Source: Oscillospiraceae bacterium (GTDB lineage: Bacteria > Bacillota > Clostridia > Oscillospirales > Oscillospiraceae). Taken from it: a stretch of 64,000 bases of DNA. Position 1 is the first letter of the stretch; each line of letters opens with the position of its first letter. Positions 1-64,000 of the stretch are shown here, piece after piece. The notes under the pieces are model-generated. The model was not told where the DNA came from. It was given only the letters and a program-made list of their open reading frames with translations, and made no database searches. The position numbers and the translations under genes were made by a program. Location: positions 16,055 through 80,054 of the forward strand of contig SVMF01000013.1 in the NCBI GenBank assembly GCA_015067565.1, read 5' to 3'.

Positions 1-1357
1 CCTCATCCCAAAGGGTGTCGACCTGCTTGCGGCAGTAATCGCGAATCTCATTGAGACTCGGCAGCTTGTAGACCAGCTCGCCATTCAGGAAGATCGGGAC
101 CTGCAGCTCCTTGGCTGTAAAATCATAAACCGTCTTCTGCTTCCATGTTGCCTCGGGGTCAAAGATCAAAAGATCCTTGCTGTCATCAACCACCTCGTCA
201 TGCACCGTCAGGTAGTCGGCAATGGCCTTGCCCGTGTCGTTTCCGTAGAAACGATAGAGCTTCTTATAATGCGGATTGGTGATCTTACCGACATTCTCAG
301 AAATCTTAATCTTCGGGACAACCTCACCCTCATCATTTTCGACCGCAACCAGCTTATATACACCGCCAAAGACGGGTTCGCTGCGCGCTGTGATCAGACG
401 CTCACCAACACCAAACATATCGATCTGTGCACCCTGACGCAGAAGATCCTGAATGATATATTCATCCAGCGAGTTGGAAACCGAAATTTCACATTCCGTC
501 CAGCCTGCCGCATCGAGCATTTGGCGTGCTTTCTTGGTCAGATAGGTCATGTCGCCGGAATCCAGGCGGATGCCGCATTTTTTAATACCCTTTGGTTTGA
601 GAACCTCATTGAAGGCTCTGATGGCATTGGGAATACCGCTGTTTAAGGTGTTGTAGGTATCGACCAAAAGCGTTGCGTTGTGGGGATAGAGCTCGCAATA
701 GGTCTTGAAGGCCTCGTATTCCGTGTCGTGCATCTGTACCCAGGAGTGCGCCATCGTACCACCTGCCGGAACACCGTAGAGCTGGTCGGAGATGGTACAG
801 GCCGTACCATTGCAGCCGCCAATATAGGCCGCTCTTGCGCCCAAAATGGCGCCCTGCGCCCCCTGCGCTCTGCGGGAGCCAAATTCCAGTACCCGCCTGC
901 CTTGCGCTGCACGTACCACACGGTTGGCCTTCGTCGCAATCAGGCTCTGGTGGTTCAGAATCAGCAGGACATAAGTCTCAATCAGCTGTGCCTCAATGGC
1001 AGGCGCGCGCACCGTCATCATTGGCTCCTTCGGGAAGATCGGCGTTCCCTCAGGAACGGCATAAATGTCGCCCGTGAAGCGGAAATTGCGTAGGTAGGAC
1101 AAGAATTCCTCGTTGAAGATGTTACGGTTTCGCAGGTATTCGATGTCCTCATCGGAAAAATGCAGATCCTTGATGTATTCGATCACCTGCTCCAGACCCG
1201 CGGCAATGGCGAAGCCGCCACCATCTGGCACGCTGCGGAAGAAAACATCGAAATAGCAGATACGATCACGCATCTTGTTCTGGAAATAACCGTTACTCAT
1301 CGTGAGCTCGTAAAAGTCGCAAAGCATTGTCATATTCAGCTTATCATAGGTATCCAT
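1..1357 (-). CDS. pncB: nicotinate phosphoribosyltransferase, partial (runs off window start)
   Basis: Minus-strand translation from ATG at 1357: MDTYDKLNMTMLCDFYELTMSNGYFQNKMRDRICYFDVFFRSVPDGGGFAIAAGLEQVIEYIKDL..., typical NAPRTase N-terminus. Open to the window edge, so absent from the ORF track. Confidence 0.87.
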   Translation of the reverse strand, partial: MDTYDKLNMTMLCDFYELTMSNGYFQNKMRDRICYFDVFFRSVPDGGGFAIAAGLEQVIEYIKDLHFSDEDIEYLRNRNIFNEEFLSYLRNFRFTGDIYAVPEGTPIFPKEPMMTVRAPAIEAQLIETYVLLILNHQSLIATKANRVVRAAQGRRVLEFGSRRAQGAQGAILGARAAYIGGCNGTACTISDQLYGVPAGGTMAHSWVQMHDTEYEAFKTYCELYPHNATLLVDTYNTLNSGIPNAIRAFNEVLKPKGIKKCGIRLDSGDMTYLTKKARQMLDAAGWTECEISVSNSLDEYIIQDLLRQGAQIDMFGVGERLITARSEPVFGGVYKLVAVENDEGEVVPKIKISENVGKITNPHYKKLYRFYGNDTGKAIADYLTVHDEVVDDSKDLLIFDPEATWKQKTVYDFTAKELQVPIFLNGELVYKLPSLNEIRDYCRKQVDTLWDE

Positions 1358-1481
1358 AAGGCGCACCTCCAAATTTTATATCCATATTATATATCGTAAT
1401 CCACAAAATCGCAACGATTATTTTATTGACCCGAGGCAAAGAATTTGATATGATATAAAAAAACACAAAGGAGAACGTATT

Positions 1482-1868
1482 ATGGCCATTGAGATCGGAT
1501 GCAAGGGCGAGGCTTTTGCACAGGTAGAAAAGGAAGATACTGCGCAGATTGTCGGCTCGGGAGACCTTCTGGTCTATGCGACCCCGTGCATGGTTGCGCT
1601 CATGGAAGGAGCCGCCTGCGAGTCAATTGCCCCGTTTTTAGCAGAGGGCGAAAGCTCCGTCGGTACCATGATCCATGTCAGCCATACCTCCGCCACCCCC
1701 GTGGGTATGGAGGTGCATGCCGAATCGGTCGTCACGGCCGTGGAGGGTCGGAAGGTCTGCTTTGACATCGTAGCCTACGACGAGGCCGGTGAGATCGGCC
1801 GCGCCACGCATGAGCGTTTTATCATCAAAGCCGACCGTTTTCTGGAAAAAACCTATGAAAAACTGTGA
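1482..1868 (+). CDS. hotdog-fold thioesterase, FlK-like
   Basis: 128 aa; ATPCMVALMEGAACESI and VGTMIHVSHTSATPVGMEV resemble fluoroacetyl-CoA-specific-thioesterase-like proteins. Confidence 0.8.
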   Translation: MAIEIGCKGEAFAQVEKEDTAQIVGSGDLLVYATPCMVALMEGAACESIAPFLAEGESSVGTMIHVSHTSATPVGMEVHAESVVTAVEGRKVCFDIVAYDEAGEIGRATHERFIIKADRFLEKTYEKL

Positions 1869-1876
1869 GGGATGTT

Positions 1877-2377
1877 ATGGATAAGCAATTTTTGGAAGCC
1901 GGCGAGATCGTCAGTACACACGGCATTCAGGGCGAAGTCAAGATTCTCCCGTGGGCAGACGGCCCCGAGTTTTTGCTGAAGTTCAAGACCTTCTATATCG
2001 GTGGAAAGCCCGTGGAGGTTGTATCCTCGCGCATCCACAAAACCTGCGTACTGGCCAAGCTGAAGGGGATCGATACCCCCGAGGAGGCAATCGGCCTTCG
2101 CGGTCAAGCAATCTGCATCGACCGCTCGCAGGTAAAACTGCCCAAGGGCACGGTTTTCATCGCTGATCTTCTGGGCTGCCGTGTGCTCGATGATGGTGGA
2201 AACGAGATCGGCATCATCAAGGATGTCCTGACCATGCCATCGAGCGATGTCTATGTGATCGAGGGTGAGCACAAATATATGGTCCCCTCCGTCAAGGAAT
2301 TTGTAAAGGAGATCGATGTGGAAAACGGCCTCGTCCGTGTCCACCTGATCGAAGGAATGGCAACCGATGCGAATTGA
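1877..2377 (+). CDS. rimM: ribosome maturation factor RimM
   Basis: LEAGEIVSTHGIQGEVKILPWADGPEF...; directly upstream of trmD. ATG 1877 preferred over GTG 1865. Confidence 0.93.
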   Translation: MDKQFLEAGEIVSTHGIQGEVKILPWADGPEFLLKFKTFYIGGKPVEVVSSRIHKTCVLAKLKGIDTPEEAIGLRGQAICIDRSQVKLPKGTVFIADLLGCRVLDDGGNEIGIIKDVLTMPSSDVYVIEGEHKYMVPSVKEFVKEIDVENGLVRVHLIEGMATDAN

Positions 2378-3125
2378 CATTTTGACACTTTTCCCCGACA
2401 CTGTCGGGGACATGATGAACGAATCCATTCTCGGAAGAGCGCAGGAGCGCGGTTTTATCCGGATCGAGGCGCATCAGATCCGGGACTATACCACAAACAA
2501 GCAAAATCAGGTCGACGATTATCCCTACGGCGGTGGCCACGGTGCGGTCATGCAGGCCGATCCTCTCTACAACTGCTGGACGCACGCCTGTGACGAGGCC
2601 GGTGGTGCGGTGCACACGATCTATCTGTCCCCCTGTGGACATGTGTTCAAGCAGGCCGATGCCAAGAGACTTGCCAAAATGGACAACATCATTCTGGTGT
2701 GCGGTCACTACGAGGGTATTGACCAGCGCTTCATCGACGAGTGCGTGGATGAGGAAATCTCTATCGGCGACTTCGTGCTCACGGGTGGTGAGATCCCTGC
2801 CATGGCGGTCGCCGATGCCGTGTGCCGTCTGGTGCCGGGTGTTCTGTCCGATGCCGCGTGCTTTGAAGACGAGAGTCACTGGGACGGCACGCTGGAATAT
2901 CCGCAATACTCTCGTCCTGCCGTTTGGCACGGCCGTGAGGTGCCCCCCATCCTGCTCTCGGGCGATCATGCCAAGGTGGCGCGCTGGCGCAGAAAGCAGT
3001 CTCTGCTACGGACAAGAGAGCGCAGACCCGACATGTACGAAAAGCTCGTTCTGACGAGCAAAGAGGATAAAAAACTCCTGAAGGAGATCGCTGAAGATGA
3101 TTTCAACGCTCAAGAAGTGGATTAA
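2367..3125 (+). CDS. trmD: tRNA (guanine37-N1)-methyltransferase
   Basis: MRIDILTLFPDTVGDMMNESILGRAQERG...VDDYPYGGGHGAVMQ...LVCGHYEGIDQRFID...ISIGDFVLTGGEIPAM: TrmD motifs. Confidence 0.97.
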   Translation: MRIDILTLFPDTVGDMMNESILGRAQERGFIRIEAHQIRDYTTNKQNQVDDYPYGGGHGAVMQADPLYNCWTHACDEAGGAVHTIYLSPCGHVFKQADAKRLAKMDNIILVCGHYEGIDQRFIDECVDEEISIGDFVLTGGEIPAMAVADAVCRLVPGVLSDAACFEDESHWDGTLEYPQYSRPAVWHGREVPPILLSGDHAKVARWRRKQSLLRTRERRPDMYEKLVLTSKEDKKLLKEIAEDDFNAQEVD

Positions 3126-3186
3126 CGAAAGCCAAAGTGCCGTATTTTTCGGCGGCGCAGGCGTCAGCACTGAAAGCAGCAGTTAG
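3097..3186 (+). pseudogene. 5' stub of the host sirtuin gene, truncated at the left prophage junction
   Basis: ATG overlapping the trmD 3' end: MISTLKKWINESQSAVFFGGAGVSTESSS*. Matches the N-terminus of the ORF at 25956 (MENKISVLKKWIQESKRAVFFGGAGVSTES) and diverges after STES. Confidence 0.88.
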
Positions 3187-3203
3187 TCCACCATATACGA
3201 AAA

Positions 3204-3233
3204 CTCCCACAGGAAGCATGCTTCCTGTGGGAG
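3204..3233. terminator. perfect 30-bp palindrome, probable bidirectional terminator
   Basis: CTCCCACAGGAAGC-AT-GCTTCCTGTGGGAG followed by a T-rich run; downstream of the leftward lysis genes. Confidence 0.75.
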
Positions 3234-3241
3234 CTCATTTT

Positions 3242-3979
3242 TTATACGCTCACAATCAGCTCACGCACGAGCTCATACAGCCGCTGCAGCATGACAGCCA
3301 TCTCTTCACGAGTCACGTTATCCTTCCACGCGAAGTCGATCTTGCCGTCAGCGCCGTAGCCGTTGCCGCGGATGATGCCGTTCTCGACTGCCCATGCACG
3401 GGCTTCCTTGCTCCAGGCCGCACCTTCGCCGATGTAAAGCGCATTGCCGCCTTCGGGCGGAATATACTCCATCTTGAAGTAATCGCACATACCTTGAGCG
3501 ATGGCCTCTGCGATCTTCTCGGTGTTTTCGATGAGCCACTTGGCAACATCGGGCACATCATGGAAGTCAACTTCGATGTACACAGAGATTGCCTTCGGCT
3601 TGTGGATCTCATACAACTCAGGATGAGCAGATACATTCTCACTGGTTCCGGGCGTGATCGGCGCAAGGTGCTTGAACACAGCAACGCTGGCCCTGTATCC
3701 TTCGCCCTTGAGGTCGAAGCACATGATTCTCGTTCCGGCGACCTTCTTATTGAAGGCATTCGTGTGAAGAGGCACATGAACATCAGCTCCCCACTCATCG
3801 GACTCTCTAACACGAGCCTCCATAGAGTCGGTCAAGTTGAGCTTTGTGTCGAAGCCACAGCGCAAAAGGGCCTTTTCGGTCGCTACCGCAATGCGCTCGC
3901 ACTGCGCCTCCTCGTTGGTATTGCCTGCCGCATAGACATTTCTGCCCTGGTCAGACGGACTGATGTAAATTTTCGGCAT
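3242..3979 (-). CDS. phage endolysin: N-acetylmuramoyl-L-alanine amidase with C-terminal SLH-like repeat
   Basis: MPKIYISPSDQGRNVYAAGNTNEEAQCERIA...VHVPLHTNAF (Amidase_3-like); C-terminus SKEARAWAVENGIIRGNGYGADGKIDFAWKDNVTREEMAVMLQRLYEL (SLH-like). Confidence 0.85.
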   Translation of the reverse strand: MPKIYISPSDQGRNVYAAGNTNEEAQCERIAVATEKALLRCGFDTKLNLTDSMEARVRESDEWGADVHVPLHTNAFNKKVAGTRIMCFDLKGEGYRASVAVFKHLAPITPGTSENVSAHPELYEIHKPKAISVYIEVDFHDVPDVAKWLIENTEKIAEAIAQGMCDYFKMEYIPPEGGNALYIGEGAAWSKEARAWAVENGIIRGNGYGADGKIDFAWKDNVTREEMAVMLQRLYELVRELIVSV

Positions 3980-3991
3980 AATAATTCCTCC

Positions 3992-4534
3992 TTAAACTGT
4001 ATGCGTGCCTTCCACGCCTCTGGCTTCCCGCTGCATCGTGCGCTTACGCAGCCACAACAGAGCTTCCTCCAGCTTTGTAATCGCCATCGCATTTTCACGG
4101 CACTTAAACTCCGATTTCTGGAAATGCTCTAAGTGGTCAATGACCATGTTGATCAAATCCTCGTTACCCACGCCGTTGACGCCGGCCTCATTGCACGGGC
4201 CTTCCTGGAAATGGATGTAGCACAGCCCACGACCGTCATCTGCTGCTGCGACAAAGTATTTGTGCGGAGCGTTGTATGTAAAATCACTCTCAACAAATAC
4301 CTTCGTGTACCTGGTTCTCAGCAAAGGCATTTCGAGCTCATCGACATCGCCGATCTCACGGTAGGTGTTCTCAAAGACCTCCTTCGGACTCCAGGATTCA
4401 TAGCCGTCTGCGTAGAGCACATGATATCCTTCTTCGTCTGCGTTTTCAGAGATGGGCCACCCTCTATACTTGTTGTATTCGTTTTTTGTCATCGGCTCAG
4501 CGTCGATAACCTTTGTTCCGATGTATGTCTTCAT
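3992..4534 (-). CDS. phage gp49/gp66-like N-terminal domain plus candidate Acb2/Tad1-type helical hairpin
   Basis: N-term MKTYIGTKVIDAEPMTKNEYNKYRGWPI...YESWSPKEVFE; C-term GVGNEDLINMVIDHLEHFQKSEFKCRENAMAITKLEEALLWLRKRTMQREARGVEGTH resembles the Acb2/Tad1 hairpin family. Confidence 0.62.
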   Translation of the reverse strand: MKTYIGTKVIDAEPMTKNEYNKYRGWPISENADEEGYHVLYADGYESWSPKEVFENTYREIGDVDELEMPLLRTRYTKVFVESDFTYNAPHKYFVAAADDGRGLCYIHFQEGPCNEAGVNGVGNEDLINMVIDHLEHFQKSEFKCRENAMAITKLEEALLWLRKRTMQREARGVEGTHTV

Positions 4535-4537
4535 GAG

Positions 4538-4738
4538 TTATTCCTCCTTCACTTCCGGCAATCCTGCCACGCTGGTCAGCAAGCTTACCACACCTGCCAA
4601 GGCCGCTGCACTTACCACAGTCAGCCAATTCACCTCAGAAATCAGCGCACTTGCACCGATCACGCCGACTGCTGTCTGTGCGACCGTCTTGATTGCCCTG
4701 ACTCCCGCAGCCTTCGCCCATGTTCTCCAATTCTTCAT
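4538..4738 (-). CDS. phage holin-like membrane protein
   Basis: 66 aa with two hydrophobic segments; next to the endolysin. Confidence 0.6.
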   Translation of the reverse strand: MKNWRTWAKAAGVRAIKTVAQTAVGVIGASALISEVNWLTVVSAAALAGVVSLLTSVAGLPEVKEE

Positions 4739-4965
4739 GGTAGTTCCTCCTTGTTATGTTCCAAATCGTTCAAACGGTGATTGATCCCTTTGATTTGTTC
4801 CTGGATTACGGGAATCTTCTCACCAAATCCGTTATGCTTGTCAACCTTCTTTTCCAGCTGCTCGATTCGATAGGCGGTCAGCTTTCCGGCTGCCACAATA
4901 CCTCCGAGCGTTCCCAGCAGCGTTCCTGCCAGGCTTAAGAGAGCAACCGTAACCTCAGGACTCAT
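4735..4965 (-). CDS. small phage membrane protein with coiled-coil tail (hemolysin XhlA/holin-like)
   Basis: MSPEVTVALLSLAGTLLGTLGGIVAAGKLTAYRIEQLEKKVDKHNGFGEKIPVIQEQIKGINHRLNDLE; lysis-cassette position. Internal ATG chosen over the longer ORF. Confidence 0.6.
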   Translation of the reverse strand: MSPEVTVALLSLAGTLLGTLGGIVAAGKLTAYRIEQLEKKVDKHNGFGEKIPVIQEQIKGINHRLNDLEHNKEELP

Positions 4966-5555
4966 GTCGCACCTCCTGCTAACGCCGCAAGCGCTTCTGC
5001 AAGGGTGGTATAGGTCGTTCCGCCAATCGTTACGCTGCAAGCGACATCCTCAGCTCTCACCCGAATGATACCGCAGGAAACAAACTGATTGTTTGCCGTC
5101 TTAATGTTCTTGATGCTGATACAATACGGTCTGCCCAAAAGATTGTTTTTGCCGCTGTCCTCAAAGTAATAGTCCGCAAGTGTTGCAGAATCCGCAACGG
5201 TTGTCAGCGGCACAAAGCCTCTTTTGCCCGTTGTGGTTTCAGAAACATCTGCAATCAGCAGCTTGCCGTCGGCATACGCCTTTTCCACCTCGGCAAAAGT
5301 GACACCATCCAAGGTACAATCTACCGATTTCGCCAGGTTATCGCCCTCGGTGGCAGTGATCGTGACCGTAAACGGCACAAAGCACAGCTCCGGCACACCA
5401 CCGGACGCACCGCCAAGCTTCTCTTTCATGACCTCAAGCATTTCTGCCAGCATTTCTCTTGTTGCACCTTCTCGCACTGCAATGCTTTTCAAAGCCTCAA
5501 CAATCAGTTCTCCGGTCTTGTCCAGCAGCATCGGTTCTTTTATCACTTCACTCAT
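4962..5555 (-). CDS. phage hypothetical protein, tail/baseplate accessory
   Basis: 197-aa ORF with overlapping start/stop in the leftward late operon. Confidence 0.5.
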   Translation of the reverse strand: MSEVIKEPMLLDKTGELIVEALKSIAVREGATREMLAEMLEVMKEKLGGASGGVPELCFVPFTVTITATEGDNLAKSVDCTLDGVTFAEVEKAYADGKLLIADVSETTTGKRGFVPLTTVADSATLADYYFEDSGKNNLLGRPYCISIKNIKTANNQFVSCGIIRVRAEDVACSVTIGGTTYTTLAEALAALAGGAT

Positions 5556-6862
5556 TCAAGCTCCTCCCATCTGTAGAGCGAATTGCCCTCATATTTGTAA
5601 TTTGCTGTCGGCTCTGCATCGCCGCAAGGCAAGGTGCCGTAGCCCTTTGAAGAATCAATTTCATGCCTCGGATAGCTTTGGAAGATCGTATCTACATCGA
5701 GGAAGTATCTCCAGATCACATCGTCACGCACAGGCGCAGCACCACCATAGGCGGCTTCATGTGCAGGTTCGTCCCAATAGACATCGATGCATGACCAATC
5801 CTGCGGCTCCTGCGAATATGTGCCGTATTCGTAGCTGTCGCTCATCTGCACGGCGCACCATGTATGGCCATCTCCATCAATCTGCGAAGCATTTCGATAG
5901 GCATATCCGCTCATGTAAATGGCATGGATGCTGAACGATCGAGCCATGTAATTGAATGCTTGCGTATATCCGCCGCAGAGCGCAATTCTTCCAGGATCGA
6001 GCGCAGCATAAGCGGTATTTGAGAGGTAATTGACCTCAAGACCGCTGCCGTTCGATTCGGTCTCGCTCGACCATCCGTGCAGGATCATCCAATCGTGGAT
6101 GATTTTCAGCACTTTCTTTTTCTGCTCAACAGATAGCGGCTTGCCGGCTTCGATTCCGTAAAGGTGGTAAACCTTGTCATGCACATATGCGCGTGCCTTT
6201 CTCATAACATCCACCATTTCCTTGCGCTTTTTGCCGGTCGGAGCGATACAATAAAGCGTTTTATAACTTCCGTTTTCTTCAAGCACAGGCAAAGCTTGGC
6301 TGTCGCTTGGGAACAGAAGGAAGCAAAGCTCAGGGTTATCTTCCTTCACTCTGTAAATTACATTCAGAAGCGTTTCTTCGCTCAGTCCCTCAAATTGCAT
6401 CAGCGGAATATTCATCACACGGAAATTTTCCGGATCGCTCGGATATTGCTTGCCGAACCATTCCAGACTGCCGGCTGAGGTATCGCCATATGCTCTCGCA
6501 ATTGCAAAAGCAAGATCTGTTCCTCCGTCTACAGCAACCGGTTCTTGCTCTACACCATCCATCATAATGGTTCTGTAGTCTACGGTGAAGCCTTCCTTTG
6601 CACAGCGGTACAGCCATCTGTACAGCTCCATAGAGTCCATACCCTCGGCAACGCATCGTTGCCATCCCCATTCTTTGAGGTACGGCTCGTCCATCGGCAG
6701 GGACAGCTCTTTCTGCTGCCAGCGTGCACCGCCAACCACTTCGGTTGAGATGCTGACGCACGGCTTTCCTTCCTGCACGCTGAACAGCTCCGGCGTCCAT
6801 TTGCCCGCAACAATTTTGTACCAAATCCCGCCTTGTTTAAGCTTCAGAACCGCCATCGGCAT
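5552..6862 (-). CDS. phage protein with transglutaminase-like domain
   Basis: 436 aa; GRIALCGGYTQAFNYMA (Cys), DGDGHTWCAVQ (His), WSCIDVYWDEP (Asp) in transglutaminase-core order. Confidence 0.65.
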   Translation of the reverse strand: MPMAVLKLKQGGIWYKIVAGKWTPELFSVQEGKPCVSISTEVVGGARWQQKELSLPMDEPYLKEWGWQRCVAEGMDSMELYRWLYRCAKEGFTVDYRTIMMDGVEQEPVAVDGGTDLAFAIARAYGDTSAGSLEWFGKQYPSDPENFRVMNIPLMQFEGLSEETLLNVIYRVKEDNPELCFLLFPSDSQALPVLEENGSYKTLYCIAPTGKKRKEMVDVMRKARAYVHDKVYHLYGIEAGKPLSVEQKKKVLKIIHDWMILHGWSSETESNGSGLEVNYLSNTAYAALDPGRIALCGGYTQAFNYMARSFSIHAIYMSGYAYRNASQIDGDGHTWCAVQMSDSYEYGTYSQEPQDWSCIDVYWDEPAHEAAYGGAAPVRDDVIWRYFLDVDTIFQSYPRHEIDSSKGYGTLPCGDAEPTANYKYEGNSLYRWEELE

Positions 6863-7016
6863 TCACCTCCTGCTGTATCAGATTTCTGTACTCCTCATCG
6901 GAGATCAGGTAGAATTCGTCAGCATTTCTGCCGACCTCAAGAAAGACCTTCTTGGCATAAAGGGTGCCATCGGTCAACCACATCCCACTGGGAGCGATCA
7001 TAGGTTCTCTTATCAT
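6837..7016 (-). CDS. small phage hypothetical protein
   Basis: MIREPMIAPSGMWLTDGTLYAKKVFLEVGRNADEFYLISDEEYRNLIQQEVNADGGSEA; tightly packed between neighbours. Confidence 0.5.
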   Translation of the reverse strand: MIREPMIAPSGMWLTDGTLYAKKVFLEVGRNADEFYLISDEEYRNLIQQEVNADGGSEA

Positions 7017-7027
7017 GTTCGTCCTCC

Positions 7028-7828
7028 TTACGACAATGTGATTGTCCAATTCGGCACACCGTCTACCAGCGCTGTCCACTCAGCACAGGTGCTTCCATCT
7101 GCCGCACCTTCGCTTGTTTCAAATGCCTTGTTGACAGCAGCCAAAGAGAAAGCTGCATATTTACCGCTTGCCTCTGGAGAAAGTACATGGAACACGCTCA
7201 AGATGCTTTCTTTGTCAAGAGGGCATTCCTTCAAGCCTAAATACGAGATATAAGTGCCGCTAAAAATGCAATGACTCAACTTCGTGCAGCCGATGAATGA
7301 CCCCTGCGAATCGTTCGCTGCAATCTTGGTCGTTTCCGAGCAGCGAATCCCCTCGATGTATTCGAGGTCTTTACAGCTCATAAAGACCTGGTTAGCCGCT
7401 ACCGCACTTGAAAAATCCAAGAGCGGCAAATGTGTAACCTTGGACGCTCTGAACATCTGCCCGACATCTGTAGCCTCGCTTAAATCCAAGGTAACACCCT
7501 GCTTTTCAAGCGCCGCTTTCACGTTTTTGATGTATGTGCCGTCAAACATATTGAGCGCACCACGGGCAGAGATCGCGATGTTGTACTTTGGGGTGAAAAT
7601 CTCGTCCGTCCATCCGGCCTTGAATGCGTGTGCATAGGATGTGCGCCTGCCTTGATCTTGCAAAGTATCCCAAAATAGGTCTTTGTAGCTATCACCGCCA
7701 CCGACAGAAATGGCATTGATCGCATCTGCCATCCGATCCGTTTGAATCGGCTCGGCCGTTCCTGCTTTTGCCCTGATAGCGTTGGCGATGCCTTGCAAGG
7801 TTTCATCTTTGATAAACTTAGCGTCCAT
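7028..7828 (-). CDS. phage tail-fibre-like protein with leucine-rich/BspA-like repeats
   Basis: N-term DAKFIKDETLQGIANAIRAKAGTAEPIQTDRMADAINAI; middle DVGQMFRASKVTHLPLLDFSSAVAANQVFMSCKDLEYIEGI. Confidence 0.6.
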   Translation of the reverse strand: MDAKFIKDETLQGIANAIRAKAGTAEPIQTDRMADAINAISVGGGDSYKDLFWDTLQDQGRRTSYAHAFKAGWTDEIFTPKYNIAISARGALNMFDGTYIKNVKAALEKQGVTLDLSEATDVGQMFRASKVTHLPLLDFSSAVAANQVFMSCKDLEYIEGIRCSETTKIAANDSQGSFIGCTKLSHCIFSGTYISYLGLKECPLDKESILSVFHVLSPEASGKYAAFSLAAVNKAFETSEGAADGSTCAEWTALVDGVPNWTITLS

Positions 7829-8838
7829 CAGTACGCCACCTCCTCGGCATACGGTATTTTGTCAAGTGCAGCCTTAACAGCATCTTCAATGCGTTTGCTC
7901 AGCTCTTCATCGGAAATACAACCATCGTCGTCCTCACCGCCATCTTCCGAAGGATCAAGCCACCAGTCACCGTCAACAGCCTCGAGCGGTTCTTGCGCCT
8001 GCCGAAAGATGCGTGCACCATCTTTACCGACTGCTGCAAACAGCTTATCTACATACTCCTTCGGCGACGCATCCGCACTGTTTTTGGGCATCGCAACACC
8101 TCTGAGTCTCACAGTCGAATCGTCATCCAGGCCTCCAAGCTCTGTCACAGGCACGCCATCTTCCCGACCGGAGGCATACAAATAGAAACCATCGACCTCA
8201 TTGCCGAGAGCCATGACATTTCTCGCGGCTATATTGTGTACATCAATTTCGCCGCTGCCGTCGGTCAGCTTACGAAACCGATCTCCGGTCTGTTTTGCAT
8301 CGGCCGCCTTCCCTGCCAGCAGAAGTGTCGCATCGACCACCGCATCCTTACCGGCAGGCCCCTGTTCTCCCTTAAATTCCCCGTTTTTAAGTGCCGTCTC
8401 GATCTGCGTCTTTACAACACGCGTCTGACCGACCAATTCACTCAGCAGCGAAAACTCGCTGGAAGAGTCCACAACATCCCCATCACTGTAAACCGTACCG
8501 TCCACGACGATTGTAAACCGTGGAGAAGTGATCAGCATAGAATCCGAACCATAGAGACGAATTTCGCAGAGAAGCTCTCCTTCTACCGCTGTGGTCTGCG
8601 GTGTCACTGCATATGCGATGATATTTCCGTGAATCACACACGAATTGTACAAGATATTTCCATCCGGTTTTTTCGCCGTAAAAGCAGCCATGCAATCTTG
8701 CGTCAGCTGATATGGTCTGCCGTTTTCCGTCAGAGTAATAAAGATTCGCCTTGCGCTGTCAGCTTTCTTGATGTATAGCGTCACCTGAGAATGTATCTCG
8801 TGGATATCTAATGAAATACGAAAAATTGAACTGTTCAC
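7828..8838 (-). CDS. BppU-family phage baseplate upper protein
   Basis: N-terminus RISLDIHEIHSQVTLYIKKADSARRIFITLTENGRPYQLTQDCMAAFTAKKPDGNILYNSCVIHGN matches the BppU N-terminal pattern. Confidence 0.8.
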   Translation of the reverse strand: MNSSIFRISLDIHEIHSQVTLYIKKADSARRIFITLTENGRPYQLTQDCMAAFTAKKPDGNILYNSCVIHGNIIAYAVTPQTTAVEGELLCEIRLYGSDSMLITSPRFTIVVDGTVYSDGDVVDSSSEFSLLSELVGQTRVVKTQIETALKNGEFKGEQGPAGKDAVVDATLLLAGKAADAKQTGDRFRKLTDGSGEIDVHNIAARNVMALGNEVDGFYLYASGREDGVPVTELGGLDDDSTVRLRGVAMPKNSADASPKEYVDKLFAAVGKDGARIFRQAQEPLEAVDGDWWLDPSEDGGEDDDGCISDEELSKRIEDAVKAALDKIPYAEEVAY

Positions 8839-8907
8839 TTACATCACATCCTTTGCCATAGCATAGCACAAAGAGGGAGGATTTCTAAATCCCCCCTCTC
8901 GTCGTTT

Positions 8908-11900
8908 TTAGTCCTCAAGCCACCTGTCAATATCCTTGGATTTTTTGCTGCGATCGTAGCCCAACGCAACATAAGCATTCAATAGATAACCCTTGATTGC
9001 AGCTCGTTCATAGCCTGTCATTTCCAAGTACAGCGGTTTGAAATAGGAGGTAATCTGTGATGCGAGAGTCCCTTTCTTAACGCCTCGATCCGTATAGGTT
9101 TTAATAGCCTGTTTCAGATTCTTTCCGCTCTGTACCGCAGCATAGAAGTCGTCATATTTGCTATAACCCTCTGCGCTTCCATTTGCATTTGAATAATCCC
9201 ACTTATCCAATTGCCAATATGCCTCATCTTCCGAATGCCCACCATACGAAACAAGATACGACATGGCGGTATCATCTCCGATAATGCTCTGACGATACAT
9301 TTCACCGATCACACTGCGAACGTCACTGTAGAAACTACTGTTGGCTTCTTCTGCCGACTTTCCTTTTTCTACATATCTTTGGATGATATAACTCTTGACT
9401 TCCTCCGCAGTCGCAGGCTCGTCGAGCACCGCAGCCATATAATCCTCCGCATCAAACATAGAAGGCTTACTCGGAGTAGCTTCACCATCTCCGTTTTTGT
9501 CGTTTTCAATTGCGGACATTTGGCTCTTAATTGCCGCCACAACATCATCCTGCGTGAAGCAATCTTCTGCGGTGATCGCTTTCACAAGTCCCGTATACGT
9601 AGAAATATCTCCATTCATTCGGGCAGTCGCAGCCTCTTTGATTCGCGGATCATGTTCTTTCAAGGCAGAACGCACGGCGTTGACAAAAGCACTGTCACTC
9701 TTGTAATTCTCTCGCAAAGCCGCCAAACGCCCTTTGTCGCCACGAATCATAGCTTCATACAGTTTCTCAGATTTCGACTGCTCTTCGCCGTTGAATCCAC
9801 GCACAAAAGCATCTAATACACCCTGAGGCTCTATATCATCCGTTGCGGCAATATACACATTGTAGATTCCTCTTGCATCCTTCATCAGATTCTTAACTGG
9901 CAGACCGAAAGCGGCTGCAAACGAGCCTGCAAAGTTCTCGATCTTTTTCCATGTCGTAACCTTATCGCTGCCCAGATTATCATAAGCGGAAATAATGTTG
10001 GAGATCACCTCCATGTCGGGGCGAGTGACATCCCAGCCTTCGACCATGGACATAATATCTCTCACATAGGGAATCATGTTCAGAACATTGAGTTCCGATG
10101 AGAGCTTACCTCCGAATTGTTCTGCCCATTTTTCTGTCCAGGACTCATCATCATCGTCATCACGGTTTGCATAAATGACCGAGGCGGCAGCAGCGGCGGC
10201 CACGGTAGATACAAACACAGAGGCAACCACTCTTGCGGCATGTCCCTTGCTTCCGCCACGCTTTGCTTGCAAAATTGCATCAAAGAGCATGTTGATCGAT
10301 GTCGTAGGCTCACCCATAAAAGAGGTAGCAAACTTATTCAGTTCACTTTTGCTGCGCATCAGACCGCTTTTCGCATTCACAGAATCGTATACCTGCGTTA
10401 ACGCAACAACTTCCGTAAAGCGTTCGCCGCAGCGTTTGAGATACGCTTCCGTACTCTCAAAATCCCCCTCTTTGGAGGCAACTTCTTTCTTGACAGCACT
10501 CCAGATCGCAGTCCAACCGAGCACGTCGCCCTTAGAGGCCAGGTACATAAACGCATCATCCGTAGCTTTGCTGCGATATGCCTTATCCGTGAAGAACCCT
10601 TTAAACTTACCGCCCACGCCCTCATATTCGGTAATGCCGATGTAGTCCTTCGTCTGACGGTTAGAGCCGACATCAAAGCCGCCCATTTCCTTGACGATGG
10701 CAATCGGTGCATACTGCTTAAGCTCATTGTACAGGTTCATGGACTCAGTTGTTTTTTCCTTTCCGCTGCGAAGGAAGGGAACGAAATAATCAGGACGGAT
10801 GTGCGCCATTGCTCGCAGAATTGCGGTCGGCTGCTGAATTGCGGTAGACAGAGAAGCCCCAACAGCAGTTTTCTTGAACTTGCTGAACCAGCTCATCATG
10901 CGCCCCTGTTCGCCGCCCATAACACCGCCGTTCAGATCTTCGATGTACTTTTGCAGATACTTCACCGCACCATTTCCGAAAGCTCCACCCAGTGTCAGCT
11001 TCATCGAAAGTTCCTGTACCTCATTTGAGTTTTCGGTATAGTTAAATACCTTGCTCAGATTTTCAATCGGAAGAACAAATGCGTGATAGGTAGACATTTT
11101 GTTGACGTGCTCCAGCCACACATCGTCGAAGTTGCTCAGCACAATCGGGTTTGATGCGTGAGGCACTGTTTCTTTTGCCATGCCCGTATTTTTTAATGAT
11201 GCCGTGGTCTGCGCTTTTTGAAGCTCAGTCTGTGCCGAATCGAGGAAATCCTGTGCAGATCGCAACGGGAAATAGAACTTCTCGTTGAACAGATCAACGC
11301 CGTACATCGCTCTGGAAACCTCGTTGCCCTTCTTGCCCATCTGCGACAGATATTCCTGCATCGCTTCGGCATACGCTTTTTGCTCCGGTGTCAGTGTTTC
11401 AATGATGCGGCTCAAAAGATCGATGTCCACACGGTACGTCTCGCTCTGATTTGCAATTCGCGCCATGTCAAATTTATGTTTTTTGAAGGTCTCCGAACGG
11501 TTAAAGATAAAGCCACCCTTGAGCTTATCGTCCCAGGCATCGGAATACACCTGTTCAAAATCGCACTGTTGCAGCAGAACAGGCATAACAGAAGAGAGGG
11601 TTTTCGCCTCTTGAACGTCGTTTTTCTCTCTGGGCAGGATGTTGGGCGCAGGGAAATTGTCCATTGCATCGGCGTGCTTATTGGCAATGGAGTTAAACAG
11701 CCACGCACTGACAGGTTCGACCTGTTCTCCTTCCTCCTTCGAGCGCAAATACTCCCAGTGACGAAGCTTGTACCACTGCTCATTGCGAATTAGGCGCTGT
11801 TCCAGGTTTGCCTTGCCTGCCTTGTATTTCTGCAAGATCTGATAAGCTTCCTGCACCTGTTTCTGTCCGATCACCTCTTGCGCCGCCTCAAAATTCCCCT

Positions 11901-12039
11901 TTGAATGAGGAGCGAAGCTACCAAGTTGGTCACCCATAGGCGCATCCATTGCAGGAGTGCCACTCATCTGCAGATCACCTCCCTGCATCTTGTCATCTTT
12001 TCCACGCAGCCTATCACGCATTGCGCTGAATATCGACAT
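8908..12039 (-). CDS. chimeric ORF: portal-like N-terminus (~175 aa) fused in frame to the C-terminus of a giant phage polyvalent/internal virion protein
   Basis: Residues ~75-175 (RNEQWYKLRHWEYLRS...VEPVSAWLFNSIANKHADAMDNFPAPNILPREKNDVQEAKTLSSVMPVLLQQCDFEQVYSDAWDDKLK) look portal-like; from FIFNRSETFKKHKF on the sequence resembles giant phage polyvalent proteins. Confidence 0.65.
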   Translation of the reverse strand: MSIFSAMRDRLRGKDDKMQGGDLQMSGTPAMDAPMGDQLGSFAPHSKGNFEAAQEVIGQKQVQEAYQILQKYKAGKANLEQRLIRNEQWYKLRHWEYLRSKEEGEQVEPVSAWLFNSIANKHADAMDNFPAPNILPREKNDVQEAKTLSSVMPVLLQQCDFEQVYSDAWDDKLKGGFIFNRSETFKKHKFDMARIANQSETYRVDIDLLSRIIETLTPEQKAYAEAMQEYLSQMGKKGNEVSRAMYGVDLFNEKFYFPLRSAQDFLDSAQTELQKAQTTASLKNTGMAKETVPHASNPIVLSNFDDVWLEHVNKMSTYHAFVLPIENLSKVFNYTENSNEVQELSMKLTLGGAFGNGAVKYLQKYIEDLNGGVMGGEQGRMMSWFSKFKKTAVGASLSTAIQQPTAILRAMAHIRPDYFVPFLRSGKEKTTESMNLYNELKQYAPIAIVKEMGGFDVGSNRQTKDYIGITEYEGVGGKFKGFFTDKAYRSKATDDAFMYLASKGDVLGWTAIWSAVKKEVASKEGDFESTEAYLKRCGERFTEVVALTQVYDSVNAKSGLMRSKSELNKFATSFMGEPTTSINMLFDAILQAKRGGSKGHAARVVASVFVSTVAAAAAASVIYANRDDDDDESWTEKWAEQFGGKLSSELNVLNMIPYVRDIMSMVEGWDVTRPDMEVISNIISAYDNLGSDKVTTWKKIENFAGSFAAAFGLPVKNLMKDARGIYNVYIAATDDIEPQGVLDAFVRGFNGEEQSKSEKLYEAMIRGDKGRLAALRENYKSDSAFVNAVRSALKEHDPRIKEAATARMNGDISTYTGLVKAITAEDCFTQDDVVAAIKSQMSAIENDKNGDGEATPSKPSMFDAEDYMAAVLDEPATAEEVKSYIIQRYVEKGKSAEEANSSFYSDVRSVIGEMYRQSIIGDDTAMSYLVSYGGHSEDEAYWQLDKWDYSNANGSAEGYSKYDDFYAAVQSGKNLKQAIKTYTDRGVKKGTLASQITSYFKPLYLEMTGYERAAIKGYLLNAYVALGYDRSKKSKDIDRWLED

Positions 12040-13450
12040 TGGAAATCATCTCCATTCTCGGCCTTTTCGTGGCCGGCAAAATATCCGTTTTCGGAATATC
12101 GAGGAACAAGCTCCTCGGATCGGTATCGTAATCGTCAGGCGCAGGGGCGATTCTCGGCTTGATTGGCCTCGACATCAGGAAATATCGCACCTCGTCAGCA
12201 ACATGGTCCTCCCCAGCCGTGTCCAGATCTTCAGGTTTGTGCTCGTCATACATCAATAGCGGCATCGTGCGGATAAACGCCTTGCAGTTGCTGAAAATAT
12301 ACATCATCGGAAATCCGTTCGGGTCAAATTGAAGCCGATAGTGAACTTGCATCCAGCCGGGGATGCGTTTGTGATCGCCCTTTTGGAAGAACACCTGATG
12401 TTTTGCCGCAACATCGGCAATGCTCTCACCGGTCTCAGCATCCCAAATGGCAGGATCGGCAACACCGCTGATCTTTTTTCCTTTGAGTAACGGATGCTCC
12501 GTTTCGATGCGGTGAATTTCCGCAAACACCTGCGGAGGGGTCCATTTCACTCCCTCATTTGGCGTTTTCGTGCAGCCGTAAAGCTCCAATATGCGGTAAA
12601 CGACGCCCTCATAATCGACAGCCCACCAGCCACAGGAAAACGGCTTGTTGTAGCCCCAGTCGAACGATCTGTATATCTTCCACGCAGGGTCGATGGCAAA
12701 GGGATCTATCACATGGCTCCATTGCCTGTCTGCATAGTGTTCGGGTCTGTCAAAGAAATCTTCAAAGAACTGTCCCTCAAACACATTCCAGTCACCTTCC
12801 AGCCATGCTTTTCTGAGCTTCGGTGGCAGAGCTTCGAGCTGTTTGACATAGTCGGGCTGACATTCGAGCAGGATGTGGTTGTCCTGCACACGGCTCTGAA
12901 TGAATTCGTATTCCTGCGGATCTTCTCCGACTTCATACTTGCGGTCGATGAAGATGCGCTTGATGTAGTGATGCCCCTGCCCACCGGGGTTGCAGGTGTA
13001 GTAAATGCGTTTCGGAAAATCGTTGACACCGCGCAAGCATGCGGTGATGGTTTTCATCTGATATTCCGAAAGCTGTGTTGCCTCGTCGAGAAAGATCACA
13101 TCGTATTCCACACCCTGCAAGCGGTCTAAGTCGCCGTCTTTTGCACAGTAGGTAAAGTTGATGCTTGAGCCGTTGGCAAATTTGAGCACCTTGTCTTTGT
13201 CGTTGTAACGGGCAATGTTCAAAAGCTCTGCTTTGAGGATGTTGATGTGATTGTTGATCAGCTCGGGATAGGTGCGGCGCACGATCAGGATGCGGATCCC
13301 CTTGTAGCGCAGGGCAAGTAGTTTTGCCTTTGTGCGAACACTCCAGCTCTTGCCGCCGCCACGGGCACCACCGAAGCCAATGTGTTTTTTGTTCGCTTTT
13401 AGAAACTCCTTTTGTTTTGGCTGCGCCTCGGGAATAAATAGCTTTTTCAT
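12014..13450 (-). CDS. phage terminase large subunit
   Basis: KEFLKANKKHIGFGGARGGGKSWSVRTKAKLLAL...ILIVRRTYPELINNHI...YDVIFLDEATQLSE...RIYYTCNPGG: Walker A/B and terminase motifs. Confidence 0.93.
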   Translation of the reverse strand: MKKLFIPEAQPKQKEFLKANKKHIGFGGARGGGKSWSVRTKAKLLALRYKGIRILIVRRTYPELINNHINILKAELLNIARYNDKDKVLKFANGSSINFTYCAKDGDLDRLQGVEYDVIFLDEATQLSEYQMKTITACLRGVNDFPKRIYYTCNPGGQGHHYIKRIFIDRKYEVGEDPQEYEFIQSRVQDNHILLECQPDYVKQLEALPPKLRKAWLEGDWNVFEGQFFEDFFDRPEHYADRQWSHVIDPFAIDPAWKIYRSFDWGYNKPFSCGWWAVDYEGVVYRILELYGCTKTPNEGVKWTPPQVFAEIHRIETEHPLLKGKKISGVADPAIWDAETGESIADVAAKHQVFFQKGDHKRIPGWMQVHYRLQFDPNGFPMMYIFSNCKAFIRTMPLLMYDEHKPEDLDTAGEDHVADEVRYFLMSRPIKPRIAPAPDDYDTDPRSLFLDIPKTDILPATKRPRMEMISNVDIQRNA

Positions 13451-14034
13451 TGGCTGAACTCCTCAGCATTGCCGCCGAAAATAACCTCGATCTGCTTGTC
13501 ATCGTCCTGCGAAGCGGCGTGCTTTTGCAGATTGGCAATTCTCGCCTCCTGCTCTTTACGGTCGAGCTCCGAACGGAGCATTTGAACCTCTTTGAGATCC
13601 TTGAGGGCCGAAGCGATCTGCTTTAACCCCTGACGGTCAATGATCGACGTCATGCTCTGCACCGTCTCCTTCTCGCGTATAACCTCTTTGGTTGGCTTGT
13701 TCGGTCTTTCGGCGTTGTTGTATTCAATTTCCTTGACTTTTTCACTTTCTCGGACGATCTGAATGTCCAGTTCCTCCACAGCTCTCTCCAGCTTCTGCAG
13801 CAGCCTTTCCGCCACAGCATCAAAACGAGCCATTTTTTGAGCCTGTTTCGAAGCGATTTTGTCCAGTGCTTTTGACAGCGTTTTGTCCCGATGCTGTTTT
13901 CTCATCGCAGGCCACTGCTCCGCTTTCCCCCGATTGGCAACCAATGTGCGGTTTAGCCCGTATTTTTCAGCGAGCTTCCGATAGCTCGTGTCGGTCGTAA
14001 TGTATTCGGTTTTGATCTCATTCCAATCTGCCAC
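13447..14034 (-). CDS. phage terminase small subunit
   Basis: N-terminal HTH MADWNEIKTEYITTDTSYRKLAEKYGLNRTLVANRGKAEQWPAMRKQHR; 4-bp overlap with the large subunit. Confidence 0.75.
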   Translation of the reverse strand: MADWNEIKTEYITTDTSYRKLAEKYGLNRTLVANRGKAEQWPAMRKQHRDKTLSKALDKIASKQAQKMARFDAVAERLLQKLERAVEELDIQIVRESEKVKEIEYNNAERPNKPTKEVIREKETVQSMTSIIDRQGLKQIASALKDLKEVQMLRSELDRKEQEARIANLQKHAASQDDDKQIEVIFGGNAEEFSQ

Positions 14035-14078
14035 AAACTACTCAGCCCCCTTTCTCGTCAGTCCAAGCTCTCCCTATC

Positions 14079-14196
14079 ATGTCATTGCACCCGCAAGGGG
14101 TAGACCGCATCCGTAGCGCTCCTTCGTCGCTGACGGCTGCGCACCGAGGCCGCCTTGCAGCCGTGACAATCTCAATCCACCGACTCGCGCCGTACC
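14079..14196. repeat. interspersed repeat family copy (TGTCATTGCAC..GTGACAATCTCA type)
   Basis: Shares GTCATTGCACCCGCAAGGGGTAGaCCGCATCCG with 21829-21890 and an ATTG..GTGnCAATCTCA pattern with 14571-14612. Confidence 0.6.
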
Positions 14197-14294
14197 CCCT
14201 ACGTTGTCATTGCAGAAGTTTCCGTTCCACGCACCAAATTTCACCCCCATCATACACCCTCACCCCTCAAAAATTAAATCCCCCCCTCTTCGTC

Positions 14295-14332
14295 GGTGCA
14301 AGCTTCATATTTTTCGCTTCGCTGCAAGCAGC
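14295..14332 (+). repeat. 38-bp direct repeat copy 1
   Basis: GGTGCAAGCTTCATATTTTTCGCTTCGCTGCAAGCAGC; near identical at 14409-14446. Confidence 0.85.
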
Positions 14333-14408
14333 AAAGCTCAGTCATTACGCTGCACCTCCTCTCCGAAATGCATCCACTGTGTTGGGATGCCTTTCGGTTT
14401 TTCTTTTT

Positions 14409-14446
14409 GGTGCAAGCTCCATATTTTTCGCTTCGCTGCAAGCAGC
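14409..14446 (+). repeat. 38-bp direct repeat copy 2
   Basis: GGTGCAAGCTCCATATTTTTCGCTTCGCTGCAAGCAGC; one mismatch to 14295-14332. Confidence 0.85.
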
Positions 14447-14570
14447 CATTGAACATTTCCTTGCACCGCACGCATCAAAGCCTTCCCCTTGAGGGGAAGG
14501 TGGCACGGCGCAAGCCGTGACGGATGAGGTGTCCGTGCAGGAACTACCTGTGGTCGCCATGCAGCTCCCT

Positions 14571-14612
14571 AACATGTCATTGCGAGGCCGCCTTGCGGCC
14601 GTGGCAATCTCA
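14571..14612. repeat. interspersed repeat copy (TGTCATTGCGAGGCCGCCTTGCGGCCGTGGCAATCTCA)
   Basis: Palindromic core GGCCGCCTTGCGGCC; same family as 14079-14196 and 21829-21890. Confidence 0.6.
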
Positions 14613-14682
14613 AACCGCCAATCACCTCCGCACTCACATAAAAAACGGCTCCCACCCGATTTCTCGGGCAGAAGCCGTACGC

Positions 14683-14916
14683 CTATTCATATTTCTTCGC
14701 CAACATCATCGCAATCGGACATTGCTCCCAATTTTTGCAGCAGCAAAACCGTTGCTTAAAGTCCGTTTTTCGTTCCTGCGAGCCAAAGAACTGCGCAAGA
14801 TTTGATCCTTCTTCGACCCCTTCGCAAAACAGTCGCATCGAATCTTCCTTGCGATAAAACGGGCATTGCGCATATTTCGAAACATACTGTTTCACTCTCG
14901 GCACCTCCAAATTCAA
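14683..14916 (-). CDS. phage Cys-rich hypothetical protein
   Basis: MNLEVPRVKQYVSKYAQCPFYRKEDSMRLFCEGV...CCCKNWEQCPIAMM. Confidence 0.55.
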   Translation of the reverse strand: MNLEVPRVKQYVSKYAQCPFYRKEDSMRLFCEGVEEGSNLAQFFGSQERKTDFKQRFCCCKNWEQCPIAMMLAKKYE

Positions 14917-15122
14917 ATCAAATCAAACATCGAAAACAAATGCGGCTCCTCCGTTTCAAAATCTTTCAGATACCCGACCGCATCTCGGAAATAGTCGTTG
15001 TTGAGCTCAATGGTATATCCCTTACGCCCTGCTTTCATCGCTTGCAGCGCAACAGTACCCAAACCGCCGAAGGGATCCAATACCAAATCACCCTCGTTGC
15101 TGTAGCGGTTGATCAGCCTCAT
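14913..15122 (-). pseudogene. C-terminal fragment of a phage DNA methyltransferase
   Basis: INRYSNEGDLVLDPFGGLGTVALQAMKAGRKGYTIELNNDYF: SAM-binding motif of adenine/N4-cytosine methyltransferases; the catalytic DPPY half is missing. Confidence 0.65.
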
Positions 15123-15508
15123 TACTCTCCACCTCCGATCAATTCGGGATTGTCGTGGATGTTGCCGATGACTTCTAAATCAGTTCCATTGATGTTCGAA
15201 TGGAAATCAACACAAAATCCATCTGCTTCAACCTGAAAACCGCCATCGTCATAAGCAACAATTCCGATTTCCTCATCTTCTGTGAGAATATCAACAATAT
15301 CCCCCTCAAAAATCTTATTTCCGTTCTTGTCGGTCAAGCCTGTATACTGACCGACAGAAGCAGGATTAACAATCGTTTTTGTCATTTCCACAAAGCTATC
15401 GTTCTCTGAATAGCAGATATCGGTAGCTCCGTCAGGCCACACAACCAGCGAACCTTCAACCCATTCGCCGTTATTCCGCTTTCCACGAAACAAAATCTCA
15501 CGCATCAT
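15122..15508 (-). CDS. YopX family phage protein
   Basis: MREILFRGKRNNGEWVEGSLVVW...VNPASVGQYTGLTDKNGNKIFEGDIVDI...EVIGNIHDNPEL. Confidence 0.88.
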   Translation of the reverse strand: MMREILFRGKRNNGEWVEGSLVVWPDGATDICYSENDSFVEMTKTIVNPASVGQYTGLTDKNGNKIFEGDIVDILTEDEEIGIVAYDDGGFQVEADGFCVDFHSNINGTDLEVIGNIHDNPELIGGGE

Positions 15509-15782
15509 CGGTTCTCCTTTCTCCGTATGAACAGAAATCGTCCAGTTTAGGTTCGTTGTCAGGGTGTGATGTATCAATCGCACAGCCGCACCAGCTACCA
15601 TCATTATTAGGTGCATACCACTGGCAATCCTTGCACCGAACCACAGGCACGGCATCCACGGTGGGCAATTTAGCTAATTCATCAGCCGCTGCAAAAAGGC
15701 CAAAAGAAAATGTAGTCGGATATTTTGCTACACATTTGCCTCTCAGAAGCTTAATTGCTTCATCCAAATCAATCAGCCTCAT
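15498..15782 (-). CDS. phage hypothetical protein, Zn-binding cysteines
   Basis: MRLIDLDEAIKLLRGKC...LPTVDAVPVVRCKDCQWYAPNNDGSWCGC. Confidence 0.6.
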   Translation of the reverse strand: MRLIDLDEAIKLLRGKCVAKYPTTFSFGLFAAADELAKLPTVDAVPVVRCKDCQWYAPNNDGSWCGCAIDTSHPDNEPKLDDFCSYGERRTDDA

Positions 15783-15963
15783 TTTGTACCTCCTTGAAGT
15801 ACGGACACGGAGTATTTGCTTTGACGATCAGGCAGAAGCATTTTCCGTCGCCGTTCTTGTTGTCGCAAATGCCGCATTCGCCGCCGCAAACAGCTTGACA
15901 CCAGTTGTAAAAGTCATACTTGCAGGCTTGACATAAATCCTTGCTCTTGATCGGTATGCTCAT
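15769..15963 (-). CDS. Cys-rich phage hypothetical protein
   Basis: MSIPIKSKDLCQACKYDFYNWCQAVCGGECGICDNKNGDGKCFCLI. Confidence 0.5.
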   Translation of the reverse strand: MSIPIKSKDLCQACKYDFYNWCQAVCGGECGICDNKNGDGKCFCLIVKANTPCPYFKEVQNEAD

Positions 15964-16682
15964 TCTTCCCCCTCCTGCAAAGCCGCTTGAATGGCTTTTC
16001 TTTCGAGGTCTGACAGCTCGCCGTCATGCGACTGATACTGCGCCGCCTTGTTTGCCCGACTGTTTCGGCTGCATTGTCCGTCCTCCTGCCACCAGCGGAT
16101 GATTGTGCCATAATGGTCGTACACCTTGGCACCCGTCCTGGAAATAAAATCGCTCAGTCTTTCCACATAGCGGTAGAAAGCCGTCTGTCCCATTTGTCGG
16201 ATCAAAATGTCGACCTCATATTCGTCCAGAAACACATTTTTACTCTCGCCTAGTGCGAGCAACGGGGAAGCACTCCCCTCACCATCAACATCAGTATCAT
16301 TATCAATATCAGTATTAGCCTTTTCCTTTACCTCTACATCCCTTGCGTTTTCCCCTTGCTTCGGTTTTGCTTTCGGTTTGCTTGCGTTTTGCTTTCCGTT
16401 TGCTTTGCCCCCCTGCTTGCCGCTGGCAGCTTTTTTTCTGCCCGAATCCAAGGTCGGTCGAATGAGCTCAAATGCAGTCGTAGCAGGGGCGGACAGCCCT
16501 TTCGGCTCCGTCTCGTAAAGCGCATACTCGCACACGGCAAGAATGATCGCAGCACGATCTCTTTTGTTCAGATTCTGTATCGCATCGAAATACGAACGAT
16601 AGAATGTAAATTGGTTTCTCACCTCTGCCAAAGCCGTTTCCTCACTTTCCGCAAGCTGTAACACGCACGTGTTTTGGCACAA
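15960..16682 (-). CDS. phage replication-associated protein (DUF6291-like N-terminus)
   Basis: RNQFTFYRSYFDAIQNLNKRDRAAIILAVCEYALYETEPKGLSAPATTAFELIRPTLDSGRKKAASGKQGGKAN; true start may lie 3' of the first ATG. Confidence 0.6.
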   Translation of the reverse strand: MCQNTCVLQLAESEETALAEVRNQFTFYRSYFDAIQNLNKRDRAAIILAVCEYALYETEPKGLSAPATTAFELIRPTLDSGRKKAASGKQGGKANGKQNASKPKAKPKQGENARDVEVKEKANTDIDNDTDVDGEGSASPLLALGESKNVFLDEYEVDILIRQMGQTAFYRYVERLSDFISRTGAKVYDHYGTIIRWWQEDGQCSRNSRANKAAQYQSHDGELSDLERKAIQAALQEGEE

Positions 16683-17340
16683 CTCGCATCACTTTGTAGA
16701 TAAAATTGCCTTCGTGACTGGTCGCATCGGACAGATGCAGAAGAAAAATCTCTCTGCATTTTTCCAAATCCAACCGCTTCAGATATTCGCACAACCGCCT
16801 GATTTCCATGTGGCTGTTTTCGATTCTGTGCCTGGTTTTCTCGGGCATACGCTCCGACCGAGATAAAATATCGGCATCGTAATTGCTCTCAATAGCAAGC
16901 ATCGTCAGCTCCTCAAATTGGTAGCCCAAATTGACCGTATCGGTCGCAAAAGCGAGGCTTTCTCCGTCAACCCGGCTCTTGATGTAGAAGCCTAACGGCT
17001 CTTGTGCATCGTGGAAGGTCTCAAACGGCACGATGTCCATCGTCCCGACCGAAAACTGCCGCCTTGCCTCGATCACTTCCACCCCGTCAAGCTCCAACGC
17101 CTGCGCCGTACCCTCGCTCATAAACACCGTCAGACCACTTTTAATGAGCTCCTGCACGCACTTCGAGTGATCCTTGTGTTCGTGGCTCAGAAGGCAAGCA
17201 TCGATCTCAGAGAGCTGAAAATCGAGTTTCTTTTGCAGTGTCCGAAAGGCCAGCCCACATTCCAAAAGTATTCTCGTTTGACCGTCAGAAACGGCATAAC
17301 AATTACCAGCCGAACTACTTGCATACGAATAGAATTCCAT
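16642..17340 (-). CDS. MBL-fold metallo-hydrolase (phage)
   Basis: MEFYSYASSSAGNCYAVSDGQTRILLECGLAFRTLQKKL...LLSHEHKDHSK. Confidence 0.88.
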   Translation of the reverse strand: MEFYSYASSSAGNCYAVSDGQTRILLECGLAFRTLQKKLDFQLSEIDACLLSHEHKDHSKCVQELIKSGLTVFMSEGTAQALELDGVEVIEARRQFSVGTMDIVPFETFHDAQEPLGFYIKSRVDGESLAFATDTVNLGYQFEELTMLAIESNYDADILSRSERMPEKTRHRIENSHMEIRRLCEYLKRLDLEKCREIFLLHLSDATSHEGNFIYKVMRVVPKHVRVTACGK

Positions 17341-17860
17341 TTTTCTTTCGCCTCCGATCGTCTATAGCTTTTCGGATATTCTCCTCCATCGTGATCCACT
17401 GGCAGTTGGAAGGCTCATAATTTCCATCGACATTGATTCGGTCAATGGTAAGGTCATCCGTATAGCCATTAGCCATGGCCCACTCGTAGAAGGGTGGGAA
17501 CTGATGCCATTCCTCGCAAACCGAAATACCACGACCTCCATATGCCATATAGCAGATATCTTTTTTCCTTCTACAACGGTTAAGCATACCCTGCCAAATC
17601 CCATATAATCTTGGATTCGCCTTTTTCAGACCGTGCTTAACACTGGGTTTGTTTTTTCGCATGAGCTCTACTACCAAACAACCGCATGACGTTGATCGAC
17701 CAGAGCGCAAATTGTAGCCATTCACGCTCTTAATTGTTCCGCAATTGCACACGCAAAACCAGTTTGCATCTCCACTACTTGTAGTATGGTCAAACCACAA
17801 AACCTTCCAACGCCCAAATGTTTTCCCTGTTAAGTCGATGCGTTGGCTCATATTGGACAA
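17315..17860 (-). CDS. AP2/HNH-type (homing-like) endonuclease
   Basis: LTGKTFGRWKVLWF...CNCGTIKSVNGYNLRSGRSTSCGCL; C-term RLYGIWQGMLNRC...YGGRGISVCEEW...LTIDRINVDGNYEPSNCQWIT. Confidence 0.8.
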   Translation of the reverse strand: MSNMSQRIDLTGKTFGRWKVLWFDHTTSSGDANWFCVCNCGTIKSVNGYNLRSGRSTSCGCLVVELMRKNKPSVKHGLKKANPRLYGIWQGMLNRCRRKKDICYMAYGGRGISVCEEWHQFPPFYEWAMANGYTDDLTIDRINVDGNYEPSNCQWITMEENIRKAIDDRRRKKNGILFVCK

Positions 17861-18546
17861 GCCTCTTTACTCATAGGCACACCTTGCGCAGGCACTCCTT
17901 GCACCGCCGTAGTGGCAGATACCATCTTCCCGTTTGCAGACGCTGCGGCAACATCCGCACCTCCAATCGGCTGCACCCCGATCTTGTCCGTCGGAGCATG
18001 TTCCTTCTGCCATTCAGACGACTTCTTGATACGCTCCTGCGCCCATTCGGGAAGAGCCTCAAACGCTTTCTGATCCCACGGCTCCATGTCGAAACGCATG
18101 AGCGGCAATGTCGCCTGCGGCGTCGGAAATCCTGCCGGGATCTGCATGATGCTCTCAATGTTGGCATATTCGCCTGTTTCATTCAGCACAACGTTCAGCA
18201 TCGCAGGCTTGCCGACGAGATCATTGGTGTCGAGTTCTAAAAACTCATCGTCCGTGTATTCCTTCGCATCCCATGCGCTGACAAACTTGCGCAGAGCGGA
18301 GTTTTTGCTCTTGGCAATGTTGAAGGTTCTTCCCAAAGTTCTCGGCTCTTCCTTGCCGTCGATCTGAGCGGTAACGCCCATCAGCTCAAAGCCAAGCATC
18401 ACCTGATTGTTGTAGCTCTTTCCCTTGTCCTTGTATTCGCAAAGCTGCTCGCCGATCGCAATGGAATACACGCAAACGGCAAGATATGTGCCACCGGGAA
18501 CAGGCGGCAAACTCGGCTTGACGCCGCTTTTAATTTTCATATTCAC
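17848..18546 (-). CDS. DUF669-like phage recombination/ssDNA-binding protein
   Basis: PVPGGTYLAVCVYSIAIGEQLCEYKDKGKSYNNQVMLGFEL; next to the recombination ATPase. Confidence 0.6.
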   Translation of the reverse strand: MNMKIKSGVKPSLPPVPGGTYLAVCVYSIAIGEQLCEYKDKGKSYNNQVMLGFELMGVTAQIDGKEEPRTLGRTFNIAKSKNSALRKFVSAWDAKEYTDDEFLELDTNDLVGKPAMLNVVLNETGEYANIESIMQIPAGFPTPQATLPLMRFDMEPWDQKAFEALPEWAQERIKKSSEWQKEHAPTDKIGVQPIGGADVAAASANGKMVSATTAVQGVPAQGVPMSKEACPI

Positions 18547-20455
18547 ACCTCAGTTCCTTATCCTGCTCCGATACCACCAGGCGAATGACCTGCGTGTCGG
18601 AGTATTCAAGCCTTGTCACGCTCTCTGCATTGTCGATAAACAGCGGCACCTGCACGCCGTAGTAATTCGAAAGCGTATTGATGATGTCAATGCCGACATT
18701 GATCTTTGCACCGGAGTTCACCGATGCGTAGGGAATGCCGTCAAATACCACGTCACACCGTTCCTCCACGCCGCCGTTGGCCTGCTCTCGGAACAGGCGG
18801 AAACGGGCAATGCGGAACAGGCTGTTGATCGTGTCTTCGACAAAGCCCATTTTGTATCGTGTAAAATCCTCGATCAGCCAAAGAAGCTTGTCCAGCTTCT
18901 CCATCTGTGCCGAAGCCGCAGCCGATTCCTCACGCAAGCGTGAGATCTTCTCTCTTACGCTGCTGAGCGTGTCTTCCTTACCGACCGTGATCTGCTGCGT
19001 TGCAATCGCCGCATTGATCTCCTGCAGGGAGCTTCGAAGCTGACCTTCCACGGCTCTGCTGTCACCCTTGATCTTGAGGATCTGACGAGCAATCTCCTCT
19101 TCCTGCTCACAAAGAGCTTTTTTGTGCTCGGCAAAGCCCTCCATTGGCACGATCTGCGGCACAGCCTGCATCGTCCTACCGATCTCGGCAATTTCGTTTT
19201 CGATCTGCATATTTCTTGCTTGCAGATGTTCTGCACGCTCCTGAAGACGCAGCTTCATTGCCTTTTCGCTGTTGGCCGTGCGCTCGATTTCTTCCAGGCG
19301 ATCCTTTTTCCATTCCTCAAAGCGTTCGTTTGCAGCTGCAAGCTGCTCCATGGGCAAATCCTGGCCGCAGGTCGGACACTTGCCGCCTTCGAACACCTCA
19401 CCCTGCACGTTGATCCAACGCCTGCGGGCATCCTCAACCGACCGCTCAGCACCACTGATCGCATTTTGCTTCTCGGCAATCTCTCTGAGGTTTGCAGCAA
19501 GCTCTGCCTCCAACGCTCTTTTTTTCGCTTCGAGTGCGCTGATATTCGGAAGGCCTTCCCTCTGCTCGGCCATAAATGCCTGATTTTCACGCTCCAGCTC
19601 TGCAATCTGCATACGCACGGAAAGGAGCTCTTTTTCCTGCTCGGTTACAGCGCTCTCGTTCTGCAAGGCGGTGATCTGCCCCAAAACAGACTCTTTTTTC
19701 GCATCAAGCGAAGTAATCTCCGATTTTGCCGCGGCAAAATCAAGTCCGCTCAATTCTCGTTCCATTTCCTGCAATGCAGAAATCTTTGCGGGATTTTCGT
19801 CACGAACGCTCAAATAACCCTTCCTCTCTGCGCTGACCTTCTTTTTCAGCTCATCACAGCTCAGATGGCCGCAAGCTTCAAAAAGCGGCAAAAAGCGTTC
19901 TTCCGTCTGCAAGATGGATTTTTCCGACATCGTACCCGAGATTTCAAACAGGAGCTTTCTGCGGCTCTTCCAGTCCATCTCGGAAGAGAAATATGTAATG
20001 CTCGTCAGCACACGGAAGATCTCTTCTTCAACAACTTCCCCAATGCGGCGGTCGTATTCAAATTTCTTGCACGGCACACCGTCAACAAAATAGTCGCTCG
20101 TGTTTCCGTCATAGGTCAGCTCAAGCGAGCCTCTCTTCGAGCTCCAGATCTCACGCAGCGTGCGTTTGATGCTCATGCTCTGATCATCGACCTGCAGTAC
20201 CGCCTCGACACTTGTGATCGCCTCGTGATCCCTGACATTGCCGTTTTGGTCCAAGGGCTTGATGTCGATGCTCTTCTCGCCGTTACCCTTGCTGTCCTTG
20301 CCAAACAGAAGCCATGTCAGCGCATCATAGACCGTCGTCTTGCCGACGGCATTGTTTCCATAGAGGGAAGCAGATTTCCCCATAAAATCAAGCTGCAAAT
20401 GCGTGTGGCATTTGAAGTTTTCCAAACGCATCGACAGAATTTTCACTTTTTTCAT
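18530..20455 (-). CDS. AAA ATPase, SbcC/Rad50-like with zinc-hook motif
   Basis: ENFKCHTHLQLDFMGKSASLYGNNAVGKTTVYDALTWLLFGKDSKGN; coiled coil with CPTCGQDLP; C-terminal GAKINVGIDIINTLS. Confidence 0.85.
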   Translation of the reverse strand: MKKVKILSMRLENFKCHTHLQLDFMGKSASLYGNNAVGKTTVYDALTWLLFGKDSKGNGEKSIDIKPLDQNGNVRDHEAITSVEAVLQVDDQSMSIKRTLREIWSSKRGSLELTYDGNTSDYFVDGVPCKKFEYDRRIGEVVEEEIFRVLTSITYFSSEMDWKSRRKLLFEISGTMSEKSILQTEERFLPLFEACGHLSCDELKKKVSAERKGYLSVRDENPAKISALQEMERELSGLDFAAAKSEITSLDAKKESVLGQITALQNESAVTEQEKELLSVRMQIAELERENQAFMAEQREGLPNISALEAKKRALEAELAANLREIAEKQNAISGAERSVEDARRRWINVQGEVFEGGKCPTCGQDLPMEQLAAANERFEEWKKDRLEEIERTANSEKAMKLRLQERAEHLQARNMQIENEIAEIGRTMQAVPQIVPMEGFAEHKKALCEQEEEIARQILKIKGDSRAVEGQLRSSLQEINAAIATQQITVGKEDTLSSVREKISRLREESAAASAQMEKLDKLLWLIEDFTRYKMGFVEDTINSLFRIARFRLFREQANGGVEERCDVVFDGIPYASVNSGAKINVGIDIINTLSNYYGVQVPLFIDNAESVTRLEYSDTQVIRLVVSEQDKELRCEYEN

Positions 20456-20594
20456 TGATTATTCCTCCAAAGTATGATATATTGAAGGCGGTCCTACCAA
20501 CCGCTTTTCCGTCTGGTGATCTTCCCCATCACCGGGCGGATTTTTCTATTGATTTTTGCAAGAAACTGTGCTATATTGAAAATAGAGTTGTTCG

Positions 20595-20714
20595 TTACTG
20601 CTCTACCTCATGCTCCTGCTGATCTTCCACATCGGCAGGAGCATTTTCTTCGCAGTTGCAGATCTCTTCCGGGTCCAGAGACGCGCCGCAATCGGGGCAA
20701 ATACGGTAGTACAT
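20595..20714 (-). CDS. 39-aa Cys-rich phage protein
   Basis: MYYRICPDCGASLDPEEICNCEENAPADVEDQQEHEVEQ*; SD-like GGAGGC upstream. Confidence 0.55.
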   Translation of the reverse strand: MYYRICPDCGASLDPEEICNCEENAPADVEDQQEHEVEQ

Positions 20715-20727
20715 TCTGTTGCCTCCT

Positions 20728-21123
20728 TTATGTTTGTGCTCCGCGCAGATTGCGGATGACCTTACTTATACTGCACGGAATCAAGCCCCGTTCCCAGTTC
20801 GAAACGGTTGCCGCCGACACGTGCAAAATACTCGCCGCAGTTCGCAGTGACAGCCCCAGTTCCTTACGAAGCTCTTTGATTTTCTTCTGCTGAGCTGCGA
20901 GCTTCTCCCGGTTGGCTTCACGGTACGCCTTCTGCTGAGCTGCAACCTTCTCCCGGTTGGCTTCACGGTACGCCTTCTGCTGAGCTGCGAGCTTCTTGCT
21001 CTTCGGCGTTGAGCGCAATGCCTTGTCACGCTTTGATGCTTCTATGTAGTCCTCGTGGTCCATCTGATCGTTGATACAGTCAGGATACGGACAATGGAAG
21101 CAGTCCTTATCGCAGATGCTCAT
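20728..21123 (-). CDS. XRE-like HTH protein with internal tandem repeats
   Basis: KLAAQQKAYREANREKVAAQQKAYREANREKLAAQQKK then HTH KELRKELGLSLRTAASILHVSAATVSNWERGLIP. Confidence 0.65.
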   Translation of the reverse strand: MSICDKDCFHCPYPDCINDQMDHEDYIEASKRDKALRSTPKSKKLAAQQKAYREANREKVAAQQKAYREANREKLAAQQKKIKELRKELGLSLRTAASILHVSAATVSNWERGLIPCSISKVIRNLRGAQT

Positions 21124-21461
21124 GCTTCCAACCTCCTCAGCTTCAGCGCACATAGCGATAAAAACTCCGAGTTCCTGTAGCGTCCGGTCCGAACATTGAC
21201 CTCAAGACCAAGCAATTGGATGATTCTGTCATAATCCTGATAATCGAACATCACCTCGACCGCATGACGAATCGCCCTTTCCACACGGCTTGCCGTACTC
21301 CCCATCCGTTTTGCAACCTCAGGATAGAGCCGTTTTGTAATCTGATCCATTACATTCGGGTATTCCAAAATGATCTCAATGGCACAGACACCAGCCTGAA
21401 AGCCTTTCAAACACGGTGGGATGCCGAGCGAAAGAAACAGCTTTGCAATTTTTTCCCGCAT
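21120..21461 (-). CDS. stand-alone Spo0A C-terminal-domain protein
   Basis: GFQAGVCAIEIILEYPNVMDQITKRLYPEVAKRMGSTASRVERAIRHAVEV: Spo0A effector-domain pattern; no receiver domain. Confidence 0.85.
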   Translation of the reverse strand: MREKIAKLFLSLGIPPCLKGFQAGVCAIEIILEYPNVMDQITKRLYPEVAKRMGSTASRVERAIRHAVEVMFDYQDYDRIIQLLGLEVNVRTGRYRNSEFLSLCALKLRRLEA

Positions 21462-21781
21462 CAGATCCACCCCGCCCTTCTCATCACAGCCATCATACCC
21501 ACCGTCGGCAGAACCGCCGTCCATATGGGAGCGGCAAGAATGCAGACGGCCGAAACAACCATGCAGCTCACGACGCCAACAAAGGCAACCATGCCGTCAA
21601 GCTCTTTGCGTGCGGCACGTCGTTCTTCTCTGCGATAAGCCTCGCTTAATTGCAGCTTAGCCTCCGCAATTGCAAGTCTCCGTGCATTCTCCCTGGCCTC
21701 ACTCCTTGCCGAAAGCATCTGCCAAAAAAGTTCATCGTTCAGATCCGCTGCCCTCTCCGGCAGCATTTTTTGTTTTTTCAT
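21461..21781 (-). CDS. phage hypothetical membrane protein
   Basis: Charged helical N-terminus and C-terminal hydrophobic segment VAFVGVVSCMVVSAVCILAAPIWTAVL. Confidence 0.5.
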   Translation of the reverse strand: MKKQKMLPERAADLNDELFWQMLSARSEARENARRLAIAEAKLQLSEAYRREERRAARKELDGMVAFVGVVSCMVVSAVCILAAPIWTAVLPTVGMMAVMRRAGWI

Positions 21782-21828
21782 AACAACCTCCATATGTTTT
21801 TTTATTCTTTATCTGCACCCCTTGCCCT

Positions 21829-21890
21829 GTCATTGCACCCGCAAGGGGTAGGCCGCATCCGCAAAGCGAAGCGACGTGGCAATCTCAGTC
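21829..21890. repeat. interspersed repeat family copy
   Basis: TGTCATTGCACCCGCAAGGGGTAGGCCGCATCCG...GTGGCAATCTCAGTCC; related to 14079-14196. Confidence 0.6.
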
Positions 21891-21906
21891 CAGCGTCATT
21901 GTGCAC

Positions 21907-22104
21907 TCAGTCCCACTTACGAACCGTCGAAACAAAATCCTTGTATACAAGCTTCTGTTTGCCCTCGGTCTCGATCACAATCACATGATCATCAAAATCA
22001 ACGATCTTACCGACCATTCCATAGCCGTTTCGCAGATAAACCGCAACCTGGCATCCCTGCGCTCTGAACTGCTTCAAGAACGCACTTTCCAATCTGTTGT
22101 CCAT
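21907..22104 (-). CDS. phage-encoded Hfq-like (Sm-fold) RNA chaperone
   Basis: MDNRLESAFLKQFRAQGCQVAVYLRNGYGMVGKIVDFDDHVIVIETEGKQKLVYKDFVSTVRKWD aligns by eye with bacterial Hfq; strong SD (AAAGGAGG). Confidence 0.8.
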   Translation of the reverse strand: MDNRLESAFLKQFRAQGCQVAVYLRNGYGMVGKIVDFDDHVIVIETEGKQKLVYKDFVSTVRKWD

Positions 22105-22172
22105 AGGTATAATCCTCCTTTCTCAGCAAATGTGTTATGCAAAACCGCATGGTATTGCTAATGTCACCCTGC

Positions 22173-22331
22173 TCAAACGCGCGCCCTTTCTTGCGATATT
22201 CCGTTTTCTGCATCAGCATTCTCCTTAGGTACAGCACTCAAAGTAATCTTTGCGCCATGCTTTTCGCTCAATATCTCTGACAACACCGCCATAAGTCGAT
22301 TTACATTCAAACGATTTCCCGTTTGCTCCAT
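22173..22331 (-). CDS. small phage hypothetical protein
   Basis: MEQTGNRLNVNRLMAVLSEILSEKHGAKITLSAVPKENADAENGISQERARV preceded by AAAGGTGGTGA. Confidence 0.45.
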   Translation of the reverse strand: MEQTGNRLNVNRLMAVLSEILSEKHGAKITLSAVPKENADAENGISQERARV

Positions 22332-22414
22332 TTTTTCACCACCTTTCAACAAAACTTCGACTACAGTCCCATATATCGGACAGTGAATATGTATAATGGA
22401 ACTGTCAACGGACC

Positions 22415-22618
22415 TCAATTCGCTGAACTCACATTGCAAAGAACATCAACAGAAACATGAAAATAATTTGCAATCTTCTGCATTTTTACCGCAGACAACG
22501 TCTTTGACCGCCCGTGCTTCAGATCAGATATAAGCCCTTGCCGCAGGCCTAAGTCCTTGCACATCTGTGCAACGCTGATTTGTTTTTCCTCGCATAATGC
22601 TTTGATAATGTTGTACAC
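22415..22618 (-). CDS. XRE family HTH regulator
   Basis: YNIIKALCEEKQISVAQMCKDLGLRQGLISDLKHGRSKTLSAVKMQKIANYFHVSVDVL; GTG start at 22618 assumed. Confidence 0.75.
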   Translation of the reverse strand: MYNIIKALCEEKQISVAQMCKDLGLRQGLISDLKHGRSKTLSAVKMQKIANYFHVSVDVLCNVSSAN

Positions 22619-22647
22619 GCTTGCGCATTCACCCCTTTCTCTACATT

Positions 22648-22857
22648 TCAATTCGCAACACGTTCTTCATGATTTGCGAGAAGATAATCGATAGAGCAAT
22701 CAAACAGCTCAGACATTTTCACAAGTGCAGACTGAGGAATGTTCCCGCAATTACACCAGTTATAGAAAGTCTTACGAGTTACCCCCAAAGTTGTAGCAAG
22801 CACCTCTGCACTCATGCCCTTTCTGGCACGTTCAGCTTCGATGTTTGGATATCTCAT
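22648..22857 (-). CDS. XRE family HTH regulator (Cro-like position)
   Basis: RYPNIEAERARKGMSAEVLATTLGVTRKTFYNWCNCGNIPQSALVKMSELFDCSIDYLL. Confidence 0.8.
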   Translation of the reverse strand: MRYPNIEAERARKGMSAEVLATTLGVTRKTFYNWCNCGNIPQSALVKMSELFDCSIDYLLANHEERVAN

Positions 22858-22896
22858 TGTTCCACCTCCTTGTTATTCATTTCGGGTACACCACGG

Positions 22897-22925
22897 ATTA
22901 TATACTCGTTTTGAGTATATGTCAA
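22897..22925 (-). promoter_or_regulatory. consensus early leftward promoter with palindromic operator in its spacer
   Basis: Minus strand TTGACA-17 nt-TATAAT; perfect inverted repeat TATACTC-GTTTT-GAGTATA at 22901-22919. Confidence 0.85.
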
Positions 22926-22989
22926 GTCAAAAATTACCCAAAATGCATAGATCATTTTTGTAGATTTTACCCAAATTGCGTTTTTCTTA

Positions 22990-23017
22990 TTGACAAATTA
23001 CCCGTCCTGTGTAATAA
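22990..23017 (+). promoter_or_regulatory. promoter for the repressor/immA genes
   Basis: TTGACA (22990-22995), 16 nt, TAATAA (23012-23017); ATG at 23037; TTACCC motifs nearby. Confidence 0.7.
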
Positions 23018-23036
23018 TAAGGTAGGGTGATACTAA

Positions 23037-23384
23037 ATGAACAAAATGAACGAACTCCGCAAGAAAATGGGAATCAGCATGAGAGAAGCGGCGAGCAGAC
23101 TCTCCATGCCATATACCACCTATGTCAACTACGAAAAAGGTGCGCGAGAGCCAAATTCTGAAACGCTGATTCTCATAGCACGTTTTTTCGGAGTTACAAT
23201 CGACTATCTTTTAGGCAAAGAAACAAAAACGCCCACCACAGAAGGTGAGCGTCCGATCAATGATAACGATATTAAATTTGCCCTCTTTGGAGGCGAAGGT
23301 GAGATCACCGATGCCATGTATGAAGAAGTGCGGCAGTTTGCCGAATTTGTCAAGAACCGGGAGGCGCAAAAGAAGAAGGAGTAG
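23037..23384 (+). CDS. CI-like XRE repressor
   Basis: MNELRKKMGISMREAASRLSMPYTTYVNYEKGAREPNSETLILIARFFGVTIDYLLGK. Confidence 0.85.
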   Translation: MNKMNELRKKMGISMREAASRLSMPYTTYVNYEKGAREPNSETLILIARFFGVTIDYLLGKETKTPTTEGERPINDNDIKFALFGGEGEITDAMYEEVRQFAEFVKNREAQKKKE

Positions 23385-23386
23385 CG

Positions 23387-23818
23387 ATGAAAAGTATTCT
23401 ATCGCTTTATCAGTATGCAGAAAAACAGAATATTGAAGTATTGTCGTTTCCTCTGCCCGAAACAAGCTCCATGTCAATTATGACCGACAGTGGCGATTGT
23501 TATATCGGCATTGACGATAGCAAGAAAGACGGTGAATCCTTAGAGCGTGTCCACCTTGCGCACGAGATCGGGCATTGCGTGACCGGTGCATTTTATAACC
23601 GTTATTCCACTGCTGATATGCGTCAACGCCACGAGAATAAAGCAGATAAATGGGCGATCCGCAAACTGATCCCGATAGCAAGGCTCGATGCCGCCATCGC
23701 AGATGGCCATACCGACCTGTGGGATCTTGCAGATCACTTCGGTGTCACCGAAGACTTCATCCGCAAGGCCGTCTGCTACTATACCCACGGCAACTTGGCC
23801 ACTGAGGTGTACTATTAA
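23387..23818 (+). CDS. ImmA/IrrE family metallopeptidase
   Basis: HLAHEIGHCVTGAFYN...ENKADKWAIRKLIP; HEIGH motif; adjacent to the repressor. Confidence 0.88.
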   Translation: MKSILSLYQYAEKQNIEVLSFPLPETSSMSIMTDSGDCYIGIDDSKKDGESLERVHLAHEIGHCVTGAFYNRYSTADMRQRHENKADKWAIRKLIPIARLDAAIADGHTDLWDLADHFGVTEDFIRKAVCYYTHGNLATEVYY

Positions 23819-24058
23819 CAGACATACAGATACCACAAGCTATACCATATCGCATATCTCTATTGCAAAAGTAGCAAGGTAATCAATCCGGACGGTCGAT
23901 CTTTCTGCAGAGAAGATTTAATTAAGAACATATTAGACACCAAGCAGATTCAGATATCATCGCTATAAAGTCCATCGAACTTTATCCGCGCAGCAACTAA
24001 GTTGTAGCGAACCATCTTCCGCTTTAACAGAGAATCATACAGAAAGGATGATAGTGCA

Positions 24059-24373
24059 ATGAATGACAGCAACAAAAACAGACCCCTGTCGCTTGCCGAA
24101 AAGAATGTCGCCTCACACCAAAAGGAAAGCCATTATTTCAAAATACTGTTGATCGTAGGCGGCGTCATTCTGATCATAGTTCAAATTTTGTCCTATTTCG
24201 GTTCTGCTAAGAGAGCAGAGCTGCAGGGTATTCAGCATGAAACAACATTCACATTCAATTCTACGGGCATTGCCAGCCTCATAGGCTCCAACATTTTCGG
24301 ACTGGCAGGCATCATTTCCGTCGTCCTTGGAATCGTAGGTCTCATTCGGCAAAAGAAACAGCCAAAGCAGTAA
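24059..24373 (+). CDS. two-TM membrane protein in the lysogeny region
   Basis: YFKILLIVGGVILIIVQILSYFG and GLAGIISVVLGIVGLIRQKK. Confidence 0.6.
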   Translation: MNDSNKNRPLSLAEKNVASHQKESHYFKILLIVGGVILIIVQILSYFGSAKRAELQGIQHETTFTFNSTGIASLIGSNIFGLAGIISVVLGIVGLIRQKKQPKQ

Positions 24374-24406
24374 AAGCTTCATATGCAACGCAAAATAGCA
24401 AAAAAA

Positions 24407-24435
24407 GACCGCCCCTGCGCCAACAGGAAGCGGTC
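24407..24435. terminator. hairpin terminator
   Basis: GACCGC-CCCTGCGCCAACAGGAA-GCGGTC preceded by an A-run. Confidence 0.45.
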
Positions 24436-24554
24436 GTGTAGAAAATCACCGTCAAATACAAAGGGATATATCTACCCTTTTATGCTATCACATGAAAGGA
24501 AAAAAGTCAAATGAAATACACATATTATTCTGCAAATAGACGGAGTATGGCACC

Positions 24555-25931
24555 ATGAGCGGCGTACTCAGAGTTGCCCTTTATCCGAGAGTGTCCACGG
24601 AGGAACAGGTGCTAAAGGGCTACAGCCTTGAAGCACAAGAAGAAGCGCTTGTCAGCTATGCCGAAGAAAAAGGCTATAAAATAGTCGGAATATATCGTGA
24701 CGAAGGCTTCAGCGCACGCAAGTCTGCAATGAAACGAAAGGTCATGCAAGAGCTTCTTATTGATGTAAAGGCCGGCAAGATCGACCGTATTTTGTTCATC
24801 AAATTAGACAGATGGTTCCGCAATGTGCGTGAATATCATAAAGTACAAGCAATTCTTGACGAGCATAATGTGACATGGGAAGCCACGATGGAGGATTACA
24901 ACACCTCTACCGCCGACGGCCGCTTGAAGGTCAATATCATGCTGTCAGTCGCAGAGAACGAATCCGACCGCACAAGCGAACGCATCAAATTTGTTTTTGA
25001 GGCCAAGCGCAGGAGGAAAGAATACTGTTTTACGGGTAAGATCAAGCCTTTTGGTTATACCGCTGAGATCATAGACGGCGTAAAGCGATGCGTTAAGGAT
25101 CCTCAAACCGAGCATATCGTAAATGACTTTTGGGACTATGTACTCAAATACAACAGCATCCGCAAAGCCGGAATGTATTGCAACGAAAAATACGGCATCA
25201 ACCGCCACTATCGCACATGGATACAAATGTCTAACAACGAACTATATACCGGCACTTACAGAGGCGTTGAGGAGTATTGCCCTGCCTATATCAGCCACAA
25301 GGATTGGGAATATGTCACGCAATCGCATGTTATGATCAAGAAAACGCAGAAACCAGAACGGATCTATCTATTCACAGGCATGCTGCGCTGCCCTGACTGT
25401 GGTAACACACTGAAAGGGACATTCAAAACCTATCCGAGCGACCGAAGCAGGGAATATCTTAGTTACCGTTGCAACAACGGAAGATTGCGAATGTGCCCTT
25501 ACCGTGGAACCCCTTCGGAGAAAAAACTTGAAAAGTATCTACTGGAAAACACAAGATACGAATTAGAACGATTTATCGTAAATGTGGACATCCAAGAGCA
25601 AAAAAAGAAAGCACAGCCACGGCTTCACGACATTGTCGCCCTATCAGAGCAGCTCCGCCGTCTGAATGTGATCTATATCGCCGGTAACATTTCAGACGAG
25701 GAGTATACCGCCGAATCCAAGCGACTCCGTTCAGAGATAGACGTTGCAAGGAATGTGGACGAAGAAGCCGCCCCCATTGATATAGATCACCTAAAAACCT
25801 TCCTTCTCACGGATTTTGAAGGAATCTACGGAACACTATCAAAGGAAGACAAACGCAGAATGTGGCGTTCCGTGATCGAAGCCCTTTATATTGAACATAA
25901 TACCGTTAAATCTATCAAATTCCGCACATAA
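24555..25931 (+). CDS. large serine recombinase (integrase)
   Basis: VALYPRVSTEEQVLKGYSLEAQEEAL...DRILFIKLDRWFRNVREY...; recombinase domain; zinc ribbon CPDCGNTLKGTF...YRCNN. Confidence 0.96.
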   Translation: MSGVLRVALYPRVSTEEQVLKGYSLEAQEEALVSYAEEKGYKIVGIYRDEGFSARKSAMKRKVMQELLIDVKAGKIDRILFIKLDRWFRNVREYHKVQAILDEHNVTWEATMEDYNTSTADGRLKVNIMLSVAENESDRTSERIKFVFEAKRRRKEYCFTGKIKPFGYTAEIIDGVKRCVKDPQTEHIVNDFWDYVLKYNSIRKAGMYCNEKYGINRHYRTWIQMSNNELYTGTYRGVEEYCPAYISHKDWEYVTQSHVMIKKTQKPERIYLFTGMLRCPDCGNTLKGTFKTYPSDRSREYLSYRCNNGRLRMCPYRGTPSEKKLEKYLLENTRYELERFIVNVDIQEQKKKAQPRLHDIVALSEQLRRLNVIYIAGNISDEEYTAESKRLRSEIDVARNVDEEAAPIDIDHLKTFLLTDFEGIYGTLSKEDKRRMWRSVIEALYIEHNTVKSIKFRT

Positions 25932-25955
25932 GGAAATTCATAGGAGCATACGCGT

Positions 25956-26750
25956 ATGGAGAATAAGATCAGCGTATTAAAGAAATGGATCCAAGAAAGC
26001 AAGCGTGCCGTCTTTTTCGGCGGAGCCGGAGTAAGCACCGAATCCGGAATTAAAGATTTCCGTAGTCCGGATGGATTGTACAACGAAAAAACGTGGACTA
26101 ACGAACACATCTCTACCGAGAGCGGTATTCCCGATTTTAGAAGTGTTGACGGCCTTTATCATCAGAAATTTGAATATCCGCCCGAAGAAATTCTCAGTCG
26201 CAGCTTCTACCAAAAAAATCCTTCGTATTTTTTCCGCTTCTATCGAGAGAAGATGATTCCTCTGGGTTACGAGCCGAATGTCACGCACAAGGTCCTGGCT
26301 CGTCTGGAGCAGGAAGGTCACCTGGCAGCCGTTGTAACGCAGAACATCGATGGTCTGCACCAAAAGGCAGGCTCCAAAACCGTTTATGAGCTGCATGGAA
26401 GCGTGCTGCGCAACTACTGTGTCAGATGTAAAAAATTTCACGACGCAGAGTTTATCAAGCACTCCGAAGAGGTTCCTATGTGCGACTGCGGCGGCACGGT
26501 CAAGCCCGATGTCGTCTTGTACGAAGAGCCGCTTGACGGCGGTATTCTCATGGCAGCCGCGCAAGCCATCTCGCAGGCTGATCTGCTAATCGTCGGCGGC
26601 ACAAGCCTGACCGTCTACCCTGCCGCTGGTATGCTTCAGTATTACAACGGTGACCGCCTTGTTCTCATCAATCGAGAGGAAACTCCATATGACAAGTTTG
26701 CAAATCTGGTATTCCACGAGTCCTTAGGTTCTGTATTTTCTAAACTTTAG
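25956..26750 (+). CDS. chimeric NAD-dependent deacylase (sirtuin) with duplicated GAGxSTESGIxDFRS motif
   Basis: FFGGAGVSTESGIKDFRSPDGLYNEKTWTNEHISTESGIPDFRSVDGLYHQKFEYPPEE...VTQNIDGLHQKAG...ELHGSVLRNYCVRCKKFH...CDCGGTVKPDVVLYEE. Confidence 0.93.
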   Translation: MENKISVLKKWIQESKRAVFFGGAGVSTESGIKDFRSPDGLYNEKTWTNEHISTESGIPDFRSVDGLYHQKFEYPPEEILSRSFYQKNPSYFFRFYREKMIPLGYEPNVTHKVLARLEQEGHLAAVVTQNIDGLHQKAGSKTVYELHGSVLRNYCVRCKKFHDAEFIKHSEEVPMCDCGGTVKPDVVLYEEPLDGGILMAAAQAISQADLLIVGGTSLTVYPAAGMLQYYNGDRLVLINREETPYDKFANLVFHESLGSVFSKL

Positions 26751-26759
26751 GAGGAAAAT

Positions 26760-27425
26760 ATGAAGCATATTGCACATATTCACACCGATTTCCCGACAAA
26801 ATTCGGCATTCCTCGTCAAAGCGGCCTAGTCGAAGAGCTGACGGCAACCATCATCTTCGAGCCGGAATACCGCAATGCTGATGCGCTGCGCGGCTTGGAG
26901 GGGTTCTCGCATCTTTGGCTAATCTGGGAATTTTCCAAGGCAAAAAGAGAAACCTGGTCCCCCACCGTCAGGCCGCCCAGACTCGGCGGTAACCGCCGTT
27001 TGGGTGTCTTTGCGACTCGCTCTCCATTCCGCCCAAATCCTGTGGCGCTGTCCTGCGTAAAACTCGTGGACCTTCGTCAAACGGAAGAACATGGCACCGT
27101 ACTTGTCGTGTCGGGCGCTGATCTTATGGACGGAACTCCCATCTATGATATTAAGCCCTATATCCCCTATGCCGATGCCAAGCCCGATGCCGTGGGTGGG
27201 TTTACTGAGGACGCTGACGATTTTATTTTGACCGTAAACTTCCCAGAGGAGCTCCTTAAAAAAATTCCTGATGATCGCCGTGCCGCCCTGCTGGCCGTTT
27301 TGGCGCACGACCCAAGGCCATCGTATCAGGACGACCCTGAGCGTATCTATGGCATGGAATTTGCAGGACATGATGTCCGATTCCAGATAAATGAAAAGAC
27401 GCTAACCGTTTGCGAAGTTGAATAA
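26760..27425 (+). CDS. trmO: tRNA (N6-threonylcarbamoyladenosine37-N6)-methyltransferase TrmO
   Basis: AHIHTDFPTKFGIPRQSGLVEELTATIIFEPEYRNADALRGLEGFSHLWLIWEFS...NRRLGVFATRSPFRPNPVALS. Confidence 0.92.
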   Translation: MKHIAHIHTDFPTKFGIPRQSGLVEELTATIIFEPEYRNADALRGLEGFSHLWLIWEFSKAKRETWSPTVRPPRLGGNRRLGVFATRSPFRPNPVALSCVKLVDLRQTEEHGTVLVVSGADLMDGTPIYDIKPYIPYADAKPDAVGGFTEDADDFILTVNFPEELLKKIPDDRRAALLAVLAHDPRPSYQDDPERIYGMEFAGHDVRFQINEKTLTVCEVE

Positions 27426-27463
27426 CAAGCAGCCGCCTCCGGTAAGGGGGGCGGCTGCTTGTT
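27424..27463. terminator. intrinsic terminator downstream of trmO
   Basis: AACAAGCAGCCGCC-TCCGGTAAGGGG-GGCGGCTGCTTGTT. Confidence 0.8.
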
Positions 27464-27577
27464 CGCAAAGTTCCAATTTATCGCGTCGTCCAATGTAGGC
27501 AATAGCAGCATGCCTTCGCCTTGGTATTCGGTCCCACCAAGCAATAGAAACACGGTTCATTTCATACTGCTTATACT

Positions 27578-27678
27578 GAGTTTCTATAGCCCGAAAGGGC
27601 GTAGAAACTCGTACAAGACGGCTTATGTGCCCAGCAGGGCACATAAGGTCCAATTAAAAGTGTCTACTTTTAATTGGA
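27578..27678. repeat. array of three consecutive strong hairpins
   Basis: 27578-27610 GAGTTTCTA..CCC-GAAA-GGG..TAGAAACTC; 27622-27647 CTTATGTGCCC-AGCA-GGGCACATAAG; 27649-27678 TCCAATTAAAAGT-GTCT-ACTTTTAATTGGA. Confidence 0.85.
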
Positions 27679-27802
27679 TAGTAGTATTAAAAGCCATATC
27701 CAACATACTCACAATCGCCTCTGTGCCATAGCTAACTTCGTTTCCGCTTCTCTTTACCTACGCGAAATGACGGTTGTTCCTCTGATCTCTTTTTCATGCC
27801 AT

Positions 27803-28279
27803 TCACTCCATTTCAGTTCGTATGGTAAAGGTTTCGGGAAGACGGAATATCTCTGTCTTCAAAAATTGTGGATAGAAATACGCATCCTTCAAATTTTCGA
27901 ATTTCAACCACTCAAATGTATGGATATGACCGCCCTCATTTGTGGTAAATTTTTCACCCCTCTGTAACAGGTCCATGCAATCTGCATCCATCAGGAAGTA
28001 AATGCATAGTTCATGGTAATCCAAGCGATCCACATCCTCCCGGAAGAACGCTTGATTAAGCCACAGTGGCCGCACGATCTTCAATGTCAAGCCCAGCTCT
28101 TCTTGAACCTCTCGGATCACAGCGCTCTGTGCTGTTTCGCCGATCTTTACTCTGCCACCGGGCAGATAGTAATACGGTGATCGTTCATCATGCATCGCCA
28201 GAATCTTTCCGTCCGAGATCATCACAGCGCAAACTCTGTAGTTGAATTTCCCGTTGCCATGCTTGTAGGATATATCCAT
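27803..28279 (-). CDS. NUDIX hydrolase
   Basis: YYLPGGRVKIGETAQSAVIREVQEELGL: Nudix box. Confidence 0.93.
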   Translation of the reverse strand: MDISYKHGNGKFNYRVCAVMISDGKILAMHDERSPYYYLPGGRVKIGETAQSAVIREVQEELGLTLKIVRPLWLNQAFFREDVDRLDYHELCIYFLMDADCMDLLQRGEKFTTNEGGHIHTFEWLKFENLKDAYFYPQFLKTEIFRLPETFTIRTEME

Positions 28280-28284
28280 CTCCC

Positions 28285-29529
28285 TTACTCCTTTTTCTGC
28301 AAACTCTCTTTGTTTCTCTTATGAGTCGTCCACATACGCACAGCCGTACTGACCACCAAAATTCCTGCTGCCATCACACCGGCCGTAGAAAGTGTCTCCA
28401 GGCCATAGTCGGCCGCCAGATCCATATTGCCACGGATCGCTTGCTGTGCAGCATAATAAATGCCCGCGCCAGGGATCAGGGGCAGCAAGGAAATCAGCAA
28501 ATAAGAAATGGCCGGGTACTTGCGGACTCTTGCCATAATCTCCGAAAATGCAGCAGCAACGCAGGAGGCAGCAAAGCAGCACATCAACATATGGCAGCCC
28601 AACGCCGAAGCGATGCAGTATGCGCCCCAAGTAATTGCACCGCCAAGTGCACACAAAATACTTCCATAGCCATGCACATTGAACACGATCACAAAGCCTG
28701 CGCAAGCAACGAAACTGACAAAGCAGGTGATTGCAGGACTATGGGCAATGGCATCCACTTGCTGTGGAAGGCCGCCAAGGGACACATTCAGATTCCATGC
28801 CGCAGCCGTGCCCAATGCCACCGCCACAGCGATCAACAAGGCCTCTACCACACGGCTAACACCGGAATTGGTGTCGCCAAAGATGATGTCGCGCATCGCA
28901 TTTGTGAACAGTGCACCCGGGACCAAAAGCATAAGCGTTCCGATCACAGAGGCATCCGCATTCGGCACGATCCCCAGCTCGCTCATGCCGTAGGCAAAAA
29001 ATGCCAGTACGAATGCCGCGGCAATATTTTGAAAAAAAACATTGGTTTGCAGTTTCCCCATGAAATACTCCGCAACACCCAGCAAAAATCCGCAGGCCGC
29101 TGCGCAGGCAGAATCCATCATGCCACCACCAAAGAAAATACTGAACCCCCACGCTACCAAAACATATCCCAGCAAGAGTGTCGGTAACTTATATTGCTTG
29201 CGTTTTTTCTCCGTTTCCTTTACCCATTGCATTGCCGTTTCCAGATCGGGTATTTGGGTACAAATGCGTCTTCCGAGATTGGAATACTGCTCCACCGCAT
29301 CCAGGTCCGTTCCTTTGCGCTCCATGCGGCAAAGTTGGGTCATGGGTGCCTGCCCCGGTATCAATATGGTAATGATCAAGCTGTTGGGGACGGAATACAC
29401 TCTCGATTCCACCCCATAGGCTGTGAGGATACGGTTGACACTTTCCTCCACGCGATATGTTTCGCCGCCACCGACAGCAATGCGGCAGCCAATTTCGGAG
29501 ACAAGCTCCATCAGCAATGTGTAATTCAT
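28285..29529 (-). CDS. ThrE-family threonine/serine exporter
   Basis: RIAVGGGETYRVEESVNRILTAYGVESRVYSVPNSLIITI (DUF1212-like) and multiple TM segments. Confidence 0.85.
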   Translation of the reverse strand: MNYTLLMELVSEIGCRIAVGGGETYRVEESVNRILTAYGVESRVYSVPNSLIITILIPGQAPMTQLCRMERKGTDLDAVEQYSNLGRRICTQIPDLETAMQWVKETEKKRKQYKLPTLLLGYVLVAWGFSIFFGGGMMDSACAAACGFLLGVAEYFMGKLQTNVFFQNIAAAFVLAFFAYGMSELGIVPNADASVIGTLMLLVPGALFTNAMRDIIFGDTNSGVSRVVEALLIAVAVALGTAAAWNLNVSLGGLPQQVDAIAHSPAITCFVSFVACAGFVIVFNVHGYGSILCALGGAITWGAYCIASALGCHMLMCCFAASCVAAAFSEIMARVRKYPAISYLLISLLPLIPGAGIYYAAQQAIRGNMDLAADYGLETLSTAGVMAAGILVVSTAVRMWTTHKRNKESLQKKE

Positions 29530-29702
29530 AATGAAAATCCTTTTGCAGTTTCATAGCAGCCGCGCAGAGGCGCACCTTGCGCTCGTTATTTCTCTCAGCT
29601 TCGCCCGCCATTATAGATTTTTGACAAAATTTTTAAAAAGTTATCGCTTTCTGTATGCAGCAAATTCCGATTTTGCTGTCTGTTATTGCACAGCCACGGT
29701 AG

Positions 29703-29722
29703 GGTTGAGGCATGCCTCAACC
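29703..29722. repeat. 20-bp perfect palindrome within a longer stem
   Basis: GGTTGAGGCATGCCTCAACC within GGTAGG...CCTACC. Confidence 0.75.
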
Positions 29723-29784
29723 GGCAGAATCCTACCAGCACAGTCGCCTCTATTGTAAATGCAGTTGTGTGATACTTTCCGATC

Positions 29785-30723
29785 TTACCTGATCTTTTTG
29801 CGCCAGAACCCAATGCTGTCTTCGGTAATAAATCCCGCAGCATTGTAAAATTTCCTTCTCCAATCGTAAGAATTGACATAGCATTTTTCAATTCCCTTTT
29901 CTCTGCATCGCTGTATCACGCCATGCATCATTGCCGTACCGATGCCCTTGTGCCGATATTTCTCTCTGGTGCTGACGGGTTCAATGAATGCGGTTTTTGA
30001 TTTTTCGTCCACATAGACGAAGCTATAGGCGCAAACAGCATTTCGTTCGCAGGCATTTTCATCCACCACAATGCATTCAAAGCTGTCCGGATACATCGAC
30101 GAGTTCTTTCGGGAATGATAGGGGTTCATGCCGTTTCTGTAGTCAGGGCTCTCAAGACTCGGATGAAATCCCAAATTGCAGGCACTCCACTTGTTCTCTT
30201 CCTCTTCATATTCTTCGCCAAAGAGAAGTCGAAAGCCTTCCGGCAAGTCGATCGAAATATTTGTCTGCAAAGGGTGGACATAGTTATCATAGTCCTCTTC
30301 AAGCTGTCTTTCGTATCCCAAGCTTATCAGAATATCCCGCCGATAGGTCAGGCTGTCGTTGGAAACAACCAAAAAATCCACCGAGCCGTCTTCTTCTCTT
30401 TCAAAAAGTGGCAAGCAGTTTTTCTCGCCGTAGGCAAGGATCTGTTCGAAGAGGTGTTCATAGCTGTTTTGAATGCTTATGTAGACGGCATCCCCATCGG
30501 GCAGAATGCAAGCAACAATCTTGCCATCTTCTTCCCACAAAAAGATATAGTCTGTAGATCGCTCTCTACCGCCATCTGTCTCTTGCGCTCCCATTCTGTA
30601 AATCAGGTCATGGAGCCTTTCCGGAAGCCATGAGGCCATATTGTGATTCTCCAGATACAGCTCCCTTAAATAGGATTCCAGTTTCGGAAGATCTTTTTCG
30701 AGTTGAAATTTTCTGGTTTGCAT
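29785..30723 (-). CDS. GNAT family N-acetyltransferase
   Basis: C-terminal AFIEPVSTREKYRHKGIGTAMMHGVIQRCREKGIEKCYVNSYDWRRKFYNAAGF. Start uncertain (30723 or upstream). Confidence 0.85.
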   Translation of the reverse strand: MQTRKFQLEKDLPKLESYLRELYLENHNMASWLPERLHDLIYRMGAQETDGGRERSTDYIFLWEEDGKIVACILPDGDAVYISIQNSYEHLFEQILAYGEKNCLPLFEREEDGSVDFLVVSNDSLTYRRDILISLGYERQLEEDYDNYVHPLQTNISIDLPEGFRLLFGEEYEEEENKWSACNLGFHPSLESPDYRNGMNPYHSRKNSSMYPDSFECIVVDENACERNAVCAYSFVYVDEKSKTAFIEPVSTREKYRHKGIGTAMMHGVIQRCREKGIEKCYVNSYDWRRKFYNAAGFITEDSIGFWRKKIR

Positions 30724-30819
30724 ATACGTTTCCCCCATTGCCCGGAATTCTTTCGCAGCTGCCTCTTTCGACCTGCATACATTGGTGGGTGCGATCCACA
30801 ATTCTACATAATGCGTACT

Positions 30820-30971
30820 GAACAACGCGAAATCCCTTGCAAGCCAAAGCTTTCAGGGCTGTTTTGCGTTGTTCGAGTGCAAGGTTTTGGCGGTAAAACC
30901 GCTAAAAACCTTGCACATTTCGCACGAGCGTTGCGATGCTCGTGCGAATAAGCCGCAGTAGCGACTTATTC
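30820..30971. repeat. array of four adjacent hairpins upstream of the phosphatase gene
   Basis: 30820-30874 GAACAACGC..GCGTTGTTC; 30877-30916 GTGCAAGGTTTT..AAAACCTTGCAC; 30919-30948 TTCGCACGAGC..GCTCGTGCGAA; 30946-30971 GAATAAG..CTTATTC. Confidence 0.8.
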
Positions 30972-31079
30972 AGCAGACATTACATAGAATTATACTCTCA
31001 TCATGCACAGAATTCAAGGCCTATCCATTGAAATCGCAAGCTCCGCATGGTATAATGAGCTTGAAAGTGAGGTTTTTGT

Positions 31080-31541
31080 ATGACGAAGATCCTTTTTGTC
31101 TGTCACGGGAACATCTGCCGCAGCCCGATGGCAGAATTCATCATGAAAGAACTTGTGCAAACACAAGGGTTGGAGCATCTGTTTGAGATTGCCTCGGCGG
31201 CCACAAGCGATGAAGAGTTGGGCTCCGCTCCCTATCCGCCCGTGCGGGCGCTCTTGTCCGAGCGTGGCATCAGCACCAAGGGCAAAACCGCCCGTCGGCT
31301 CACACGAGACGATTATGAAAAATATGATTATTTCATCGGCATGGACGGCGCCAACCGCCGCAATATGCTGCGACTATTCGCAAACGATCCGCAAGGTAAG
31401 GTCTCCCTTCTCTTGGACTACACGGATCGCCCGAGAGATGTGGCTGATCCTTGGTACACAAGAGATTTCCGTGCCACGGAACGAGATGTCGATGTCGGCT
31501 GTGCCGCATTGCTGGAATATCTTCTGAACACATCACACTAA
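31080..31541 (+). CDS. low-molecular-weight protein tyrosine phosphatase
   Basis: ILFVCHGNICRSPMAEFIMKEL (CX5R) ... DPWYTRDF. Confidence 0.93.
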   Translation: MTKILFVCHGNICRSPMAEFIMKELVQTQGLEHLFEIASAATSDEELGSAPYPPVRALLSERGISTKGKTARRLTRDDYEKYDYFIGMDGANRRNMLRLFANDPQGKVSLLLDYTDRPRDVADPWYTRDFRATERDVDVGCAALLEYLLNTSH

Positions 31542-31581
31542 GCACATCATCAAAAAACAAACCGAAAAAAGGAGGATTTTT

Positions 31582-34020
31582 ATGAAGCGCTATTTCTTGT
31601 TTTTCCTTTGCATTGCCTTGCTTCTTCCGTTGTTTTGTCCAACCACTCCTCAAACACAAGCCGCAAGCACTTATGATCCTTACAAGGCCATTGCCTATGC
31701 CGAGGCGAACTGGAACAGCGGAAAAGGCCTTTGCGCCGAGTTCGTTTGGAATTGTCTGAAGGCCGGCGGTCTGAACCTCAGCACATCCGGACTTCAGGAA
31801 TCGCCCTATGTCACGACCGGCCTTGCCGAAGCCGCCTGCAGAGCCATTGGCAAGCCGTATACGGGCGTAAAAGATTTCCCACTTCTCGTAACAGACAACC
31901 GTTTTGGCCCAACCCATGCCTACAATCAGCATCCGAACAACAATGCTGTAACCATCGGCGACCTTCTCTTCGTTTACTGCGAAACCTGCGGCAAAACACC
32001 CCATGTCGTCATCTGTAGCGGCTACGGCAACGGCTCTCTTCTGTGTGTTTACGGCCATAACTATGCCCAGCAAAACAGCTTCTCCCTCCCCGCAGGTGCC
32101 AACGAGGGCGGCCATGTCGGTCATCAATTCTCCATGCGTTACCTCGATTTGTCCAATGCGGAAGAATATAACTGCGAATGCAGCGTCCTTTTCGATGTCG
32201 ACAAAGCCGCATGGTATCACGAATATGTCCACGAAGTCCTGAACAAAGGTCTAATGAGTGGTGTTTCGGAGTATCGCTTCGATCCCGAGGGCAGCATGAC
32301 ACGTGCCATGGTAGTGACGGTTTTGTACCGCTACAACTACGAGCCGCAGGCCAAGGCACCCACCTTCAGCGACATTGAACCGTATCAGTGGTACACCAAC
32401 GCCGTATCCTGGGCAGCAGAAAACGGGATCGTCGGGGGTGTCGGCAACAACCGCTTCGATCCCAGCGGCAATGTCACAAGAGAGCAGCTGGCCGCCATCT
32501 TGTACCGCTACACAGCCTCTATGGGCAATGACTGCTCCGCAGCGGCCGATCTGTCCGCTTTTTCTGATGCGGTCAAAGTCAGTCCGTGGGCACGCGAAGC
32601 CATGCAATGGGCCGTAGCTGAAGGTCTTATCAATGGCTCTGACGGCAAGCTGCTGCCCGGCGGCTTTGCCACACGCACGCAGGTTGCCGCCATTTTAATC
32701 CGCTATATCGAAAAATTTGGTGTCATCGCCACGTCGGGCGCTTGCGGTGACAATGCAACATGGTCGCTCAGCTGTGACGGCACCATGACCATCTCCGGTC
32801 AGGGCGCCATGTGGGACAACTTTTCCGACTATCCCGAAGGCGAGCACTGGTACAAGCAGGCCAATTTTATCCGCAGCCTCATCGTGGAAGACGGTGTCAG
32901 CACTTTGTCCGGTCTGACAGAAGTCCTCCCCTCGCTGCAAGAAGTCCGAATGGCCGATTCCGTCGAGCAGCTCGGCACTTATTCCTTCATGGACGCACCG
33001 AATCTGCACACGGTTCGTTTGAGCAAGTTTTTGACAGAGATCCCGAACGGATGCTTCAACGGCTGCGCCAAGCTCACCTCTGTTGAACTGCCCGATTCTC
33101 TGAAAAAAATCCACGGAGATGCGTTCAAGGGCTGCAGCTCTCTGCAGCGACTCACCCTTCCCGGAAGTCTGGTCTATATCGGGCCGAATGCCTTTGCCGA
33201 CTGCTCAAGCCTGCAGGAAATTCAGCTTCCCGAGGGTCTTAAAGAGCTTGCTGCAGACGCATTTTGCAACTGCACCGCCTTGAATTCCCTGAAGATTCCC
33301 GCAAGTGTAGAGAATATTTTCACGGAAGAGGATTACAACCTGTACCAGAATTTCTTCCCGTGCCGCATTGAGGTCGATGATAGCAACCATTTCTATTGCA
33401 GCGACAAAGACGGCATCCTCTACAGCAAGGATCAGACGACGCTGCTTTACGCAAACGAAGCGCTCTGTGGCAGTTTCACGATCCCCGAAACGGTCAAAAA
33501 GATCGGTGACTACGCATTTTCCGGCTGCCGCAATCTAACCTCTGTCACCGTGCATGAGCAGGTGCGCAGCATCGGCATCTATGCCTTTATGGATTGTGGA
33601 TCGATGCAGAGCATAAAGCTCCCCAAAACCGTCGATCAATTCGGCCACGGTGTCTTTTACCAATGCACAAAGCTGAAACGCGTGGATCTGCCCGAAGGCG
33701 CAAACGATTTGTATGATATGTTCAATTTCTGCATCTCATTGGAACAGGTCACGCTTCCCAAAGGGCTCACGAAATTGGACTCGTATGCTTTTAACGAGTG
33801 CTACAGCCTGAAATCGTTCGTCGTCCCCGAAGAAGTGAGTGTCGTACGCTATCAGGATTGGAGAAACTGCTACCAGCTGAGAAACATCTACTTCCTGGGT
33901 GATGCGCCCGAGGAATTCAACGCCGGCGGCGGCAGGATCACCCTGCGATATATCGCAGGAAAGAACGGCTGGACAAGTCCATCCTGGCACGGTTACCCCA
34001 CAGCGACGTGGGAACCCTGA
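31582..34020 (+). CDS. secreted protein: amidase/NlpC-like N-terminus, SLH repeats, BspA-type leucine-rich repeats
   Basis: Signal peptide; AYAEANWNSGKGLCAEFVWNCLKAGG; SLH repeats (GSMTRAMVVTVLYRY, GNVTREQLAAILYRY, FATRTQVAAILIRY); repeated LPDSLKKIHGDAFKGCSSLQRLTLPGSLVYIGPNAFADCSSL. Confidence 0.85.
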   Translation: MKRYFLFFLCIALLLPLFCPTTPQTQAASTYDPYKAIAYAEANWNSGKGLCAEFVWNCLKAGGLNLSTSGLQESPYVTTGLAEAACRAIGKPYTGVKDFPLLVTDNRFGPTHAYNQHPNNNAVTIGDLLFVYCETCGKTPHVVICSGYGNGSLLCVYGHNYAQQNSFSLPAGANEGGHVGHQFSMRYLDLSNAEEYNCECSVLFDVDKAAWYHEYVHEVLNKGLMSGVSEYRFDPEGSMTRAMVVTVLYRYNYEPQAKAPTFSDIEPYQWYTNAVSWAAENGIVGGVGNNRFDPSGNVTREQLAAILYRYTASMGNDCSAAADLSAFSDAVKVSPWAREAMQWAVAEGLINGSDGKLLPGGFATRTQVAAILIRYIEKFGVIATSGACGDNATWSLSCDGTMTISGQGAMWDNFSDYPEGEHWYKQANFIRSLIVEDGVSTLSGLTEVLPSLQEVRMADSVEQLGTYSFMDAPNLHTVRLSKFLTEIPNGCFNGCAKLTSVELPDSLKKIHGDAFKGCSSLQRLTLPGSLVYIGPNAFADCSSLQEIQLPEGLKELAADAFCNCTALNSLKIPASVENIFTEEDYNLYQNFFPCRIEVDDSNHFYCSDKDGILYSKDQTTLLYANEALCGSFTIPETVKKIGDYAFSGCRNLTSVTVHEQVRSIGIYAFMDCGSMQSIKLPKTVDQFGHGVFYQCTKLKRVDLPEGANDLYDMFNFCISLEQVTLPKGLTKLDSYAFNECYSLKSFVVPEEVSVVRYQDWRNCYQLRNIYFLGDAPEEFNAGGGRITLRYIAGKNGWTSPSWHGYPTATWEP

Positions 34021-34046
34021 ATGCCACTTCCTGCGATTTTATAAAA

Positions 34047-34073
34047 AAACTGTGGAGCAATGCTCCACAGTTT
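34047..34073. repeat. left 27-bp hairpin direct repeat flanking element copy A
   Basis: AAACTGTGGAGCAATGCTCCACAGTTT, identical to 34329-34355. Confidence 0.95.
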
Positions 34074-34328
34074 CAGTCTGTCGAAAAACTTGATTTTCGA
34101 CAGACTGACAGAGTTCAAAAAGTCGTCAAGACGAGCAAACCGAGCGCGTCGGCGTACGATGGTACGGTAGAGCTCGGTTTGCGATGTAAGTCAAAATGCC
34201 TTGCGCAGCAAGCATTTGAAGTGCTTTTTTGCTGTATCGGAGATACATTCGCAATCGCTTATTTGAACACAGATCGCCAACCGCCAAAAATTTGCATTTT
34301 GACGATTGGCGACTTTTTTGACACTCTG
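34074..34328 (+). mobile_element. 255-bp MITE-like repeat, copy A
   Basis: CAGTCTGTCGAAAAAC...CTTTTTTGACACTCTG; same length and largely identical to the reverse complement of 43932-44186; imperfect terminal inverted repeats; flanked by 27-bp direct repeats. Confidence 0.88.
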
Positions 34329-34355
34329 AAACTGTGGAGCAATGCTCCACAGTTT
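34329..34355. repeat. right 27-bp hairpin direct repeat flanking element copy A; functions as terminator stem (T6 follows)
   Basis: AAACTGTGGAGC-AAT-GCTCCACAGTTT + TTT. Confidence 0.95.
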
Positions 34356-34368
34356 TTTATTGCTTAAA

Positions 34369-35805
34369 TCAATATGCGACGCCCCAGTAGATCACCTTGT
34401 CAGCATCCTTGCCGCAAACAGCGCACTTGTTGCCGATGGGCAGCTCACCGAAGGGCATGCAACGGCTGGACATACCGGCCTCTTCCTTCATCTTTATCTC
34501 ACAAGCCTCGTCACCGCACCACATCGTGCGGATAAAGCCGCCGTTTTCCTGCTGCAGGCGCTTTGCCTCTTCCAGAGTCTCAGCATCGTAGGTGTGGTCG
34601 GTCAGATTCTTCTTTGCCTTCTCGAACATGCCTTGATGCACCTTCTCCAAGAGCTCTGCTGCAACTGCTTCGATCTCGTCGAGAGAGACGAAGCTCTTTT
34701 CGCCATTATCACGACGAGCAAAGACGCATTGGTTCTTTTCAATATCCTTCGGGCCGAGCTCCAGGCGCAGAGGAACACCCTTCATTTCATATTCAGCGAA
34801 TTTCCAGCCGGGGCTCTGCTCACTTTCGTCAATCTTCACGCGGATGCCGGCCTTCTTCAAACGCTCGACAACTGCACGGCAAGCTTCCAAAACGCCTTCC
34901 TTATGCTGCGCAACGGGAATGACAACAACCTGGATAGGAGCGACCTTCGGCGGCAGAACGAGACCGTTGTTGTCACCGTGGGTCATGATGATACCGCCGA
35001 TCAGACGGGTGGAAACACCCCAAGAGGTCTGGAAAGGATAGGCTCTCTGGTTTTCCTTGCTTGCAAAGGTGATGTCAAAGGCTCTTGCGAAGCCGTCGCC
35101 GAAGAAGTGAGAGGTGCCTGCCTGCAAAGCCTTGCGGTCATGCATCATACACTCGATGGTGTAGGTTGCCTCTGCACCGTTAAACTTCTCCTTGTCGGTC
35201 TTCTTACCCTTGGTAACAGGCATTGCCAAAACATTTTCGCAGAAATCGGCATAAACCTTAAGCATCTGCTCAGTCTCCGCCATAGCCTCCTCAGCCGTTG
35301 CATGCATGGTGTGACCCTCCTGCCACAGGAACTCTCTGTGGCGCAGGAACGGACGACTGGTCTTCTCCCAACGAAGGACGCTGCACCACTGATTGTACAT
35401 CTTGGGCAGGTCACGGTGGGACTGGATGACATTACGGAAATGCTCGCAGAAGAGCGTTTCCGATGTCGGACGGATGCAGTAACGCTCCTCAAGCTTCTCA
35501 CTGCCACCATAGGTGACCCACGCACACTCGGGTGCAAAGCCTTCGACATGGTCCTTCTCCTTCTGCAGGAGGGATTCGGGGATCAGCATCGGCATATACA
35601 CATTCTCCGCGCCGGTCTTCTTGAACTCTGCATCGAGCTGACGCTGGATACTCTCCCAGATGGCATAGCCATACGGGCGGTAAATAAACATACCCTTGAT
35701 GGAAGAATAGTCGATCAACTCTGCCTTCTTACACACATCGGTGTACCACTGGGCAAAATCGACCTCCATATCGGTAATCTGTTCTACTTTCTTTTCCTTC
35801 GCCAT
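34369..35805 (-). CDS. proS: proline--tRNA ligase
   Basis: [78 protein letters not shown]...; short-type ProRS. Confidence 0.95.
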
Positions 35806-35921
35806 AATCATATCTCCCTTTCGGCAAAAATCTAACATAGATTATACCATATGTGTCAAGTCTTTTCCAGTAGCAAGTGAAGAAAAAATTCATACAATGG
35901 AACGTATGGGAGGGATTTCAT

Positions 35922-36077
35922 GTGAGTGTCACCATCACGCTCGATTCTGTGGTCGCAGCGTTCTATACGAAAGTCGCACAGCAGGCGAATCTGCCGCTCG
36001 AGCAGGTGCTTTCTGACACGCTTTTTAAGCTGGCCGCCGAGCTTTCTCTGGAATCGCTGCAGAAAAAGTCATTGTAA
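35922..36077 (+). CDS. small (51 aa) hypothetical protein
   Basis: GTG start with GGGAGGG upstream: VSVTITLDSVVAAFYTKVAQQANLPLEQVLSDTLFKLAAELSLESLQKKSL. Confidence 0.55.
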   Translation: MSVTITLDSVVAAFYTKVAQQANLPLEQVLSDTLFKLAAELSLESLQKKSL

Positions 36078-36131
36078 TTTCCATTCGAAGATGTTATAAT
36101 AGCTTGGAATATAACAAATGAGGTGGCACAA

Positions 36132-37346
36132 ATGAAATCCATCCGTGAGATTTATAAAATCGGAAAAGGCCCGTCAAGCTCTCACACCATGGGTCCGGCC
36201 CGTGCGGCAGAAGTTTTCTTAAGCCGCTATCCCGGCGCTAAAACTTATTGCGTCAAGCTCTATGAATCGCTGGCCAAGACCGGCCGGGGTCACGGTACTG
36301 ACCGTGTCTTGTATGAGGTTCTGGGCAAGAGCCGCACTGATGTGCAGTTCTGTGAATATGTCGAAGAAGTGCTCCCTCACCCGAACACGATGGACTTCTT
36401 CGCCTACGATGACGACGAAAACGAGATCGGCACCATGCGTGTTCTGTCCGTCGGCGGTGGCGATATTCTGATTGAGGGAGAGCCGCACGACGAGGCGACG
36501 GAGATTTATCCCGAGAATTCCTTTGCTGAGATCAAGCAGTTCTGCGCTTGGCGCTATATCAGTCTGAGTGAATATGTCGAGCTCAACGAGGGGGCCGAAA
36601 TCTGGGATTTCTTAGCCGAAATCTGGCGCGCAATGAAGCGCTCTATTTCCATGGGCCTGCACACCGAGGGCATCCTGCCCGGTGGTTTGAAGGTACAACG
36701 CAAGGCAAAGCATATCTTCTCACAGGAGCGCGAAAACGAAATTCCACAGGTGCGTGAGCTCCGTTTGGTCTGCTCCTATGCCTATGCCGTCACCGAGGAA
36801 AATGCCGACAACGGCATCGTCGTCACCGCTCCGACCTGCGGTTCGTGCGGTGTTCTGCCTGCAGTTCTGCTCTATATGCAGGAGCGTGGCGGCTTCTCTG
36901 ACGAAAAGATCCTGCAGGCGCTGGCCGTGGCCGGTCTGATCGGCAATCTGGTCAAGCGCAATGCCTCCATCTCCGGCGCCGAGTGCGGTTGTCAGGCTGA
37001 GATTGGCACGGCAACAAGCATGGCCGCTGCCGCTTTGTGCACACTGTTCGATCTGACCATTGATCAAACCGAATATGCCGCCGAGATTGCCATGGAGCAT
37101 CAGCTCGGTCTGACCTGTGACCCCATCTGTGGACTTGTGCAGGTGCCCTGTATCGAGCGCAATGCAGTTGCCGCAAAGCGTTCCCTGGATGCGTTCAACC
37201 TGGCCTCCTTCCTCTGCGGCACCAGAAATATCAGCTTTGATATGGTCGTGCGAACGATGAAGGAAACGGGTCATCACATCAGCGAAAAGTTCAAGGAAAC
37301 CAGCGAGGGCGGCTTGGCAAAGCTTTACAGCCGCAGAAGAACATAA
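36132..37346 (+). CDS. L-serine ammonia-lyase, Fe-S type, single chain
   Basis: IREIYKIGKGPSSSHTMGPARAAEVFL; APTCGSCGVLPAVL; EIAMEHQLGLTCDPICGLVQVPCIERN. Confidence 0.92.
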   Translation: MKSIREIYKIGKGPSSSHTMGPARAAEVFLSRYPGAKTYCVKLYESLAKTGRGHGTDRVLYEVLGKSRTDVQFCEYVEEVLPHPNTMDFFAYDDDENEIGTMRVLSVGGGDILIEGEPHDEATEIYPENSFAEIKQFCAWRYISLSEYVELNEGAEIWDFLAEIWRAMKRSISMGLHTEGILPGGLKVQRKAKHIFSQERENEIPQVRELRLVCSYAYAVTEENADNGIVVTAPTCGSCGVLPAVLLYMQERGGFSDEKILQALAVAGLIGNLVKRNASISGAECGCQAEIGTATSMAAAALCTLFDLTIDQTEYAAEIAMEHQLGLTCDPICGLVQVPCIERNAVAAKRSLDAFNLASFLCGTRNISFDMVVRTMKETGHHISEKFKETSEGGLAKLYSRRRT

Positions 37347-37349
37347 AAC

Positions 37350-37380
37350 AAACGGGACTGTAAAGCGTACAGTCCCGTTT
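37350..37380. terminator. intrinsic terminator
   Basis: AAACGGGACTGTA-AAGCG-TACAGTCCCGTTT. Confidence 0.85.
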
Positions 37381-37460
37381 TCTGTCAGGTACGGCGCAAG
37401 CAAAAACAAATTGACCTTTTTTACATTCTATGTTAAAATCATACCGTCGGAGGTGAAACT

Positions 37461-38558
37461 ATGGTTATCGTTTGCGATTGTAAATACAGAAGCTCCATTC
37501 CCGCCATCAGAGGGTTTTCCGCACTCGGAGAAGAGATCATTGCTGTCACCACAACGGACACGCCGTCTCCTCCTGCCTTCAAGTCACGCAGGATCACAAA
37601 GAAAATCGTTTTGCCCTCCGATCGGGATTTATATAAGACCGAATTACTCGCCCTGTGCCGCTCTTTGGATCGGCCGACAATTTTTGCGACCGGTGTTTTT
37701 ACCCAGAATATTTTGGCGGAACATCTCGAGGAATTTTCAAGCGTCGCTGATTTTTGCGTCGCCTCCAGCCAAACGCTTTCCAATTTGAACGACAAGATGT
37801 GGGTCAAGCAATTCGCCGCTGCGTGCGGTCTGGCCGTGCCGAAAGCCTTTGACAATGCCAAGAGCGTCACCTTCCCGGCCATCGTCAAACCCCATTGCGG
37901 GGAAAAATTCGGTCTGAAGCCCAGTGAGCGTTACAGGATCGTCCACAATTCTGAGGAGTTGGAAAAAGCACTTTCCTTCTTCGCCCCCTATGACGCGGAT
38001 CCTATTATGGAAGAATTCGTCAGCGGAGACGGCGTCGGTGCAAGCTTCTTGCTCGGCAAAGATAAAAAAGCGAGAACCGCATTCCTCCACCGCCGGCTTT
38101 TGGAATATCCCGTCGACGGCGGCCCGTCAGCTTGTCTGGAAACCTTTGAAAACAGCGATCTGATCCACAGCGCAAAGCATTTTTTGGAGTCTGCAGGTTT
38201 TGTCGGTCTCGGCATGGTTGAATTCAAGGAATCTCAAGGCAAGTACTATGTCCTGGAAGTCAATCCCCGTGTATGGGGCAGCTTCCCCGCCACGGCAAAG
38301 GCCTCGTCGAATATACTTAAATGCTATCTTGAGGCATCTAAAACGGAACCGCACCCCTTCGAGCCGATCTATCGTGCCAATTGCAGGGTGAAATTCTCAA
38401 GAGGTGTTTTGGCTGCAGCGGTCTCATATGTGAAAAGAAAGCGCTTTGCGGCTGCATTTCGCACACTGGGTATCTTTTTCAACCCCTGCATCAAATCCGC
38501 CCTGTTTTCGATCAAGGACCCGTTGCCGTCCATTTCCGACTTTTTCAGGAGATCATGA
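37461..38558 (+). CDS. ATP-grasp protein (carbamoyl-phosphate-synthase/PylC-like fold)
   Basis: VTFPAIVKPHCGEKFGLKPSERYRI...PIMEEFVSGDGVGASFLL...GFVGLGMVEFKESQGKYYVLEVNPRVWGSFP. Confidence 0.85.
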   Translation: MVIVCDCKYRSSIPAIRGFSALGEEIIAVTTTDTPSPPAFKSRRITKKIVLPSDRDLYKTELLALCRSLDRPTIFATGVFTQNILAEHLEEFSSVADFCVASSQTLSNLNDKMWVKQFAAACGLAVPKAFDNAKSVTFPAIVKPHCGEKFGLKPSERYRIVHNSEELEKALSFFAPYDADPIMEEFVSGDGVGASFLLGKDKKARTAFLHRRLLEYPVDGGPSACLETFENSDLIHSAKHFLESAGFVGLGMVEFKESQGKYYVLEVNPRVWGSFPATAKASSNILKCYLEASKTEPHPFEPIYRANCRVKFSRGVLAAAVSYVKRKRFAAAFRTLGIFFNPCIKSALFSIKDPLPSISDFFRRS

Positions 38559-39325
38559 TGAAAGCTGATATTCATGTCCATACATCCGATTCTGCTTGCT
38601 CGTCCATGTCCTTGGTCGATGCGGTTGCCGCTGCACTTTCCCACGACATCAGGGTCATTGCGGTGTGCAATCACGATAGCACACTGCAAGATACGCACTT
38701 TGGCAGCATCGAGAAAGCCTTGTCTGTAAGGATCAATCCGCCGGCCAGATGTGAAAACGAATTTTACATCATACCGGGAATCGAGCTATCCACTAAATAC
38801 GGCCACATATTGGGTCTGTTTGTGAACAAAGATATCCAGATTGACAAAAATGACCCCTTGAGGAGCATTCACAACGTCGGAGGTCTCGCCATTCTGGCAC
38901 ATCCGTTCGAGCAGACAACCGCATTTGAAAAAAGAGAGCTTGCACTTTCGGAGCTCCTCACAAAGATCGATCTGATAGAAGCCGCATCCGCCAGAGCAAA
39001 CTATAAAAACCGCAATGCAAACAACCAAGCGCTCAAGCTTGCCGAAAAGTACGGGATCAGGACTTCCGCAGGAAGCGACGCCCACTTCCCAAAGGAGCTC
39101 GGCGCAGCCTACATGGAAATTGATGACGGTTTTCAGAGCCTCGACGAATTGAAAGATCGCATCCGAAATCCCCTTAAGTTGCATTGTAAGAACTCAAAAA
39201 GAACTTATATTGCGAAAAGCCAGTTTGTAAAAAACAAAAAAAAGAAAAAATTCAAATGTAAGACAGTATTGTTCTATCTCTACTGTCTTATGCGTGATAT
39301 GGGAGATAAATTATGTCGAAAGTAA
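38555..39325 (+). CDS. PHP-domain metal-dependent phosphoesterase
   Basis: MKADIHVHTSDSACSSMSLVDAV...VIAVCNHDSTLQ...GIELSTKYGHILGLFV...AILAHPFEQ...TSAGSDAHFP. 4-bp overlap with the ATP-grasp gene. Confidence 0.88.
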   Translation: MMKADIHVHTSDSACSSMSLVDAVAAALSHDIRVIAVCNHDSTLQDTHFGSIEKALSVRINPPARCENEFYIIPGIELSTKYGHILGLFVNKDIQIDKNDPLRSIHNVGGLAILAHPFEQTTAFEKRELALSELLTKIDLIEAASARANYKNRNANNQALKLAEKYGIRTSAGSDAHFPKELGAAYMEIDDGFQSLDELKDRIRNPLKLHCKNSKRTYIAKSQFVKNKKKKKFKCKTVLFYLYCLMRDMGDKLCRK

Positions 39326-40611
39326 CTGTCATCCGCCTCTACAAGTCCCTCAAAAGCAGGGCCAAATGTTTTTTGGGCGAGGGTGTCGTCCCCTATGTCT
39401 GCTGGTGCAGAAGAATCAACCGTGTCAAAACCACACAGCGTCTGTGCGCCATGACCTTTGACGACGGCCCGACCAAGGTCGCAAATGGAGCACCCCTGAC
39501 CTCAAAGCTGATCGATGTGCTTGAAAAGTATGGTGCGCACGGTACCTTCGATATCATAGGCACCACAAAAAACAACTATCCCGACACCGAGGGTGAAATC
39601 GGCACTCCTGCGTGGAGCGGTGTTTCCTACGATCATTATCCCTCCTTCAAAAAGGATGACGACGCAGGTGCTTTGGCCTGCCCGGAGCTCGTAGAAAGGA
39701 TCCTTGCAGGTAAGCATGAGATCACCAATCACACCTGGTCGCATATTCTCTTCGGAAAGAAGAGCATCATTTACTCCAAGCGTCATCATCTGTCCTCCTT
39801 TGAAAAGGCTTCAGAGGATGTTAAGAAGCTGCATGATTTCATGCAGGATCAATACGGCTATACCATCTCGATGTCCCGTCCGCCTCACTATGTTGATCGG
39901 ATCACGAAGAATCTCACCTCCTACGATCTGTATGCCTACCTCGGGTATCAGTATCTCGGAGCGTCCTTTGACGGCGCAGGTTGGCTGCCCCTGGCCAACT
40001 ATGACGAAGAAGTCAATGCCATGGTGGCACCCTTAAAGCGAGTTCTCGGTAACAATCCTGATGAGCTGTGCGGTCAGATCATCTTCCAGAAGGATGGTCT
40101 GAACATGGCGCTCCGTGCCCCCGTCGTTGACGGCCTTGAAAAGCAGCTGGCTGTTCTTCAGGAGAAGCAATATAAAGTCATCAACGTCTCCGAGCTGGTC
40201 AATGCCTTCCCCTTCACCGATGTCGGCGACGATGATCCTGATTTCGCTGTATTCAAGGGTCTGCTGGATGACCATGCCATTTTGTACACCGACAACACCC
40301 TGCGTCCCGACAAGCCCATGACCTTGGGAGAGCTCGCCGCCTTCCTTGCGCCGAGGGAGGCTACTGTGGACAAGCGCATCGAACAGATCCTGCAAGGCGT
40401 CAAAAAGACAAACAAGATTCCCGTTGCCCATGTCTATTCCGGTGCATGGCTCTTCATGAAAGAGCGCGGATATCGAGCTTATGCGAGGTTCCACCCGAAC
40501 AAAAAATTGACGCTCGAGCATTTTTCCGATCTTGGCGAATTCTTCGAGGTATCCAAGCTGAAAAATGTTCCGCTTACAAGAAGAAACATCCTGAAGGCTT
40601 ATAAAAAGTAA
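39313..40611 (+). CDS. polysaccharide deacetylase-like (NodB homology) protein
   Basis: LCAMTFDDGPTKV; GKHEITNHTWSH; MSRPPHYVDRIT; C-terminal extension of ~170 aa. Confidence 0.85.
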   Translation: MSKVTVIRLYKSLKSRAKCFLGEGVVPYVCWCRRINRVKTTQRLCAMTFDDGPTKVANGAPLTSKLIDVLEKYGAHGTFDIIGTTKNNYPDTEGEIGTPAWSGVSYDHYPSFKKDDDAGALACPELVERILAGKHEITNHTWSHILFGKKSIIYSKRHHLSSFEKASEDVKKLHDFMQDQYGYTISMSRPPHYVDRITKNLTSYDLYAYLGYQYLGASFDGAGWLPLANYDEEVNAMVAPLKRVLGNNPDELCGQIIFQKDGLNMALRAPVVDGLEKQLAVLQEKQYKVINVSELVNAFPFTDVGDDDPDFAVFKGLLDDHAILYTDNTLRPDKPMTLGELAAFLAPREATVDKRIEQILQGVKKTNKIPVAHVYSGAWLFMKERGYRAYARFHPNKKLTLEHFSDLGEFFEVSKLKNVPLTRRNILKAYKK

Positions 40612-40662
40612 GATGCAAAAACACCGCTGATGCGGCAATACCAAGCTAAGGTTTTAGGTTCC

Positions 40663-40710
40663 ATCATAAAAGTTGGGGTCAGGCATACGCCTGACCCCAA
40701 CTTTTATGAT
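40663..40710. terminator. 22-bp perfect-stem bidirectional terminator between convergent genes
   Basis: ATCATAAAAGTTGGGGTCAGGC-ATAC-GCCTGACCCCAACTTTTATGAT. Confidence 0.9.
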
Positions 40711-40729
40711 GACAGAGTCGTTCTTTTTC

Positions 40730-42160
40730 TCACTCTTCAAAACCGGAAATATACAGATCCTCATAGATGATCCGATACAAGTAATCGCTTGCCCGGTTGA
40801 GGTCGTATACAACATAGAAATACTGCTCAGCACCGAGGCGACCGCCCCAGTAATCCATATGCTCAATGAGCGCATACTGCTCGATGGTGTAGTCGTTCTG
40901 CACCACCTCCGCGCAGATCTCCAGCAGTTGTTCATTGTCAAACGAGGTCGTGCACATTCCCAGACATGCGCGGATAAACTCTGGATAATCCGTCCACGAC
41001 ATATCCTGAAGGCTGTTAAGAATGGAGATCAGAACCTCTCTCTGGCGGCCGGTTCTCTGCTCTTCATTGTCGGTTGCAGAGCTTTTACGCAGGCGAGCAT
41101 ATTCTACCGCAGCCTCACCGCCGAGGTGGCAGGTTCCGATGTGAATATTGCTGAATCCACGCAGGCACCAAGCCTCGTTATAATCCAGATCGACATCAAC
41201 ACCACCGACCAGATCAATTATGGTCGCAAGCTGCATCATATCCACGGCGATATACTCCGTGATATTCATAGCAAAATTGTGGTTGAGCGTACCGACCGCC
41301 CACTGCGCACCGCCCCAGGAATACGGATAGGCCAGCTTGGCATAAGAGCCCCAGGCAGGCACCTGAATATACGAATCTCGAGGGATGGAGATCAGCTTGA
41401 GCTTGTGATGCACACGATCAAACGAGAAGATCATAATCGAGTCAGATGAACCGATCTCGTCCAGGCCGAATAAGGCAAAATTGACGATCTGCGAATGATC
41501 CCCCGTCAGGTAGCTCTTTCCCGTCGGCTCACCCAGATTCATCTTCTCAAGCGCCTCTTTCGGCAGCTCCTCGTTTGTGATATGCTCCCACTCGATCGTC
41601 AGGTCGGGATTCTCCTCCTTCTGTTCCTGTATGACGCTCTCGATATCCTCACGGGAAGCCGAGCCGATCGGTCGTTGCCAATCGCGGTCGATCTCGCCAT
41701 CCTGCTCGGTCTGCACAACATGCAGATCCTCATGTGACAGCTCGTTGAATTCCTTGTCCTGCTCTATCGCGCCGAACATATAGCTGTATCCGTAGATCGC
41801 CACGACTGACCCAAACAGGATCAGAATTGAAAAAATAGTCGCCCAAACTGCAAAGCCTTTTTTCTGGTTCTTCAGGGCATAGGCCGCCACAGACAAGATC
41901 AGCGCAACGGCCGACAGCACTGCCGCAGCTACCACGCCCTTCATAACAAGCTGAATGTGACTGAGCTGCAGGTTCTTGTCAAAATACTTCAGCAGCGCAT
42001 TTCCAAGCACCGCCAGAACCAGCAATCCCGCCAAAATCGCCAACACAAATGCGATGGCGCCGATGGTGTGCTTGCGCTTCTGATCCAGCTTTTGTTTCTT
42101 CTTGATTTGTTTCAGAGCCTCTTCCACGGAAGGCTCCTGCAAAGCTTCTCTTTCGTCCAT
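40730..42160 (-). CDS. LytR-CpsA-Psr family cell wall ligase
   Basis: GLDEIGSSDSIMIFSFDRVHHKLKLISIPRDSYIQVP...LNHNFAMNITEYIAVDMMQLATIIDLVGGVDVDL...YARLRKSSATDNEEQRTGRQREVL. Confidence 0.92.
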   Translation of the reverse strand: MDEREALQEPSVEEALKQIKKKQKLDQKRKHTIGAIAFVLAILAGLLVLAVLGNALLKYFDKNLQLSHIQLVMKGVVAAAVLSAVALILSVAAYALKNQKKGFAVWATIFSILILFGSVVAIYGYSYMFGAIEQDKEFNELSHEDLHVVQTEQDGEIDRDWQRPIGSASREDIESVIQEQKEENPDLTIEWEHITNEELPKEALEKMNLGEPTGKSYLTGDHSQIVNFALFGLDEIGSSDSIMIFSFDRVHHKLKLISIPRDSYIQVPAWGSYAKLAYPYSWGGAQWAVGTLNHNFAMNITEYIAVDMMQLATIIDLVGGVDVDLDYNEAWCLRGFSNIHIGTCHLGGEAAVEYARLRKSSATDNEEQRTGRQREVLISILNSLQDMSWTDYPEFIRACLGMCTTSFDNEQLLEICAEVVQNDYTIEQYALIEHMDYWGGRLGAEQYFYVVYDLNRASDYLYRIIYEDLYISGFEE

Positions 42161-42257
42161 TTTCATGCCTCCTTCGGCAATATTGAAAGTATTATACCAC
42201 AAATAATTTTGAAATACAAGAAAAAAAGCGGAGAGGCAATGCCCCTCCGCAAGATAT

Positions 42258-42404
42258 TTAGCAGCAGTTGTTATCGCATCCACAGCCGCCACAGCCGCAG
42301 CCGTTGGAAGTCGTGCTCAAACCGTTGTTGCCGCAGCCGCAGCAGAACAGCAGGATCAGAATGATGATCCACCAGCACCCACCAAAACCGTTGTTGTTAC
42401 ACAT
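42258..42404 (-). CDS. Cys/Gly/Asn-rich single-TM microprotein (YjcZ-like architecture)
   Basis: MCNNNGFGGCWWIIILILLFCCGCGNNGLSTTSNGCGCGGCGCDNNCC; SD AGGAGGTTTTCGTT ATG. Confidence 0.65.
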   Translation of the reverse strand: MCNNNGFGGCWWIIILILLFCCGCGNNGLSTTSNGCGCGGCGCDNNCC

Positions 42405-42479
42405 AACGAAAACCTCCTGAAATGGATTGAGCAGTTCGCTCATTCCATAGTATGACGAAGGTCTTTATTGGTGACAGTA

Positions 42480-43790
42480 TCAACAGCCTTTTGCATCTTT
42501 TTCCTTGTGAATCACAATTGGAGGCTTCGGGTCGTTCGGCCTTCTTGCGCTGGTCTTACCCTCGGGCGTGATCTCTCCGGCCTTTGTCAGCGAGATCTTC
42601 GTCAGCGCAGGACCAACCAATTCGTAGATCAGAACCGCGAGCAGCACAACATTGCGAACCACTTCACCGTCAGCAAGGCTTGCGGCCGTCAGTGCCATAC
42701 CAAGAGCTACACCGGCCTGTGGGAAGAGCGTGATTCCGAGATACTTGGTAATTGCCTGATTACAATGTGTCAACTTGCAGCTCAACCGTGCACCGAAGTA
42801 TTTACCGCACGTCCTGGACAGGATATAAATTCCGCCGATCAGCAGTATATAGGGCTTGATCAGCATACTCAGATCCAGCTCCGCACCGGAAATCACAAAG
42901 AACAGAATGCTGATCGGAACCGTCCAGCTATCCACACGGCCCATAAGCTCCTCAGAAAAGTCACAGACATTGCAGAACACGGTTCCGGCCATCATGCACA
43001 GAAGCAGCAGTGAAAAACCGCAATGCACACCTGCGATCGTAAACTTGATATCCGACAGGCCAACGGCAAGAAGCACAAAGGCCACAGAGATCGCAGTACG
43101 CTTACTCCTCGAGTGGAAGAAGCGTTCGATCTGATCGAGCGCCAGACCGATCAAAGCACCGACGCCGAGCGACAGCACGATCTCGATGATTGGCTCAATC
43201 AAAATGCCGTTGATGCTGAGCGCGCCGTTCTCGATGGCATTTGCAATACCGAACGATGCAGAGAACAGCAGCAGACCGACCGCATCATCAATGGCAACGA
43301 CGAGCATCAAAAGCTTCGTCAGCGGGCCGTTAGCCTTATACTGGCGAACGACCATCAAGGTCGCTGCCGGAGCAGTTGCCGATGCAATTGCGCCAAGCAC
43401 CAGAGCTGCAGGTACCGACAAGACATTCGGTGCGATAAAATGCAGAACGATCAAGGCGACATCGACCACGATGGTTGTCGCAACCGCCTGCGCGATGCCG
43501 ATGGTAATGGCACGCGAGCCCATGCTCCTGAGCTGGCTCAGGCGGAATTCGTTGCCGATGGTAAACGCGATGAAGCCGAGGGCAACCTGACAGATCACAC
43601 TGAGGCTCTCAACCTCATGCAAGGATCCAAAGCCGATACCCTTGATCTTCAATACACCGATACAGAACGGCCCCAAGAGCAGACCTGCGACCAGATAAGC
43701 GGTAACAGCAGGCAGATGCAGCTTTTTGGCCAAACGCGAGAGCATCAGACCGCCGAGCATTGCAACCGACAGAGAGATTAAATAGTCCAT
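42480..43790 (-). CDS. cation:proton antiporter (CPA2/Kef-type)
   Basis: LAKKLHLPAVTAYLVAGLLLGPFCIG...ATAPAATLMVVRQYKANGPLTKLLMLVVAIDDAVGLLLFS. Confidence 0.88.
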   Translation of the reverse strand: MDYLISLSVAMLGGLMLSRLAKKLHLPAVTAYLVAGLLLGPFCIGVLKIKGIGFGSLHEVESLSVICQVALGFIAFTIGNEFRLSQLRSMGSRAITIGIAQAVATTIVVDVALIVLHFIAPNVLSVPAALVLGAIASATAPAATLMVVRQYKANGPLTKLLMLVVAIDDAVGLLLFSASFGIANAIENGALSINGILIEPIIEIVLSLGVGALIGLALDQIERFFHSRSKRTAISVAFVLLAVGLSDIKFTIAGVHCGFSLLLLCMMAGTVFCNVCDFSEELMGRVDSWTVPISILFFVISGAELDLSMLIKPYILLIGGIYILSRTCGKYFGARLSCKLTHCNQAITKYLGITLFPQAGVALGMALTAASLADGEVVRNVVLLAVLIYELVGPALTKISLTKAGEITPEGKTSARRPNDPKPPIVIHKEKDAKGC

Positions 43791-43907
43791 AAAATGCCTT
43801 CTTTTTTCCAAAATTTCCGACGGCTATCATAGCACTGCAGCACCTTTTCCGCAAGAGCAATTTTCCACAAACTTTTTAAAAAAAGAAGGCTTTTTTTGTG
43901 CAGAAAC

Positions 43908-43931
43908 AAGGGAACGGTCCCCCGTTCCCTT
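43908..43931. repeat. 24-bp hairpin direct repeat flanking element copy B (left)
   Basis: AAGGGAACGGTCCCCCGTTCCCTT, identical to 44187-44210. Confidence 0.95.
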
Positions 43932-44186
43932 CAGAGTGTCAAAAAAGTCGCCAATCGTCAAAATGCTAATTTTTTGACGGTTGGCGATCTGTGTTCCAAT
44001 AGACTGTTGCGAGCAGAACCCTAATATAAGCCAAAACACTTCCAATGCTTGCTTCGCAAGGCATTTTGACTTACATCGCAAACCGAGCTCTACCGTACCA
44101 TCGTACGCCGACGAACTCGGTTTGCTCGTCTTGCCGCCTTTTTGAACTCTGACAGTCTGTCGAAAAACGAGTTTTTCGACAGACTG
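43932..44186 (-). mobile_element. 255-bp MITE-like repeat, copy B (inverted relative to copy A)
   Basis: Reverse complement CAGTCTGTCGAAAAACTCGTTTTTCGACAGACTG...GACTTTTTTGACACTCTG; exactly 255 bp like copy A; flanked by 24-bp direct repeats. Confidence 0.88.
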
Positions 44187-44210
44187 AAGGGAACGGTCCC
44201 CCGTTCCCTT
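44187..44210. repeat. 24-bp hairpin direct repeat flanking element copy B (right)
   Basis: AAGGGAACGGTCCCCCGTTCCCTT. Confidence 0.95.
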
Positions 44211-44217
44211 GTTTCTG

Positions 44218-45384
44218 TTATCCCATTTTGGTTTTGAGATCTGACAGGCGGTTGAGCGCCTCGTAGAGCGTCTCATCCTTCTTTGCAAAATGCATTCTCA
44301 CGATATTTCCTACATTCTCCATGAAGAAGGAGCTACCCGGCACCACACCGACACCGACCTTTTGTGCCATTTGCTCGCAAAATTCGACATCACTCTGGCC
44401 CTTTTTCATAAATCTGCCGATGTTAGCCAGCACGAAATACGCGCCCTGCGGGTCGGTATACTCGATGCCGATGCGATCAAGGCCTTCCGTGAAGAGCTTC
44501 TTCATATGCGCATAATGCGCACCGAATTCCTCATAGTAGCTGTCCGGCATCTCAAGGCCGGCAACCGCAGCCTCCATCAAGGGCGAAGGCGCTCCGACGG
44601 TGTTGAAGTCATGGAACTGTTTGATGCGATCCATCAGGTGCTTCGGCGCAATGGCATAGCCGAGACGCCAGCCGGTGATGGAATAGGTCTTCGACAGTGA
44701 GCTGCATGAGACTGTGCGCTCCCACATTCCCGGCAAGCTATTCATATAAATGTGCTGATGCGGCGCGTAAACGATGTGCTCATAGACCTCGTCCATGATC
44801 ACATAAGTGTCATACTTGACCGCCAACGTTGCGATCTGCTCCAGCTCTGCCTTTGTAAAGACCTTTCCGCTCGGGTTGGAGGGGTTGCAGATCAAAATCG
44901 CCTTTGCCCCCCGCTTGAACGCATCTTCCAGGACATTTGCATCATAATGGAAGGTCGGCGGCATCAGCGGCACAAAGATCGGCTCGCAGTCGCAAAGCAG
45001 AGTCTGCGCACGGTAGTTTTCAAAATACGGCGAGAACATGATAACCTTGTCACCGGGGTTTGTCAAGGCAAACAGCGTATCGACCATTGCCTCGGTCGAG
45101 CCGATGGTAACCACGACCTCGTTCTCAGGGTCGATGCTACGTCCCATAAAGCGGCCACATTTATTCGCCAGAGCGCGGCGGAAATTGGGCGCACCCATAG
45201 TAATGGGATACTGATGCGGACCGATGGCGCTGATTTCTGCCAAGCGGTCTGTCAAGGCCTTGGGCGGATCAAAATCCGGGAAGCCCTGCGCCAAATTGAT
45301 GGCATTGCTCGCAATGGAAATTCTCGTCATCCTGCGGATCACAGAATCGGTAAAATGCTGTGTTTTTCTACTCAGTTCCTGCAT
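44218..45384 (-). CDS. class I/II PLP-dependent aminotransferase
   Basis: NAINLAQGFPDFDPPKALTDRLAE...AILICNPSNPSGKVFTKAELEQI...VSCSSLSKTYSITGWRLGY. Confidence 0.93.
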   Translation of the reverse strand: MQELSRKTQHFTDSVIRRMTRISIASNAINLAQGFPDFDPPKALTDRLAEISAIGPHQYPITMGAPNFRRALANKCGRFMGRSIDPENEVVVTIGSTEAMVDTLFALTNPGDKVIMFSPYFENYRAQTLLCDCEPIFVPLMPPTFHYDANVLEDAFKRGAKAILICNPSNPSGKVFTKAELEQIATLAVKYDTYVIMDEVYEHIVYAPHQHIYMNSLPGMWERTVSCSSLSKTYSITGWRLGYAIAPKHLMDRIKQFHDFNTVGAPSPLMEAAVAGLEMPDSYYEEFGAHYAHMKKLFTEGLDRIGIEYTDPQGAYFVLANIGRFMKKGQSDVEFCEQMAQKVGVGVVPGSSFFMENVGNIVRMHFAKKDETLYEALNRLSDLKTKMG

Positions 45385-45396
45385 TGGAAAGCCTCC

Positions 45397-45825
45397 TTAT
45401 TTCATCCCGAGGTGCTGCGCCGTGACCGAATGCAGGCCGTGGCGTTCAAGCATCTGCAGCAGCTTCGGCTCGTCGGAAACCCGAAACACCATATAGGCCT
45501 CCTCGGCGCTGCGCTCGATCAGCGAATACATATACTCAATGTCAATACACTCCTGCGCCATCCACGTCAGGATGCGTGCTAGACCGCCCGGCTCATCGGG
45601 CACAGCTACAACAACAACCTCATTGACACTGACGATGCAGTTCTCTTTTTTCAGCGTCTGCTTTGCGCCTTCAACATCGCTCACGAGCATACGCAAAATG
45701 CCAAAGTCGGTGGTATCGGCGATGGACAGAGCGCGCAGGTCGATTCCTGCCTCGGAAAGCGCCCTTGTGATCCCGGCAATTCTTCCGGACTTATTCTGTA
45801 AAAAAACAGACAATTGCTTGACCAT
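45397..45825 (-). CDS. tandem ACT-domain amino-acid-binding protein
   Basis: VKQLSVFLQNKSGRIAGITRALSEAGIDLRALSIADTTDFGILRMLVSD; second ACT VVAVPDEPGGLARILTWMAQECIDIEYMYS. Confidence 0.9.
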   Translation of the reverse strand: MVKQLSVFLQNKSGRIAGITRALSEAGIDLRALSIADTTDFGILRMLVSDVEGAKQTLKKENCIVSVNEVVVVAVPDEPGGLARILTWMAQECIDIEYMYSLIERSAEEAYMVFRVSDEPKLLQMLERHGLHSVTAQHLGMK

Positions 45826-45836
45826 GGCTTACCTCC

Positions 45837-47144
45837 TTAATCCAAAAGCTTGCGCTTATCTACCACACGGACAGCCTTGCCCTCAGAGCGCGGGATGGAA
45901 TTGGGTTCCATCAGAGTGACCTTTGCATTCACACCCAGCAGGTTTTTCAGTGCGGCCGCCAATTCCTTGGCACGAACCGCAAGGCCTCTGACCGTGTCGG
46001 AGAAAATCTCATTGCTGATCTCCACCTGCACCTCGATGGAGTCAAAGTTGTTGGCGCGGTCAACCACAATGCGATAATTTGCGCTGTATCCCTGTTCGAT
46101 CAAAACCGTTTCGATCTGTGAGGGGAATACATTGACACCGCGGATGATGAGCATATCATCGGTTCTGCCGCGCGGCTTGGTCATCTTGCAAAGCGTTCTG
46201 CCGCAGGAGCAGGTTCCGCGCACGATCACACCGATATCTCGGGTGCGATAGCGCAGGATCGGAAAGGCTTCCTTCGTGATGCAGGTAAAGACGATTTCGC
46301 CCTGCTCACCGTCAGGCAGCACCTCTCCCGTATCCGGATCGATCACTTCCACAATGAAGTGATCCTCGTTGATGTGCATACCGGTCTGTTCTTCACATTC
46401 AAAGGCGACACCCGGGCCGATGATCTCGGTCAAGCCGTAGATATCGAATGCCTTGATGCCGAACATTTCTTCGATCTGTGCACGCATCTCGTTTGTCCAC
46501 GGCTCTGCACCAAAAACACCCGCCTTCAGGGAAATATCGTCCTTCGTTATACCGTTGGCCTGCATCGTTTCTGCAATATGTAGCGCATACGACGGTGTGC
46601 AGCACAGAATAGTCGAACCGAAATCCTTAAGGATCGTGACCTGCCGCTGCGTATTGCCCGAAGAAACCGGAATCGCCGTTGCACCAATGCGCTTTGCGCC
46701 GCCATCGGCACCCAGGCCACCCGTGAACAGACCGTAGCCATAGGAAATGTGGACAATGTCCTCATCCGTACAGCCCGCGGCCGTCAGCGCACGGGCAACA
46801 CATTCGTCCCAGACCTCAAGGTCGTTTTTGGTGTAGCCAACAACAATCTGCTTGCCCGTCGTGCCGGACGAGGCGTGGAGTCTGACGACATCCTTCAGAG
46901 GCACGGCAAAGAGTCCATAGGGATAGGTATCGCGCAGATCCTGCTTGTAGCTGAACGGCAGCTTGTGCAGATCCTCGATAGAGCGGATGTCCTCGGGTCG
47001 GACACCTGCCTGCGCCATTTTATTGCGATAGAACGGAACGTTTTCATAAACTCGTCTGACCATGGCCACAAGGCGCTCATTTTGAAGCGCAACGATAGTC
47101 TCCCGAGAAGCCGTCTCAATTTCAGGAGTATAGTATTTCTTCAT
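45837..47144 (-). CDS. paaK: phenylacetate--CoA ligase family protein
   Basis: [26 protein letters not shown]...[31 protein letters not shown]...[21 protein letters not shown]. Confidence 0.93.
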
Positions 47145-47722
47145 CGTACTTTGTCCGCTTTGCCCAAGGCAAAGGCCTTTCGATTGAGTTCCAAAAATTT
47201 CGGAGGAACGCTCTGCTCAATGGCAAGCTGCCATTCCTCATCGGTAAAATCGAAATAATTCGACAATCTGCCCATCAGCACCAGATTGACTGCCTTGCTC
47301 GAGCCGGCCTGCTGTGCAAGGCTGAGCGCATCCATCGCATCGACCTGAATGCCGAGCAGCTGCATTTTCTCTACCAGCTCCATCGGATATTCCGCCGCAC
47401 CTGTGATCACGGGCATGGGATTGATCTGTTGCGTATTGGTGATGATCCTGCCGTTTGGCTTGAGATAGCACGTCCAGCGTGCCGCCTCCAGAAGCTCAAA
47501 CGAGACGATCACATCGGCCTCACCGCGGTCGATCACGGGAGAATAGACATTCTTGCCAAAGCGGACATAGGTCACAACGCTTCCACCGCGCTGGCTCATG
47601 CCGTGCACCTCGGAAACCTTGACATCATATCCCTTGGACAAGAGCAGCTTTCCCAGCAGCTTGCTTGCAAGAAGGCTTCCCTGTCCGCCGACACCGACGA
47701 TCATAATATTTTTCGTATTCAT
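47141..47722 (-). CDS. iorB: indolepyruvate oxidoreductase subunit beta
   Basis: [52 protein letters not shown]. Confidence 0.93.
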
Positions 47723-49458
47723 TCTTCCGCCTCCCGCAATGCGTCAAATTTGCAAAGCTGCATACAAACACCACAGCCCGTGCAAAGTGTGCTGTCGATC
47801 ACGGCCTTTCCCTGCTCCATGCGGATGGCCGGACAGCCGACCTTCATGCACATCCTGCAGCCCTTGCAGTTGTCTGTGCAGATTTGCAGCGGCTTTCTGT
47901 GACGGACATATTTCAAAAGGGCGCACGGCCGTCTGGAAATGATCACCGATGGAGCCTGTACGGCAAGCTCACGGCGGATGACCTCCTCGCACTGCTTCAG
48001 GTCATACGGATCGACCACGCTGACGCGCTCGATGCCCAGCGCACGGCACAGTGCCTCGAGGTCCACCTTCGCAGCAACATCTCCCTTGAGGTTGTACCCC
48101 GTGGTTGGATTGTGCTGGTGGCCCGTCATGCCGGTGATGGAATTGTCCAAAATGATCACCGTACTGTTCGAGTCGTTATAGGCGATGTTGACCAGTCCCG
48201 TCATACCCGAATGCATGAAGGTAGAATCACCGATTACCGCAACAGTATTCGACTCGCTCGCTCCGTCATTGGCCTTATTGAAACCATGGATGCCCGAAAC
48301 AGATGCACCCATGCAAATAACGCTGTCAACGGCATTGAGTGGTGCAACCGCACCGAGCGTGTAACAGCCGATATCGCCGATCACATGAACCTTGAGCTTG
48401 GAGAGCACATAGTAAAGACCTCTGTGCGGACAGCCCGCACACATCACCGGTGGGCGATTAGGAATGCATTCGGTCAAGCTGCGACCCTCGTCAAAAGGGA
48501 TGTTCAGAGCCCTTGCCAGGTCACTCTGCTTCAGCTCACCGATGTTGGAAAACAGTTCCTTTCCAGCCACCTCGATCCCAAGCTGTCTGCAATGATTCTC
48601 AATGAAGCTGTCAAGCTCCTCGACCACGACAACCTTCCGAACCTGCTTGCAGAACATCCTGATCTTCTCAACGGGCAGCGGCCAAACCATGCCCAGCTTC
48701 AAGACGCTGTAGCGGTCACCACAGACCTCCTTAACATACTGGTAGCTCGTACCGCTTGTGATGATGCCGATCGAACTGTCGGTGCCACCCTCGATGCGGT
48801 TAAGCTCTGTCCTGTCAGCAAATTCCGTCAGTTTGCGCAGACGCTCCTCCACAACAGGATGCCTCAACCTCGCATAGCCGGGCATCATAATATATTTCTG
48901 CGGATTCTTCTCATAGAGCTTCTGCTCGGGAAGGATGCGCTCGTTCGTTTCGACCACGCTCTGGCTGTGGGCGATGCGTGTGCACATCTTCATCAAAAGC
49001 GGTGTATCGTATTGCTCGGAAATCTCATAGCCGAGCTTGGCAAAGGCCAACGCTTCGGCCGAGTCCGACGGCTCGAGCATGGGAAGCTTCGCCGCCCGTG
49101 CATAATGACGGGAATCCTGCTCATTCTGAGAGCTGTGCATCCCGGGATCGTCAGCCACAGCAATGATCATACCCGCATTCACACCGGTATAGGCGATGGT
49201 AAACAGCGGATCGGCCGCCACATTCATACCCACGTGCTTCATACCGCAGAAGCTGCGTTTTCCGGCCAAAGATGCGCCGAATGCAGCCTCCATAGCAACC
49301 TTTTCATTCGGTGCCCATTCCGCGTAAATTTCCGAATACTTGGCAGCATATTCCGTAATCTCCGTACTCGGAGTTCCCGGATAGCTCGAAACAAAGCTGC
49401 AGCCTGCCTCGTAAAGGCCACGAGCCAGGGCCTCATTGCCGAGCATCAACTGTTTCAT
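47719..49458 (-). CDS. iorA: indolepyruvate ferredoxin oxidoreductase subunit alpha
   Basis: LMLGNEALARGLYEAGCSFVSSYPGTPSTEITEYAAK...MCAGCPHRGLYYVLSKLKV...GDIGCYTLGAVAPL; ferredoxin C-terminus CTDNCKGCRMCMKVGCP. Confidence 0.95.
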   Translation of the reverse strand: MKQLMLGNEALARGLYEAGCSFVSSYPGTPSTEITEYAAKYSEIYAEWAPNEKVAMEAAFGASLAGKRSFCGMKHVGMNVAADPLFTIAYTGVNAGMIIAVADDPGMHSSQNEQDSRHYARAAKLPMLEPSDSAEALAFAKLGYEISEQYDTPLLMKMCTRIAHSQSVVETNERILPEQKLYEKNPQKYIMMPGYARLRHPVVEERLRKLTEFADRTELNRIEGGTDSSIGIITSGTSYQYVKEVCGDRYSVLKLGMVWPLPVEKIRMFCKQVRKVVVVEELDSFIENHCRQLGIEVAGKELFSNIGELKQSDLARALNIPFDEGRSLTECIPNRPPVMCAGCPHRGLYYVLSKLKVHVIGDIGCYTLGAVAPLNAVDSVICMGASVSGIHGFNKANDGASESNTVAVIGDSTFMHSGMTGLVNIAYNDSNSTVIILDNSITGMTGHQHNPTTGYNLKGDVAAKVDLEALCRALGIERVSVVDPYDLKQCEEVIRRELAVQAPSVIISRRPCALLKYVRHRKPLQICTDNCKGCRMCMKVGCPAIRMEQGKAVIDSTLCTGCGVCMQLCKFDALREAEE

Positions 49459-49527
49459 ATGTAAAACCTCTCTTCTGAAAAGCGATAATCTATTATATTG
49501 GAAAATCCGTCAAAATTCAACAAAAAT

Positions 49528-51165
49528 TCAGTTTGTCGTCTGCATTTCGACCAGTCTTCCGTTGCCGTAACGCTCGCGCAGGACAGTCTTCTCGATCTTT
49601 CCGGTCGGATTTCTCGGAACCGTGTCAAAAATGACTCGTTTGGGGCGCTTGTATCTCGGCAAAGCAAGGCAGAATGTGTCGATGTCTTCTTTGCTCAGGC
49701 TCTCGCCTTCCTTTGCCTCGATGACAGCGGCTGCAATTTCGCCGAGTCGGCTGTCTGACAGGCCGATGACCGCCACATCCTTGATCTTTTCGTGGCCGCG
49801 AAGGAAATCCTCGATCTGCACCGGATACAAATTTTCACCGCCGGTGATGATGACGTCCTTCTTGCGGTCAACCAGATAGATAAAGCCGTCGTCATCTTCC
49901 TTGGCCATATCGCCTGTGTAGAGCCAGCCATCATGCAGCACCTCCGAGGTAGCCTCCTCGTTTTTGTAGTAGCACAGCATCACACCGTCGCCCTTGACCG
50001 CCAGTTCTCCGATCTCACCTCTTGCAACTGCGTTGCCGTCGTCATTGATGATCTTCGTCTGCCAACCGTGGCCGGCCTTTCCGATGGCTCCCACCTTGCC
50101 AATGTTTTCCACACCCAAATGGACACAGCCCGGGCCAATAGATTCAGACAGACCATAGTTTGTGTCATATTGGTGGTTCGGAAACACCTTCTTCCAGCGG
50201 TGAATCAGGCTCGGCGGCACGGGCTGTGCACCGATGTGCATCAGCCGCCAGGAGTCGAGCATATATTCATCGAGGTTCACCTCGCCGCTTTCCAAAGCAT
50301 CCAGCAGATCCTGCGCCCACGGAACAAGGAGCCAAACAATGCTGCATTTTTCCTCGGTCACCGCGCGAAGAATCCACTTCGGCTTCACACCGCGCAGCAA
50401 TACCGCCTTGCTGCCGGAAACAAGGCTGCCGAACCAGTGCATTTTTGCTCCCGTATGATACAGCGGAGGAATGCATAAAAACACATCGTCGTGCGTCTGG
50501 CCATGGTGCGCCTGCTCGGTATGGCAGGCAGACAGCAAGGCTCTGTGATTGTGCAGGATCGCCTTAGGGAATCCCGTCGTGCCCGAGGAAAAATAAATCG
50601 CAGCATGGTCCTCCAGGCTAACCTGCACCGGAGGCGGCGTGATCGCACAGTAGTGGATCAGCTCGTCATAGGATTCAGCAAAGGACGGAACATCCTTTCC
50701 TACGAAGAATTTGTATTTGACGCGCTTGATCTTGCCCAAAATCGGCTCGATACGGCTGACAAATTCAGGGCCAAACACCAAAATGTCCACATCAGCAAGA
50801 TCGATGCAATACTCAATCTCATCCGAGCTGTAGCGGAAATTCATCGGCACCGCCAGTGCGCCTGCCTTCAGAATACCGAAATAGATCGGCAACCACTGCA
50901 TACAGTTCATCATCAAAATTGCCACTCGCTGTCCCTTGCGAATCCCTCTGCTGAGAAGGAGATTGGCAAATCGGTTGGCATCACGATCAAACTGTTCCCA
51001 CGTCATCTCCCGGCGGTACGGCTGATCGCCGGTGGCATTCTCGATCAGGCTGAAGTCTCTCCATGTGACGGCCCGGTCTCTCTCCTCCGACGGATTGATC
51101 TCAACCAGCGCGGTCTGTGTACCGTAAAGTCTGGCATTTCGTTCCAAATAATCAAAAATTACCAT
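49528..51165 (-). CDS. AMP-dependent acyl-CoA synthetase
   Basis: AAIYFSSGTTGFPKAILHNHRALL...YTGDMAKEDDDGFIYLVDRKKDVIITGGENLYPVQIED...NPTGKIEKTVLRERYG. Confidence 0.92.
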   Translation of the reverse strand: MVIFDYLERNARLYGTQTALVEINPSEERDRAVTWRDFSLIENATGDQPYRREMTWEQFDRDANRFANLLLSRGIRKGQRVAILMMNCMQWLPIYFGILKAGALAVPMNFRYSSDEIEYCIDLADVDILVFGPEFVSRIEPILGKIKRVKYKFFVGKDVPSFAESYDELIHYCAITPPPVQVSLEDHAAIYFSSGTTGFPKAILHNHRALLSACHTEQAHHGQTHDDVFLCIPPLYHTGAKMHWFGSLVSGSKAVLLRGVKPKWILRAVTEEKCSIVWLLVPWAQDLLDALESGEVNLDEYMLDSWRLMHIGAQPVPPSLIHRWKKVFPNHQYDTNYGLSESIGPGCVHLGVENIGKVGAIGKAGHGWQTKIINDDGNAVARGEIGELAVKGDGVMLCYYKNEEATSEVLHDGWLYTGDMAKEDDDGFIYLVDRKKDVIITGGENLYPVQIEDFLRGHEKIKDVAVIGLSDSRLGEIAAAVIEAKEGESLSKEDIDTFCLALPRYKRPKRVIFDTVPRNPTGKIEKTVLRERYGNGRLVEMQTTN

Positions 51166-51180
51166 AGTGCCTCCTAAAAA

Positions 51181-51211
51181 AATCATCCTCTGCATCAAGC
51201 AGAGGATGATT
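51181..51211. terminator. terminator between the LTA-synthase-like gene and the acyl-CoA synthetase gene
   Basis: AATCATCCTCTGC-ATCAA-GCAGAGGATGATT with a T-run on the minus strand. Confidence 0.85.
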
Positions 51212-51238
51212 CGACTATTTTATCTCTCTGCCGCGAGA

Positions 51239-53278
51239 TCAATTGTTCATTTCGTCCGCCCCGCTGTCCGGCACTCTCGGTGCGTTCCAAACATGCGGCT
51301 CGGTTCTGCTTAGGATCTCCAGCTCATCTCCTGCGGAAATCTGGCGAATGTCGATCAACGAACCATCATAAAGCGGCAGCCCCCGCGCGATCAGATGGCT
51401 TTTGGAGACGAACTCTGTCACACATTCCTCATCATCGACATAAATACGGCTGTAACGTGTAAAATTCTGTCCGTAGACATGATATACTCCGTCGAGCAAA
51501 ATCACAGACGAGATGGAAATGTCTTCCACATCAAAGCGCAGCGAGGTCGGCAGGATCATGCCCTGAGATGCAAAATGCTCACCTTCAAGCATATCATATT
51601 CCAGATTCTGCAAATCCTTCTGGAACAGCAGATCCTCATCGGGTGGGAAATCGTTGCTCTGATGCAGACGGAAGATCTCGCCCTCGTATATGCCGCAAAG
51701 CTGCATCACATACGCAGCAAGCTGGTAGGTCTGCAGATCGCGCTTTTCATTGCCGATGTCAAAATTCGCCCAGATCACATACTCCGTGGTCTGCTCGTTT
51801 CCATAGGTCAACTCCTCGGGTTGGATATTGAAGCTCGGCAAATGGTCGCCGTAGAACACGACCACGGTTTTCTCGTCATAGTCCTGCAGGATCTTGACCA
51901 GATCGCCCACGAAGGCATCGGTCTGCATCAGCTGGTAAAGGTAGTACTCAAAGCCGATCTTTCGGCTCTCATCCATGCCCTCGCAGGAAAGATAATCATA
52001 ACCTTCCAAGTATTCCGAGGGGTACCTTCCATGCGGCTGCACCGCAACGGTAAAGACCAGATCCGACTCCGGCGTTGCCGTCAGGCATTTCTGGATTTCC
52101 TTTGTCAGGCAGGCATCCTTGGCCCACAAGGTCGGTGTGAAGTCCTTCTCGGGATCCAGATCCATATACTCCAGAGAGGTGAAGGTCTCAAAGGACAAGT
52201 TGGCATAGACCAGATCTCTGTCGTAGAAGGTCGCATTATTGTTGTGAATGGCATGGGTACGGTATCCGATCTGCAGCAGGCTAGAGGCCAGGGTCTGCGG
52301 ACAGGCGGCATCCACGATGGACATATACGGGTACTCACCCACACCGAAATGGCTCAGGTTCATGCCCGTAAGGACCTCAAACTCCGTATTGGCCGTACCT
52401 GCACCGATACAGGGTACGGACAGAAGGCCACTCGGGTAGGCTTCGCGCAATGCGCGGAAGTTCGGTACGGCATCGGTCTCATAGCTCACATCATCAAGAT
52501 ATGTCGGGTCAAAGAAGCTCTCGAGCTGGACAAAGACAATGTTCGGAGGATCCTGCGCCGTCTCGGGAAGCACGCTCGTGCCCTCCTTAATGTCCTCGAT
52601 CGTGGTTTTGGAATAGTCCTCCGGTTCTCCGACACCGCCGGTGATCAGACTGGCCGCGAAGCAATAGCAGAAGCCGTTGTCTCGATAGGCACGGGGCAGA
52701 TTGTGAAAATCCTCCGTGCTCTGCAGCGCACCCATCTTGGTCATAAGCGGAGTCAGCGCCAGCAGAAGCAGCATGAATGCCACCAAATGCGTTGCCGCAA
52801 AGGAGAACATCGCCCGATGCTTTTTGGCCCTGTAGAGGACATAGCAGATCCCCGCAATCGCCACTGCGATCAGGAACATCAGCAGTCCCAGTTCAAACAG
52901 GGAAAGATACTTGTGGAAGATCGTCCGCACCGAGCTCATCAGCCAGATATCGGGAGCCGTCAGGGGCATGGAGCGATAGCTGATCAGAATGCTATCAGCA
53001 ATAGCAACACCGATCCACACACCGCCGGCTACAAACAGAGAAAAGGATCGTCTTCGGAACAGCAGCGCAAAGCACAAGCTCAAAAAAACCAAAAACGCGT
53101 TATAGAGATATGTCAGCGGTCTTGTCGTCATGAACACGACCGTAGCATCCACAGATCGTCTTGCCAGAATCTCGACACAAATCACGATCAAAAGGGCTGC
53201 AAGCACACACTTGAGCAGCAAGCGATAGTTCTGCTTCGTCATCGTCTGCTTCAGCCGATCCAATAAGGCTCGCTTCAT
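51239..53278 (-). CDS. LTA synthase family sulfatase-like membrane protein
   Basis: Five hydrophobic N-terminal segments, then NIVFVQLESFFDPTYL...GLLSVPCIGAGTANTEFEVLTGMNLSHFG...VVVFYGDHLPSF. Confidence 0.92.
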   Translation of the reverse strand: MKRALLDRLKQTMTKQNYRLLLKCVLAALLIVICVEILARRSVDATVVFMTTRPLTYLYNAFLVFLSLCFALLFRRRSFSLFVAGGVWIGVAIADSILISYRSMPLTAPDIWLMSSVRTIFHKYLSLFELGLLMFLIAVAIAGICYVLYRAKKHRAMFSFAATHLVAFMLLLLALTPLMTKMGALQSTEDFHNLPRAYRDNGFCYCFAASLITGGVGEPEDYSKTTIEDIKEGTSVLPETAQDPPNIVFVQLESFFDPTYLDDVSYETDAVPNFRALREAYPSGLLSVPCIGAGTANTEFEVLTGMNLSHFGVGEYPYMSIVDAACPQTLASSLLQIGYRTHAIHNNNATFYDRDLVYANLSFETFTSLEYMDLDPEKDFTPTLWAKDACLTKEIQKCLTATPESDLVFTVAVQPHGRYPSEYLEGYDYLSCEGMDESRKIGFEYYLYQLMQTDAFVGDLVKILQDYDEKTVVVFYGDHLPSFNIQPEELTYGNEQTTEYVIWANFDIGNEKRDLQTYQLAAYVMQLCGIYEGEIFRLHQSNDFPPDEDLLFQKDLQNLEYDMLEGEHFASQGMILPTSLRFDVEDISISSVILLDGVYHVYGQNFTRYSRIYVDDEECVTEFVSKSHLIARGLPLYDGSLIDIRQISAGDELEILSRTEPHVWNAPRVPDSGADEMNN

Positions 53279-53442
53279 ACGTTAAAGCCAAGTCCCTCCT
53301 TTCCTTCTGTCTTACAACAGTATATCATTTTTGCGCTAAAAATCAACAGATTTTTTCATTTTAACAATGCATACTTGCAACTGCGAAGAAAAAATGCTAT
53401 AATGATTTGGAATTTTTGAAACGCGAAAGGAAGAATTTTCTT

Positions 53443-54537
53443 ATGACCAATATCGATATTTATTCCGGCTTTCTCGGTGCCGGCAAAACCACGCTGATCA
53501 AGAAGATGATCCGGGAGGCTTATTCAGATGAAAAGCTCGTTCTGATCGAAAACGAATTTGGTGAGATCGGCATTGACGGCAGCTTCATGCAGGAGGCCGG
53601 CATTGCTGTCAACGAGATCAATTCCGGCTGCATCTGCTGCTCTCTGGTCGGTGATTTCGGCAAGGCGCTGCATCAGGTCATCGACGAATATCATCCCGAC
53701 CGAATTCTGATTGAGCCGTCGGGTGTCGGCAAGCTGTCCGATGTCATCGGTGCGGTACGCCGTGTCGAAAGCGATGAGGTGAAGCTTAATGCGAGCATCA
53801 CGGTCGTCGATGCAACGAAGTGCAAGGTTTACTTGAAAAACTTCGGTGAGTTCTATCGGAACCAGATCGAAAATGCCGATGCGATCATTTTCAGCCGCAC
53901 GGACAAGCTCTCTGAGCAGAAGCTGCACGACGCGCTTCACCTCATTACCGAGGCGCTCGGCGATAAGGATTGCGTGCTTCTGTCCACACCGTGGGACGAG
54001 CTGACCGGTAAGCAAATTGCAGAAACCGCCGCACATCACAACACGCTGGAGCATGAGCTCCACGAGCTTATGCACGAGGCAGAGCATCATCACGATGAGG
54101 ATTGCAACTGCCCGCATTGCCATGAGCACGAGCATGAGCACGAGCATGAGCACGAGCATGGGCACGAGCATGAGCACCATCACGAAGAAGGCTGCGACTG
54201 CCCGCGCTGCCAAGAGCATCACGAGCATCACCATCATCACGATCACCACCATCACCATGCAGACGAGATCTTCGCAAGCTGGGGTGTCGAGACCGTACAG
54301 CGCTACACCGCCGAGGAACTCGCTGCCATTCTGGCCGAGCTGGATAATGCAGACCGCTTCGGCATCGTCCTGCGCGCCAAGGGCATCGTACAGGCTCACG
54401 ACGGCTCCTGGCTTCACTTTGACCATGTGCCCGGGGAGCACGAGGTTCGCAGTGGCTGCGCCGCTCCCATCGGCCGCATCTGCGTCATCGGCTCGAAGCT
54501 GAACGAAGACGCATTGAAAACCCGCTTTGGTATCTGA
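53443..54537 (+). CDS. CobW-type G3E GTPase with long His-rich metal-binding loop
   Basis: IDIYSGFLGAGKTTLIKKMI...NEINSGCICCSLVGDF (CxCC)...HEHEHEHEHEHEHGHEHEHHHEEGCDCPRCQEHHEHHHHHDHHHHH. Confidence 0.93.
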   Translation: MTNIDIYSGFLGAGKTTLIKKMIREAYSDEKLVLIENEFGEIGIDGSFMQEAGIAVNEINSGCICCSLVGDFGKALHQVIDEYHPDRILIEPSGVGKLSDVIGAVRRVESDEVKLNASITVVDATKCKVYLKNFGEFYRNQIENADAIIFSRTDKLSEQKLHDALHLITEALGDKDCVLLSTPWDELTGKQIAETAAHHNTLEHELHELMHEAEHHHDEDCNCPHCHEHEHEHEHEHEHGHEHEHHHEEGCDCPRCQEHHEHHHHHDHHHHHADEIFASWGVETVQRYTAEELAAILAELDNADRFGIVLRAKGIVQAHDGSWLHFDHVPGEHEVRSGCAAPIGRICVIGSKLNEDALKTRFGI

Positions 54538-54547
54538 GGAGGCTCCC

Positions 54548-55483
54548 ATGCAGATTCCCGTATACGCGTTCACCGGTTTTTTGGATGCCGGCAAAACCAA
54601 GTTCATTCAGGAAACCCTCTGCGACCCTCGCTTCAACGGCGGCGAAAGAACGCTTCTTTTGCTGTGCGAAGAGGGAGAGGAGGAATTCGACCTTGCTCCG
54701 TATCCGCATAAGAACGTCTTTTTGGAAGTCGTCGACGAGGAATCCGTCACGACCGCTGAGCTCGATGCGCTGTTCAGGAAGCACCGTGCCGAGCGTGTGG
54801 TGCTTGAGCTCAACGGCATGCTGACAGCCGATGTGTTCTATCAGAAAATGCCGCAGGATTGGGTCATTGCGCAGGAGGTCATGTTTGCCGATGCAAACAC
54901 CATCCTGACCTACAATCAGAATATGCGCTCCCTGGTCGTCGATAAACTCAGCGGATGCGAGATGGTATGCTTCAATCGTGTTCCGGTCGGAAGTGACATC
55001 ATGCCGCTGCACAAGCTCGCCCGCGCAGTCAATCGCCGTGTAGGCATCATCTACGAGTATGCTGACGGAACAACGAAGTTCGACGAGATTGAAGATCCTC
55101 TCCCCTACGACATCAACGCACCCATCATTGAAATCGCTGATGAGGATTATGCGCTGTTCTACCGTGATCTGACGGAGGAACCCAAGAAATATAACGGAAA
55201 AACCGTCCACTTCAAGGCGCAGGTCGCCAAGCTCCGCAAGGAAAAAAGCGGCTATTTCGCCCCGGGACGTTTTGTGATGACCTGCTGTGTCGATGATATT
55301 GAGTTTATGGGCATCCCTTGCAAATATGACGGCTCCGAACAGCTCAAGGCGCGCACTTGGGTATGGGTCACAGCCGAAGTTCAGACCCGTTTCCACGCCA
55401 TCTATCGCGGCACTGGCCCGATCCTGACCGCCAAGGAAGTTCTTCCTGCCGAACCAGCCAAGGACGAGGTCGCTCTGTTTTAG
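54548..55483 (+). CDS. CobW-like N-terminus (degenerate) fused to a DUF1980/TIGR03943-like C-terminus
   Basis: VYAFTGFLDAGKTKFIQETL; no CxCC; C-terminal EDPLPYDINAPIIEIADEDYALFYRDLTEEPKKYNGKTVHFKAQV...FVMTCCVDDIEFMGIPCKYDG. Confidence 0.8.
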   Translation: MQIPVYAFTGFLDAGKTKFIQETLCDPRFNGGERTLLLLCEEGEEEFDLAPYPHKNVFLEVVDEESVTTAELDALFRKHRAERVVLELNGMLTADVFYQKMPQDWVIAQEVMFADANTILTYNQNMRSLVVDKLSGCEMVCFNRVPVGSDIMPLHKLARAVNRRVGIIYEYADGTTKFDEIEDPLPYDINAPIIEIADEDYALFYRDLTEEPKKYNGKTVHFKAQVAKLRKEKSGYFAPGRFVMTCCVDDIEFMGIPCKYDGSEQLKARTWVWVTAEVQTRFHAIYRGTGPILTAKEVLPAEPAKDEVALF

Positions 55484-55506
55484 TTCTAAATTTCATATTT
55501 TGTGGT

Positions 55507-55739
55507 AAGATAATCAAGGCAATGCAAGATTGGAATGGGAAAATCCCAACGGTACCAAGCCGCCGTAGACGGGCATAGGCCGCAGTGTGTCATTGGCAAA
55601 GGCCGAGAAGGCACACCGCATCATGGCGCCCGGAGTCGGAATACAGAGCATTGTCTGCACCCGACAGACTCTTGGGGACAGTCCGTCGGATGTTTTGTCA
55701 TGTCTTTTTGCGTCCTCTTGCGGAGGACGCAATTTTTTT
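55507..55739 (+). promoter_or_regulatory. probable cobalamin riboswitch with attenuator terminator
   Basis: Structured leader with AATGGGAA..., GCCGC..., GGAGTCGGAATACAGAGC (B12-box-like) and terminator TTGCGTCCTC-TTGC-GAGGACGCAA-T7 at 55708-55739, upstream of ECF genes. Confidence 0.62.
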
Positions 55740-55751
55740 GGAGGTGATTTC

Positions 55752-56591
55752 TTGAAACATGATGCTTTTTCCACCTGCCATCCGTGGGTAAATCTCATAT
55801 ACTTTCTCAGCGTGATCGGCTGCAGCGTCGTGATCCGTCACCCCTTCTATCTGGCCGTCAGCCTTGTAGGGGCACTTTTGTACCTGCTTTGTCTCCAAGG
55901 GCAAAAGGCATGGAAAACACTCGGCCTCTCCTTGCCCCTGTTTTTGATCGTCACGCTGGTTAACCCACTTTTCAACACCTCAGGCGCAACGATTTTATTT
56001 CGGCTTTTTTCCCGCCCCTATACGCTTGAAGCGCTGTGCTACGGTGCAGCAACTGCGCTTGGCATTGTGTGTGTGATCGTCTGGTTTGCCTGTTATCAGC
56101 AAGTCATGACCAGCGACAAATTTACTGCACTGTTCGGAAATCTTTCGATCTCTGTGTTGCTTGTTATGATTCTTCGGATGATCCCACGGCTCAGTCGCAA
56201 GACACAGCAGATCACAAATGCCAGACGCTGTATCGGCCTTCCGCCCGAAAGAAAACAGGCATTTCGGGTGCTGTCGGCCGTGACGGACGATGCGCTCGAC
56301 GGCAGTATCGTCACTGCCGACTCCATGCGTGCCCGCGGTTACGGCAGCGCAAAGCGCACCTGCTTTTTTTGCCATCGCTTCGGCCCGCAAGATGGCTTAT
56401 TGCTCACTTTACTCGCTGCGAGCATGGCCGTTGTCATCTTCTTCGGCCGAACCGATGTGCTATACACACCGCAAATCCGAATCCTGAACATTTCGTGGGA
56501 GTTTACCGCATTTGCTGTTTTGGCGCTTCTTCCCAGCATTTTACACGCGAAGGAGGTGCTCTTGTGGCACAGCTTGAGATCCAAAATCTAA
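55752..56591 (+). CDS. ECF transporter transmembrane (T) component
   Basis: TTG start with GGAGGTGA; multiple TM segments; ADSMRARGYGSAKRT coupling-helix-like motif. Confidence 0.83.
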   Translation: MKHDAFSTCHPWVNLIYFLSVIGCSVVIRHPFYLAVSLVGALLYLLCLQGQKAWKTLGLSLPLFLIVTLVNPLFNTSGATILFRLFSRPYTLEALCYGAATALGIVCVIVWFACYQQVMTSDKFTALFGNLSISVLLVMILRMIPRLSRKTQQITNARRCIGLPPERKQAFRVLSAVTDDALDGSIVTADSMRARGYGSAKRTCFFCHRFGPQDGLLLTLLAASMAVVIFFGRTDVLYTPQIRILNISWEFTAFAVLALLPSILHAKEVLLWHSLRSKI

Positions 56592-58189
56592 CCTTCACCT
56601 ACCCCAATGCCCAAAAGCCGTGTCTATGCGACATCTCTCTGTCCGTCAAGCAAGGAGAATTTATCCTTTTGTGCGGACAAAGCGGCAGCGGAAAGACCAC
56701 CCTTTTGCGACATATGAAGCCGTTGCTGGCACCACACGGAGAAAAAAGCGGCCGAATCTGCTATGACGGAGCACCGCTGTGTGCCGATCGCCACAATGCA
56801 GACATTGGCTTCGTGATGCAAAATCCCGATGATCAGATCGTTACCGATCGCGTCAATCACGAGCTCTCCTTCGGTTTGGAGAGCATCGGCTGTGAGCAGA
56901 GCAAAATGCGCCTTCGGGTCGCAGAAATGGCAAGCTATTTTGGCATCGAAGCATGGTTCCACCGTGATACAAGTCTGCTCTCAGGCGGAGAAAAACAGCT
57001 TCTGAATTTAGCTTCTGTGCTTGCCATGCAGCCGAAGTTGCTGCTCCTGGATGAGCCGACAGCGCAGCTCGATCCGCTGGCCGCTGCCGATTTCTTAAAC
57101 ACGCTGCACAGACTCAATCGCGAGCTGGGCATCACGGTCATTATCAGCGAGCATCGATTGGAGGAAGTCTTCCCCATTGCCGACCGCGTCATCGTGATGG
57201 ATGAAGGCTGCATTCTGGCAGATGACTTCCCTGCCCGTGTCGGTGTGTTTTTATTTGCACAGACGCATCCGATGTTTTCTGCCGTGCCGACACCGCTGCG
57301 TGTGTCGCTAAGCTGCAATTCCTCCGAAATGCCCATCACCGTCCGCGAGGGTCGATGCTGGATTGAGCAACACATCAACAAGCCGATCATAGTCGAGGTC
57401 AATATGCCTCAGTTCAATTCCGAAGTCTGCTTGCATCTGAAAAATGTGTGGTTCCGATATGAAAAGGACTCGCCTGACATTCTCAAGGGTGTCACCCTGC
57501 GCGTGCCGAAGGGCTGTATTTATGCCGTGGTCGGCGGCAACGGCACTGGAAAATCCACGCTGCTCAAGTCCATCTGCGGAATCTGCCGCCCCTATCACGG
57601 AAGGGTCGAAATATTCGGAGAAACACAGAAAAAGTACAGAAAAGAGCTGTTTCGCAATGGGCTTTGTATGCTGCCGCAGGATCCCAAGAACCTTTTTTCC
57701 GCAGATACCGTCCTTGATGAGCTGAAGGAAATGGATGCTGGCGCTGCACTCACAATGGCCGAGCTCTGCGAGCTGTCATCTGTGCTGCAAATGCATCCGC
57801 ACGATCTTTCAGGCGGTGAGCAGCAGCGACTGGCCTTGGCCAAGGTGCTTCTGACAAAGCCAAGGTTCCTTCTGCTTGACGAACCGACCAAGGGTCTGGA
57901 TCAGGTGTGGAAAAAACGCTTTGCAGAGATATTATGTAAACTAAAGCAGAAAGGAACCACCATCCTTCTGGTCAGTCATGACATTGAATTCTGCGCTGAG
58001 TATGCGGATCTTGCAGCCTTGTTCTTCGACGGGCAGCTCATCACGCAAGATATGCGGCAAAGATTTTTCTCGCAAAACAGCTTCTACACCACAGCCGCTG
58101 CTCGCATGAGCCGAGGTTATTTTGAAAATGCAGTATCGACGCAGGAGCTGCTTCAGGCCTGTCTCGCAAGCGCAAAGGAGGCACCATGA
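56564..58189 (+). CDS. ECF transporter double ATPase (two ABC domains)
   Basis: GTG start; GQSGSGKTTLLRHMKP...SGGEKQLLNLASVLAMQPKLLLLDEP; GGNGTGKSTLLKSICG...LSGGEQQRLALAKVLLTKPRFLLLDEPTKGLD. Confidence 0.93.
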   Translation: MAQLEIQNLTFTYPNAQKPCLCDISLSVKQGEFILLCGQSGSGKTTLLRHMKPLLAPHGEKSGRICYDGAPLCADRHNADIGFVMQNPDDQIVTDRVNHELSFGLESIGCEQSKMRLRVAEMASYFGIEAWFHRDTSLLSGGEKQLLNLASVLAMQPKLLLLDEPTAQLDPLAAADFLNTLHRLNRELGITVIISEHRLEEVFPIADRVIVMDEGCILADDFPARVGVFLFAQTHPMFSAVPTPLRVSLSCNSSEMPITVREGRCWIEQHINKPIIVEVNMPQFNSEVCLHLKNVWFRYEKDSPDILKGVTLRVPKGCIYAVVGGNGTGKSTLLKSICGICRPYHGRVEIFGETQKKYRKELFRNGLCMLPQDPKNLFSADTVLDELKEMDAGAALTMAELCELSSVLQMHPHDLSGGEQQRLALAKVLLTKPRFLLLDEPTKGLDQVWKKRFAEILCKLKQKGTTILLVSHDIEFCAEYADLAALFFDGQLITQDMRQRFFSQNSFYTTAAARMSRGYFENAVSTQELLQACLASAKEAP

Positions 58190-58869
58190 ATCGTTCCAGA
58201 CTGTTTACGCTTCTTACCGTGCTTGTGTGCATTCCGCTGACTCTCGTCCTCGGCAGCTTATTGCAAAGAAAGAGCTATTATTTCATCAGCACACTCCTTA
58301 TCGTCGAGGCCATGCTCCCCTTCTTCGTTACCTTCGAACACCGCAGAGCGCAGGCACGGGAGCTGGTTTTGATTGCCGTCATGAGTGCACTGGCCGCCGT
58401 TTCAAGGCTCATTTTTGCCTTTATACCGCACTTCAAGCCGATCACCGCCATCATCATGCTCTGCGGCATCTCCTTTGGCCCACAGGCAGGCTTTCTATCA
58501 GGTGCAATGTCTGCCTTGGCGAGCAATTTTATCCTTGGGCAAGGCTTCTGGACACCGTGGCAGATGTTTGCCTACGGTCTGTGCGGTCTGCTCGGGGGAC
58601 TCTGTTTTCACAAGCGGCAGCAGGCGAAGCCACTTTGGCTAGCCGGATTCGGTTTTGCGGTCATTGGATTGATCGTCGGCCCCGTGCTGGATTGCAGCTC
58701 GGTGTTTCTGTTCCTCTCCGAGCTGACATGGCAGGGTGTTTTGGGCATTTTTGCCGCAGGTTTGTTTGCCAACACTATGCACGCGCTCTCGTGCGCTATC
58801 ACGTTGTATCTTTTTGCAAAGCCGATGCTTACGAAACTGCGCCGTCTGCAAAACAAATATGGCATATAA
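58186..58869 (+). CDS. ECF transporter substrate-binding (S) component, CbrT-like
   Basis: Hydrophobic; RELVLIAVMSALAAVSRLIFAFIPHFKPITAIIMLCGISFGPQAGFLSGAMSALASNFILGQGFWTPWQMFAYGLCGLLGG. Confidence 0.8.
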   Translation: MNRSRLFTLLTVLVCIPLTLVLGSLLQRKSYYFISTLLIVEAMLPFFVTFEHRRAQARELVLIAVMSALAAVSRLIFAFIPHFKPITAIIMLCGISFGPQAGFLSGAMSALASNFILGQGFWTPWQMFAYGLCGLLGGLCFHKRQQAKPLWLAGFGFAVIGLIVGPVLDCSSVFLFLSELTWQGVLGIFAAGLFANTMHALSCAITLYLFAKPMLTKLRRLQNKYGI

Positions 58870-58898
58870 AAACCGCCAATCGGAATGATTGGCGGTTT
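58870..58898. terminator. terminator between convergent genes
   Basis: AAACCGCCAATC-GGAAT-GATTGGCGGTTT. Confidence 0.85.
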
Positions 58899-58902
58899 CC
58901 TA

Positions 58903-60264
58903 TCAGATTTGCGGAAGTTTTGCAACACTTGCTGCAATTTCTTCATCGGTCGGCACATAGTCAGACATTTCTCCATCGTTAAATCGCTTGTACGCATACA
59001 GGTCAAAATAACCCGTTCCCGTCAGGCCAAAAACGATGTTCTTCTCCTCACCCGTCTCCTTACACTTGAGTGCCTCATCGATTGCCACACGAATCGCATG
59101 GCTGCTCTCCGGTGCAGGGAGAATGCCTTCAACACGGGCAAAGAGCTCCGCAGCTTCAAAAACCTTCGTCTGTGGTACGCTGACCGCCTCCATCAGGCCA
59201 TCGGCATACAGCTGCGAAACGACGCTGCTCATACCGTGATAGCGCAGGCCGCCTGCGTGAATCGAGGCCGGCATATAGGTCGAACCGAGGGTGTACATCT
59301 TGCTGAGTGGGCAGATCATGCCCGTATCGCAATAGTCATAGGCAAATGTGCCGCGTGTCAGACTCGGACAGGATTCCGGCTCTACAGCGATCAGGCGCAT
59401 GTCTGCCTCACCGCGCAGCTTCTGTCCTGCAAAGGGCGAAATCAGGCCGCCGAGGTTCGATCCGCCGCCTGCACAGCCGATGATGATGTCCGGCTTGATA
59501 TGGTATTTATCCATTGCAGCCTTGGCCTCCAAGCCAATAATGGACTGGTGCAACAGAACCTGATTGAGCACGCTGCCGAGCACATAGCGATAGCCGTCTA
59601 AGTTGCTTGCCGTCTCGACGGCTTCGGAGATCGCGCAGCCGAGAGAGCCGCCCGTTTCCGGGAATTGCTCCAAAATTTTGCGGCCAACCTCCGTGGTATT
59701 CGATGGAGAGGGTGTGATCGATGCACCGTAGGTACGCATGACCTCACGGCGGAACGGCTTTTGCTCATAAGAAACCTTGACCATGAACACCTTGCACTCC
59801 AGGCCGAGATATGAGCAAGCCATCGAAAGAGCAGTCCCCCACTGACCAGCGCCGGTCTCCGTCGTTACGCCCTTGAGGCCTTGCATCTTTGCATAATAGG
59901 CCTGTGCGATGGCAGAATTGAGCTTGTGGCTACCGGAGGTATTGTTGCCCTCAAACTTGTAGTAAATATGTGCAGGCGTTCCGAGCCTCTCCTCTAGGCA
60001 GTATGCGCGCACCAGCGGAGACGGGCGGTACATCTTATAAAAGTCACGGATCTCCTGAGGGATCGGGATGTAGGCCGTGGTATCGTCAAGCTCCTGCCGC
60101 GCCAGTTCACAGCAAAACACCTGCGACAGCTCATCGAGCGTCATCGGCTGCTTCGTCTGCGGATGCAGAAGCGGTACGGGCTTATTCTTCATGTCCGCAC
60201 GGACATTGTACCAATGCATCGGCATTTCCGATTCTTCCAAATAAATCTTATACGGGATCTTCAT
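58903..60264 (-). CDS. TrpB2-like PLP-dependent tryptophan synthase beta homologue
   Basis: RPSPLVRAYCLEERLGTPAHIYYKFEGNNTSGSHKLNSAIAQAYYAKMQGLKGVTTETGAGQWGTALSMA. Confidence 0.93.
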   Translation of the reverse strand: MKIPYKIYLEESEMPMHWYNVRADMKNKPVPLLHPQTKQPMTLDELSQVFCCELARQELDDTTAYIPIPQEIRDFYKMYRPSPLVRAYCLEERLGTPAHIYYKFEGNNTSGSHKLNSAIAQAYYAKMQGLKGVTTETGAGQWGTALSMACSYLGLECKVFMVKVSYEQKPFRREVMRTYGASITPSPSNTTEVGRKILEQFPETGGSLGCAISEAVETASNLDGYRYVLGSVLNQVLLHQSIIGLEAKAAMDKYHIKPDIIIGCAGGGSNLGGLISPFAGQKLRGEADMRLIAVEPESCPSLTRGTFAYDYCDTGMICPLSKMYTLGSTYMPASIHAGGLRYHGMSSVVSQLYADGLMEAVSVPQTKVFEAAELFARVEGILPAPESSHAIRVAIDEALKCKETGEEKNIVFGLTGTGYFDLYAYKRFNDGEMSDYVPTDEEIAASVAKLPQI

Positions 60265-60288
60265 CGATTTTTCTCCTTTCGCTTGGGA

Positions 60289-60552
60289 CAAGAAAAACTC
60301 CTGACCCGAACATCTGCCGGGACAGGAGCGAATATCATTCCTGCAGTGCCACCCTGCGTGCGCAATGCGCTGTGTTCTGCGCGCTTTTACACGCTGACCT
60401 TGTTAACGAAGTGTCTGCTCCGTCTCACCTACTCACTTCGGCTCGCCCTCCGATGCCCATTCAACACGATCCTCCGCACCGCACTTACACCAACGGCGGC
60501 TCTCTGTTGCTTCCAGTCGCGCCTACTTACACACCTTCAACAGTTTTTATTA
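60289..60552 (-). promoter_or_regulatory. T-box leader upstream of the trpB2-like gene
   Basis: Minus strand AGAGAGCCGCCGTTGGTGTAA..., T-box AGGGTGGCACTGC, terminator ACTCCTGACCCG/CGGGACAGGAG region; GAATGG in the stem I region. Confidence 0.85.
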
Positions 60553-60661
60553 TTAAAACACAGTCCCTACATTTTGTCAAGCTTTTGTGTATGATTGCAC
60601 TTGATTTTTCGCAAAATTTTTAGTATGATGATAGTGCAAACAAAATTTAGGAGGTTTTACC

Positions 60662-61195
60662 ATGAAATACGCAGGAACCAAGACCGAAGCCAATCTCCGC
60701 ACCGCCTTTGCCGGTGAGAGCCAAGCTCGCAACAAGTACACCTATTTCGCATCGGTGGCAAAGAAGGAGGGATATGAGCAGATCTCTGCCCTGTTCCTCA
60801 AGACCGCCGAAAATGAAAAGGAACACGCCAAGCTGTGGCTCAAGCACCTCGAAGGAATCGGCAATACCGCCGCAAACCTCGCCGATGCCGCTGCCGGCGA
60901 GAACTACGAATGGACGGATATGTACGCTCAGTTTGCCAAGGATGCCGACGAGGAAGGTTTCCATGAATTGGCAGAGCAGTTCCGCGGTGTTGCTCTGATC
61001 GAGAAATCCCACGAGGAGCGCTATCGCGCACTGCTGAACAATGTCGAACTGAAAGCCGTTTTCGAGAAGGCCGGCGAAGCCATGTGGGAATGCCGCAACT
61101 GCGGCCATCTTGTCATGGGTAAGAAGGCGCCCGAGCTCTGCCCCGTCTGCGCCCATCCGCAGGCATATTTCGAGCTCAGAGCAGAGAATTATTGA
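60662..61195 (+). CDS. rubrerythrin
   Basis: [56 protein letters not shown]-terminal [23 protein letters not shown]. Confidence 0.97.
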
Positions 61196-61204
61196 TGCAT
61201 CCCC

Positions 61205-61240
61205 GGTCGTAGACTTCCCCCCCCCGGGAAGTTTACGACC
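61205..61240. terminator. hairpin with C9 tract
   Basis: GGTCGTAGACTTCCC-CCCCCC-GGGAAGTTTACGACC. Confidence 0.7.
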
Positions 61241-61262
61241 ACTGAATATAGGAGATACACAT

Positions 61263-62327
61263 ATGTTTGAGCGTTCAAAAATCAAGCTAGGCTTCGGTTG
61301 TATGCGTCTGCCGAAAGACGGCGATGAAATCCGCCTCGATGAGATGTGTGCCATGGTCGATTCCTTTATGGCCGCAGGCGGAAACTACTTTGACACCGCC
61401 CATGTATACCACGGCGGCAAAAGCGAAATCGCCTTAAGAGAATCTCTGGTCAAGCGATATCCAAGAGATTCTTACATACTGACCGATAAGCTGACCTTCA
61501 TCTGCTACGAAAATGAAGAAGACATTCTACCTTTGTTTGAACAGCAGCTTTCAGACTGCGGTGTGGAATATTTTGACAACTATTTCTTCCACGCTATGCG
61601 CCGCAACTACTACGACAAGTTCGAGCGCACCAATGCCTTTGAGATCGTCAAGCAGCTCAAACGTGACGGCAAGATCCGCCACATCGGTATGTCCTTCCAT
61701 GACTCCCCCGAGTTTTTGAATTGGGTGCTTGAGCATCACCCCGAAATCGAGCTGGTGCAGCTGCAGTTCAACTACGCAGATACCGACAATCCCGATGTTG
61801 AGGCGCTGGAATGCTACGAGGTCTGTAAAAAATTTGACAAACCCGTTATCGTGATGGAACCCGTCAAGGGCGGCACTCTCGCAAATCTGCCCGAGGAAGG
61901 GAAAGCACTGTTGGGTGATCAGAACGAGGCCACCTTTGCGCTTCGCTACTGCGCAAGCTTCGAGCAGATCAAGATGGTGCTTTCAGGTATGAGCACCCTG
62001 GATCAGATGCGGGAGAATGTCGCGACATTCCAATCCCTGCAGCCGTTTACGCAGGAAGAATTCGCTCTCAGCGATCAATTGCGTGCCATCGTTCGCCAAA
62101 CCGAGCTGATCGCGTGTACCGCTTGTCGTTACTGCACGGACGGCTGCCCGAGCAGCATTCCGATCCCCGAGATCTTCGCCGCCTATAATGACAGAAAGCT
62201 GCGTCGTCCGTTCGAGGCTGACACAAGTCTGATTGCAAGCTGTGTCGACTGCGGTGCTTGTGAGAACCTCTGTCCGCAGAATCTGGAAATCAGAAAATAT
62301 CTCAAACGCGCAGAAAAGCTGTTGTAA
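61263..62327 (+). CDS. aldo/keto reductase with C-terminal 4Fe-4S ferredoxin domain
   Basis: KIKLGFGCMRLPKDGDEIRLDEMCAMVDSFMAAGGNYFDTAHVYHGGKSE; CTACRYCTDGCPSSIPIPEIF; CVDCGACENLCPQNL. Confidence 0.94.
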   Translation: MFERSKIKLGFGCMRLPKDGDEIRLDEMCAMVDSFMAAGGNYFDTAHVYHGGKSEIALRESLVKRYPRDSYILTDKLTFICYENEEDILPLFEQQLSDCGVEYFDNYFFHAMRRNYYDKFERTNAFEIVKQLKRDGKIRHIGMSFHDSPEFLNWVLEHHPEIELVQLQFNYADTDNPDVEALECYEVCKKFDKPVIVMEPVKGGTLANLPEEGKALLGDQNEATFALRYCASFEQIKMVLSGMSTLDQMRENVATFQSLQPFTQEEFALSDQLRAIVRQTELIACTACRYCTDGCPSSIPIPEIFAAYNDRKLRRPFEADTSLIASCVDCGACENLCPQNLEIRKYLKRAEKLL

Positions 62328-62499
62328 TGGGTAATTGGAAAAGTGATCTGGATTCGTCCGGGTCGCTTTTGCGTTTCGTATGGGTATGCTCATTCTTCAA
62401 GCGACATATCGCAGCCGACTAAGCATAGTCGCCATATGTAGTCCCTATCTCCCCCGACCATCGGTTTCAAAAAAATCAGGAAAATGTAAAAAATAATGA

Positions 62500-62528
62500 T
62501 TGACAAACGCAAACGGATGTGATATATT
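62500..62528 (+). promoter_or_regulatory. promoter of tRNA-Leu
   Basis: TTGACA-17 nt-TATATT upstream of the tRNA. Confidence 0.75.
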
Positions 62529-62559
62529 ATTTGAGCAATCAGTGATTGCGCAACAATAT

Positions 62560-62647
62560 GGGCGAGTGGTGGAATTGGCAGACTCGCTAGATTCAGGTTC
62601 TAGTGTCCACTCCGGACGTGCGGGTTCAAGTCCCGCCTCGCCCACCA
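62560..62647 (+). tRNA. tRNA-Leu (anticodon CAG), CCA encoded
   Basis: GGGCGAG..CTCGCCC acceptor stem; anticodon stem-loop CTAGA-TTCAGGT-TCTAG; long variable arm; GGTTCAAGTCC T-loop; ACCA end. Confidence 0.95.
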
Positions 62648-62650
62648 GAA

Positions 62651-62679
62651 GAAACAGTCGAAAGGCTGTTTCTTTTTTT
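62651..62679 (+). terminator. tRNA terminator
   Basis: GAAACAG-TCGAAAGG-CTGTTTC-T7. Confidence 0.85.
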
Positions 62680-62716
62680 GTCGTTTCGGCGACGATCGCC
62701 TGCCCAAAACAAGCGC

Positions 62717-62757
62717 AAGCCCTTGGAATTCCAACAACTTCGGAATCCCAAGGGCTT
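62717..62757. repeat. long hairpin
   Basis: AAGCCCTTGGAATTCC-AACAACTTC-GGAATCCCAAGGGCTT. Confidence 0.7.
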
Positions 62758-62987
62758 CTTTGCTATTTTTCGCCTATTTCCATCTATTGCTCTCTGTTAT
62801 CAAACATTTCCCCAATTTCGGCCGTCGCCGCCGTCGGCGCACCAATAGATCCATATCTACAGTGGGACGGAGGTTTGAGTGAATGCTTTTATGATGATAC
62901 AAAATTTTTATTAGCACACACTTTTCGACAGATTTCTGCTACACGATATGTGTAGAATGAGAATATCAAGTTGAAAGGGGCTTATCT

Positions 62988-64000
62988 ATGACAGAAGAAA
63001 ACTATCAATACCGAACCGGACAAGCTATGCTGCGTAATCAGTTTCAGGGTGATGGGATTTTTCAGATCCCTATCATCCCAAAGGCAAGCTTTACGGAAAG
63101 TGATTTTGCAAACCTACTTTTGATTGGCTTTGACCGTGCAAGGGAGGATGATGACAAGAATTGCGACCGTATGGTGCATTTCTTTCTGTACGATTACAAA
63201 TTTGAACGAGTTTGGAAGGATCCTGAGCAGGACATAAAACGACTTCAAAACTATCGCGCTGTGTTATCTCCTGACTTCAGTATGTATTTGGAGATGAATC
63301 CGACGATGCAGCTTTATAACACTTTCCGCAATCGATGGTGCGGAGCTTTTTGGGCAGATCAAGGTTTGCGTGTAATTCCGACTGTAAGCTGGGGAGCGGA
63401 AAACACTTTTGACTTTTGCTTTCTTGGAATACCGAAAGGCAGCACGGTAGCGGTGTCTACCTATATGGTTTCGGAACATGATAATCGGTGTGATCAAAAG
63501 GAGTTTTTTCTAAAGGGTTATCGGGAAATGCTGCGCAGGATCGAACCGGAGAGAATCATTTGCTACAACACACCGTTTCCTGAGATGGAAGGCAACATCG
63601 TTTATGTGGATTACGAGCTATCATCTTGGAAATATCAAAAAGATTTGGAACTGTCACCCTACGCAAAATATATTGTTGGGGAGTTGCCTTTGCCCGAAAA
63701 TAGTGGTATTATTATCAAAAGAGGATATATTATGCCAACTGCAAAAGGCATGGGCAGCGCCTACGGCGGACAATGGAAACCAAATTCCAACAAGCCGAAT
63801 GATATGATTTTTATTGGACCACCTAACACCATACAGCGAATCTTTATTCCTACGGGCAAAGGTGGATACTGGACACAGGTGAAATATGGCGATGATGGTT
63901 GGGCTACTGCAATTCGTCATGAAACTGACCACGGATACGGGAATGCACACTCGAACCCACATGACCATTATCCTATGGCATACGATCCACATACCCATGC
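62988..64000 (+). CDS. DUF4417-like protein with His-rich C-terminal extension, partial (runs off window end)
   Basis: MTEENYQYRTGQAMLRNQFQGDGIFQIPIIPKASF...WCGAFWADQGLRVIPTVSWGAENTFDFCFLGIPKGSTVAVST; extension IRHETDHGYGNAHSNPHDHYPMAYDPHTHA; open to the window end. Confidence 0.7.
   Translation, partial: MTEENYQYRTGQAMLRNQFQGDGIFQIPIIPKASFTESDFANLLLIGFDRAREDDDKNCDRMVHFFLYDYKFERVWKDPEQDIKRLQNYRAVLSPDFSMYLEMNPTMQLYNTFRNRWCGAFWADQGLRVIPTVSWGAENTFDFCFLGIPKGSTVAVSTYMVSEHDNRCDQKEFFLKGYREMLRRIEPERIICYNTPFPEMEGNIVYVDYELSSWKYQKDLELSPYAKYIVGELPLPENSGIIIKRGYIMPTAKGMGSAYGGQWKPNSNKPNDMIFIGPPNTIQRIFIPTGKGGYWTQVKYGDDGWATAIRHETDHGYGNAHSNPHDHYPMAYDPHTH

Follow-up and report, generated by a model that had tools for sequence, protein, structure and literature searches.

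How does a sirtuin gene at the end of a prophage come to carry part of its NAD-binding motif twice, and what kind of protein does the lysogen make from it? The question is raised by a 64,000-nt stretch of an Oscillospiraceae genome (hereafter the window), where an open reading frame that begins in phage DNA and ends in host DNA encodes a sirtuin with a tandemly repeated motif. We analyzed the gene order, the attachment sites and the coding constraint at this locus, searched for the same arrangement in other genomes and weighed the explanations for it. The features are listed in Table 1.

RESULTS

A prophage splits a sirtuin gene and supplies a new 5' end

In the window the 3' end of trmD (2367-3125) overlaps the native sirtuin start. 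The native stub (3097-3186) reads MISTLKKWINESQSAVFFGGAGVSTESSS and soon stops in phage DNA, and a search of the same genome returned this stub and the chimeric frame at 25956-26750 as the only two pieces of this sirtuin. When the sequences on either side were joined at the inferred AC core, they gave an intact sirtuin of 235 aa, which aligned with that of an uninterrupted relative over 234 aa with 0 gaps and 78.6% identity. The element is inserted in the 5' portion of a protein-coding host gene, and the stub remains at the other junction. The sequence-only reading had proposed that a prophage splits the gene and strands the host start at 3097; both points hold, and by the gapless alignment the stub is the true 5' half rather than a paralogue.

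According to its PHROG matches the element encodes an endolysin, a tail fibre, a portal-like fusion, terminases (subunits present), repressors, a protease (a metalloprotease) and an integrase, and judged by this content it is a prophage of the tailed-phage type. The product of 8908-12039, a protein of 1043 aa, resembles a portal protein over a short stretch and over a long one matches a PHROG of unknown function with 3513 positions. The integrase, which also matches a PHROG integrase (1.6e-95), contains both the Resolvase catalytic domain and the recombinase zinc ribbon that characterize a large serine recombinase (LSR).

Table 1. Coordinates of the features at the sirtuin locus in the window
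Feature	Position	Strand	Evidence
trmD (tRNA m1G methyltransferase), host	2367..3125	+	Pfam tRNA_m1G_MT 3.2e-60
Stranded native sirtuin 5' end, 29 aa	3097..3186	+	sequence, own-genome search, flank joining
Inferred AC crossover core of attL	3169..3170	+	attP-arm symmetry centre; common to both junctions
Prophage, 22,946 bp	3171..26116	.	PHROGs and junction coordinates
attP right arm, GTTAGTCCAC, in attL	3182..3191	+	perfect inverted repeat of 26093-26102
Large serine recombinase (integrase), 458 aa	24555..25931	+	Pfam Resolvase 9.6e-29, Zn_ribbon_recom 2e-8
RBS-like AGGAG, phage-supplied	25942..25946	+	sequence
Chimeric sirtuin ORF, 264 aa	25956..26750	+	reading frame; Pfam SIR2 6.7e-55
Phage-borne 5' cassette up to the inferred core	25956..26116	+	cassette comparison, junction joining
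Motif copy 1, STESGIKDFRSPDGLY, phage	26034..26081	+	sequence, alignment
Linker codons NEKTWTNEHI, overlapping the attP left arm	26082..26111	+	sequence, arm comparison
attP left arm, GTGGACTAAC, in attR, translated in the chimera	26093..26102	+	arm comparison
Motif copy 2, STESGIPDFRSVDGLY, host sequence after the core begins	26112..26159	+	sequence, alignment
Inferred AC crossover core of attR	26115..26116	+	symmetry; common to both junctions
trmO-like gene, host, downstream of the chimera	26760..27425	+	Pfam TrmO_N 1.4e-46

As had been read from the window at the outset, the phage supplies a new start and N-terminus in frame with the host body, and the chimera has an insertion of 26 residues, with STESGIKDFRSPDGLY coming first and STESGIPDFRSVDGLY after it. 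The ribosome binding site (RBS) is also supplied by the phage. The crossover falls within the STE codons, and the STES common to both copies is assignable wholly neither to the phage nor to the host. The Sir2 domain with its catalytic His and four zinc-binding cysteines is kept, and the NAD motif GAGxSxxSGIPDFR is partly doubled, a departure from the single motif of Sir2 deacylases. All 29 intact sirtuins that we read from relatives in the genus and the family have a single motif, and the duplication was seen in none of these uninterrupted genes. Seven of eight cassettes (see below) have K in place of P in copy 1, which deviates from the family consensus. After excision, the phage-borne cassette would encode a peptide of 58 aa.

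The linker corresponds to a translated attP arm

We located both junctions in five genomes, and in every one of them attL runs on into (G/A)TTAGTCC and attR is preceded by GG(A/C)CTAA(C/T). These arms are inverted with respect to each other and lie 11–12 bases on either side of an AC that is found at both junctions. Ten of 10 arm positions match in three genomes, 9 of 10 and 7 of 10 in the other two, and at most 5 of 10 at other offsets; in the genome G243 an altered arm is accompanied by the matching alteration in the opposite arm. The AC core was inferred from this symmetry and may be off by a base or two, as the arm spacing is 12/11 in three genomes. Palindromic arms around a short inferred core are what is expected of an LSR site: published LSR attP sites are pseudo-palindromes whose 25-bp half-sites are distinct from attB (PMC3783163), and the arms described here fit that layout.

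Judged by these inverted repeats, the linker between the two motif copies is the translated attP left arm in the five genomes, and this would be why an insertion exists at all. The codons of the left arm are TGG ACT AAC (W-T-N) in the window and TGG AGG CCT AAC (W-R-P-N) in locus L055, which belongs to Pseudoflavonifractor sp. MSJ-30. The stretch GGACTAAC within the linker codons is a putative integrase site, the binding of the integrase to the attP arm being presumed from the arm symmetry.

The arrangement recurs in other Clostridia

The layout occurs in at least eight genomes, chimeric sirtuins having been found in the window and in seven other Clostridia. Other elements with this 5' cassette, a search for which the sequence-only reading had recommended, do exist. 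G243 came from a protein search of 401 family genomes and has the layout of the window. Six further chimeras came from scanning a GTDB genome collection with a DNA pattern of two DFR motifs at this spacing; since the pattern fixes the spacing, only for the window and G243 does the shared length of the insertion count as independent evidence. The titles of the six records name Oscillospiraceae, Clostridiales or Pseudoflavonifractor. The pattern is rare: of 401 family genomes, 2 have it, that of the window and G243, whose gene is itself interrupted, and of 396 order genomes 1 has it, again that of the window. A further candidate, G184, was rejected as a chimera and has an ordinary sirtuin.

The integrase or its C-terminal end adjoins a junction in all five genomes with both junctions located (the window, G436, G437, G435 and G243), and it is complete in the window, G436 and G437. 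The latter two have their other junction on a separate contig, where the stub is followed by an integrase with its 3' end facing the stub; both integrases are 65% identical to that of the window. In G435 the contig ends inside the integrase C-terminus beside the stub, and in G243 a C-terminal integrase remnant lies beside the stub of a 4-kb element. Between stub and chimera this element (L047:3194-7535) contains only the integrase C-terminus and one ORF of 1235 aa. That the chimera of G243 has outlasted the decay of its element fits a useful gene. In L089, L090, L091 and L047 the integrase is located on the stub side of attP and faces the stub, and in the window it is on the cassette side; the cassette-attP block seems to be inverted relative to the integrase between the window and the four other genomes.

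The genes upstream of the cassette vary among the members. Judged by eye, L053 and L055 have tail-type genes there. Near the cassettes of L094 and L092 we observed sigma-factor-like and anti-sigma-like ORFs and no obvious phage structural genes, and these carriers may be another kind of mobile element.

Scanning viral contigs for the duplication pattern gave no match. Exact-peptide searches for the integrase in viral and genome collections returned no relatives, because the true relatives are only 65% identical. Integrases of 34–52% identity from family genomes, phage records and viral contigs had no adjoining sirtuin within the available flanks. One of these, on a viral contig (L095:6001-7356, 52% identical to that of the window), ends beside the 3' end of a gene, and the translation of L095:7356-7528 resembles the Spo0A C-terminus; L037 appears alike. 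Relatives of the window integrase may target spo0A. Separately, one family genome contains two more, distant sirtuin copies side by side (G031:C12:67877-69160).

Coding constraint and origin of the cassette

It had been suggested that selection keeps the chimeric frame open. In agreement with this, the eight cassettes contain no in-frame stops and have a pN/pS of 0.22, with values of 0.15 for copy 1, 0.45 for the linker (the least constrained part) and 0.06 for the host copy, all of them rough ratios as synonymous sites are near saturation. These values indicate that the cassette is under constraint at the protein level.

In G436 the promoter (TTGACA-17-TACTAT), the RBS and the first codons of the cassette are very similar to those of the host gene itself. 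Of the five stubs, the one most similar to the first part of the window cassette is its own (78% over 18 residues); this part carries the genus-typical AVFFGGAG, and the later part of the cassette is closest to L054. For the cassette of G243, its own stub is not the closest. The make-up of the cassette resembles a fusion of a host-type 5' end with a 3' part specific to the element. Comparing the distances of cassette and body over the eight sequences did not reveal independent histories.

Expression signals and predicted structure

The chimeric start codon follows the integrase stop by 24 bp in the window, where no clear promoter was found ahead of the cassette, and transcription may come from the integrase gene. 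Six other cassettes have promoter-like hexamers that are spaced by 17 bp and whose distance to the start codon does not vary, single promoter scores being mostly not beyond those of shuffled sequences. With the RBS and these hexamers in six other members, expression of the chimera is plausible.

An AlphaFold model of the chimera has a confident Sir2 fold outside residues 33–69, with Sir2Tm as its best PDB match. Runs with 7 and with 33 sequences left residues 33–69, the doubled motif, unplaced, and the copy in use undecided. Taken together, the retained catalytic residues, the start signals and the modelled fold suggest that the chimera is most likely an expressed and at least partly active sirtuin. 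Abolished activity, one of the outcomes proposed at the outset, is not supported as the default reading, as the layout appears to restore the gene. The other two proposals, an altered activity and expression under the control of the phage, may apply.

DISCUSSION

We favour the explanation that LSR elements rebuild the 5' end of the sirtuin gene across their attachment site, and that the lysogen expresses a sirtuin that is at least partly active; we put its probability at about 0.72. LSR temperate phages and related elements of Clostridia would have their attB in a conserved sirtuin gene, within the codons for its NAD motif (GAGVST/ES). Beside attP they would carry a spare 5' end that comprises the RBS, the start, the N-terminal helix, the first strand and the NAD motif through DFRSxDGLY, together with a promoter-like element in most members. 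Integration would then splice the cassette in frame to the host body, as is seen in the window and suggested by comparison in the seven others. Since serine integrases require attP arms that do not resemble attB, an ORF rebuilt across the site should keep foreign codons: the arm could not be made host-like and would be translated as the linker. A cassette that ended at GAGVSTES would place the linker within the NAD motif itself, separating the GAG loop from GIPDFRS. The cassettes carry the motif through DFRSxDGLYxE ahead of the arm, and the repeat would thus put the linker after a complete NAD motif. Copy 1 is for this reason predicted to be the copy in use, and the other copy would be looped out with the linker. 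On this view the duplication is the apparent cost of restoring an ORF that spans an LSR site. Several observations weigh against this explanation: the model leaves residues 33–69 unplaced, seven of the eight cassettes have the non-consensus K in copy 1, no clear promoter was found ahead of the window cassette, the window differs from the four other genomes in having its integrase on the cassette side, most single promoter scores do not exceed those of shuffled sequences, and the shared insertion length counts as independent for two members only.

Integration could instead amount to knocking out the sirtuin, to the benefit of the phage or without effect on it, with an inactive or dominant-negative chimera whose open frame is incidental. 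The insertion does lie in the cofactor loop beside the NAD motif and is predicted to be disordered, and a dominant-negative protein would likewise be expected to be constrained. However, the frame is open in all eight chimeras, the constraint on the cassette acts on the protein, and carrying a start, an RBS and a promoter-like element would make no sense for a knock-out, which leaves this explanation rather unlikely. We consider it quite unlikely that the duplication was selected for a function of its own and not merely tolerated, a sirtuin with changed properties or expression benefiting the prophage. The element-specific K in copy 1 of seven of the eight cassettes and the position of the window ORF closely after the integrase gene would suit such a function, but the attP arm accounts for the linker without any function, and the linker is the least constrained part. 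Similarly improbable is the specific form of this idea, in which a lysogen-specific sirtuin with changed NAD affinity or substrates, replaced by the native form after excision, alters an NAD-dependent host process to the benefit of the prophage. That the repeat is an assembly artefact, or arose by ordinary tandem duplication without any link to integration, is scarcely credible: nothing other than the repeat itself points to it, and the arrangement recurs in independent genomes together with the stub, the integrase and mirror-image att arms, one of them having a single contig of 3.2 Mb (G243) and one record being named as a strain (Pseudoflavonifractor sp. MSJ-30).

Replacement of the 5' end of a target gene was already known from tyrosine-recombinase elements. 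The dusA islands use tyrosine recombinases (PMC4482086), and IMEVchUSA3 in dusA supplies a promoter and an N-terminus of the same length, with expression shown (PMC8409611). The same source, citing Hochhut and Waldor 1999, describes the ICE SXT in prfC likewise, and in the account given there the effect of such a replacement on the activity of the protein is stated as unknown (PMC8409611). The dusA-specific islands and prophages (PMC4482086; IMEVchUSA3, PMC8409611) differ from the present case in their target gene and in their tyrosine recombinase, as opposed to the LSR found here. Their new N-terminus is of identical length, with neither an insertion nor a motif repeat, whereas the new N-terminus of the sirtuin is 26 residues longer than the native one. 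ICE SXT is a conjugative element that targets prfC, unlike the prophage in the sirtuin gene. The SXT integrase is a tyrosine integrase. The A118-type large serine integrases (PMC3783163) share the Resolvase domain, the zinc ribbon and the pseudo-palindromic attP with the present element. In contrast to A118-type sites, the attP arm here is in frame and translated. A118 merely interrupts comK. Sir2Tm and related Sir2 deacylases (PDB 1yc5, 2h59) have the Sir2 fold in common with the chimera at 34–36% identity, and the chimera differs from them by its 26-aa insertion with a second NAD motif. Our literature search for a sirtuin attachment site found no paper, and the main text of a large LSR survey (PMC10083194) does not mention sirtuins. 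Within the literature searched, the combination of an LSR, a translated attP arm and a repeated motif is without precedent.

What this case adds is that a putative recombinase binding site would be translated into the rebuilt enzyme, where the repeated catalytic motif would put the scar in a more tolerant place. With eight natural chimeras, the tolerance of a sirtuin NAD loop to an insertion becomes testable, and further such cases can be sought by the signature of a motif repeated on both sides of an att palindrome.
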